Positions 1-34,549 of a stretch of DNA of 34,549 nt are shown piece by piece. This DNA is from Deltaproteobacteria bacterium RBG_16_49_23 (GTDB taxonomy: Bacteria > Desulfobacterota > BSN033 > UBA1163), in NCBI GenBank assembly GCA_001798855.1, contig MGQQ01000035.1, positions 1-34,549 on the forward strand. The letters are read 5' to 3'. The notes beneath the pieces are model-generated. The model was not told the origin of the DNA. It saw nothing but the letters and a program-made list of their open reading frames with translations, and did not search any database. The number at the start of each line of letters is the position of its first letter. Position 1 is the stretch's first letter. Both the position numbers and the translations under genes were made by a program.

Positions 1-914
1 GCAATATTGAAACCACCGAAGTGGATATCGGCTTCAAAATTTCGGGGAGGATTGTTCAACTCGCTGTCCAGGAGGGGGACTGGGTTGAGAAAGGAACCGT
101 GATTGCGCGGCTGGATGATGAGGATCTTCGCCAGCGGCTCGAATTGGCGCGGGCGACAATGAAGTCGTCCCAGGCGAGATTGGGAAAATTGCTTGCAGGT
201 TCGAGGCCGGAAGAGGTGAAAGAAGCAGAGGCAAGACTCCAGCAGGCGCAGTTCGATTTTGAGAATAAGAAGACTCAATATGAGCGGATGAAAACTCTTT
301 TTGACGGGCGTGTCATTCCCAGAGAGACCCTGGATAATGCCGAGACCAAATTTAAGGTCGCAAAGGCGGCGCTGGAAGGGGCGACGGAGGGCTACAAATT
401 GGTGAAAGAAGGCCCCAGAAAAGAGGATATCGAAGATGGGAAGGCTCAGGTGGAGCAGGCCCGCGCCTCGTTGAGATTGGCGGAGACCCAGCTCGGTTAT
501 ACGGTTCTTCAATCTCCAATCTCCGGAATTGTCCTCGTCAAGTCGGGCGAGATAGGTGAAGTGGTCAACCCGGGGACATCGGTCCTTACCCTGGCCGATA
601 TTGTCAATGTCTGGTTGAAAGCCTATATTCCAGAGACGGAGCTCAGCCGTGTGAGATGGGGCCAGGAAGTGATTGTGACGACGGATCTTTGGCCCCAAAA
701 AGAGCACAAAGGAAAGATATCCTTCATCTCCTCTCAGTCCGAATTCACACCCAAACAGATCCAGACGGAGAAGGAGAGGGTAACCCTCGTCTACCGCATC
801 AAAGTGGATATCCCCAATAGGGACCATGAATTGAAGCCAGGCATGCCTGCCGACGGAAAGATTTTGTTGGCATCATCATCTTTGTCTTTTGGAAAAAGTG
901 ATACTAAGAAATGA
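1..914 (+). CDS. HlyD-family membrane fusion protein, YbhG-like (5' partial)
   Basis: Periplasmic adaptor subunit of an ABC export system, anchored in the inner membrane in known relatives. The reading frame is open from the first bases of the window (codons begin at position 3 and run without a stop into the GTG at 21), so the true start, with its N-terminal membrane anchor, lies upstream. Visible parts are the first half of the lipoyl-like domain (DIGFKISGRI, then VQEGDWVEKG), a long charged helical hairpin of about 120 residues with Glu/Gln/Ala/Arg heptads, the second lipoyl half (LQSPISGIVLVKSGEIGE) and the beta-barrel region (VWLKAYIPETELSRV). Two ABC ATPases and two ABC-2 permeases follow on the same strand, the gene order of E. 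coli ybhGFSR. The family assignment is firm; the exported substrate (drug, cation or lipid) cannot be read from the sequence. Confidence 0.9.
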   Translation, partial: NIETTEVDIGFKISGRIVQLAVQEGDWVEKGTVIARLDDEDLRQRLELARATMKSSQARLGKLLAGSRPEEVKEAEARLQQAQFDFENKKTQYERMKTLFDGRVIPRETLDNAETKFKVAKAALEGATEGYKLVKEGPRKEDIEDGKAQVEQARASLRLAETQLGYTVLQSPISGIVLVKSGEIGEVVNPGTSVLTLADIVNVWLKAYIPETELSRVRWGQEVIVTTDLWPQKEHKGKISFISSQSEFTPKQIQTEKERVTLVYRIKVDIPNRDHELKPGMPADGKILLASSSLSFGKSDTKK

Positions 915-929
915 GAGCTTGTGCCTTAA

Positions 930-1245
930 AGGTCCAGGTAAGTTCAAATTCCAAAGTTCAAAGTTCAAATCAAATCCAAAGCTCAAATTCAGGTATCAAT
1001 TTAGCGGTTTGAAATAAATCTTTTAAAATCCCTCCCCACCTCCCTTTTCCAAAGGGAGGGGAAATTATTCCCCTTTTTGACAAACGGTTCGACATGCTCA
1101 CCATCCTGAGCTTGTCGAAGGAGGGGGATGAAGGGGGATTAGATGAGCTTTTTCAAAACACTAAAGTGTTACAAATTCAGAAATATTTTGTTTTACAATT
1201 TGACATTCCTTTGATATTTGGATTTTGAAATTTGGATTTCTGTAT
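930..1245. repeat. Intergenic palindromic repeat region between the fusion protein and the first ATPase
   Basis: No gene is seen in these roughly 330 bases. The outer parts are AT-rich iterated words (TTCAAA/TCCAAA at 936-985; complementary TTTGGATTTTGAAATTTGG at 1215-1236) that can pair with each other. Inside is an element at about 994-1172 that recurs at 2229-2338 and 22803-22930. It starts TATCAATTTAGCGGTTTGAAA, passes through a pyrimidine-rich then purine-rich tract (CCCTCCCCACCTCCC and GGGAGGGG), contains the sub-hairpin GGTTCGACATGCTCACC...GAGCTTGTCGAAGG, and ends in CTTTTTCAAAACACTAAAGTG, which is the inverted form of its beginning. Confidence 0.7.
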
Positions 1246-1248
1246 TCG

Positions 1249-2178
1249 ATGCTTTCCATCCAAACGACCAATCTCACAAAGAAGTTTGAATCCGTCGTTG
1301 CCGTTCACCGGCTTAATCTGGAGGTCAAAACAGGGGAGATCTTCGGTCTCGTCGGTCCGGATGCCTCCGGAAAGACGACCACCCTCCGGATGCTCTGCGG
1401 AATTCTTCCTCCGGATGAGGGGGAAGGAAAGGTGGCGGGCTGGGATATCCGGAAAGAGGCCGAGCATTTAAAGGAGAAGGTGGGATATCTTCCCCAGCGA
1501 TTCGGACTCTATGGAGATTTGACCGTCCTTGAAAATATCCATTTCTATGCGGACCTTTATCAGGTCCCGAAGAAAGAGAGAAAGGACCGGATCGTAAGAC
1601 TTCTTCAATTTGCCAACCTTGAGCCTTTCGGGAAAAGGAAGGCTCAGGATCTCTCCGGTGGAATGAAACAGAAACTGGGGTTGATTTGCGCTTTGATCCA
1701 TACTCCGGAGATTCTTTTCTTAGATGAGCCCACCACAGGAGTGGATCCCCTTTCCAGGAGGGAATTCTGGGTCATCCTTTATGACCTTTTAAAGGAGGGC
1801 GTCACCATCCTTTTTTCAACCTCTTATATGGATGAGGCCGAGCGGTGCAGTCGCATCGGTTTAATTCATCAGGGGGAACTGTTGGCTGCGGACACCCCCT
1901 CTGCAGTCAAAGCCCGGGTTGGAGGGACGATTCTGCAACTTCGAGTCGAAAATAACCAGAAGACGATGAGGGTTTTGGAGAAAACGGAATCGTTTCGGAG
2001 CATTGTCTTATCCGGAGACAAGATCCATCTCCTCGTTGATGATCCGGAAGAAGGGGAAAGACTGATTCGGGGGATTCTGAAAACAAAAGGGATAGCCGTT
2101 ATCGACCTCATGATCGTTAAACCCTCGCTTGAGGACGCCTTTGTCTCCATAGTGAGAGAGAGGATGAATAAACAATAA
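1249..2178 (+). CDS. ABC transporter ATPase, equivalent to the N-terminal half of YbhF
   Basis: Nucleotide-binding subunit that powers the adjacent ABC-2 permeases. Walker A is GPDASGKTT, with Asp where most families have Asn, as in the first half of E. coli YbhF. The Q-loop is YLPQRFGLY, the signature is the canonical LSGGMKQ, and Walker B is ILFLDEPTTGVDP. The H-loop reads STSYMDEAE, so the usual His is Ser. The C-terminal ~80 residues form the usual DrrA-type tail ending in PSLEDAFVSIV. I chose ATG 1249 over the TTG at 1225 because homology begins at MLSIQTTNLTKKF; neither has a clear Shine-Dalgarno. The next gene encodes the complementary ATPase, so the two presumably form a heterodimer. 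Confidence 0.93.
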   Translation: MLSIQTTNLTKKFESVVAVHRLNLEVKTGEIFGLVGPDASGKTTTLRMLCGILPPDEGEGKVAGWDIRKEAEHLKEKVGYLPQRFGLYGDLTVLENIHFYADLYQVPKKERKDRIVRLLQFANLEPFGKRKAQDLSGGMKQKLGLICALIHTPEILFLDEPTTGVDPLSRREFWVILYDLLKEGVTILFSTSYMDEAERCSRIGLIHQGELLAADTPSAVKARVGGTILQLRVENNQKTMRVLEKTESFRSIVLSGDKIHLLVDDPEEGERLIRGILKTKGIAVIDLMIVKPSLEDAFVSIVRERMNKQ

Positions 2179-2228
2179 TCATTGTAAAATGGAAAATATA
2201 AAATTAGCATTTCAAAATTAAAGAATTT

Positions 2229-2338
2229 GTATCAATTTAGCGCTTTGAAAAAGGCTTCATAAAATCCCTCCCCACCTCCCTTTTCCAAAGGGAGGTGAAA
2301 TACTTCCCCCTTTGAAAAAGGGGGATTGAGGGGGATTT
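2229..2338. repeat. Palindromic intergenic element, second copy
   Basis: This copy matches the element at 994-1172: it begins TATCAATTTAGCGCTTTGAAA, continues with CCCTCCCCACCTCCC and GGGAGG, and ends in GGGGGATTGAGGGGGATTTGG. It lacks the terminal CTTTTTCAAAACACTAAAGTG arm, so it appears truncated. It lies between the two ATPase genes. Confidence 0.7.
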
Positions 2339-2367
2339 GGAATTTTACAATTTGCATTGAGGTTTTT

Positions 2368-3303
2368 ATGAATTCTTATGCCGTTGAAGTGGAAAACCTC
2401 GTCAAGACCTTTGGTGATTTTGTCGCCGTCGATCATGTCCATTTTCAGGTTAAGAAGGGGGAGATCTTCGGTTTTCTCGGACCCAATGGAGCCGGGAAAT
2501 CGACAACCATCCGGATGCTCTGTGGATTGTTAATCCCCACTTCAGGAAAAGGGAAAGTGGCAGGGTTTGATATCATCGAAGAGCCCGAGAAAATCAAACA
2601 GGTGATCGGCTACATGTCTCAAAAGTTTTCCCTCTATGAGGACTTAACCGTCATGGAAAACCTTCATTTCTTCGGCGGGATCTATGGCCTTTCGGGTTCT
2701 GCCCAAAAGATGAGGGAAGAACAGGTCATGGAAATGGCCGGTCTCAAGGAACAGGGGGATCGAATTACCCGGACGCTGGCTGCGGGATGGAAGCAGCGGC
2801 TTGCGCTGGCCTGTGCCTTTCTCCATCAACCTGCCATCCTCTTCCTCGATGAGCCCACCTCGGGAGTGGATCCTATTTCACGGCGGAATTTCTGGAGCAT
2901 GATCCAGCAGATGGCCGAGGAAGGAATCACCTCTTTTGTCACAACCCACTATATGGATGAAGCGGAATATTGCGATCGGCTGGCTTTGATCTATCAGGGA
3001 AAGGTCATCACCCTCGGCACCCCGACGGAATTGAAGAGGGAGACTCTCCCCCGGGGCGTTCTGGAAGTGGAGTGCGATCCCCTGATACCGGCTCTCGATC
3101 TTCTGAAGAAAACGCCCTGGATCTCTGAGGCGGCTGTCTTTGGAGATGGCCTCCATGTGATCGGTAAAGAAGGAATGGACTTAGAACAGGAGATGAAGAC
3201 GCTATTTCAAAGGCAGGGGATTCTATTGAGCAGGCTGGAATGGATCCGGCCTTCCCTCGAAGATGTCTTTGTCTCATTGGTCGAAAGGGAGGACAAGAGG
3301 TGA
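2368..3303 (+). CDS. ABC transporter ATPase, equivalent to the C-terminal half of YbhF
   Basis: Second nucleotide-binding subunit of the exporter. Walker A is GPNGAGKST, the Q-loop YMSQKFSLYEDLTV, Walker B ILFLDEPTSGVDP, and the H-loop has a normal His (TTHYMDEAEYCDR). The signature is degenerate, LAAGWKQRLALACA instead of LSGG; E. coli YbhF has a similarly altered signature in its second half. ATG 2368 has GAGG at about 2359-2362 and is preferred to the in-frame start at 2326, which lies in repeat DNA. The stop overlaps the GTG start of the next gene, so translation is probably coupled. Length (311 aa) is normal for a single DrrA-type ATPase. Confidence 0.94.
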   Translation: MNSYAVEVENLVKTFGDFVAVDHVHFQVKKGEIFGFLGPNGAGKSTTIRMLCGLLIPTSGKGKVAGFDIIEEPEKIKQVIGYMSQKFSLYEDLTVMENLHFFGGIYGLSGSAQKMREEQVMEMAGLKEQGDRITRTLAAGWKQRLALACAFLHQPAILFLDEPTSGVDPISRRNFWSMIQQMAEEGITSFVTTHYMDEAEYCDRLALIYQGKVITLGTPTELKRETLPRGVLEVECDPLIPALDLLKKTPWISEAAVFGDGLHVIGKEGMDLEQEMKTLFQRQGILLSRLEWIRPSLEDVFVSLVEREDKR

Positions 3304-4433
3304 GCCCTTCCCGAACCTGGGCCATCGCCAGGAAAGAGTTTATCCACATCTACCGCGATCCAAGAAGCCTGGGGCTGGTGATCCTCATGCCCGCCCTCCT
3401 GATGCTGCTCTTCGGTTATGCGGTGACACTCGATGTGAAAAAAGTGAAGATGGCTGTTCTAAATTATGATGGAACCCAGGAGAGTCTTTCCTTCATCCAT
3501 CGGTTCAGCGGGTCTCCGTATTTCGACCTTCAGGCCTTTGTCCAGGATGAGAGAGAGATGAAACGGCTGATCGATGAGGGAGCCATTAAGCTGGGGCTCG
3601 TCCTGCCGCGGGACTTTTCCAGAACGATAAAAGCCGGAAAGAAGGCTCCTGTTCAAGCGGTGCTGGATGGAAGCGATTCCAATACAGCCAATATCATCCT
3701 CAGTTATGTCCAGGCCGTTGCCCGGGAATACACACAGGAAAAGACCTTTTTAAAAATAGAACGGATGGGCAGAAGGAGGCCGGAAACGCCTCTGGAAGGG
3801 CGGACAAGAATCTGGTTTAACGAAGAACTGGAATCGAAAAACTATTTTATCCCCGGGCTGGTGGCCGTCATCATTTCGATCATCGGAGTCCTTCTCACCG
3901 GCCAGGTGGTGGTGAGGGAATGGGAGAAGGGGACCATGGAGCTCCTCATCTCGACTCCTGTCCGGAAAGCAGAGTTAATCATCGGGAAATTATTCCCCTA
4001 TTTCTTTCTGGGCCTCCTGGATCTGGCGCTGGCTGTTCTGATGGGAAGGCTGGTTTTCCAGGTTCCGTTGAAGGGAAGCGTGCTGCTCCTTCTCCTCCTC
4101 TCTTGTATCTACCTGATCTCGGCCCTGGCTCTGGGTCTGACCATCTCCGCGGTTGCGAGAACACAGCTTTTAGCGAACCAGATGGCCATGATCATCGGTT
4201 TTCTTCCGACCTTCCTTCTTTCAGGGTTCACCTTTGTGATTTCGAATATGCCTTCCTGGCTTCAGATCATCACTTACGGAATTGCCCCCCGGTATTATGT
4301 GACTATCGTCAAGGAGATCTTCCTAAAAGGATCGGATTTCTCCTTTCTTTGGCGGGAGACCCTTGTTTTAATCGGAATCGGGCTGTCAGGAATTCTCGTA
4401 GCGACGAGAATTTTTAAGAAAGAGCTGAGGTAA
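3300..4433 (+). CDS. ABC-2 type permease, YbhS-like
   Basis: Membrane subunit of the exporter. It has one N-terminal membrane segment (about residues 24-44, LVILMPALLMLLFGYAV), a large extracytoplasmic domain (about 45-180), then five or six membrane segments starting at FIPGLVAVIISIIGVLLTG. The cytoplasmic coupling motif REWEKGTMELLISTP follows the second segment, as in ABC2_membrane_3 proteins. The start is GTG 3300, which overlaps the upstream TGA by four bases and has GGGAGG at 3287-3292, seven bases upstream; the in-frame upstream codons are inside the ATPase gene. Length of 377 aa matches YbhS/YbhR. Expected partner: the permease at 4541. Confidence 0.93.
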   Translation: MSPSRTWAIARKEFIHIYRDPRSLGLVILMPALLMLLFGYAVTLDVKKVKMAVLNYDGTQESLSFIHRFSGSPYFDLQAFVQDEREMKRLIDEGAIKLGLVLPRDFSRTIKAGKKAPVQAVLDGSDSNTANIILSYVQAVAREYTQEKTFLKIERMGRRRPETPLEGRTRIWFNEELESKNYFIPGLVAVIISIIGVLLTGQVVVREWEKGTMELLISTPVRKAELIIGKLFPYFFLGLLDLALAVLMGRLVFQVPLKGSVLLLLLLSCIYLISALALGLTISAVARTQLLANQMAMIIGFLPTFLLSGFTFVISNMPSWLQIITYGIAPRYYVTIVKEIFLKGSDFSFLWRETLVLIGIGLSGILVATRIFKKELR

Positions 4434-4450
4434 AAAATAAAAAGAAGGAT

Positions 4451-4530
4451 GGAATAATGGAATAATGACACAAACAAGACTAATTTTAATTTTTTGCAAT
4501 ATTCCAAAATTCCAGTATTCCAACATTCCA
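4451..4530. repeat. GGAAT/ATTCC iterated palindromic repeat, copy A
   Basis: Starts GGAATAATGGAATAATGACA and ends CCAGTATTCCAACATTCC, so its two ends can pair. The reverse complement aligns closely with 5682-5763 on the other side of the second permease gene, including the central AAACAAGAC segment. Confidence 0.75.
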
Positions 4531-4540
4531 AAAGGTTTTT

Positions 4541-5671
4541 ATGTTTAGACGGGTTCGATTTCTTTTTGTGAAAGAGCTGATTCAAGTTCTGAGGGATAAG
4601 CGGATGAGAATCACACTCATCTTCCCGCCCATTTTCCAGCTCATCGTTTTCGGATATGCAGCGAACCTTGACGTGAAAAATATCACCACGGCGATCAGGG
4701 ACCTGGATCAAAGTGTGGACTCCAGGGACCTCACTGGCCGGTTCAGAAGTTCGAAATATTTCAAAATGATTTCTTATCCTCAGACCCCCAAAGAGATTGA
4801 GGCGCTCATTAAAAAAGGGGAGATCACCCTCAGCCTCGAAATCCCGAGCGGGTTTTCGCAGAAATTAAAAAAAGGCGACACGGCGACCATCCAGATCATC
4901 GTCGACGGGACGGAATCGAATACGGCCATGATTGCCCTGGGATATGTGAGCCGGATTCTTTCCGAATATTCAACGGAAATGATGGTGAAGAGGCTTAACC
5001 GGGAAGGGATGAGGGACTTTGAAGAGGCGGGGGTGGAGCTGGAACATCGGGTCTGGTTCAACCCCAATTTTGAAAGTCGTTATTTTTATGTCCCCGGAGT
5101 CATCGCCACCATCGCCTTTCTTCTTCCCATGATTCTGACCGCTCAGGCTATTGTAAGGGAACGGGAGATCGGAACGCTCGAGCAGATCATGGTCACACCC
5201 ATCCGTCCCTGGGAGCTCATTGTGGGGAAGACGCTCCCCTTTGCCTTAATCGGTTTAATCGATGTGGTGATGATTGCCTTCATTGGAGTATTCTGGTTTG
5301 AGGTTCCCCTCCGCGGAAACCCTCTCGTGCTCCTCCTGGGAAATCTCCTCTTCCTCGTAAGTTCCGTGGGCATCGGGCTTTTTATCTCCACCATCTCATT
5401 GACCCAGCAGCAGGCGCAGATCTCGACATTCTTTTTTATGAATCCTGCATTTATTCTCTCGGGGTTTGCCTTCCCGTTGGAGAATATGCCGGAGTGGCTT
5501 CAGTATATTACCTATATCAACCCACTACGATATTTTCTGACCATCATCCGGGGAACCTTTCTTAAAGGAGTTGGGCTGGATGTTCTGTGGCCCCAGATGC
5601 TGGCCCTGGTTGTTCTGGGCGGGGTGATGATTACATTGAGTTCAATGAGGTTTAAGAAGAGGATGAAATGA
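4541..5671 (+). CDS. ABC-2 type permease, YbhR-like
   Basis: Second membrane subunit of the exporter and a paralogue of the 3300 gene. Both share the start pattern (VKELIQVLRDKRMRITLIFPP here), the FGYAANLDVKNI sequence after the first membrane segment, and the VDGTESNTAMIALGYV segment of the periplasmic domain. The coupling motif is REREIGTLEQIMVTP. The C-terminal segments include FILSGFAFPLENMPEWLQYITYINPLRYF, characteristic of ABC2_membrane_3 (quoted in part: ENMPEWLQYITYINPLRY). ATG 4541 is preceded by AAAAGG about six bases upstream. It ends the export operon; intergenic repeats lie on both sides. Confidence 0.93.
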   Translation: MFRRVRFLFVKELIQVLRDKRMRITLIFPPIFQLIVFGYAANLDVKNITTAIRDLDQSVDSRDLTGRFRSSKYFKMISYPQTPKEIEALIKKGEITLSLEIPSGFSQKLKKGDTATIQIIVDGTESNTAMIALGYVSRILSEYSTEMMVKRLNREGMRDFEEAGVELEHRVWFNPNFESRYFYVPGVIATIAFLLPMILTAQAIVREREIGTLEQIMVTPIRPWELIVGKTLPFALIGLIDVVMIAFIGVFWFEVPLRGNPLVLLLGNLLFLVSSVGIGLFISTISLTQQQAQISTFFFMNPAFILSGFAFPLENMPEWLQYITYINPLRYFLTIIRGTFLKGVGLDVLWPQMLALVVLGGVMITLSSMRFKKRMK

Positions 5672-5681
5672 GATGAGTAAC

Positions 5682-5780
5682 GGAATGTTGGAATACTGGA
5701 ATATTGGAATATTGGGCAAGAAAATTAAGATTCGTCTTGTTTGAGTCGTTATTCCATCATTCCACCATTCCATTTTTCCA
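5682..5780. repeat. GGAAT/ATTCC iterated palindromic repeat, copy B (inverted)
   Basis: Begins GGAATGTTGGAATACTGGAA and ends with ATTCCATCATTCCACCATTCC. It is the inverted counterpart of 4451-4530, so the YbhR-like gene sits between inverted copies. Its own two ends are also complementary and could fold into a long imperfect hairpin at the end of the operon transcript. No T-tract follows, so terminator function is unproven. Confidence 0.7.
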
Positions 5781-5806
5781 GAAGATCAGGCTACGGGTAA
5801 AAATTC

Positions 5807-6448
5807 ATGCAGCGACTCCTCATGAACATTTATCGAAAGCTCTATAAGGCCTATGGTCCTCGTCATTGGTGGCCTGGAGAAACGGTTTTTGAGGTAATGG
5901 TCGGGGCGATTCTCACCCAGAATACTTCATGGAAGAATGTGGGGAAGGCCATTCATAAACTGAAAGAGAAGAAAGTATTAAATCCGGAAGGGATCTATCG
6001 CCTTAAAAAATCAAAATTGGCTTCACTGATCAAATCATCCGGCACCTTTCGGATCAAAGCCGATCGGTTGAAATCTTTTGTAAACTTCTTGTTCGAGGAA
6101 TATGATGGGGACTTAGGGAAGATGAAGAGAGAAAGACCGGGAGCATTGAGGGAAAAACTTCTCCGGATTAAGGGAATCGGACCGGAAACCGCAGATAGCA
6201 TTCTCCTCTATGGTCTTAAAAAGCCCATATTCGTTGTTGATGCCTATACCAGACGGATTCTCTCAAGGCATGGGATCGTCTCAGAAAAGGCTACGTATGA
6301 AGAGATTCAGAACCTCTTTATGAACCATCTCCCGCATCAGCAAAGATTGTTTAATGAGTATCACGCCCTTTTAGTTCATTTGGGGAAGAAGGGTTGTAAA
6401 ATACGCTCTGAATGTGATAGATGTCCGTTAAAAGGCGTGAGGCGTTAG
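5807..6448 (+). CDS. Endonuclease III-like DNA glycosylase (HhH-GPD), MagIII-type
   Basis: Base-excision repair glycosylase. The helix-hairpin-helix with GPD loop is clear: IKGIGPETADSILLYGL at about 122-137, followed by VVDAYTRRIL with the catalytic Asp145. The position of the EndoIII Schiff-base lysine (GVGRK-T in E. coli Nth) is Glu127, so the protein should be a monofunctional glycosylase, as in 3-methyladenine glycosylase MagIII, rather than a bifunctional lyase. The C-terminal Fe-S motif has C197, C203 and C206, but the expected fourth Cys is missing: the protein ends PLKGVRR, and those last codons belong to an iterated intergenic repeat. Substrate is uncertain. ATG 5807 has no strong ribosome site; an in-frame ATG at 5822 is possible. 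Confidence 0.88.
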   Translation: MQRLLMNIYRKLYKAYGPRHWWPGETVFEVMVGAILTQNTSWKNVGKAIHKLKEKKVLNPEGIYRLKKSKLASLIKSSGTFRIKADRLKSFVNFLFEEYDGDLGKMKRERPGALREKLLRIKGIGPETADSILLYGLKKPIFVVDAYTRRILSRHGIVSEKATYEEIQNLFMNHLPHQQRLFNEYHALLVHLGKKGCKIRSECDRCPLKGVRR

Positions 6449-6510
6449 GCGTAAGGTGAAGATAAATCTTTGAAAAAACCTTTTACCCCTCACGACTTAC
6501 GATTTACGGG
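6434..6510. repeat. Iterated GCGTGAGG/CCTCACG palindromic repeat
   Basis: The left part is GGCGTGAGGCGTTAGGCGTA and the right part is CCCCTCACGACTTACGATTT, which are imperfectly complementary. The glycosylase stop codon (6446-6448) lies inside the left part. A similar element lies at 17615-17686. Confidence 0.65.
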
Positions 6511-6516
6511 AAAGAA

Positions 6517-7245
6517 ATGGCTTACTGGGAAAAAGAGATTCGGAGTTTGATGGGGAAGGCGATCCACCGCTACGGGATGATTCAGGATGGGGACCGCATT
6601 CTGGTCGGTGTTTCCGGCGGAAAAGACAGCTTAACTCTTCTGACACTTCTATCTGAGCGTGCCAAGCGGGTTCCGATTCACTATGAGCTGCTTGCAGTCC
6701 ATGTCGACCTCGGATTCCAATCGAGTGGAGCGGACATGCTCACAGAGTTCTTCGAAGCAAAAAAAATAGCTTATCACATTGAGCCCACCCGGATCGCAGA
6801 ATTGGCCAATGGCCCTGACAACCGTGAAAATCCCTGCTTTCTCTGTTCGTGGGAGAGAAGAAAGCGGGTCTTTTCTCTGGCACAACGGTTCGGGTGCAAC
6901 AAGATTGCCTTTGGGCATCATAAAGACGATATCATCGAGACTTTTCTGCTGAACATCTTCTACAGCGCAGAGATCAGCGCCATGCTTCCCCTTCAAACTC
7001 TGTTTAAAGGAAAGATAACCCTCATTCGGCCTCTGGCCCTTATCGAGGAGAAGAAGATTGAGCGGTTTGCGAAGGAGATGGGTCTCCCTTACTTTCCGTG
7101 TGGGTGCCCCGCTTCCGGAAAATCAAAAAGAAAAAAGGTAAAGGAATTGCTCACCGTACTAGATAAAGAGAATCGCCAAGTCAAGGGAAACATCTTTCGA
7201 TCCCTCTCGAATATAAAAATGGAATACCTCTTGTGGAAAAAGTGA
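6517..7245 (+). CDS. TtcA/TilS-superfamily PP-loop tRNA-modification protein
   Basis: Probable ATP-dependent tRNA thiolation enzyme acting in the cytoplasm. The PP-loop SGGKDS sits at about residues 34-39. CFLCSWERRKR (C-x2-C) and GHHKDDIIETFLLN follow in the TtcA arrangement, and a further CGCP motif occurs near residue 195. TtcA makes 2-thiocytidine at tRNA position 32 using these Cys residues to hold an Fe-S cluster. At 242 aa it is shorter than E. coli TtcA (311 aa) but of typical length for the anaerobe TtcA-like group. The exact modification is therefore not certain. It may be cotranscribed with the glycosylase upstream, though a repeat separates them. Confidence 0.85.
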   Translation: MAYWEKEIRSLMGKAIHRYGMIQDGDRILVGVSGGKDSLTLLTLLSERAKRVPIHYELLAVHVDLGFQSSGADMLTEFFEAKKIAYHIEPTRIAELANGPDNRENPCFLCSWERRKRVFSLAQRFGCNKIAFGHHKDDIIETFLLNIFYSAEISAMLPLQTLFKGKITLIRPLALIEEKKIERFAKEMGLPYFPCGCPASGKSKRKKVKELLTVLDKENRQVKGNIFRSLSNIKMEYLLWKK

Positions 7246-7315
7246 GAATTGGGTAATAATGAAAATATATCTACTTTTCATTGAGGGGACCTCAGCGTTG
7301 GTCAAATTTTAGTAA

Positions 7316-7476
7316 ACCCCGTTAGAAATTCCAGCGGGGCATTAAACCCCGCCCTCCGGGGTAGAGCCCCCTACGGGGCGGAACCCGGAATTATTTAGAA
7401 TGTAACCCCGCTGCAGCCGCCGGCCCAGAGGGCCTCTGGCCCGGAGGGAGCAGCGGGGCATTATTTCTAACGGGGT
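7316..7476. repeat. Large GC-rich palindromic element upstream of the TRAP operon
   Basis: This region (7246-7555) has no gene. The outer arms ACCCCGTTAGAAAT (7316-7329) and ATTTCTAACGGGGT (7463-7476) are perfectly complementary over 14 bases. Between them are further pairable blocks: CAGCGGGGCATT occurs twice (7332 and 7451) with AACCCCGCTG between, and a sub-hairpin GGCCCAGAGGGCCTCTGGCC. Folded as RNA it would be a multi-branched structure. It could be a repeat element or a leader structure; no T-tract or recognised riboswitch core was seen. Confidence 0.65.
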
Positions 7477-7555
7477 AAAACAAAAGCATTATCGATTCCC
7501 ACTCATATATCGCTTTAAGAGGGTGGGAGAAATAAATCAAAAGGAGGAGTGAAAC

Positions 7556-8623
7556 ATGTGTGACGGGACGACGAGAAGGGATTTTTTAAAAAATTCAATC
7601 ATCGGTGGTGTAGCATTGGGGGCTGGCGTAGGAATTTACGAGTTGGCCTACGCTCAGGCTACGAATATTCGATTTAGCACTTGGCACCCTCCTGTGGGTC
7701 GTGAGGCGAAGACCGTCTGGGAGCCAATGTTAGAGGAATTGAAAAAGAGAAGCGGAGGCAAGATCACCTCTACCCTGTATGCCGGTGGAGCCTTGGGCAA
7801 AGGACCGGAGCATTTCGATATTGTGGCGAAAGGTCTTTCGGACATGGGCTACTTCACGGCCACCTGGACGCCGGGTCGCTTTCCCCTTTCGGATGTCCTT
7901 TCTTTAGCGGCCTGGGTCGATGGGAAAGATCTTGCCACGGACATTGGAAATGCGATGTATGACCGGATCCTTAACAGGGAGTTTAAAGATGTGAAGATGA
8001 TCGAATTGAACGGTTGCATCCAGTCTTTTCTGTGGACGAAAAAACCGGTCCGCTCTTTAGCCGACACCAAGGGAATGAAGATCAGGACACCCGGCGGTCA
8101 TCAAACACATTATATCAAGGCCCTGGGCGCAGAACCTGTATTTATGCCCTTAGGCGATGTCTACCTGGCCATCGAGACAGGGACGATTGATGGACTGGTG
8201 ACCTGTCCCCCTCTGGTTTTGGGTTTTAAACTTCATGAGGTGGCCAAACATGGCGTGGTGGCGACCTTTGGGTGTGTCACAGAAGGCGTGGTCATGAATC
8301 TCGATAGTTGGAAAAAATTGCCGGATGACCAGAAGAAGATCATCGAATCGGTGAGCCACAATCCGTTCAAGACGACTGGAGGATTAAACCGGGAAGTTTA
8401 CAAGGTCATGATGAAGGAGATTACTGACAAGGGAGTGACCCTTTTCAATCTTCCTTCGGATGAGGCGGAGCGCTGGTATGAAAGTTTCAGAGAGGTGACA
8501 AGGAAGTGGGTGGCCGACCTGGAGGGAAAAGGACTTCCTGCCAAAGAGGTTGTCAAGATGTACAATCAGGAATGCGAGAAGAGAGGCGTTAAGGTTGTAG
8601 CCTTCCCGCGCGAATGGGCCTGA
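7556..8623 (+). CDS. dctP: TRAP transporter substrate-binding protein (DctP family), Tat-exported
   Basis: Periplasmic binding protein that delivers an organic acid to the DctQ/DctM membrane complex. The N-terminus TTRRDFLKNS is a twin-arginine motif, followed by a hydrophobic stretch and an AYA-Q cleavage site near residue 33. Family features are FSTWHPP at the mature start, LYAGGALGKGPE, and KIRTPGG, whose Arg in known DctP proteins binds the substrate carboxylate. 355 aa is normal. ATG 7556 has a strong AAGGAGGAG about eight bases upstream. It opens a + strand group with dctQ, dctM and N-heterocycle catabolic genes. That context suggests an aromatic carboxylate such as nicotinate as substrate, which is inference. 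Confidence 0.93.
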   Translation: MCDGTTRRDFLKNSIIGGVALGAGVGIYELAYAQATNIRFSTWHPPVGREAKTVWEPMLEELKKRSGGKITSTLYAGGALGKGPEHFDIVAKGLSDMGYFTATWTPGRFPLSDVLSLAAWVDGKDLATDIGNAMYDRILNREFKDVKMIELNGCIQSFLWTKKPVRSLADTKGMKIRTPGGHQTHYIKALGAEPVFMPLGDVYLAIETGTIDGLVTCPPLVLGFKLHEVAKHGVVATFGCVTEGVVMNLDSWKKLPDDQKKIIESVSHNPFKTTGGLNREVYKVMMKEITDKGVTLFNLPSDEAERWYESFREVTRKWVADLEGKGLPAKEVVKMYNQECEKRGVKVVAFPREWA

Positions 8624-9002
8624 AAAATTCTATCCAAAGATATTTGAAATTTCCCAATGATCCCCTCCCCCTTCGACGGGGGAGGGTTAGGGTGGGGGTG
8701 GACAAAATAGAGACCATTTGGTCCCCCCTCCCCTTCATCCCCTCCCGCCGAGAGGCTGTGTCGCAATGTGTGAATTGGGATGTTTGTCATTCTGAACGAA
8801 GTGAAGAATCTAATGATTTCAACTGAATCGATCATAGAGATTCTTCGGCTATCGCCTCAGAATGACATTACGACACAGTCTCGAGGGGAGGGGAGATTTT
8901 TTAGAAACATTTTCCCGCGCTTCGCGGGATTAGAGATAAATTCTCAGACTTTTTGGTGTTAGTATTTAACATTGAGCAGGAGATAAGGAGGTCAATGCCG
9001 GG
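8624..9002. repeat. Nested palindromic repeats between dctP and dctQ
   Basis: No gene lies here. A purine/pyrimidine-rich element (about 8660-8900; CCCCTCCCCCTTCGACGGGG, later TCCCCTCCC) resembles the element at 23348-23455. It is interrupted at 8749-8884 by a second palindrome. That palindrome's outer arms are GAGGCTGTGTCGCAATGT and ACATTACGACACAGTCTC, and its inner arms are GTCATTCTGAACGAAGTGAA (8786 on) and AGATTCTTCGGC...CTCAGAATGAC (8838-8866). Just before dctQ is AAGGAGG (8985-8991). The insertion separates dctP from dctQ by about 380 bases, unusual within a TRAP operon. Confidence 0.75.
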
Positions 9003-9497
9003 ATGGGGTGGTTGGGAAAAGGCAAGAAGGGGATACAATCGGTTAATCGTTTGATCGCAGGAGTGAGCGGGATTTTTCTTATACCTTTGATGCTCATCAC
9101 AGCGGCCGATGTTCTTTCAAGGGACTTGTTCAACCGCCCCATCCCCGGCACGATCGAATTGTCTCAATATATGTTAGCAGTTGTTATTCTCCTGGGGCTT
9201 GCCTATACTCAGCAGGTAAAAGCCCATGTAGCCGTTTCTCTCCTTACTTCTAAGCTATCCCATCCTGTCCAGGTGGTTTTCGGTATGATCAGCACCCTCA
9301 TCGGCTTATCTATCTTTTCCATCCTGGCCTGGCAGGGATGGGTCGTAGGAATAGAAGAACGGACTGTTTCAGACATGCTGAGAGTTCCTCAATATCCCTT
9401 TCGGCTCCTGGTTGCCATTGCTGCTTTTTCAACCTGTCTCGAACTTCTTATTGATTTCGGAGAATCTATAAAAAAACTTGCCGGGAGGCCATCCTGA
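9003..9497 (+). CDS. dctQ: TRAP transporter small permease subunit (DctQ family)
   Basis: Small integral-membrane subunit of the Na+-driven TRAP transporter. Four hydrophobic segments can be seen (about residues 15-35, 50-68, 88-112 and 133-152). The family motifs ADVLSRDLFNRPIPGTIELSQY and AYTQQVKAHVAVSLL are present (quoted in part: RPIPGTIELSQY). The ribosome site AAGGAGG lies about 11 bases before ATG 9003. The stop overlaps the start of dctM by one base (TGATG), which indicates translational coupling. 164 aa is typical. Confidence 0.92.
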   Translation: MGWLGKGKKGIQSVNRLIAGVSGIFLIPLMLITAADVLSRDLFNRPIPGTIELSQYMLAVVILLGLAYTQQVKAHVAVSLLTSKLSHPVQVVFGMISTLIGLSIFSILAWQGWVVGIEERTVSDMLRVPQYPFRLLVAIAAFSTCLELLIDFGESIKKLAGRPS

Positions 9498-10804
9498 TGG
9501 ACCCTGTCGTGGTTGGGATTCTTGGCACCTGCTTACTCTTTCTTTTATTGCTGATCGGAGTACCCATCGCTTTTTCTTTGATGACCGTTGGGTTTTTAGG
9601 AATCACCTATCTCGCCTCAATCAAAGCCGCACTCCCCTTGATTGCAAGGGCTGTCTATGAGTCGTCTTCCCACTACCCCTATACCATTATTCCTCTTTTC
9701 ATCGTCATGGGCAGCTATGCAGAGATTTCAGGCATCAGCAGTGACCTTTACGATACTTTTGATAAATGGCTTCGGAGACTTCCCGGGGGGCTTGGGATGG
9801 CAACGATTGCCTCCATTGCCGGATTTTCTGCTATCTCAGGTTCATCGGTTGCATCTTCAGCCGCTTTTGGAAAGGTGGCTTATCCCGAGATGAGAAGATT
9901 CAATTATTCTCCCAGGTTGGCGGCTGGAACAATAGCAGCTGGAGCCACCATTGATTTTCTTATTCCTCCGAGCCTTGGCTTTGTGATCTTCGGCATGCTT
10001 TCGGAACAGTCCATCGGAAAGCTTCTCATTTCCGGTATGATCCCTGGCCTCATTCTCGCAGGCGCTTTTATAGGGATCTTATATGTCTGGGTGAAATTTA
10101 GTCCCAATTCAGCTCTGAGCAGTCCCGAAGGAGTGTCCTGGAAAGAAAAAATAACTGCCCTGAAAGGGATCTGGGAAACCGTCGTCATCTTCCTACTGGT
10201 CATCGGCGGCATTTATACCGGCCTGTTTACTCCCAATGAGGCGGCCGGGGTTGGAGCAACCTTAATTTTTGCGATGGCGATCTGGAAGAAGAAGTTGACC
10301 CGACAAATACTCCTTTCGACTCTTTTTGAAGCTGTCCGTGTGTCCGTCATGGTTCTTTTCCTGGTGGCGAGCGCCAATGTCTTCAGTTATTTTTTGGCCC
10401 TTTCCATGATCCCGATGAAAGTTTCTACATGGATTGGTGCGCTGCCTGTTTCAAAATATATCATCTTAGCAATCATCGTCTTCATTTATCTGATCCTTGG
10501 TTGTTTCCTCGATGCCATCTCCATGATGATCTTGACCCTTCCGGTGATATTCCCCGTCATTCTGAAACTCGGTTTTGACCCAATATGGTTTGGGGTCGTC
10601 TGTGTCCTGATGATGGGGGCAGGCTTGATCACACCTCCTATGGGCCTCTGCGTGTTTACGGTCGCCAGCATCGCCAAAGATGCGCCTCTCGAAGAAGTGT
10701 TTAAGGGGGCTTTGCCTTTTTTGATCGCTATTTTGTTTGTCACTTTTCTCATAACGGTATACCCGGAGATCGCCCTTTTTCTCCCGAATATGATGGGGAG
10801 GTAA
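9497..10804 (+). CDS. dctM: TRAP transporter large permease subunit (DctM family)
   Basis: Main transport subunit, with 12 or so membrane segments through its 435 residues. Recognisable motifs are FIVMGSYAEISG, GFSAISGSSVASSAAFGKVAYPEM (quoted in part: SGSSVASSAAFGKV), the ATIDFLIPPSLGFVIFG loop, FTPNEAAGVGA, and the C-terminal GLITPPMGLCVFTVASIA. ATG 9497 overlaps the dctQ stop and has GGGAGG about nine bases upstream. No truncation. With dctP and dctQ the transporter is complete. Confidence 0.94.
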   Translation: MDPVVVGILGTCLLFLLLLIGVPIAFSLMTVGFLGITYLASIKAALPLIARAVYESSSHYPYTIIPLFIVMGSYAEISGISSDLYDTFDKWLRRLPGGLGMATIASIAGFSAISGSSVASSAAFGKVAYPEMRRFNYSPRLAAGTIAAGATIDFLIPPSLGFVIFGMLSEQSIGKLLISGMIPGLILAGAFIGILYVWVKFSPNSALSSPEGVSWKEKITALKGIWETVVIFLLVIGGIYTGLFTPNEAAGVGATLIFAMAIWKKKLTRQILLSTLFEAVRVSVMVLFLVASANVFSYFLALSMIPMKVSTWIGALPVSKYIILAIIVFIYLILGCFLDAISMMILTLPVIFPVILKLGFDPIWFGVVCVLMMGAGLITPPMGLCVFTVASIAKDAPLEEVFKGALPFLIAILFVTFLITVYPEIALFLPNMMGR

Positions 10805-10821
10805 AGGGTGAAGATGGTGTT

Positions 10822-10920
10822 TGGGTTACGGTTAGGAAGCCTGTTTGGGCAAAGTCAAGGGGTTATAGACCGATGACCTAACCCAACTACAAAACAGGCG
10901 TCTTTACCATAACCCTTGCC
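10822..10920. repeat. Iterated-word inverted repeat between dctM and the aldehyde dehydrogenase
   Basis: Left part GGGTTACGGTTAGGAAGCCT and right part GACCTAACCCAACTACAAAA with CAGGCGTC; both GGTTAGG/CCTAACC and GCCTGTTT/AAACAGGC pair. Same style as the other iterated-word hairpins of the window; no T-tract. Confidence 0.45.
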
Positions 10921-10963
10921 GAAGACTAAGTTTCTAAACAATTTGACACAGAAAGGATCGACG

Positions 10964-12478
10964 ATGGAACCGAGGAGACTCAAAAATTTCATCAATGGAC
11001 AGTGGGTGGAGTCAAAGGCCCATCGGTGGCTGGAAGTGAGAAATCCGGCTACGGATGAGGTGATTGCCCTCTGTCCGGAGACCACCCCCGACGAAATTGA
11101 CCGGACGGTGAGGATCGCCCAGGAAGCCTTCTGGTCATGGAGGACGACGCCTCCGCCCCGGCGCGCAAAATTTCTCTTCGATTTTCATGAAAAACTCCAG
11201 AAACATCAGGACGAGATAGCCAGATTGATTGTGGATGAAAACGGAAAGACCCTGGCAGATGCCCGGGGAGAGATCATCCGGGCCATGGAATATGTGGAGC
11301 ATGCCTGTGCGGGACCGGAACTTCTGAAGGGGAGCCATGCAGAAGATGTGGGGACTGGAGTCGATACGATGTATATTCGGGAGCCGCTCGGGGCTTTCGT
11401 ATTTCTTCCTCCTTTCAATTTTCCTGCCATGATCGCCCTCTACTTTGTATGGGCCCTCGCCGCAGGCGATACGGCCATCGTGAAATCAAGCCGCCTCTGC
11501 CCGATGACGATTACCAGAATCATTGAGATTGCCGAGGAGTGCGGTTTTCCCAGAGGAGTCCTCAACCTTCTCCATGGTTCCGGGAGCGGGGTGGGCGAAG
11601 CTCTGGTCACCCATCCCGGGACAGCAGGGGTTTCATTTGTCGGCTCTTCGAAGGTGGGAGAGCGCGTCTATAAGACGGCCATTCATCATAACAAGAGGGC
11701 TCAATGTCAGGGAGGAGCGAAAAACCATGTCCTGATTGCCGAGGATGCCATCATCGATGAGGTGATGCAGAATGTGGTCGATTCCTGTTTCGGCCATGTG
11801 GGTGAGCGTTGTTTTGCCGTATCGAATGTATTGGCCGTTGAGAAGATTTATGAGAAGGTCAAAGAGAAGTTCCTCGATCTCTCCAAAAAACTGGTCCTGG
11901 GTTATGGCATGGATAAAGGGGTAACCCTGGGGCCGGTCGTCTCCAAAGAGGCTTTAAACGAGATCTTAAAAGAAGCGGACCAGGGGATCAAAGATGGAGC
12001 AAAGCTCCTTCTCGACGGCAGGAACGCAAAAGTGGATAAGTATCCAAAGGGATATTTTCTTGGTCCGACCGTTTTAGAAGCGGAGCCGGAGATGCGCCTC
12101 TTTCAACTGGAGGTTTTCGGGCCGGTTCGCTGTCTCAAGAAGGTGAAAGATCTTGCAGAGGGTGTTCAGATCATCAATCAGAGTCCTTATGGCCATACGG
12201 CAAACATTTACACTGAGAATGGCGGATGGGCTCGAGAATTCGCAAGGTTGGTCGATGTGGGTCAGGTGGGGATCAATATCGGGACTCCTGCTCCTATTGC
12301 CTATTTTCCTGTCGGTGGGAGAAAGATTTCGATGTATGGCGATATCCGGGGCCGCGCCAATGAGGCGATTGATTTCTATACGGACAAGAAAGTGATCATC
12401 AGCCGGTGGCATTCCTCGTTCCAGGGAACGGCCAAGACACTGGATGATGGATTTGCGATGAAATATTCCAAAAAATAA
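10964..12478 (+). CDS. CoA-acylating methylmalonate-semialdehyde-dehydrogenase-like enzyme
   Basis: Cytoplasmic ALDH of the MMSDH (IolA/MmsA) group, which converts malonate semialdehydes with NAD+ and CoA to acyl-CoA plus CO2. Group features are LKNFINGQWVES at the start, GGAKNH in place of the hydrolytic ELGGKS segment (so the general-base Glu is absent, as expected for CoA-dependent members), FGHVGERCFA with catalytic Cys283, and INIGTPAPIAYFPVGGRK with DFYTDKKV near the end. Arg106 (EIIRAMEYVE) and Arg282 match the two arginines implicated in carboxylate binding in B. subtilis IolA (from memory). ATG 10964 follows GAAAGGA; the upstream in-frame start lies in repeat DNA. In this cluster a plausible substrate is 2-formylglutarate, giving glutaryl-CoA; that is inference. 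Confidence 0.9.
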   Translation: MEPRRLKNFINGQWVESKAHRWLEVRNPATDEVIALCPETTPDEIDRTVRIAQEAFWSWRTTPPPRRAKFLFDFHEKLQKHQDEIARLIVDENGKTLADARGEIIRAMEYVEHACAGPELLKGSHAEDVGTGVDTMYIREPLGAFVFLPPFNFPAMIALYFVWALAAGDTAIVKSSRLCPMTITRIIEIAEECGFPRGVLNLLHGSGSGVGEALVTHPGTAGVSFVGSSKVGERVYKTAIHHNKRAQCQGGAKNHVLIAEDAIIDEVMQNVVDSCFGHVGERCFAVSNVLAVEKIYEKVKEKFLDLSKKLVLGYGMDKGVTLGPVVSKEALNEILKEADQGIKDGAKLLLDGRNAKVDKYPKGYFLGPTVLEAEPEMRLFQLEVFGPVRCLKKVKDLAEGVQIINQSPYGHTANIYTENGGWAREFARLVDVGQVGINIGTPAPIAYFPVGGRKISMYGDIRGRANEAIDFYTDKKVIISRWHSSFQGTAKTLDDGFAMKYSKK

Positions 12479-12488
12479 AATATTGTTG

Positions 12489-12595
12489 GAGGTTTGAGGA
12501 GGGTCTCGTAAAACGGGACTTCAGGTATGAGGCAGGAAGATTTTACCTCTAACCTCAAGCGAAGCGGTCCTCAACCCTTTCAGCGGCTGAGTTTG
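12489..12595. repeat. Iterated GAGG/CCTC inverted repeat before the Mo hydroxylase genes
   Basis: GGAGGTTTGAGGAGGGTCTC on the left and ACCTCTAACCTCAAGCG with TCCTCAACCC on the right can pair imperfectly. It lies in the ~125 bases between the ALDH and the iron-sulphur subunit. Confidence 0.45.
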
Positions 12596-12604
12596 ATATA
12601 AACG

Positions 12605-13075
12605 ATGGAGATAACCATTAAGTTCACCATAAACGGAAAGATGGTCAAGGTGGAGGTCCCTCCTCACTGGACCCTTCTGCGGCTTCTTCGCGAGAGGTTA
12701 GGCCTGACGGGAACGAAGGAAGGGTGCGGCATTGGGGAATGCGGAGCCTGCACCGTCCTGTTAGATGGAATGCCGGTCAATGCTTGCCTTGTCTTAGCGC
12801 CTAAAGTAGATGGAAGGAGTGTCTTCACTGTTGAGGGGCTCGGGAGTCGGGATGCACTCCATCCTTTACAAAAATCTTATATTGAGCATGGTGCAGTCCA
12901 ATGCGGCTTTTGCACCCCGGGAATGTTGATTTCCTCCAAGGCTCTTTTGGATAAGAATCCTCATCCGACTCAAGATGAAATCAAGGAAGCGATTTCAGGC
13001 AACCTCTGCCGTTGCACAGGATACCAGCAGATTATCGAAGCAATCGAAGCCATCGATAAAGATGTTAGAGGATAG
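12605..13075 (+). CDS. Molybdenum hydroxylase iron-sulphur subunit (NdhS-like, 2x[2Fe-2S])
   Basis: Electron-transfer subunit of a xanthine-dehydrogenase-family enzyme. The N-terminal plant-type ferredoxin domain carries C41, C46, C49 and C61 (EGCGIGECGACTVLLDG). The C-terminal helical domain carries C100, C103, C135 and C137 (VQCGFCTPGM, NLCRCTGY). Gln99, just before C100, is the usual contact to the molybdopterin dinucleotide. Length of 156 aa is standard. No clear ribosome site precedes ATG 12605. The last codons (DVRG, then TAG) run into an iterated AGAGGTTAGAGG repeat. With the next two genes it makes a complete S/M/L enzyme; context points to nicotinate or a related N-heterocycle as substrate. 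Confidence 0.94.
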   Translation: MEITIKFTINGKMVKVEVPPHWTLLRLLRERLGLTGTKEGCGIGECGACTVLLDGMPVNACLVLAPKVDGRSVFTVEGLGSRDALHPLQKSYIEHGAVQCGFCTPGMLISSKALLDKNPHPTQDEIKEAISGNLCRCTGYQQIIEAIEAIDKDVRG

Positions 13076-13172
13076 AGGTTAGAGGAGCGTCCTCCTCGGA
13101 GGACTTGAGGCTAAAGATCATAGGTGTTTTGCCTCAAATGAAATGGTCCTCAAACCTCCAGCCTCAAACAGA
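13066..13172. repeat. Iterated AGAGG/CCTC inverted repeat overlapping a gene end
   Basis: AGAGGATAGAGGTTAGAGGA and GGACTTGAGGC are followed by TTTTGCCTCAAATG, GGTCCTCAAACCTCC and GCCTCAAAC, which are complementary in blocks. The stop codon of the Fe-S subunit (13073-13075) is in the left part. Confidence 0.5.
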
Positions 13173-13179
13173 AAGCATA

Positions 13180-14058
13180 ATGATTCCTTCTTTCGACTAT
13201 AAGACTCCCAAAACCCTTCAGGAAGCCTGCGATCTCCTCCAGGAAGCTCATGGAAAGGCAAAGATCATCGCTGGGGGGACCGATCTGGTGATCGGCCTTC
13301 GGAATGGAGATTCCAACCCAAGCCTGCTGATCGACATCACCTCCCTGAAGGAGCTCCGGAGAATTGAAGAGACAGATGAAACCCTGTCCGTCGGGGCTGC
13401 TGTTACCCATTCGGAGATTGCTTCTTCTCCTCTGGTGAGGCAATACGGAATCGTCTTATCAAAGGCCGCCTCTGAGATCGGCTCTCCACAGATCAGAAAT
13501 CTCGGAACAATCGGAGGAAATATCGTCAATGGTTCTCCGGCGGCTGACACCCTTCCGCCCTTAATTGTACTGGATGCCATCGGGAAGGTTATCTCTCGAG
13601 ATAGAGAGCGAAACGTTCCTGTGGCCCAACTCGTGAAAGGACCCTATGAAACCAGTCTGAAACCTTCCGAAATCCTGGTTGGAGTATCTTTTAAGAAACT
13701 TTCTCAAGATATAAGGAGCGGTTTTATCAGATTGGCAAGGAGAGAGGCCATGGCCATTGCCAGAATGAGTATCGCTCTCCTTCTCCAGGTTCAGGAAGGG
13801 AAGATCCAGAACATACGGATCGCTCCGGGAGCAATTTTGCCGACCCCTCAGGGATTGTCAGATGTGGAAGAATTTTTAAAAGGTAAATCTCCTGATGAGG
13901 AGGTGTTGAGAATAGCATCACGGAAAGTCTCAGAAGCGATGATCCGGCGGAGCGGAATAAGGCCCTCTGCCCCGTATAAAGCGCCCGTAGTGGAAGCCCT
14001 GTTCCTGAGAGCAATGCGAAGGGCGCTGGAAGGTCAGGATGAAACAGGTAGGAGTTGA
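13180..14058 (+). CDS. Molybdenum hydroxylase FAD subunit (NdhF/CoxM-like)
   Basis: Flavin subunit that passes electrons from the Fe-S subunit to the acceptor. The FAD-binding motifs of the family are IIAGGTDLVIGLRNG (about residues 30-44) and GTIGGNIVNGSPAADT (about 108-123). The protein has only one Cys, so the extra [4Fe-4S] loop that marks 4-hydroxybenzoyl-CoA reductase HcrB is absent; this argues against that enzyme. ATG 13180 is chosen because homology starts at MIPSFDYKTP and 292 aa is the family length; the upstream in-frame codons lie in repeat DNA. The 3' end overlaps the start of the Mo subunit by 20 bases. Confidence 0.93.
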   Translation: MIPSFDYKTPKTLQEACDLLQEAHGKAKIIAGGTDLVIGLRNGDSNPSLLIDITSLKELRRIEETDETLSVGAAVTHSEIASSPLVRQYGIVLSKAASEIGSPQIRNLGTIGGNIVNGSPAADTLPPLIVLDAIGKVISRDRERNVPVAQLVKGPYETSLKPSEILVGVSFKKLSQDIRSGFIRLARREAMAIARMSIALLLQVQEGKIQNIRIAPGAILPTPQGLSDVEEFLKGKSPDEEVLRIASRKVSEAMIRRSGIRPSAPYKAPVVEALFLRAMRRALEGQDETGRS

Positions 14059-16291
14059 AATCCCAAAAGTGGATGGACTGGAGAAGGTTCTGGGGCAGGC
14101 AACATTTGGGGCAGACCTTTCTGCCGACAGTCCCCTCCAGTTGAGAGTTGTCCGGAGCACAAGGCCGCATGCTAAAATTGTAAGCATTGAAACAAGAGAG
14201 GCCGGCAAAGTGGATGGCGTTGAGAGGGTTTTTACAGCAAAGGATATTCCCGGAAGAAATTCAATCGGGACGATCACAAAAGACCAGCCCGTCCTTGCGC
14301 CGGATCGGGTGAGGTCTATCGGTGATCCTGTGGCGCTGGTTGCGGCAAGAACGATCGGAGCGGCGGAAGAAGCCGCCAAGAAGATCGCTGTCCTCTACGA
14401 AGATCTTCCCTCCGTAAGCCATCCTGAAGAGGCGCTCAAACCCCATGCTCCCCTGATTCATCAAAACGGAAACCTGCTCATAGAATTTCACATCATCAAG
14501 GGCGATGTCCATGCGGGTTTTAAAGAGGCTGATGTTACTGTCGAGGAGACCTATGAAACAACCTGGGTTGACCATGCCTATATGGAGCCGGATGCGGGCA
14601 TTTCCTATCTTGATGAAAAGGGAAGGGTGACCGTGGTCTGCCCAACACAGAATGTCCATTACGATCAAAAAGAGGTTGCCGCATTTCTTGCCCTTCCCCT
14701 GGAGGGGGTGAGGATCATCCAGTCTGCAACCGGAGGAGGATTCGGTGGAAGGCTCGATATCACGGTTCAATGCTTTTTGGCCCTTGCTGCCTTTCATCTG
14801 AAAAGACCGGTGAGGATCGTTTACTCACGGGAGGAGGTTTTCCAGGTCACATCCAAACGGCATCCCTTGAAAATACGGTACAGGAGCGGTGCGAAGAAGG
14901 ATGGAAAATTGACTGCCATAGAGGTTGAAATCTTAGGTGATACAGGAGCGTATGCCTCTTATGGCGCCACAGTAGGGATTCGGTCTGCGGTTCATGCCAC
15001 AGGTCCCTATGAGATACCCAATGTTAAGGTGAGGAGCCGGATGGCCTATACGAATAATCCATGGTCAGGCGCCATGCGGGGATTCGGAGTTCCTCAGATG
15101 GCCTTTGCTCACGAGTCGCAAATGGAGCTCCTGGCCCAGGCCCTGGGGATGGATCCTATTGAAATCCGGCTTAAGAATGCGCTGACCGCGGGTTCGGAGA
15201 CAGCGACCGGACAGACACTGGTAGCAAGCATCGGAATCGGGCAGACTCTAAGAAAGGTGAAAGAGTGGGAGGATCGTCATCCCATCGTAAAAATCGATCC
15301 TGAGCGACCCTACATGAAGAAAGGAATCGGAATAGGGTCAATGTGGTATGGGATAGGCAATACGGGGGTGGCAAACCCTTCTACCGCCCAGATGGAGATC
15401 GATCCGAATGGAGAGGTTCGTCTTTTCTCGGGCGCGGCTGATATCGGTCAGGGTTCCGATACCGTTTTTCTCCAAATCGCCTCTGAATCCCTGGGGATTC
15501 CATTAAGGGAGATCCGGCTTATTCGCGCGGATACCGCTCTGACGACGGACGCAGGGGCCACTTCCGCGAGCCGTCAGACCTATATCTCCGGGAATGCGAT
15601 CCTGAATGCCATAAAAAATATAAAACAGGAGGCGATCAAAGAGGCGAGTCAACTTCTGGGCGTGGATGAAAAGGGTCTATTTTATGAAGAGGGTAAGGTT
15701 AAATCCAGAACCTGCCTGACCACCTCTCTTCCAGTGTGGGAGGTGGCTAAGCGAAGCGGGAAAATCCTCAGGGGTGAAGGAATCTTCGATCCTGAGACGA
15801 CAAAGCTCGACCCAAAGACAGGGCAGGGAGCGCCTTATGCCACCTATGCCTTCGCAACTCATTTAGCCGAGGTGGAGGTGGACACAGAGACGGGTAAGGT
15901 GAAAGTGATCCGGGTGGTGGCAAGTCACGATGTCGGAAGAGCAATCCATCCGAAGAATGTGATGGGTCAGATCACTGGCGGGGTTGCAATGGGGATGGGG
16001 TTCGCTTTGATGGAAGAGTATGTTCCGGGAGGGATGGCCTCTTTTGTTAACTACCTCATTCCGACATCAAAAGATATTCCGGAGGTGATTCCAATTCTTG
16101 TTGAAGAGCATGAGCCCAGTGGCCCGTTTGGAGCGAAAGGCGTGGGAGAACCGGCCCTCATTCCATGCGCGCCGGCCATTTTGAATGCCATCGCAGATGC
16201 CATTGGAGAGAGAATATATCAACTTCCTGCCAACCTGGAAAGAGTGTTGGAAGCAGTTCGAAAGAAGAAGGCAGTAATCAGTGATCAGTAA
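14039..16291 (+). CDS. Molybdenum hydroxylase catalytic subunit (single-chain)
   Basis: Molybdopterin-binding catalytic subunit of the xanthine dehydrogenase family, cytoplasmic. Visible motifs are the a/b hammerhead start (GLEKVLGQATFGADL), GGGFGGRLD at about 237-245, AMRGFGVPQ at about 347-355, GQGSDTVFLQIASE near 475-488, and KGVGEPALIPCAPAILNAI near the end, where Glu of GVGEP is the catalytic base in the family. 750 aa is the usual single-chain length, whereas E. barkeri nicotinate dehydrogenase splits this subunit into NdhL and NdhM. Substrate is inferred from the neighbouring reductase and enamidase: nicotinate C6 hydroxylation or a close analogue. The last residues (VISDQ) come from a CAGTAATCAGTGATCAG repeat. 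Confidence 0.93.
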   Translation: MKQVGVEIPKVDGLEKVLGQATFGADLSADSPLQLRVVRSTRPHAKIVSIETREAGKVDGVERVFTAKDIPGRNSIGTITKDQPVLAPDRVRSIGDPVALVAARTIGAAEEAAKKIAVLYEDLPSVSHPEEALKPHAPLIHQNGNLLIEFHIIKGDVHAGFKEADVTVEETYETTWVDHAYMEPDAGISYLDEKGRVTVVCPTQNVHYDQKEVAAFLALPLEGVRIIQSATGGGFGGRLDITVQCFLALAAFHLKRPVRIVYSREEVFQVTSKRHPLKIRYRSGAKKDGKLTAIEVEILGDTGAYASYGATVGIRSAVHATGPYEIPNVKVRSRMAYTNNPWSGAMRGFGVPQMAFAHESQMELLAQALGMDPIEIRLKNALTAGSETATGQTLVASIGIGQTLRKVKEWEDRHPIVKIDPERPYMKKGIGIGSMWYGIGNTGVANPSTAQMEIDPNGEVRLFSGAADIGQGSDTVFLQIASESLGIPLREIRLIRADTALTTDAGATSASRQTYISGNAILNAIKNIKQEAIKEASQLLGVDEKGLFYEEGKVKSRTCLTTSLPVWEVAKRSGKILRGEGIFDPETTKLDPKTGQGAPYATYAFATHLAEVEVDTETGKVKVIRVVASHDVGRAIHPKNVMGQITGGVAMGMGFALMEEYVPGGMASFVNYLIPTSKDIPEVIPILVEEHEPSGPFGAKGVGEPALIPCAPAILNAIADAIGERIYQLPANLERVLEAVRKKKAVISDQ

Positions 16292-16420
16292 TCAGTGTAA
16301 CCCCCCTCTATTCCCCCCTTATAACTCCCCCTTCCCCCTCTTAATTTAAGAGGGGGAGAGTGGAGGGGGCGTTAGATTGGGGGGATGAGGGGGGGTAAGA
16401 GAGGTTATCCTTTCAGTACC
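16276..16420. repeat. Iterated and purine/pyrimidine-rich repeat after the Mo subunit
   Basis: AGTAATCAGTGATCAGTAAT overlaps the gene end. It is followed by a pyrimidine-rich tract (CCCCCCTCTATTCCCCCCTT), a hairpin CCCCCTCTTAATTTAAGAGGGGG, then a purine-rich tract (GGGGGGATGAGGGGGGG). Its function is unknown; the hairpin lacks a T-tract on either strand. Confidence 0.6.
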
Positions 16421-16456
16421 ATGATGAACCATATTACTTAATGATGGAGGTTTTTA

Positions 16457-17623
16457 ATGACGAAATTGTTGATCAAAAATATCGGGACGATGGTTTCAGG
16501 GGATATTTCCAATCCTCTCTTGAATGCGGATGCCCTGATGATTGAGGGAGGGTTGATTCAAGCAATCGGCAAGGAGAAGGAACTTGATGATAGAGGGATC
16601 GAGCAGGTGATGGATGTGGGAGGAATGACGGTGACTCCGGGGTTGATCGATTCCCACTGCCATCCCGTCCTCGGAGATTTCACACCACGACAGAAGATGC
16701 TTGACTTCATCGAATCCTCTCTCCACGGGGGCGTAACGACTGCCATTTCTGCGGGAGAGGTCCACCTTCCCGGGAGGCCGAAGGATGTGGCCGGAACAAA
16801 GGCTCTGGCTATCCTTGCCGCTAAATCCTTTGCCGGCGCAAGACCCGCAGGTGTGAAGGTGCTTGGCGGAAGCGTCATCCTTGAGCCGGGCCTTCAGGAG
16901 AAGGATTTTGAGGAACTGGCAAGAGAGGGTGTTCGTGTGGTGGCAGAGATTGGTTTAGGAGGGGTAAAAAGTCCGAAGGAAGCGGCCCCTATGGTCAAGT
17001 GGGCGAAGAAGTATGAAATGGTGGTGATGATGCATACGGGAGGAACTTCCATTCCCGGAAGCGCTACCGTTTCCGCTGATGATGTGATCGCAACCGATCC
17101 GGATATCGTCTCCCATATCAATGGAGGTCCCACTGCGGTTTCCCTCGCCGAGGCAGAAAAATTGGTTCGAAAGACCTCTCTGACCTTGGAGATCGTCCAC
17201 TGCGGGAACTCAAAAATGATTGTGGATGTGATGAAGATCATAAAAGAGGTGAAGGCATATCCACGGATCATCATTGGCAATGATGCCCCTTCCGGAACCG
17301 GTGTGATCCCTCTGGGGATTCTGAGGGTTATCAACTTCCTTGCCTCCCTCTGTGGTGTGAAAGCAGAAGAGGCCATTGCCATGGCAACAGGCAATACAGC
17401 AAAGGTTTATAGATTGAACAGGGGGGTGATTGAGGTTGGAAAAGAGGCAGATCTGATCATCATGGATACTCCCATGGGTTCGGTAGGCAAAGATGCCCTC
17501 TCTGCGATTGAGGCAGGCGATATCCCCGGGATTGCGGCTGTTTTGATCGATGGCCAAATGAAGATCGGGGTGAGCCGGAATACACCGCCCCCCAACCGAA
17601 AAATCATAAGTGGTAACGCGTGA
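16457..17623 (+). CDS. Enamidase (amidohydrolase superfamily, Ena-like)
   Basis: Binuclear-metal amidohydrolase. E. barkeri enamidase opens 1,4,5,6-tetrahydro-6-oxonicotinate to 2-formylglutarate and ammonia. The resemblance to that enzyme, recalled from memory, runs the whole length: TPRQKMLDFI, LHGGVTT, FPGRPKDVAGTKAL-like LPGRPKDVAGTKALAI, MHTGGTSIPGS, DIVSHINGGPTA, NDAPSGTG and SRNTPP. Candidate metal and catalytic residues fall at His67, His69, Glu164, His193, His220 and Asp276, the positions I recall as the Fe-Zn ligands and base of the characterised enzyme. ATG 16457 has GGAGG six bases upstream. This is the strongest functional marker of the cluster; other cyclic enamides remain possible substrates. 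Its stop codon lies in a repeat. Confidence 0.92.
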   Translation: MTKLLIKNIGTMVSGDISNPLLNADALMIEGGLIQAIGKEKELDDRGIEQVMDVGGMTVTPGLIDSHCHPVLGDFTPRQKMLDFIESSLHGGVTTAISAGEVHLPGRPKDVAGTKALAILAAKSFAGARPAGVKVLGGSVILEPGLQEKDFEELAREGVRVVAEIGLGGVKSPKEAAPMVKWAKKYEMVVMMHTGGTSIPGSATVSADDVIATDPDIVSHINGGPTAVSLAEAEKLVRKTSLTLEIVHCGNSKMIVDVMKIIKEVKAYPRIIIGNDAPSGTGVIPLGILRVINFLASLCGVKAEEAIAMATGNTAKVYRLNRGVIEVGKEADLIIMDTPMGSVGKDALSAIEAGDIPGIAAVLIDGQMKIGVSRNTPPPNRKIISGNA

Positions 17624-17686
17624 GGCACAAGGTGTAAGGTGAAAGGTGAAAAAAAACACCTTACACCTAACGTCTCACGTTTCACG
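17615..17686. repeat. Iterated GTGAGG/AAGGTG palindromic repeat
   Basis: Left part AACGCGTGAGGCACAAGGTG with TAAGGTGAAAGGTGAAA, right part CACCTTACACCTAACGTCTC with ACGTTTCACG; the parts are largely complementary. The enamidase TGA (17621-17623) is in the left part, and the ribosome site GAGAGG of the next gene follows directly. Confidence 0.65.
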
Positions 17687-17699
17687 AGAGGTTTGAAAG

Positions 17700-19229
17700 A
17701 TGATTGTTGATTGGGAAACCTGTATCGGATGCGGATTGTGCGTGGAAACCTGTCCTCTTTCAGCCATCACCCTGATGGAGGAAAAAGGAAAGAAGAAAAA
17801 GGCATCCATCTCTGACATCTGTGTGGATTGCAAAGCTTGCACTAAGGTCTGTCCAGCAGACGCTATTACACCTGAGCCAGAGCCAAAAGCAGAGACCATT
17901 CAATGCCCGTCCTGCCCAATCTCTTGCACCATTATGGCTGGCAATACAGGAGCATGCCAACGATTCGTCAATTTGGATGGGGCGCTCGTCCGGAACATTT
18001 CGCTTCAATCTTATGAAGATGTCAAGGAGATCGTCGGTGAAGATCATGAAGAAGTCATCCGAAGGCCATTGATCACAGGCATCGGAGCCGGGACCACTTA
18101 CCCCGACACCAAACCCGCCCCATATATTGTCCAATCCCGGTTGAAAGGAATCGATGTCGTCACTGTCGTCACAGAGGCGCCGTTGAGTTACAGCGGCATT
18201 AAGGTGAAAGTCGATACGGATCTCCATATGGGCAGCGAAGGCGCGCCTGTCCGGGTCGGGAAAAAGAGGGTGGGGCATCTCTGCACAGAGGAATATGGCT
18301 CGAAGATTCTTTCTTTGGGAGGCGTCAACCTTTTAACCGACAAGAATGGTATGTCTATGGCGAAACTCATCGTTGACATTGCGAACCGGAAAGAGGTCCA
18401 TCTTAATGTGGAGGATGGCGCTGAACTGGTTCTCCAGGTGGGGAAGGCCCCTGTCATTGATGGTAAGACAGGGAAGAAGATGAGGGCGGGGTGTGGCAGC
18501 GCTTCCATGGGTCTCTTTGGCAGGCAATTTTTAGATGCGGCGGATGAAGTGATCGTCCTCGACGCTCACCTGATCGGACAATTCACAGAACACGCCGCAG
18601 GCAAGGAATTGGGCGCCAAATATAGCGGGATAAGGGTGAAGGCAAGGCGTTCTACACCGGGAAGATATTTTGGAGAACATGGCCGGGGCTGGGGAGGCAC
18701 ATCCGTTGAAAACCCCCTCGAGATCATCGAAGGGATTGAACCAAGAATCGCTAAACCCGGAATGACCGTCCTGATCACCGAGACGACAGCCGAAAGGGCA
18801 GCCATGTTTCGTCTCGGAAAGGATGGAAAGTTTACCCGGATTGAATTGACCCCGAAAGCGAAAATGGCAGTGGATGCGATTGCCTCAAACTGTCAGCCGT
18901 CAAGGGTTTCCGCTGTTTTTATTGGCGGTTCAGGCGGCAGCGCCAGGGCAGGGGTTACGAAGATTCCGGTTAAGCTTAACCAGGCCATTCATCAAAACCG
19001 GGCAAAGTTGACCGTGGGTGGAGCGCCGACTTATATCCTGCCTGGAGGCGGGATCACATTTATGGTCGACGTTGAGAAGGTGATGGTTAGAGCCTTCACC
19101 TATGTGCCGACTCCTGCAATGGTCGTTCCTCTCGAATATACCATGAGATTGAAAGAGTATCTGGAGATAGGGGGGCACAAAAAGAGGATCCGGAAACTGA
19201 AAGAGGTTTTGAAGGAGATAAAGAAATAA
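17700..19229 (+). CDS. 6-hydroxynicotinate reductase-like iron-sulphur protein (Hnr-like)
   Basis: Probable ferredoxin-dependent reductase of the hydroxylated ring. Three Cys clusters open the protein: C8/C11/C14/C18 and C41/C44/C47/C51 are classical [4Fe-4S] motifs (CIGCGLCVETCP, CVDCKACTKVCP), and C69/C72/C76/C86 form a third set that could hold a [2Fe-2S]. The purified E. barkeri enzyme is reported to have two [4Fe-4S], one [2Fe-2S] and a covalent flavin, which fits. The remaining ~420 residues are a Gly-rich catalytic domain with no family I recognise independently. No exact [DS]-G-[AS]-T flavinylation motif was found. GAGAGG precedes ATG 17700. Its position next to the enamidase supports the assignment. 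Confidence 0.8.
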   Translation: MIVDWETCIGCGLCVETCPLSAITLMEEKGKKKKASISDICVDCKACTKVCPADAITPEPEPKAETIQCPSCPISCTIMAGNTGACQRFVNLDGALVRNISLQSYEDVKEIVGEDHEEVIRRPLITGIGAGTTYPDTKPAPYIVQSRLKGIDVVTVVTEAPLSYSGIKVKVDTDLHMGSEGAPVRVGKKRVGHLCTEEYGSKILSLGGVNLLTDKNGMSMAKLIVDIANRKEVHLNVEDGAELVLQVGKAPVIDGKTGKKMRAGCGSASMGLFGRQFLDAADEVIVLDAHLIGQFTEHAAGKELGAKYSGIRVKARRSTPGRYFGEHGRGWGGTSVENPLEIIEGIEPRIAKPGMTVLITETTAERAAMFRLGKDGKFTRIELTPKAKMAVDAIASNCQPSRVSAVFIGGSGGSARAGVTKIPVKLNQAIHQNRAKLTVGGAPTYILPGGGITFMVDVEKVMVRAFTYVPTPAMVVPLEYTMRLKEYLEIGGHKKRIRKLKEVLKEIKK

Positions 19230-19242
19230 ATAACCAATACCC

Positions 19243-19352
19243 AAACATAATCCCCCCGAACCCCCCTTAAGAAAAGGGGGGATTTTCTCCTCCCTTTAGT
19301 CTCCGACCCAGAGGGGCTTCTGCCCCGGAGGGCAAAGGGAGGCGGGGAGGGA
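19243..19352. repeat. Purine/pyrimidine-rich palindromic repeat
   Basis: AATCCCCCCGAACCCCCC pairs with GGGGGGATT, and CTCCTCCCTTTAGTCTCC pairs with GGGCAAAGGGAGGCGGGGAG; between them is the small hairpin CCAGAGGGGCTTCTGCCCCGG. The purine-rich end may double as the ribosome site of the next gene. Confidence 0.6.
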
Positions 19353-19361
19353 TTTTAAAAA

Positions 19362-20276
19362 GTGTATTCCAACAGTTGTTACGATTTAGCTGATATGAGA
19401 ATGCAATTGGCCGGGAAAATATACTCACATGATCCTATCCAGGTTTTACCCAATGGAACCGTTCTCGTGGACTATGGCCCAATGCGGATGTTCATCAGTG
19501 TCTCTGAACATGGAGAGCCTCTCACCAAATTTGCGGAAGAGGGGGCTCATCTGGCCATGAGTCTTCTCGAAGATTTAGCGAAATGTCTCCCTGTTATAAA
19601 GAGAAAAAGTGTGACCCTGGAGATGAAGGATATTTATCCTGAGATTGTCCGAAGAATGATTGAGGCGACCCAAAGAATCGGAGAGCCGGATTTAACTCCT
19701 CTCGCGGCTGTCGCCGGAACAGCCTCTGAGATGGTTGCTGATTTTATCTTCAGGAGGGGTGGGACGAAGGTCATCGTGGACAATGGAGGGGACATTGCCA
19801 TCCGGTTAAGGGAAGGGGAAGTGGCAAGAGTGGGAGTAAAAACAGAAATCACTGCAAAACAACCTACCTATCTTATTTCAATCGATTCCGCCATGGGAAT
19901 AAGGGGCGTGGCGACAAGTGGCCTTGGCGGGAGAAGTTTTACCAAGGGCATTGCTTCAGCGGCAACGGTGCTCGCAGAGAAGGCTTCACTGGCTGACGCT
20001 GCGGCAACCGTCATTGGGAATTTGACCAATGTGGATGATCCCAATATCACCAGAACCCCTGCTGAAAGAATATATCCCGATACGGATATCGCCGGTGAAT
20101 GGATTACCGTCAAAGCAGAAAAATTGTCCCAGGAAAAGATTGGGGAAGCATTGGGCAATGGTCTATTAAAAACATATTCGATCCAACAGAAAGGTTTGAT
20201 CCAAGGAGCCTTAATTGCTTTACAAGGGAAAGCAGTCTGGACAAATTCTTTGAGTCCTTGGTTAAGAAAATTGTAA
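19362..20276 (+). CDS. UPF0280 family protein (ApbE superfamily)
   Basis: Uncharacterised family placed in the ApbE superfamily, whose known members attach FMN covalently to proteins. ApbE-like elements are VDNGGDIAIRL (about residues 144-154), GVATSGLGGRSFTKG (about 182-196) and LADAAATVIGN (about 213-223). The usual ApbE His motif (HIxDP) is replaced by the UPF0280 form GGRSFTKGIA. The gene is immediately downstream of the 6-hydroxynicotinate reductase-like gene. The characterised reductase carries covalent flavin, so a maturation role is an attractive inference. The start is uncertain: GTG 19362 has a purine-rich site 11 bases upstream, while ATG 19395 is also possible. 304 aa is within or slightly above the family range. 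Confidence 0.85.
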   Translation: MYSNSCYDLADMRMQLAGKIYSHDPIQVLPNGTVLVDYGPMRMFISVSEHGEPLTKFAEEGAHLAMSLLEDLAKCLPVIKRKSVTLEMKDIYPEIVRRMIEATQRIGEPDLTPLAAVAGTASEMVADFIFRRGGTKVIVDNGGDIAIRLREGEVARVGVKTEITAKQPTYLISIDSAMGIRGVATSGLGGRSFTKGIASAATVLAEKASLADAAATVIGNLTNVDDPNITRTPAERIYPDTDIAGEWITVKAEKLSQEKIGEALGNGLLKTYSIQQKGLIQGALIALQGKAVWTNSLSPWLRKL

Positions 20277-20301
20277 GAATTGGGATTAGGAATTTATTAA
20301 T

Positions 20302-20365
20302 TGTAGCGCTCCCATTTACTGGGGGCGACCGAGGATATCGTCGGCAATAAATGCCGACGATACAC
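20302..20365. repeat. TGTAGCG two-hairpin repeat, copy 1
   Basis: TGTAGCG is followed by the hairpin CTCCCATTTACTGGGGG and then by CGTCGGCAATAAATGCCGACG, ending ATACAC. The reverse complement of 21175-21236 aligns with it from end to end. Confidence 0.75.
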
Positions 20366-20392
20366 AAGAATTTATTTGGGATTTGTAATTTT

Positions 20393-20524
20393 GATGATCT
20401 CGTAAAAAGTCCCTCATTGTCATCCTGAACGAAGTGAAGGATCAAAAATGCATTGATAATATTAAATTCTTCGCTTTGCTCAGAATGACATAGTGCCATT
20501 GGTCGACTTTTTACGATTCCATCA
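20393..20524. repeat. CTCGTAAAAAGTC-arm palindromic element with inner GAACGAAGTGAAGGATC arms
   Basis: Outer arms are CTCGTAAAAAGTC (about 20399-20411) and GACTTTTTACGATTC (20504-20518). The inner arms are GTCATCCTGAACGAAGTGAA and TTCTTCGCTTTGCTCAGAAT. The outer arms recur at 32670-32850 around a different core. Confidence 0.7.
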
Positions 20525-20562
20525 ATTTTGAATTTGGATATTAATTCATCGGAGGTAAAAAG

Positions 20563-21141
20563 ATGGAAGTCCGAAAATACGTCACCCTTGTGGAAGAGAC
20601 GGTTGTGGAAGGAGGAAAAAAGGTTGATCCTCCGACCCGGAAGGCTGCTGCTGTGGCCGTGATTAAGAATCCCTTTGCAGGGAAGTATGTTGAGAAATTG
20701 GATGAACTGATCGATATCGGTGAAGAGTTAGGGGGAATCCTGGGGAGGAAGGCTGTCGAAGCATTGAAGATACCGGCTAAAAATGCTGAGAGTTACGGAA
20801 AGGCAGCCGTCGTGGGAGTGGATGGCGAGTTAGAACATGCCGCGGCCATTCTTCATCCCAAACTCGGGACACCTTTGAGAGAAGCAGTCGGCGGAGGGAA
20901 AGCCATTATTCCATCGGCCAAGAAGATGGGAGGCCCGGGGACAGAGATCGATGTGCCGCTCCATTACAAAGATGCCGCCTTTGTCCGCACTCATTTCGAT
21001 GCCATGACCGTGAGAGTCCCCGACGCCCCCCGATCCGATGAGATCCTCGTTGCCATCGTGGTCACGGATTCAGGCAGACCTCACGCAAGAATTGGCGGCT
21101 TAAAAAAAGAAGAAGCCAAAAAAGAAGACGGATTACGATAA
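20563..21141 (+). CDS. PF06684 'amino acid synthesis' family protein (former DUF1185)
   Basis: 192-aa soluble protein with the family features VEETVVEGGKKVDPPTRKAA near the start (quoted in part), NPFAGKYVEKLDELIDIGEELG around residues 36-57 (in part: NPFAGKYVEKLDEL), YGKAAVVGVDGELEHAAAILHPKLG (in part: GVDGELEHAAAILHPKLG), and the C-terminal VVTDSGRPHARIGGL. GGAGG lies just before ATG 20563. The biochemical function of the family is not established; solved structures show a chorismate-mutase-like fold (recalled). It is the last + strand gene of the catabolic cluster and lies between inverted copies of the TGTAGCG repeat. A role in the N-heterocycle pathway is inferred only from position. Confidence 0.88.
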   Translation: MEVRKYVTLVEETVVEGGKKVDPPTRKAAAVAVIKNPFAGKYVEKLDELIDIGEELGGILGRKAVEALKIPAKNAESYGKAAVVGVDGELEHAAAILHPKLGTPLREAVGGGKAIIPSAKKMGGPGTEIDVPLHYKDAAFVRTHFDAMTVRVPDAPRSDEILVAIVVTDSGRPHARIGGLKKEEAKKEDGLR

Positions 21142-21174
21142 AACCTAACCCATGGAATATAGAGAATATAAAAC

Positions 21175-21236
21175 TGTAGCGTCGGCATTCATTGCCGACG
21201 TAGTCTATCCCGCCCTCAATTAATGAGGGCGCTACA
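21175..21236. repeat. TGTAGCG two-hairpin repeat, copy 2 (inverted)
   Basis: Contains the hairpins GTCGGCATTCATTGCCGAC and GCCCTCAATTAATGAGGGC and ends in GCTACA. It is inverted relative to 20302-20365. Its last bases form the TAG stop of the M42 peptidase on the minus strand. Confidence 0.78.
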
Positions 21237-22302
21237 CCTTACGGATCAAATCACTAATATCTGAGGAGCGAAGGTCCTTTAAAAAAAGATAGAGGAGGTC
21301 CGCTGTTTTCTCCACATCAGACCATTTGATTAACTCCGCCGGCGAATGGCTGTATCGCCGGGGGATGTAAATCCCGCCACAGGGGATCCCCTTTCCCGAA
21401 GTATGGATCGTGGAAGCATCCGTCCATGTCCGGAAGATATCCTTCTGGTGAGGAATCTTATTCTTTACGGCTGTTGAAATGAGGCGCTGCCTGATCTTTT
21501 TTGAATAGATCGTTCCTTGTCCAAGGGCATTGACATCCATGGATCGGATGACCGGTCCTTTTCCGCACTCATCCGTGGTCAGTTGAGGAGGAGTGATCGG
21601 ATCAGCCGCAGGAACAGTATCGACCACGATCGCCATGTCCGGTTCGAGAGCCTGTGCCGCAACCTTGGCTCCCCTGGAACCCACTTCCTCCTGAACCGCG
21701 GCCACCAGAAATAATTGATAATCGATTTTCTCCTTTTTCATCCTTTCTGCCAGATCGATGAGGATGGCGCAGCCGGCCCGGTTGTCAATCGCCTTGCTGA
21801 TGATGGTGTCCTTCCCGATGGATTGAAAATTTGGATGATAGACAATAGGATCGCCGATCTCGATACCCCATGATCTCACCTCCTCCGCACTCTCCCCTCC
21901 CACATCGATCCAGAGCTCAGAGACGGAAATAGGACGTTTCAGATCTTCAGGGCTCATCAGATGCCGGTTTTTCACTCCGACTACCCCGTTATAGATTCCT
22001 TTGTCGGTACAGATATCCACCTTTGTGCTTAGCAATACCCTCTCGTCGAACATTCCGTTAAGGTCAAAGAAGATGTAGCCTCTTGGATCGATATACTTGA
22101 CAAGCAGACACATCTCATCCGTGTGGACACAGACCATCACAGATCTTCTTCCTTTTCCGGTCTTTCCGACCACGTTTCCCATGGGATCGATGGAGACGTC
22201 GGAAAGGTTCTTTTTCAGCTCTGCTGAAACAAACTCGATCACCTTCTCCTCAAATCCGCTTCCGCCGGGAATCTCTACAAGCTTTTTAAAGATTTTGAGC
22301 AT
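21232..22302 (-). CDS. M42 family metallo-aminopeptidase
   Basis: Cytoplasmic di-metal aminopeptidase of the glutamyl aminopeptidase/deblocking type. The metal and catalytic residues of M42 are in place: His60 and Asp62 (VHTDE), Asp173 (KAIDNRAGC), Glu205 and Glu206 (QEEVGSRGA), Asp228 (VVDT), and a late His in RRYSHSPAE. The PDZ-like middle insertion lies around residues 75-160. 356 aa is normal. It is convergent with the catabolic cluster. Its 3' end, including the stop codon, lies in a TGTAGCG repeat. In-vivo peptide substrate unknown. Confidence 0.92.
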   Translation of the reverse strand: MLKIFKKLVEIPGGSGFEEKVIEFVSAELKKNLSDVSIDPMGNVVGKTGKGRRSVMVCVHTDEMCLLVKYIDPRGYIFFDLNGMFDERVLLSTKVDICTDKGIYNGVVGVKNRHLMSPEDLKRPISVSELWIDVGGESAEEVRSWGIEIGDPIVYHPNFQSIGKDTIISKAIDNRAGCAILIDLAERMKKEKIDYQLFLVAAVQEEVGSRGAKVAAQALEPDMAIVVDTVPAADPITPPQLTTDECGKGPVIRSMDVNALGQGTIYSKKIRQRLISTAVKNKIPHQKDIFRTWTDASTIHTSGKGIPCGGIYIPRRYSHSPAELIKWSDVEKTADLLYLFLKDLRSSDISDLIRKV

Positions 22303-22347
22303 TTATTTCTCCTTGGGTCGATTTCTTCGGCAATGGGAAAACTGCCA

Positions 22348-22785
22348 TCATAGGTGAAGGAGGATGAAAACCTGGTAAGCCACCACCAGGGTGTATAAGC
22401 AGCTAATGGCAATGATCATTTCTCTGACCAGCTTAAATCCGCTGTGAAGGCATAACAGGGCTAAAGAGAATGAGACAATAAAAAACTTCCAGATCCAAAA
22501 CTTTGTTCCGTAGAGGTCGATGACAGAACGGACAACAGGATTAGCTTCCCATCCCTTCAGATCGAGAATCATTATTGTGAAAAAAGCATCCAAAACATTT
22601 AATCCAACGATCGAGATCAGGAAGAAGAGTAAGGATGAGCTATAGCGGTCAACATATCCTCCTCTTTGTTTGTCCATCTTTCTTCGCATCATCCTTCTTC
22701 GTCCCAAGAAAGTATATCGGGTCAAAGCGGGGGTAGATCTCTTTCTCCGACCTTTTCCGAAACGCTTATCGAGATTCTCTTCCAT
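22348..22785 (-). CDS. DUF5658 family small membrane protein
   Basis: 145-aa protein with a very basic N-terminus (about 50 residues with many Arg/Lys) followed by three hydrophobic segments. The DUF5658 signature is visible as NVLDAFFTIMIL and GWEANPVVRSVI. The function of the family is unknown. I chose ATG 22785; the frame stays open upstream to 22914, but that part translates an intergenic palindromic repeat (22803-22930) and is unlikely to be coding. No clear ribosome site. Same strand as the M42 peptidase and DUF2784 genes. Confidence 0.75.
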   Translation of the reverse strand: MEENLDKRFGKGRRKRSTPALTRYTFLGRRRMMRRKMDKQRGGYVDRYSSSLLFFLISIVGLNVLDAFFTIMILDLKGWEANPVVRSVIDLYGTKFWIWKFFIVSFSLALLCLHSGFKLVREMIIAISCLYTLVVAYQVFILLHL

Positions 22786-22802
22786 AAAAAGTATCCATTG
22801 GG

Positions 22803-22930
22803 AAGTTTGAAATAAACTTTTAAAATCCCTCCCTACCTCCCTTTGCCAAAGGGAGGTAAAATGTTTCCCCCTTTTGACAAAGGGGGAGTGAGGGGGATTA
22901 GACTGCTTTTTCAATTAGCTAAGGTGTTAA
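22803..22930. repeat. Palindromic intergenic element, third copy
   Basis: Begins AAGTTTGAAATAAACTTTTA, carries CCCTCCCTACCTCCC and GGGAGG, then GGGGGAGTGAGGGGGATTAG, and ends CTTTTTCAATTAGCTAAGGTG. It matches 994-1172 at both ends, so it is a nearly complete copy. Confidence 0.75.
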
Positions 22931-22960
22931 CATAAAATGAATTTTATACTCTACGGCGGT

Positions 22961-23326
22961 TTATTTCAATGCTTTAGGTGATTTCTTTTTTGAATAAAAC
23001 AAGACATTAAACCCGCAAAGAAGGATGGTGAAAAGGAGAATGATCGATTGGGAAATCTCCATATAAACGATTCTCTCCGCATAGTAAATGATGAACGACC
23101 CTGCATAAGTAAGATCAGGGTTATGTTTAGCTCTCAACCATGCCTCAAGATGGGTGAGGGGACAGAGCCAGTCGAATATCTGTATGATGAGGGCGAAGGC
23201 GAGGCCGGAGAGATGGGATATTTTTACGAATCTGCTTCTCCTCCCTCCCAGGCCGCCCAGAAAGAGGAAGATGATCCATAAAAAATGGAACAAAACAACA
23301 GCGTCTGCGAGAATTTTGTAAAACAT
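22961..23326 (-). CDS. DUF2784 family membrane protein
   Basis: 121-aa protein with four predicted membrane segments. The conserved family pattern is clear: LADAVVLFHFLWIIFLFLGG at the start (in part: ADAVVLFHFLWIIFLFLGG), FDWLCPLTHLEAWLR in the middle, and YAGSFIIYYAERIVY later. No biochemical function is known for the family. Length is typical. It is on the same strand as its neighbours but separated by repeat DNA on both sides. Confidence 0.88.
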   Translation of the reverse strand: MFYKILADAVVLFHFLWIIFLFLGGLGGRRSRFVKISHLSGLAFALIIQIFDWLCPLTHLEAWLRAKHNPDLTYAGSFIIYYAERIVYMEISQSIILLFTILLCGFNVLFYSKKKSPKALK

Positions 23327-23347
23327 CGGGAGAAAATATCCTTAATA

Positions 23348-23455
23348 ATCTCCCTCTCCCCTTGTAGGAAGGGGTAGGGGTGAGGGGGAATATGGGAAAT
23401 TCCGTCACCCTCCCCTCAATCCCCTCCCATCAAGGGAGGGGAAGAAATATTTTTA
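23348..23455. repeat. Purine/pyrimidine-rich palindromic element (uninterrupted form)
   Basis: CTCCCTCTCCCCTTGTAGGA, GGGGTAGGGGTGAGGGGG, then CACCCTCCCCTCAATCCCCT and AAGGGAGGGG. It resembles the element at 8660-8900 but lacks the 8749-8884 insertion. Confidence 0.7.
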
Positions 23456-23490
23456 GGTTAGAACGTCTCGCAGCTCTGCTGCGTGGTTTT

Positions 23491-24423
23491 TCACTCTTTC
23501 TGGCGGATCTCGAGTGGAGTTGAAGGCGAATCTTTTTCCCGGGCCAACTGTAAAAGGACAACCGCAGCAATCACGCCAATCCCGCCCAACACCTGTAATG
23601 GATAAAGCACTTCGCCCAGGACAAAATAGGCGGCCACCCCTGCCACCACGGGTTCCCATGTCGAAGTGATGCTTGCCCGGGTGGCCCGGATCCGCTCCAT
23701 CCCCTTGAAGTAGAAACCAAAGGGAATCAGGGTTGAGAAGATGGCGATATAGAGAAAGGCGATCCAGACCTTGAAGGAATGCCCGTCATTGATAATCTTC
23801 GCCGGTGAGACGAAAACCATATAACCTATTGCGCTCAATCCGAACCCATAAAGGATGAGCGTCCACGGATCGTATTTCTTTAATCCTCTTTCCCCATAAA
23901 GCGCATAGAAGGTGAAGAAGAAAGAGGCAATCAAGCCGCTCATGATGCCAACTTTATTTAGACGGAGAAGATCAATCTGATAGCCACCGACAACCAGGTA
24001 ACATCCTGCCACGGCTAAAAGCAGAGCAGCGATCTTTCCCTTCCGAAAGGGCTCCTTTTGAAAGAGAAAGGCATAAAGAGAGACCCAGACCGGTTGAAGA
24101 TATTGAAGGAGAATGGCAGGTCCGACATGAATCTGGCTGATCGTATAATAATAAAAAAATTGCATTCCGGTGACGCCTACCCATCCCAGGATGATGAAGT
24201 AAGGCAAGTCTTTCAGGGAGATGATGATCTTGCTCCGGTTATAGAAAAGAAGGAAAAGAAAAAGGATGAGCGTGGCCAGGGTCAGCCGGACAAGAATGAG
24301 TTCAGCCGGGGGAAGTCCGATGTTAAAGAGGGTTTTTGCGACAACGCTCGATATCCCCCAGAGTGTCGATCCGATCAAGATATAGAGGTAGCCATGGATC
24401 TCATTTCTCTTCATTGCGCCCAT
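23491..24423 (-). CDS. EamA/DMT superfamily permease
   Basis: Inner-membrane metabolite exporter with about ten membrane segments in two EamA repeats (about residues 10-145 and 160-295). Typical sequences are GSTLWGISSVVAKTLF in the first repeat, ILLQYLQPVWVSLYAFLFQKE at its end (in part: LLQYLQPVWVSLYAFLF), and ITSTWEPVVAGVAAYFVLGE in the second. 310 aa is normal for RhaT/YdcZ-like members. The start could also be the second ATG at 24414. The substrate cannot be predicted from this family. Confidence 0.9.
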   Translation of the reverse strand: MGAMKRNEIHGYLYILIGSTLWGISSVVAKTLFNIGLPPAELILVRLTLATLILFLFLLFYNRSKIIISLKDLPYFIILGWVGVTGMQFFYYYTISQIHVGPAILLQYLQPVWVSLYAFLFQKEPFRKGKIAALLLAVAGCYLVVGGYQIDLLRLNKVGIMSGLIASFFFTFYALYGERGLKKYDPWTLILYGFGLSAIGYMVFVSPAKIINDGHSFKVWIAFLYIAIFSTLIPFGFYFKGMERIRATRASITSTWEPVVAGVAAYFVLGEVLYPLQVLGGIGVIAAVVLLQLAREKDSPSTPLEIRQKE

Positions 24424-24499
24424 CGTGTCATAAAACAGAACTGAAAATCAACTTTAATTCAGAACAAAAGATCTTAAATTTGAAAATTGACACATCCAA

Positions 24500-24600
24500 A
24501 AACTTAACTCCTCCCCCTTGAAGGGGAGGGGAAATATTTTGAAGCTGTTTCTGAAATATTAGAAACAGCAAGACTTTCCGGCAGGTTGCGTTCACCCCCC
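24500..24600. repeat. Short palindromic repeats in the divergent EamA/DUF1684 spacer
   Basis: CTCCTCCCCCTTGAAGGGGAGGGG (24507 on, in part) is a short GC-rich palindrome, and GCTGTTTCTGAAATATTAGA with AACAGC is a second hairpin at about 24543-24569. Promoters for both divergent genes should be in this ~215-base spacer, but none stands out. Confidence 0.4.
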
Positions 24601-24638
24601 CCTTTTTGTTAATATGAAAAAGAAATTGGGAGTTTTTT

Positions 24639-25274
24639 ATGAAGAATAAAGGGATCTTCCTCGTATTTTTAAACCTGTTGATCTTGTCAATTTTCTCAGG
24701 ATTCCCAATGGCTGGAGAAGGAGAGAAGGCGGACCTTAGGGCCCAGCAGGAGAAATCAGTGCTGGAGTGGAGAAAAGGGAGGGATGATTTCTTTAAGAAT
24801 CACCAGCGCTCCCCCCTTACCCCCAGCGAGAAGAAGGTTTTTAAGGGGATAAAATACTATGCGTTCAATTCCAATTATTCGTTTTCCGGGCAGATTAAAC
24901 GGTATAACCTTCACATCAATAACCCGGATTATTATGCAACCTTCCTGACGAATAAGGGGACCAATAAACGCTATATCCGGTACGGACAATTTCATTTCCA
25001 GATGAACGGAAAGGAGTATGTCCTCCAGGTTTACAAATCGATTTTGAGCGATAACCTCTTCATCCCTTTTAAGGACAGGACGAACGGAAAAGGGACTTAT
25101 GAGGGAGGAAGGTATATCGATGCTGAGATTCTCCCCGGATATAAGATGGAATTAGATTTCAATATAGCTTACCATCCTTCCTGCGCCTATAACGATAAAT
25201 TTATCTGCGTGCTTCCCCCCCGCGAAAATACGCTTGAGATAGAGATCCGGGCCGGCGAGAAGAATTACAGGTAG
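24639..25274 (+). CDS. Exported DUF1684 family protein
   Basis: 211 aa with an N-terminal signal peptide (MKNKGIFLVFLNLLILSIFS, cleavage probably near residue 25). The mature part carries the full DUF1684 signature: LFIPFKDRTNGKGTYEGGRY at about 147-166, then DFNIAYHPSCAYNDKFICVL and LPPRENTLEIEIRAGEK. Family function is unknown; the conserved Cys pair and Gly-rich loop suggest a ligand-binding fold, which is inference. GGGAG lies about eight bases before ATG 24639. It is convergent with the nickel transport genes. Confidence 0.9.
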   Translation: MKNKGIFLVFLNLLILSIFSGFPMAGEGEKADLRAQQEKSVLEWRKGRDDFFKNHQRSPLTPSEKKVFKGIKYYAFNSNYSFSGQIKRYNLHINNPDYYATFLTNKGTNKRYIRYGQFHFQMNGKEYVLQVYKSILSDNLFIPFKDRTNGKGTYEGGRYIDAEILPGYKMELDFNIAYHPSCAYNDKFICVLPPRENTLEIEIRAGEKNYR

Positions 25275-25313
25275 TCCTTCCTTGCATATAGCTCTTCCAG
25301 CTTTAGATATGAT

Positions 25314-25348
25314 ACCGTTCACCCTTCGAGAGCCTCAGGGCGAACGGT
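25314..25348. terminator. Hairpin between convergent genes (possible terminator)
   Basis: ACCGTTCACCCT and AGGGCGAACGGT pair over 12 bases with one wobble, around an 11-base loop. It lies between the stop of the DUF1684 gene and the end of cbiO. There is no good T-run on either side, so it may instead be another intergenic repeat. Confidence 0.45.
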
Positions 25349-25366
25349 AAATCCTCAAGAACCTTT

Positions 25367-26176
25367 TTATTCACTTTCATGCCTGTGGAAGAGATAGTGG
25401 GAATGGATGTGCCTGTGGGCCATATTGCCATGGCGGTGGATATGCTCATGGATCAGATTGACCCTGAGCAGGAGTTCTTCATCTCCCAGGATATCTGCAG
25501 CGTTTCCTGTTTTTTCCAACCGGTGTTCTTCCGATAAAACCCCTACGGTTGCCTGCAGTTCATCCACGAGAGAGAGGTCATGGGTGGCAATGACAAGGGT
25601 CTTTCCAGCCTCATTCAAGGCGAGCATGAGTTCTACAAGAAAGCATTGTGTTTTCGGATCGAACCCATTGGTGGGTTCATCCAGGAGCAGGACTTCTGGG
25701 TTCATGGTCAGGACAGAGCCGATGGCCACCTTCTTCTTTTCTCCTCCAGAGAGCATATAAGAGGGTCTGTCTTTCAGGTTTTCGATACCCAGCATCTTCA
25801 TGATCTCGAAAGCCCTGTCCAGAGCCTCTTCCTTGCTAATTTCTAACTGAAGGGGTCCGTAAAGGAGTTCATCAAGCACCGTGGGACAGAAAAGCTGGAC
25901 ATCCGGGTCCTGAAAGACATATCCAACCCGTTCCCGAAAAAATCTCAGGAAGCCTTTATTCCGCAAAGACTTTTCGGAAACATCGATTCCCTCGAAGAAA
26001 AATTTCCCGCTAACCGGGTATCTCAACCCTCCAATGATCTGCAATAGCGTCGATTTCCCGCTCCCATTAGCCCCGATAATGGCAACTTTTTCTCCCTTAT
26101 TCATTTTGAGACTTACATCGGAAAGGGCAGGAATCTTATCGAAATAAGTATAACTGACTTTTTCAAGCCTTATCAT
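25367..26176 (-). CDS. cbiO: Nickel/cobalt ECF transporter ATPase (CbiO) with His-rich tail
   Basis: Energy-coupling ATPase of an ECF metal uptake system. Walker A is GANGSGKST, the Q-loop YVFQDPDVQLFCP, the signature MLSGGEKKKVAIG, Walker B VLLLDEPTNGFDP, and the H-loop ATHDL. The C-terminus is strikingly His-rich (HEHIHRHGNMAHRHIHSHYL), a feature of metal-handling CbiO proteins and consistent with nickel. ATG 26176 is chosen because homology begins there and GAGG lies ten bases upstream; a GTG at 26185 is possible. It is the last gene of the cbiM-N-Q-O group, 12 bases after cbiQ. Confidence 0.94.
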   Translation of the reverse strand: MIRLEKVSYTYFDKIPALSDVSLKMNKGEKVAIIGANGSGKSTLLQIIGGLRYPVSGKFFFEGIDVSEKSLRNKGFLRFFRERVGYVFQDPDVQLFCPTVLDELLYGPLQLEISKEEALDRAFEIMKMLGIENLKDRPSYMLSGGEKKKVAIGSVLTMNPEVLLLDEPTNGFDPKTQCFLVELMLALNEAGKTLVIATHDLSLVDELQATVGVLSEEHRLEKTGNAADILGDEELLLRVNLIHEHIHRHGNMAHRHIHSHYLFHRHESE

Positions 26177-26188
26177 ACAGACCACACC

Positions 26189-27115
26189 TCAGATGAATAG
26201 AAAGAACACCCCGGTGAATAAGAGAAAGGTGCCTGCATAACAGTCACCTGTTCGCATCTTTGGGAAGCCATAAAGTTTAATGGTATCCGAAAAACCTCTT
26301 CCGATCATCGCCTTAAAAACCTCTTCATACCTCAGACGGGTTTTCATAAAGATGAATGCAACCCGCCCTGCAATCCACTCCCTCGCTTCGGCATGAGTCG
26401 CCTCCCGGACCATCCTGCTTTTTTTTGAAAGGTGCATATCCTCTGCGGTCTTCGAGAATATGAAAATATACTTAAAACAGAGAGTTATAATAATAATAAA
26501 GGTGTCCGGAACTTTCAGAACCTTAAGAGCTCTCAAGATCTCGGAGAAAGGTGTCGTATAGAGCACCAAGAAGGAGAGGGAGAGCGAGTTGATCACCCGC
26601 AGGGTTAGCCGGATCACGCCATAAATGCCTTCCCTGGTTATTCCAACCTCTGCGGGGATATGGTAGATCCAAAAATTTATGGGCTTTGAAAATCTTATGA
26701 CAGGACCAACCATTTCCCCATTTGTAATCACATTGAAAGCAGAGGGAAAAGCAATGAGGAAACCCAAAAAAAATCCTAAAAAAAGAACCCTGCTGTAAAA
26801 TGTGACAATTCGTATACGGGAAAGCAAGGCAAGAGAAAAAATAAAACCCCCGATATAGAGCTCTGACAATAAGTCTCTTTTTAGATTAACAATGATGACA
26901 AAAAAGAGGAGGAAAAGAACTTTTACCCTGGCATCGATCTTTTGGAAAAGTCCACTCCCGGATGAAAGCTCCCACTGAACATATCCCTTTTTGATCAACT
27001 GCGCCAGATGATGGATTCCCTCTTCAAGAAAACCCATTTTGATTCTTCCCTTACCCTGTTTGAAAGAGACGGGGGAGGGCTGGTCTAACAGAAAGGAAGG
27101 TAATTTATTTTCCAT
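26189..27115 (-). CDS. cbiQ: Nickel/cobalt ECF transporter membrane coupling protein (CbiQ)
   Basis: Transmembrane T-component that links the ATPase to CbiM. It contains KIDARVKVLFLLFFVIIVNL at the first core membrane segment (in part: DARVKVLFLLFFVIIVN) and the C-terminal coupling helices with AEAREWIAGRVAFIFMKTRL and RYEEVFKAMIGRGF. About six membrane segments. An extra ~50-residue hydrophilic N-terminus precedes the core, making it longer (308 aa) than the usual ~260. The start overlaps the end of the upstream gene by 11 bases, so translation is probably coupled. Confidence 0.93.
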   Translation of the reverse strand: MENKLPSFLLDQPSPVSFKQGKGRIKMGFLEEGIHHLAQLIKKGYVQWELSSGSGLFQKIDARVKVLFLLFFVIIVNLKRDLLSELYIGGFIFSLALLSRIRIVTFYSRVLFLGFFLGFLIAFPSAFNVITNGEMVGPVIRFSKPINFWIYHIPAEVGITREGIYGVIRLTLRVINSLSLSFLVLYTTPFSEILRALKVLKVPDTFIIIITLCFKYIFIFSKTAEDMHLSKKSRMVREATHAEAREWIAGRVAFIFMKTRLRYEEVFKAMIGRGFSDTIKLYGFPKMRTGDCYAGTFLLFTGVFFLFI

Positions 27116-27446
27116 GCTTAGCTTTTGCGATCAACCTCGAAATCAATGAGAAAACGATAACACACGCCGCTATTCCGATGAGTCCTGAGACGATATAAGA
27201 GAATAACTCGGATGTCATCGATGAACTCTCCCCGACAAAGTTATAGTCAGGTATCGGAGCTTTCCATAAATCAGCCAGTTTTTTTAGACCATCAGGAACA
27301 TACCCGACAAGCCTCTCAACTTGATCTACTCCCCACTCCCCCCACGCCTCCCCTGCTTTAAATAATTTGGGAAAAAGGATCCCAAGAGGAGTAAGCAGCG
27401 CCATGATGAGAAGGCCTATCCATAGTCTTTTCTGAAATGCTGTCAT
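27105..27446 (-). CDS. PDGLE-domain protein (CbiN-like accessory membrane subunit)
   Basis: 113-aa protein with an N-terminal membrane segment (about residues 8-26), a short outside loop, and a C-terminal membrane segment (about 83-105). The PDGLE domain motif appears as YVPDGLKKLADLW, followed by AP-x-PDYN. In nickel/cobalt ECF systems this type of small subunit replaces CbiN next to CbiM. It lies between cbiM and cbiQ, the expected position. Confidence 0.87.
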   Translation of the reverse strand: MTAFQKRLWIGLLIMALLTPLGILFPKLFKAGEAWGEWGVDQVERLVGYVPDGLKKLADLWKAPIPDYNFVGESSSMTSELFSYIVSGLIGIAACVIVFSLISRLIAKAKHGK

Positions 27447-27464
27447 CTAAGGCTTCCTTTAAAG

Positions 27465-28157
27465 TTATTTGTTCCCTGAAGGGTCCGCTATGGCATAGAC
27501 GAGGTCGCGCTCGTGTTTCAGAAAGTATTTGAGCAATAACAGGGTGACCAACCCTTCGGCAATGCCGAAAAGAACCAAATGTTGGATGAGCATGATAGGT
27601 ACCGCTACGGAGAGGGGATAGGGAGCGTAGAGTGGTCTGCCGTCCACCCCTGTAGCGATTAAAGGCTGAATCCCGAACTCAACCGCAGTAAAAAGGGCTG
27701 CTGCTGTCAGACCAATGTAGCCGGAAAAGAAGGCTGCGACCGTCATCCTTTTCCCACTCTCTGCTCTTCCTTTTATAAGTTTAAATGATCCATAAGATAT
27801 AAAAGGCATGACCACGGCCATGTTAAAACAATTCGCTCCAATTGCAGTGATCCCTCCATCACCGAAAAGGATGGCCTGGATGATCAAAACTACTGACACA
27901 GCTATCACTGCCGTCCAAGGCCCCAAAAGGATGGCAATAATCCCAGCCCCTACGGCATGGCCGGTGGTGCCCCCCGGGACAGGAATATTAAACATCATAA
28001 TAAGAAAAGAGAATGCTGCGGCCATTCCAAGATAGGGGACATGCTTTAAAGACAGCTGTTTCTTAAGCTTTTTCTGGGCAATGCTCCAAAAGATAATGGA
28101 AACCCCGTATAATGGAACGTAAGTCTGGGGTCCCAAATACCCGTCTGGGATGTGCAT
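27465..28157 (-). CDS. cbiM: Nickel/cobalt ECF transporter substrate-binding protein (CbiM)
   Basis: Membrane S-component that binds Ni2+ or Co2+. It starts with MHIPDGYL, whose N-terminal amine and His2 are metal ligands in solved CbiM/NikM structures. NIPVPGGTTGHAVGAG follows, with a further conserved His, and ILFGDGGITAIGANCFNM is also typical. About six or seven membrane segments in 230 aa. Whether the metal is nickel or cobalt cannot be decided from CbiM alone, but the CooT gene upstream and the His-rich CbiO favour nickel. Confidence 0.94.
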   Translation of the reverse strand: MHIPDGYLGPQTYVPLYGVSIIFWSIAQKKLKKQLSLKHVPYLGMAAAFSFLIMMFNIPVPGGTTGHAVGAGIIAILLGPWTAVIAVSVVLIIQAILFGDGGITAIGANCFNMAVVMPFISYGSFKLIKGRAESGKRMTVAAFFSGYIGLTAAALFTAVEFGIQPLIATGVDGRPLYAPYPLSVAVPIMLIQHLVLFGIAEGLVTLLLLKYFLKHERDLVYAIADPSGNK

Positions 28158-28226
28158 AAACCCTCTCTTTTTCTAAAAAAGTGACTGTGTCTGTTTTCTG
28201 TTTCAGAAAGACATAAAAATAAAAAA

Positions 28227-28273
28227 GCCACGAAGACTTTTCCAACTTCTGTCGGAGTCAAGACCTTCGTGGC
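28227..28273. terminator. Bidirectional intrinsic-terminator-like hairpin in the cbiM leader
   Basis: GCCACGAAG (28227-28235) and CTTCGTGGC (28265-28273) are perfectly complementary over nine bases around a 29-base loop. A T-run follows on both strands (CTTTTTT on +, TTTTTTATTTTTA on -). On the minus strand it lies between cooT and cbiM, 70 bases before the cbiM start, so it could be a terminator or an attenuator. Confidence 0.7.
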
Positions 28274-28300
28274 CTTTTTTAAAATATTGGGTCCTGAGCA

Positions 28301-28323
28301 GGGAACGGTTTCAAACCGTTCCC
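28301..28323. repeat. Perfect 23-bp palindrome GGGAACGGTTT-C-AAACCGTTCCC
   Basis: Eleven-base perfect arms around a single C, between cooT and cbiM. It could be an operator for a dimeric regulator or a hairpin; no factor is assigned. Confidence 0.6.
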
Positions 28324-28343
28324 TACAAGTTCGGATTTTATAT

Positions 28344-28532
28344 TTAAACTTCTTCCAGCACAATCCGGTGATCGAGGAGATTCATCTCCTTGATTCGAGC
28401 TTTAATCCTTTTCTGTTCTCCGAAGATATTCTGGAGGTAGAGCTCCTCCTTTTCAGGGCGAAGGACGGAGATGTCCTCAAGAATCAACTCCTCTTTCCCT
28501 TCTTTCAGCAGGTATGCATTGGCTTCACACAT
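28344..28532 (-). CDS. cooT: CooT family nickel-binding protein
   Basis: 62-aa protein with MCEANAYL at the start and FGEQKRIKARIKEMNLLDHRIVLE at the end (in part: RIKEMNLLDHRIVLE), matching the CooT family. CooT binds one Ni2+ per dimer through Cys2 and serves nickel delivery to CO dehydrogenase in known systems. Cys2 is present here. GGGAGGA lies about six bases before ATG 28532. It is 15 bases downstream of the DUF3842 gene and upstream of cbiM, which ties nickel import to nickel handling. No CO dehydrogenase gene is in the window. Confidence 0.92.
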   Translation of the reverse strand: MCEANAYLLKEGKEELILEDISVLRPEKEELYLQNIFGEQKRIKARIKEMNLLDHRIVLEEV

Positions 28533-28547
28533 GGGTTCCTCCCGATC

Positions 28548-28970
28548 TCAATATATGATCTCTTGTATTCGCTTAATCAATTGATCAATCAGATGGGGAA
28601 GGGGTTCCTTGGACGCTCCGATGATTTCCACATCGGGCATCTTTAAGGGAAGAAGACATTTCAAAGCGGGAGAGGACGTTATGGCCTCCGCCATTTTCGG
28701 TGTCAACTCCCCCATCATCGAATTGGCAAGGACGATGGCCGATGTCCCCACGATCATATCCATGGCCTTCACTGTTTGAACAATGGCGTTTTCTCCGGAG
28801 GCTCCTTTATTCGCCCCCGCCTTTAACATCGCCCCCGTTGCCATGGCATTCGTTCCCAGGCCGATAAGATCCACTTCTTCACCGAAGGTTTCCCGAAGAC
28901 GTTTGATCATCAAGCCTCCGATGCCCCCTCCCTGTCCATCAATAACTGCAATCAACTTTTTCTTTTCCAT
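28548..28970 (-). CDS. DUF3842 family protein
   Basis: 140-aa soluble protein starting KLIAVIDGQGGGIGGLMIKR, with the family pattern GLGTNAMATGAMLKAGANKG and ENAIVQTVKAMDMIVGTSAI. The Gly-rich first loop resembles a nucleotide-binding or NTPase-like turn, but no complete Walker A is present. Family function is unknown. Cotranscription with cooT (15-base gap) and the position before cbiM suggest a role in nickel metabolism; this is inference. No Shine-Dalgarno is visible before ATG 28970, and a terminator-like hairpin with a T-run ends about ten bases before the start. Confidence 0.85.
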   Translation of the reverse strand: MEKKKLIAVIDGQGGGIGGLMIKRLRETFGEEVDLIGLGTNAMATGAMLKAGANKGASGENAIVQTVKAMDMIVGTSAIVLANSMMGELTPKMAEAITSSPALKCLLPLKMPDVEIIGASKEPLPHLIDQLIKRIQEIIY

Positions 28971-28986
28971 ATTAAAGCAATAAAAA

Positions 28987-29032
28987 AGCCACTTCCGGCT
29001 CTTCCTTTTGGAGGCGCTTCACCTTCGTGGCT
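28987..29032 (-). terminator. Terminator-like hairpin directly upstream of the DUF3842 gene
   Basis: On the minus strand AGCCAC (29032-29027) pairs with GTGGCT (28992-28987), followed by TTTTTATT. It shares the sequence GCCACGAAGGT at its start and GTGGCTTTTTTAT at its end with the hairpin before cbiM. It follows the amidase gene by about 70 bases and precedes the DUF3842 ATG by about ten, so it may terminate the former or attenuate the latter. Confidence 0.55.
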
Positions 29033-29099
29033 GAATTTTATATAAACGGAATGAATCAATTTGTCAAACATTATTTATTCCACAAACTGTCCGTATTCT

Positions 29100-30248
29100 C
29101 TACTTGAAGTATTTGAGGATGGCGTTGAAGAGGTTTTTGGCGATTTTCTCCTGGAATCCACTTTGGTTGAGGAGGCGCTCATCCTCCTTATTGGTGATAA
29201 AGGCCATTTCGACCAGAACCGAAGGGATATCCGGAGTCCTTAATACAATGAAATTAGCCTGCCGGTAGGAAGGATATTTTAGCGAATGGACCTCTTTCAG
29301 CTCATCGAGGCTCAATTCAGCAAATCGAAAGCTCTCCTTCATCGAATTATTCTGCATGAGGTCGAGTAAGATCTGGTTTAAATTGGGGTCTTTGCTGAGG
29401 GAGGCAGGCTTCAGAGTAGCTCCTCCCAGGATATTGGACATATTTTCCTTATCGGCAAGAAGTTTTGCAGCTTGATCCGAGGCGCCGGAAAGGGAGAGGC
29501 AGTAGACAGACGCCCCTCTGACCTGAGGATTAAAACTTCCATCCGCATGGAGGCTGATGAAAAGATCGGCTCCATACTCCCTTGCTATCCTCACCCGTTC
29601 CTCGAGGGGGATAAAGTAATCCCCTTTTCGTGTGAGGAAGGCTTTCATCTCCTTCTGTTGATTGAGGAGATGAAGGGTCTTTTCTCCAACCTTTAATACG
29701 ACATCTTTCTCAAGTGTTTTTCGGAGTCCTACGGCTCCGGGGTCTTCTCCGCCATGGCCGGGATCGAGGACGACGATTTTTGTGCCTCTCGGTCTGACCT
29801 CCTTATGTTTCTGTCTCTCTTCCTGTTCCTTTCTCGTCTGTCCCACATCGATGAGATCGATGACGAGACGATGGGGCTTGTCAAGATGGGGCTTCAGCAA
29901 AAAGATGATGGCCTGGAGAGGAGTTTTCTGGTGAAGCACCAGCCTTGCTTTTCCTTTTCCGAGATCGGTCAGTGTGATTTTGAGAAGATATTTATCTGTT
30001 AACTCAAGCTCCGTCTTTTTGGGCAGAGAGGAGATGCCGGTTAATTCCACCTGACATTGGGGAGGGTTTTCCTGGGAGGAACTCTCGTATTGGACAGGTT
30101 CCGTCAGATCCAGGACTACACGGGAGTGATCAGGGGCAGACCAGAAGCGCATATCGGTGATGGCTGCCCCGAAAGCAGGAAGATGCAAGCGGAGAATAAG
30201 GATAACGGCGATGAGAAAGGGGGTGATTTTAAAAGGGAGAGATCCCAT
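29100..30248 (-). CDS. N-acetylmuramoyl-L-alanine amidase with AMIN domain (AmiC-type)
   Basis: Periplasmic zinc amidase that cleaves septal peptidoglycan. It starts with a signal peptide (about residues 1-27, FKITPFLIAVILILRLHLPA), then an AMIN domain (about 28-125, ITDMRFWSAPDHSRVVLDL), a charged linker, and an Amidase_3 domain (about 155-380). Zinc ligands are visible: VVLDPGHGGEDPGA (His), a Glu in TLEKDVVL, and LFISLHADG (His); the catalytic Glu is in VLVEMAFITN. ATG 30248 is used because the signal peptide begins there; the longer open frame upstream overlaps the thiolase gene end. Confidence 0.92.
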   Translation of the reverse strand: MGSLPFKITPFLIAVILILRLHLPAFGAAITDMRFWSAPDHSRVVLDLTEPVQYESSSQENPPQCQVELTGISSLPKKTELELTDKYLLKITLTDLGKGKARLVLHQKTPLQAIIFLLKPHLDKPHRLVIDLIDVGQTRKEQEERQKHKEVRPRGTKIVVLDPGHGGEDPGAVGLRKTLEKDVVLKVGEKTLHLLNQQKEMKAFLTRKGDYFIPLEERVRIAREYGADLFISLHADGSFNPQVRGASVYCLSLSGASDQAAKLLADKENMSNILGGATLKPASLSKDPNLNQILLDLMQNNSMKESFRFAELSLDELKEVHSLKYPSYRQANFIVLRTPDIPSVLVEMAFITNKEDERLLNQSGFQEKIAKNLFNAILKYFK

Positions 30249-30282
30249 CTTCCCACCTGCAACTTTCAGAACGATCTTATTC

Positions 30283-31485
30283 TCAACCAATCTTAAAGAC
30301 CATGGCGGCCCCGGTATCTCCTGCCGCACATCCAGCCCACAGACCATAGCCGCCGCCCAGCAACACGATCTCCTCAATCAATTCGGCAATGAGCCTTCCC
30401 GCCGTTGGTCCCTGCGGATGGCCGTAGACCATGGAGTTCCCGTAATTGTTCATCCAGTAGACATCCATTCCCATCATCCGGGCCATGAAAATATCGTTCA
30501 CGACAAATGGGCTGTGTGTCTTTACGGCCTTGAGGTCTTTTAGGGTTAACCCTGCATTTCTGAGGGCCATCTCCGAGGCCGGGACAGGCGCTTCTGCCAT
30601 ATAGCCCTTTTTCGCCCTTGCAAAACCATAGGAGAGGATCTGAATCTTGATCTTCGGGTCCTCGCTCCACTCTTTGGCCTTCTCCTGCGTGGTGATGATA
30701 AAACCGCAGTTTCCATCTGCAGGATGAGTCTGTGCGCCGAAACTGTGAACGCCGCCTGGCTCGACTGGAGCCAGTTTGACAAGGCCTTCGGCTGTGGTAG
30801 GTGTTATCCCCTCATCTTCCTGAACGAGTTTTACCTCTTTTTTCCCAATCTTTACTTCCGCAGGGAACATATATCTTTTCTGGAAAGCCCGGTCATTGGC
30901 CAGTGCATCCTGATATTGCTGATACCTCCTCAGAGTCACCGCGTCACACTCCTCCTTGGTGGTTCCAATCTTTTTGGCCACATTTTCAGCGGTCTGAATC
31001 ATTTTAAACCCTGCCCACGGGTCGCTGTTGAAGTTATCCATCATCCAGTTCTCTGACACAACCTCTCCGCCTGGACCGAGCGGATTCGGCCAGACCGTAT
31101 GAGGGCCGTTCGAACAGCGATCGGACAACAGGGCGTATCCTGTCTCATAGGCTCCGAGTTCGATGTTCTGGGCGGCAAGATAGATGGCGGCCGCTGAAGT
31201 GGTGCATGCCTGATTGATCATGAGAGCCGGCACTTCCTTGGCGCCTTCAACAAGCATGGCGGCCGACCAGGTATGGCTATAAAACATATGGCGCTGGGCA
31301 ATGGTGATCCCGTAGTAGAGATAATCGATGATGGTTGGGTCCAGTTTTCTCTTTTTAAACCACCGGTTGGCGGTCGCCGCTCCCAGGGTGATCGCATTTT
31401 CATTGGCAAGGCTTCCCTGCCAGCGGCAGAACGGGGAAGAGAAGTATCCCCGGAATGGAATATAGGCTTTGTTCAATTTGGTCAT
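30283..31485 (-). CDS. Thiolase family protein (acetyl-CoA acetyltransferase-like)
   Basis: Thiolase-fold enzyme that would cleave or form 3-ketoacyl-CoA. The nucleophilic Cys is C94 in INQACTTSAA, and the late motifs are GHPQGPTAGR (His356) and WAGCAAGDTG (Cys386). The usual NEAFA motif is replaced by THSPFVVND, as in a divergent thiolase subgroup, so the exact substrate is uncertain. ATG 31485 has AGGAGGA about six bases upstream and is preferred to 31527. It lies downstream of a 3-hydroxyacyl-CoA dehydrogenase, the two consecutive last steps of beta-oxidation. Confidence 0.88.
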   Translation of the reverse strand: MTKLNKAYIPFRGYFSSPFCRWQGSLANENAITLGAATANRWFKKRKLDPTIIDYLYYGITIAQRHMFYSHTWSAAMLVEGAKEVPALMINQACTTSAAAIYLAAQNIELGAYETGYALLSDRCSNGPHTVWPNPLGPGGEVVSENWMMDNFNSDPWAGFKMIQTAENVAKKIGTTKEECDAVTLRRYQQYQDALANDRAFQKRYMFPAEVKIGKKEVKLVQEDEGITPTTAEGLVKLAPVEPGGVHSFGAQTHPADGNCGFIITTQEKAKEWSEDPKIKIQILSYGFARAKKGYMAEAPVPASEMALRNAGLTLKDLKAVKTHSPFVVNDIFMARMMGMDVYWMNNYGNSMVYGHPQGPTAGRLIAELIEEIVLLGGGYGLWAGCAAGDTGAAMVFKIG

Positions 31486-31565
31486 GATCTTTCCTCCTGC
31501 ATTGAAATAGTGAAGCCTCCCGCCCACGGGACGGGGCTTCCCGGAGATGAAATGTCATTTCTATT

Positions 31566-31606
31566 GCGCTCCTTTTCCCCGCCTACAAGTCGGGGTAAAG
31601 GAGCGC
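31566..31606. repeat. Strong hairpin between hydroxyacyl-CoA dehydrogenase and thiolase genes
   Basis: GCGCTCCTTTTCCCCG and CGGGGTAAAGGAGCGC pair over 16 bases with one mismatch around a nine-base loop. A second, smaller one (GAAGCC...GGCTTC, about 31511-31539) lies next to it. No T-run on the minus strand, so it may be an RNA-processing or stability element or a repeat. Confidence 0.6.
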
Positions 31607-31620
31607 TTGCCGGCCCCATT

Positions 31621-32475
31621 TTAATATTTATACCAGCCTCCCTTTGTTTTTCTTCCGAGTTTTCCGGCACGGATCATTGACCTCAACAGGGTAGGGGTTG
31701 ACCATTTGCTCTCTTTATTCAGTTCCTTGTATAAATATTCCGTGACATGAAGTGCAATGTCAATACCTGTGAGGTCCATCAACTCAAAGGGTCCCATGGG
31801 GTAGTTGAGCCCAAGCCTGACAGCCTTATCAATGTCCTCTGTCGTTGCAATTCCTTCCTCGGCCATGCGGATGGCCTCTAAGAAATGGGGGATCATGAGG
31901 CGGTTGACAATAAATCCCGGGGTGTCCTTCTTCACCTCAACAGGTTCCTTTCCCATTTTTCTGGACATTTCCATGACGGCCAGAGTTGTCCCGTCATTGG
32001 TGTAATAGCCTCTGATCACCTCAACCAGTTTCATAAGTGGGGCTGGATTGAAGAAATGCATCCCCGCCACCTTTTCAGGCCTCTTCGTAGCCATGGCGAT
32101 CTCTGTCACAGACATCGAAGAGGTGTTGGTCGTCAGAATGACATGCGATCCGGTGACTTCATCGAGGGCTTTAAACACGCTCCTCTTCAATTCGAGGTCT
32201 TCAAAGACCGCTTCGATGACAAAATCGACATCCTTTAAGTCTTCCATCCGGGTCGTCCCTTTAATTCTGGAAAGAATTCCCTTCTTCTGTTCTTCAGTAA
32301 TCTTTCCTTTTTCGACGCTTTTGGCAAGAAACTTATCGATGGCTTTGAGGCCGTTCTCAACGAAACGGTCTTCGATGTCCCTCATCACCACCTGATAGCC
32401 TGCCTGGGAAGCCACCTGAGCAATTCCGTTCCCCATGGAACCTGCCCCCAATACACCGATCTTCTTAATCTCCAT
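31621..32475 (-). CDS. 3-hydroxyacyl-CoA (3-hydroxybutyryl-CoA) dehydrogenase
   Basis: NAD(P)-dependent oxidation of 3-hydroxyacyl-CoA. The Rossmann motif is GVLGAGSMGNGIAQ at the N-terminus, NTSSMSVTEIA follows, and MHFFNPAPLMKLVEV carries the catalytic His. The C-terminal domain has TPGFIVNRLMIP and LGLNYPMGPFELMDLTG. 284 aa is the size of clostridial Hbd. ATG 32475 is preceded by GAGGAGGG and is preferred over the upstream ATG at 32643, which lies in AT-rich non-conserved sequence. It is the first gene of the HBD-thiolase pair on the minus strand. Confidence 0.94.
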   Translation of the reverse strand: MEIKKIGVLGAGSMGNGIAQVASQAGYQVVMRDIEDRFVENGLKAIDKFLAKSVEKGKITEEQKKGILSRIKGTTRMEDLKDVDFVIEAVFEDLELKRSVFKALDEVTGSHVILTTNTSSMSVTEIAMATKRPEKVAGMHFFNPAPLMKLVEVIRGYYTNDGTTLAVMEMSRKMGKEPVEVKKDTPGFIVNRLMIPHFLEAIRMAEEGIATTEDIDKAVRLGLNYPMGPFELMDLTGIDIALHVTEYLYKELNKESKWSTPTLLRSMIRAGKLGRKTKGGWYKY

Positions 32476-32663
32476 ATGTCCCTCCTCTTTAAAGAAAAGC
32501 AATCCGCATCTAAAACCACTCTTGCTGTTAAATTTTTCACATAAATTATTATAATATCTTTCCGATGTCAAATTTTTTTTCAGAAATCTCTGATTACACC
32601 GATTATGAAACGATTCCACAGAGTTCAAACTCACCGAAAGCAAAGAGAAATCTGTTTAAGATG

Positions 32664-32850
32664 AACTCGTAAAAAGTTGTCATTCCCGTGCTTGCGCCCC
32701 GTAGCGCTTCAGCGCGCAGGCGTGAAAACGGGAATCCAGAGAATTCTTAATAGATGAAAAGACCGGATTCCTGCTGGAGTTTATCCCGATGAAAATCGGG
32801 GCAGGAATGCCAGGAAATCATCTTTTCAGATTTTTTACGAGACCATGATT
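32664..32850. repeat. CTCGTAAAAAGT-arm palindromic element with GTCATTCCCG core
   Basis: Outer arms are CTCGTAAAAAGT (about 32670-32681) and TTTTTTACGAG (32831-32841). The inner part has GTCATTCCCGTGCTTGCG against AACGGGAATCC, and a second pair GGATTCCTGCTGGAG...GGGGCAGGAATGCC. Same outer arms as 20393-20524 with a different core. Confidence 0.7.
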
Positions 32851-32859
32851 TAATCATTT

Positions 32860-33200
32860 CTTGAAATCCCTGCCTGCGGTAGGCAGGTGTGTAATCAAGA
32901 GAGCGAAAAGTAGTTTTTCATAGCTCTTCCAAAAAAGTCTTGACAAATGAGAGCAGGTTAGGGTTAAATTTTATCGTTCTCGTGATTTGTGCCTGCATGT
33001 CGGAGTGCATTGTTTCGCCTGCCTGCGCGGAGCCCCGCCTAGTCCGACGCCATCATCAGGCTTTGGACGACGGTCTCCAGAAGCCTTGCGGAGGGCAGGC
33101 GCTACGGCGAAGACAGGGCACGCAGGCGTAATTCGTAATAATGAAGAGACCCCAGGGTCCAGGTTAATAAAACGAATCACGAATCGTCCATACGAACCAC
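32860..33200. other. Gene-free GC-rich intergenic region with small hairpin and possible promoter
   Basis: CCTGCCT-GCGGT-AGGCAGG (32869-32887) is a perfect seven-base hairpin. TTGACA at 32940-32945 with TTAAAT about 18 bases later could be a promoter for the biotin carrier gene. From about 32990 to 33130 the sequence is GC-rich and repetitive in GCCTGC/GCAGGC words. Open frames here on both strands look non-coding: low complexity, no homology I recognise and no ribosome site. Confidence 0.4.
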
Positions 33201-33218
33201 GATGATCAGGAGGTGTCC

Positions 33219-33434
33219 ATGGCAACATTCGTAACAGTACCTATGGTGGGGAAGATCGTTTCTGTTTCAGTCAAGGCAGGGGATCAGGTTAAAGAGGATG
33301 ATCAGGTGGCAGTGCTCGAAGCCATGAAGATGGAAATGCCTATTGTCGCTCCAGTCAACGGAGTGATCAAAGAAGTATGCGTCTCAGCCGGACAGGAGGT
33401 GGAAGCCGAAGCAACCATTGCCATTATCGAATAA
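33219..33434 (+). CDS. Stand-alone biotin carboxyl carrier protein (biotin/lipoyl domain)
   Basis: 71-aa single-domain protein with the biotinylation motif LEAMKMEM (Lys37) in the usual hairpin and the mirrored repeats KIVSVSVKAGDQV and GVIKEVCVSAGQEV. It would carry carboxyl groups for a biotin-dependent carboxylase or decarboxylase whose other subunits are not in the window. ATG 33219 has AGGAGG five bases upstream and is preferred to the GTG at 33213, which overlaps that site. It is far shorter than AccB, so it is a dedicated gamma/carrier subunit rather than AccB. Confidence 0.92.
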   Translation: MATFVTVPMVGKIVSVSVKAGDQVKEDDQVAVLEAMKMEMPIVAPVNGVIKEVCVSAGQEVEAEATIAIIE

Positions 33435-33542
33435 GAAATACTGGTGATTGTGAATGGTGAATAGTGAAGTAGGAATTTTATCCACCCTCACCGGCGTCAT
33501 CACTATCTCATTTTGAGCTCCCCCCTTTTTTCAGACTTTCGA

Positions 33543-33570
33543 TTGACAAAAGACTTCTCCCTTGTATACC
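33543..33570 (+). promoter_or_regulatory. Sigma-70-type promoter upstream of NAD kinase
   Basis: TTGACA (33543-33548), a 16-base spacer, and TATACC (33565-33570). The exact -35 match and spacing make it plausible; it lies 100 bases before the NAD kinase ATG. Confidence 0.5.
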
Positions 33571-33670
33571 ATCGAAGGAAGATAGCGTGTCTATGACCGT
33601 GAATCATCCCTGTTTGATTTTTCCCAGACAGGTTCAACGAGCACGCAACACGGATTCCATGGAGTAAACA

Positions 33671-34543
33671 ATGAAGCGAATCGGTATCATTGCCAAACAG
33701 AATAAACCCGAGGCGGTGACCATTGCCGGGCAGCTGGTGGAATGGTTACGGCCCAGGGGGATTCAAGTCTATATTGAGGAAGGGATTGAAAGAGCGATCC
33801 CCACGAACCTCACAGGCCCTTTCTTGAGCGGCGTTAAGAAAGAGGAGATTCCATCCCATGTGGAGATGATCATTGTCCTTGGAGGGGATGGAACGCTTCT
33901 CAGCGTGGCCAGACTGGTGGGGAGCCATGAGGTTCCCATTCTCGGAGTGAATCTGGGAGGGCTCGGTTTTCTGACAGAGATTACGCTTGAAGAACTGTAT
34001 CGCGTCCTGGAACGGGTGATCGAGGGAGATTTTGTGGCCGATGAGAGAGTGGTTCTGAACGCCGGGGTGATCCGGCAAGGGAAAAGGTTTGCAGAATTTA
34101 TCGTGCTAAACGATGCGGTGATCAATAAAGGGGCTTTAGCCCGGATTATTGATATTGAGACGACCATCAACGGGGAATATTTAACCACCTTCAAATCGGA
34201 TGGGTTGATCATTTCGACCCCCACCGGTTCAACCGCCTACAACCTTTCTGCCGGAGGGCCCATTGTCTATCCATCCCTGCACTGCCTGATCATCACTCCC
34301 ATCTGCTCTCATACCCTGACCAATCGCCCGATCATGATCCCCGATGATGTGGAGGTCCGGGCCATTCTGAAGTCCAAACAACAGGAAGTCATCCTGACCC
34401 TCGACGGGCAGCAGGGATTCGTCCTGGAGTTTGGAGATGTGGTCGAGGTGAAGAAAGCAGCAGGAAGGATCCTGTTGATTAAATCGCCCTACCGTCACTA
34501 TTTTGAGGTCCTGAGAGAAAAGCTGAAGTGGGGAGAACGATAA
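33671..34543 (+). CDS. nadK: NAD(+) kinase
   Basis: ATP-dependent phosphorylation of NAD+ to NADP+, cytoplasmic. Family motifs are MIIVLGGDGTLLSVAR (GGDG, at about residues 67-82), GVNLGGLGFLTEI, VLNDAVINKGALARII, and YLTTFKSDGLIISTPTGSTAYNLSAGGPIV (in part: SDGLIISTPTGSTAYNLSAG). The NE/D motif reads ND here where many bacteria have NE. 290 aa is normal and the gene is complete, ending six bases before the window ends. A plausible promoter lies 100 bases upstream; no strong ribosome site precedes ATG 33671. Confidence 0.95.
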   Translation: MKRIGIIAKQNKPEAVTIAGQLVEWLRPRGIQVYIEEGIERAIPTNLTGPFLSGVKKEEIPSHVEMIIVLGGDGTLLSVARLVGSHEVPILGVNLGGLGFLTEITLEELYRVLERVIEGDFVADERVVLNAGVIRQGKRFAEFIVLNDAVINKGALARIIDIETTINGEYLTTFKSDGLIISTPTGSTAYNLSAGGPIVYPSLHCLIITPICSHTLTNRPIMIPDDVEVRAILKSKQQEVILTLDGQQGFVLEFGDVVEVKKAAGRILLIKSPYRHYFEVLREKLKWGER

Positions 34544-34549
34544 CAACAG

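Follow-up and report, generated by a model that had tools for sequence, protein, structure and literature searches.

Many anaerobic nicotinate degraders appear to use a single aldehyde dehydrogenase in place of the B12-dependent pathway end, probably forming glutaryl-CoA

Among the closest described systems is the nicotinate fermentation of Eubacterium barkeri (ndh, hnr, ena, hgd, hmd, dmd, mgm, mii, dml). In this pathway, a molybdenum hydroxylase, 6-hydroxynicotinate reductase and enamidase turn nicotinate into 2-formylglutarate, the branch point from which the B12-dependent branch starts. Besides a transporter and two genes of unknown function, aerobic clusters of Azorhizobium and Bradyrhizobium encode the first three steps, and their route runs via glutarate (PMC3511419). 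According to Kitts 1992, in the form in which that work is cited by PMC3511419, decarboxylation precedes oxidation in Azorhizobium. In the literature searched, no link between methylmalonate semialdehyde dehydrogenases (MMSDHs) and nicotinate degradation was found. To our knowledge, the MMSDHs are the only family of aldehyde dehydrogenases (ALDHs) known to decarboxylate their substrate.

The window, a stretch of 34,549 nucleotides from Deltaproteobacteria bacterium RBG_16_49_23, contains a nicotinate cluster with an MMSDH-like ALDH gene at 10964-12478 on the forward strand, the strand of all other cluster genes. Upstream lies a TRAP transporter (7556-10804) with DctP (7556-8623), DctQ (9003-9497) and DctM (9497-10804), identified by the corresponding Pfam domains and probably used for nicotinate uptake. 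Liv-type ABC transporters take its place in many relatives. Downstream follows a molybdenum hydroxylase (12605-16291) with a 2Fe-2S (12605-13075), a FAD (13105-14058) and a molybdenum subunit (14039-16291). It is a probable nicotinate dehydrogenase, judged from its position in the cluster and from matches to the xanthine dehydrogenase family, all of which are under the equivalog cut-offs. The next gene (16457-17623) matches the E. barkeri enamidase structure 2vun with E 4.5e-144 across residues 1-381, which identifies it as the enamidase that converts 1,4,5,6-tetrahydro-6-oxonicotinate to 2-formylglutarate and NH4+. The 6-hydroxynicotinate reductase homologue (17700-19229), with an N-terminal 4Fe-4S domain (Fer4), shows 43-44% identity to annotated proteins and 43-50% if clustered homologues are counted too.

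Two proteins of unknown function, a PRK04334-like UPF0280 protein (19362-20276) and an AA_synth (DUF1185) protein (20563-21141; PF06684, E 1.8e-75), are conserved in the cluster. Since nicotinate clusters of the ALDH type, of the B12 type and of aerobes all retain them, both are expected to work upstream of the branch. A nicotinamidase (PRK11609 at cut-off) is encoded in 19 of 109 unique enamidase loci, for example at L059:5795-6523 on the reverse strand, where it has a hydrophobic leader and is possibly exported. Its presence within many enamidase clusters points to nicotinamide as entry substrate. In L062, L066 and the overlapping L153/L178, an old-yellow-enzyme-like protein of 644-652 aa is encoded between the transporter genes and the molybdenum hydroxylase. 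A cobalt-type ECF transporter (CbiMQO-like, 25367-28157) is situated close to the window's cluster, in which the B12 branch is absent.

The ALDH gene extends from ATG at 10964 to the stop at 12478 (504 aa), with a ribosome-binding-like AAAGGA just 5' of the ATG; the mechanical list of open reading frames opens the same frame at TTG 10916. Promoter and terminator scans gave matches at chance level only. The best NCBIfam match is the MMSDH model TIGR01722 with 472.5 bits, above the curated cut-off of 448.5. The top ten PDB matches are MMSDHs only, led by B. subtilis IolA (1t90, E 3.1e-116). A tree of 81 rows places the protein with the characterised MMSDHs and apart from other ALDHs. Many enamidase clusters hold an MMSDH-like ALDH of one of two kinds, designated clade A, with 57-94% identity to the ALDH of the window, and clade B, with 33-41% (about 38%). 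Each clade is monophyletic with full support; as sisters they are joined at a moderate 82/91, with a warning of long branches. One representative of clade B reached 386 bits with TIGR01722, which is under the cut-off of 448.5. By TIGR01722, the match to 1t90 and a clade A support of 100/100, the window's enzyme is assigned to clade A of the MMSDH family, of the CoA-acylating type.

All MMSDH hallmarks claimed for this ALDH in the first-pass annotation (GAKNH, GERC, a missing general-base Glu and two arginines) are present. In the motif Q249-GGAKNH (11708-11728) Gln replaces the general-base Glu, which is carried by the aligned outgroup ALDHs L003 and L004 (ELGGK). The first carboxylate-binding arginine, Arg106 (codon 11279-11281), aligns with R106 of IolA; it is R in 14/14 clade A and 48/48 clade B sequences, and R in 12 and K in five of the 17 canonical MMSDHs. 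The motif E281-R282-C283 of GERC (11804-11812) contains the catalytic Cys and the second carboxylate-binding arginine, and R282 and C283 are invariant across both clades and the canonical MMSDHs. R106 and R282 of IolA, with which the two arginines align, are the residues numbered R124 and R301 in the B. subtilis MMSDH literature, both of which reportedly bind the substrate carboxylate. Furthermore, clades A and B have E140, C275, N288, H411, R464 and a basic residue (R/K) at position 453 in common; R464 is found in 62/62 proteins of the two clades and in 0/17 canonical MMSDHs. At the basic positions from R453 to R464 (12320-12355), an additional side chain could hold the distal carboxylate of 2-formylglutarate. 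Such a role is speculation, since the structure prediction is poor (AF2 model from seven sequences, pLDDT 51).

Gene content was surveyed in the regions of 48 enamidase genomes, detected among 297 genomes of the phylum, and in 79 loci of GTDB genomes. The enamidase loci belong mostly to Desulfobacterota/Thermodesulfobacteriota (including Syntrophaceae and Desulfomonile), some to Bacillota and Dehalococcoidia, and one to Archaeoglobi. Clade A occurs in ten of the 297 genomes and clade B (E<=1e-150) in 31, with enamidase in all ten of the former and in 30 of the latter; one more partial clade B match was found in G012. Counted by genus, clade B is present in 25 of 198 genera. Taken together, clade A or B was detected in 41/48 enamidase genomes and in 1/249 others (Fisher 8e-42, a value that ignores shared ancestry). 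The co-occurrence of this ALDH with enamidase across genomes, proposed as a check beforehand, was observed. Seven of the 48 enamidase genomes carry neither clade. At the level of loci, ALDH and enamidase share a strand in 54 of 55 unique cases, at a distance of 1-9 genes. None of these 55 loci holds both clades. Clade B often takes the operon position of clade A, and in the Syntrophaceae relatives L054 and L058 clade B occupies the exact slot held by clade A in the window.

The alternative, B12-dependent module was found, partial or complete, in the enamidase clusters of Tepidanaerobacter, Sedimentibacter, Desulforhopalus, Smac51, Sporomusa and others. Its 2-hydroxymethylglutarate dehydrogenase (Hgd) has E. 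barkeri Hgd (3cky, E 1.7e-83) as best PDB match, and its isomerase matches E. barkeri 3-methylitaconate isomerase (3g7k, E 1e-147). It also holds a B12-binding-domain protein of 614 aa, a lyase resembling PrpB and an accessory protein of the GlmL type. This module occurs in 0/55 unique ALDH loci versus 7/54 unique loci without ALDH. The B12-dependent methyleneglutarate mutase (Mgm) was searched genome-wide; Hmd, Mii, Dml and Dmd were looked for in the window and the flanks of its relatives. A query that was positive in 7/7 expected controls detected Mgm neither in the 48 enamidase genomes of the phylum, including that of the window, nor in the genome of L189, a clade A control. In genomes with Mgm, all MMSDH relatives fall outside the two clades. 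No recurrent enzyme family or gene other than the ALDH separates ALDH-type from B12-type clusters, an argument for a single enzyme doing the work of the branch. A complete hgd/hmd/mgm/dmd set elsewhere in the genome had been named in advance as the genomic part of a refutation. Such a set was not found, as Mgm is absent and the sole Hgd-like protein is nearer to tartronate semialdehyde reductase (E 1.5e-118) than to Hgd (E 2.8e-57).

One locus is an exception. In Clostridiales PH28_bin88 (L189:11480-14909), whose genome is without Mgm, the clade A ALDH adjoins a Hmd homologue (51%), which may be left over from the replaced branch. In an Archaeoglobi MAG (L204:12935-16515), where enamidase, a homologue of 6-hydroxynicotinate reductase and UPF0280 occur without the ALDH, a 614-aa aldehyde:ferredoxin oxidoreductase-like protein may be a third way of handling the aldehyde.

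The window's genome encodes another MMSDH (509 bits) on contig C41, where its neighbours are genes for methylmalonyl-CoA mutase, an epimerase, a carboxylase and a MeaB-like protein. It fills the canonical role, for which the ALDH of the window is therefore not needed. Because of the co-occurrence with enamidase, the mutual exclusivity with Mgm and this separate ordinary MMSDH, replacement of the B12 branch by the ALDH is most likely, with the predicted reaction 2-formylglutarate + CoA + NAD+ to glutaryl-CoA + CO2 + NADH. Linkage, co-occurrence and mutual exclusivity thus strongly support the idea of the first-pass annotation that an MMSDH-like ALDH stands in for the B12 branch of E. barkeri. 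This core idea passed every genomic test made, and the replacement of the B12 module is a strong additional one.

From the observed family, residues, linkage and mutual exclusivity we infer substrate, decarboxylation, product and downstream fate as follows. Nicotinate (or nicotinamide) would be converted to 2-formylglutarate through hydroxylation, reduction and ring opening by the linked molybdenum hydroxylase, 6-hydroxynicotinate reductase and enamidase. With NAD+, Cys283 of the ALDH would oxidize the aldehyde, while R106 and R282 grip the geminal carboxylate. The thioacyl enzyme would then lose CO2 in the manner of MMSDH, and the glutaryl group would be transferred to CoA. Glutaryl-CoA would be degraded via crotonyl-CoA to two acetyl-CoA, instead of the B12 route to propionate and pyruvate. 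We regard the ALDH as branch enzyme of an anaerobic nicotinate pathway via glutaryl-CoA as the best explanation on the whole, and as probably correct. Points against it are that glutaryl-CoA dehydrogenase (GCDH) of the decarboxylating type, though present here, does not track the cluster, the generic hydroxyacyl-CoA dehydrogenase and thiolase at 30-32 kb, the Hmd homologue of L189 and the seven enamidase genomes without either clade.

The main rival explanation is that 2-formylglutarate loses CO2 first, spontaneously or by an unlinked decarboxylase, and that the ALDH oxidizes glutarate semialdehyde to glutaryl-CoA or glutarate. As a beta-aldehyde acid, 2-formylglutarate might decarboxylate unaided, so that glutarate semialdehyde would be the real substrate; the distal carboxylate is present in both compounds, and the reaction order would be a variant of the Azorhizobium-type route, which runs via glutarate (PMC3511419). 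However, clades A and B retain both arginines that bind a carboxylate in beta position to the aldehyde, they are without the general-base Glu needed for hydrolysis, no decarboxylase recurs among the clusters, and aerobic clusters with the same upstream genes are without such an ALDH. Hence, we consider this order of events unlikely. Passing the TIGR01722 cut-off and the same catalytic residues would also fit an enzyme of ordinary function, acting on methylmalonate or malonate semialdehyde, whose place in the cluster is accidental. The separate, fully supported clade, enamidase in 10/10 clade A genomes and the canonical paralogue among mutase genes make this very improbable. Least probable of all, though compatible with the sequence, is an oxidation of 2-formylglutarate without decarboxylation, to a CoA thioester of 2-carboxyglutarate or the free acid with later loss of CO2, since the MMSDH relatives, as reported in work on B. 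subtilis IolA, decarboxylate on the enzyme and a malonyl-type thioester readily loses CO2.

For the proposed decarboxylating reaction to glutaryl-CoA, the genes of further degradation were examined. A GCDH is encoded in the window's genome (C42:27706-28872; E 1.5e-120 to 2eba and about 1e-106 to 1siq/1sir). Arg and Glu residues known from human GCDH appear to be conserved in it. In the corresponding region (L103:12557-19373), an adjoining aldehyde:ferredoxin oxidoreductase-like protein of 620 aa and nearby TRAP-like transporter genes were observed. Of two other acyl-CoA dehydrogenases considered, the one on C41 is not a GCDH; the one on C84 is closest to the GCDH 3mpi, with a frame open for 291 aa only. 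The suggested co-occurrence of the ALDH with GCDH across genomes did not hold. A GCDH of the decarboxylating type was detected in 4/48 enamidase genomes versus 22/249 others and in three of the ten clade A genomes, and it was not found in the four genomes of the same genus that carry clade A. The association with the cluster is not general, given these counts and the absence from the same-genus genomes. Other acyl-CoA dehydrogenases may serve where this type is absent.

A hydroxyacyl-CoA dehydrogenase and a thiolase at 30283-32475 had been proposed for the last steps. Both genes are present and plausible, but they lie on the opposite strand, about 9 kb away and beyond the ECF transporter, with no specific link to the cluster. 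The divergent thiolase (30283-31527, reverse strand; TIGR01930 181 bits, under the cut-off) keeps Cys106, His369 and Cys399. It is generic and without specific tie to the cluster, and could cleave acetoacetyl-CoA. The second protein (31621-32475, reverse strand) is a generic 3-hydroxybutyryl-CoA dehydrogenase-like protein (NF004474, 368 bits, under the cut-off of 408).

In general, many anaerobic degraders of nicotinate (vitamin B3) appear to swap the B12-dependent end of the pathway for a single ALDH, judged from gene content. We lean towards a widespread anaerobic pathway in which a CoA-acylating, decarboxylating 2-formylglutarate dehydrogenase derived from MMSDH supplants a B12 branch of seven to eight genes, with clades A and B exchanged in one slot. 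If true, this would explain at the level of genes how sulfate reducers and syntrophs that degrade nicotinate end the pathway without B12 chemistry. It would also add a new substrate class to the MMSDH family and correct automatic annotations that assign such ALDH genes to valine or inositol catabolism.

Compared with E. barkeri, the molybdenum hydroxylase, 6-hydroxynicotinate reductase, enamidase and the branch point 2-formylglutarate are the same. In contrast, the window's cluster contains one MMSDH-like ALDH instead of the B12 mutase module, and acetyl-CoA and CO2 are the predicted products, where E. barkeri forms propionate and pyruvate. With Azorhizobium and Bradyrhizobium it shares the first three steps, the UPF0280 and DUF1185 genes and the C5 glutaryl skeleton after loss of CO2. 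There, decarboxylation and oxidation lead to free glutarate, followed by CoA transfer, and no MMSDH-like ALDH was seen in the related aerobic clusters examined. With the MMSDHs IolA, MmsA and ALDH6A1 the enzyme has in common the fold family, the Cys, the two arginines, the missing Glu and the proposed oxidative decarboxylation to an acyl-CoA. It differs from them in the clade-specific E140, C275, N288, H411, basic residue 453 and R464, and in its context, which is nicotinate and not valine, inositol or propionate.
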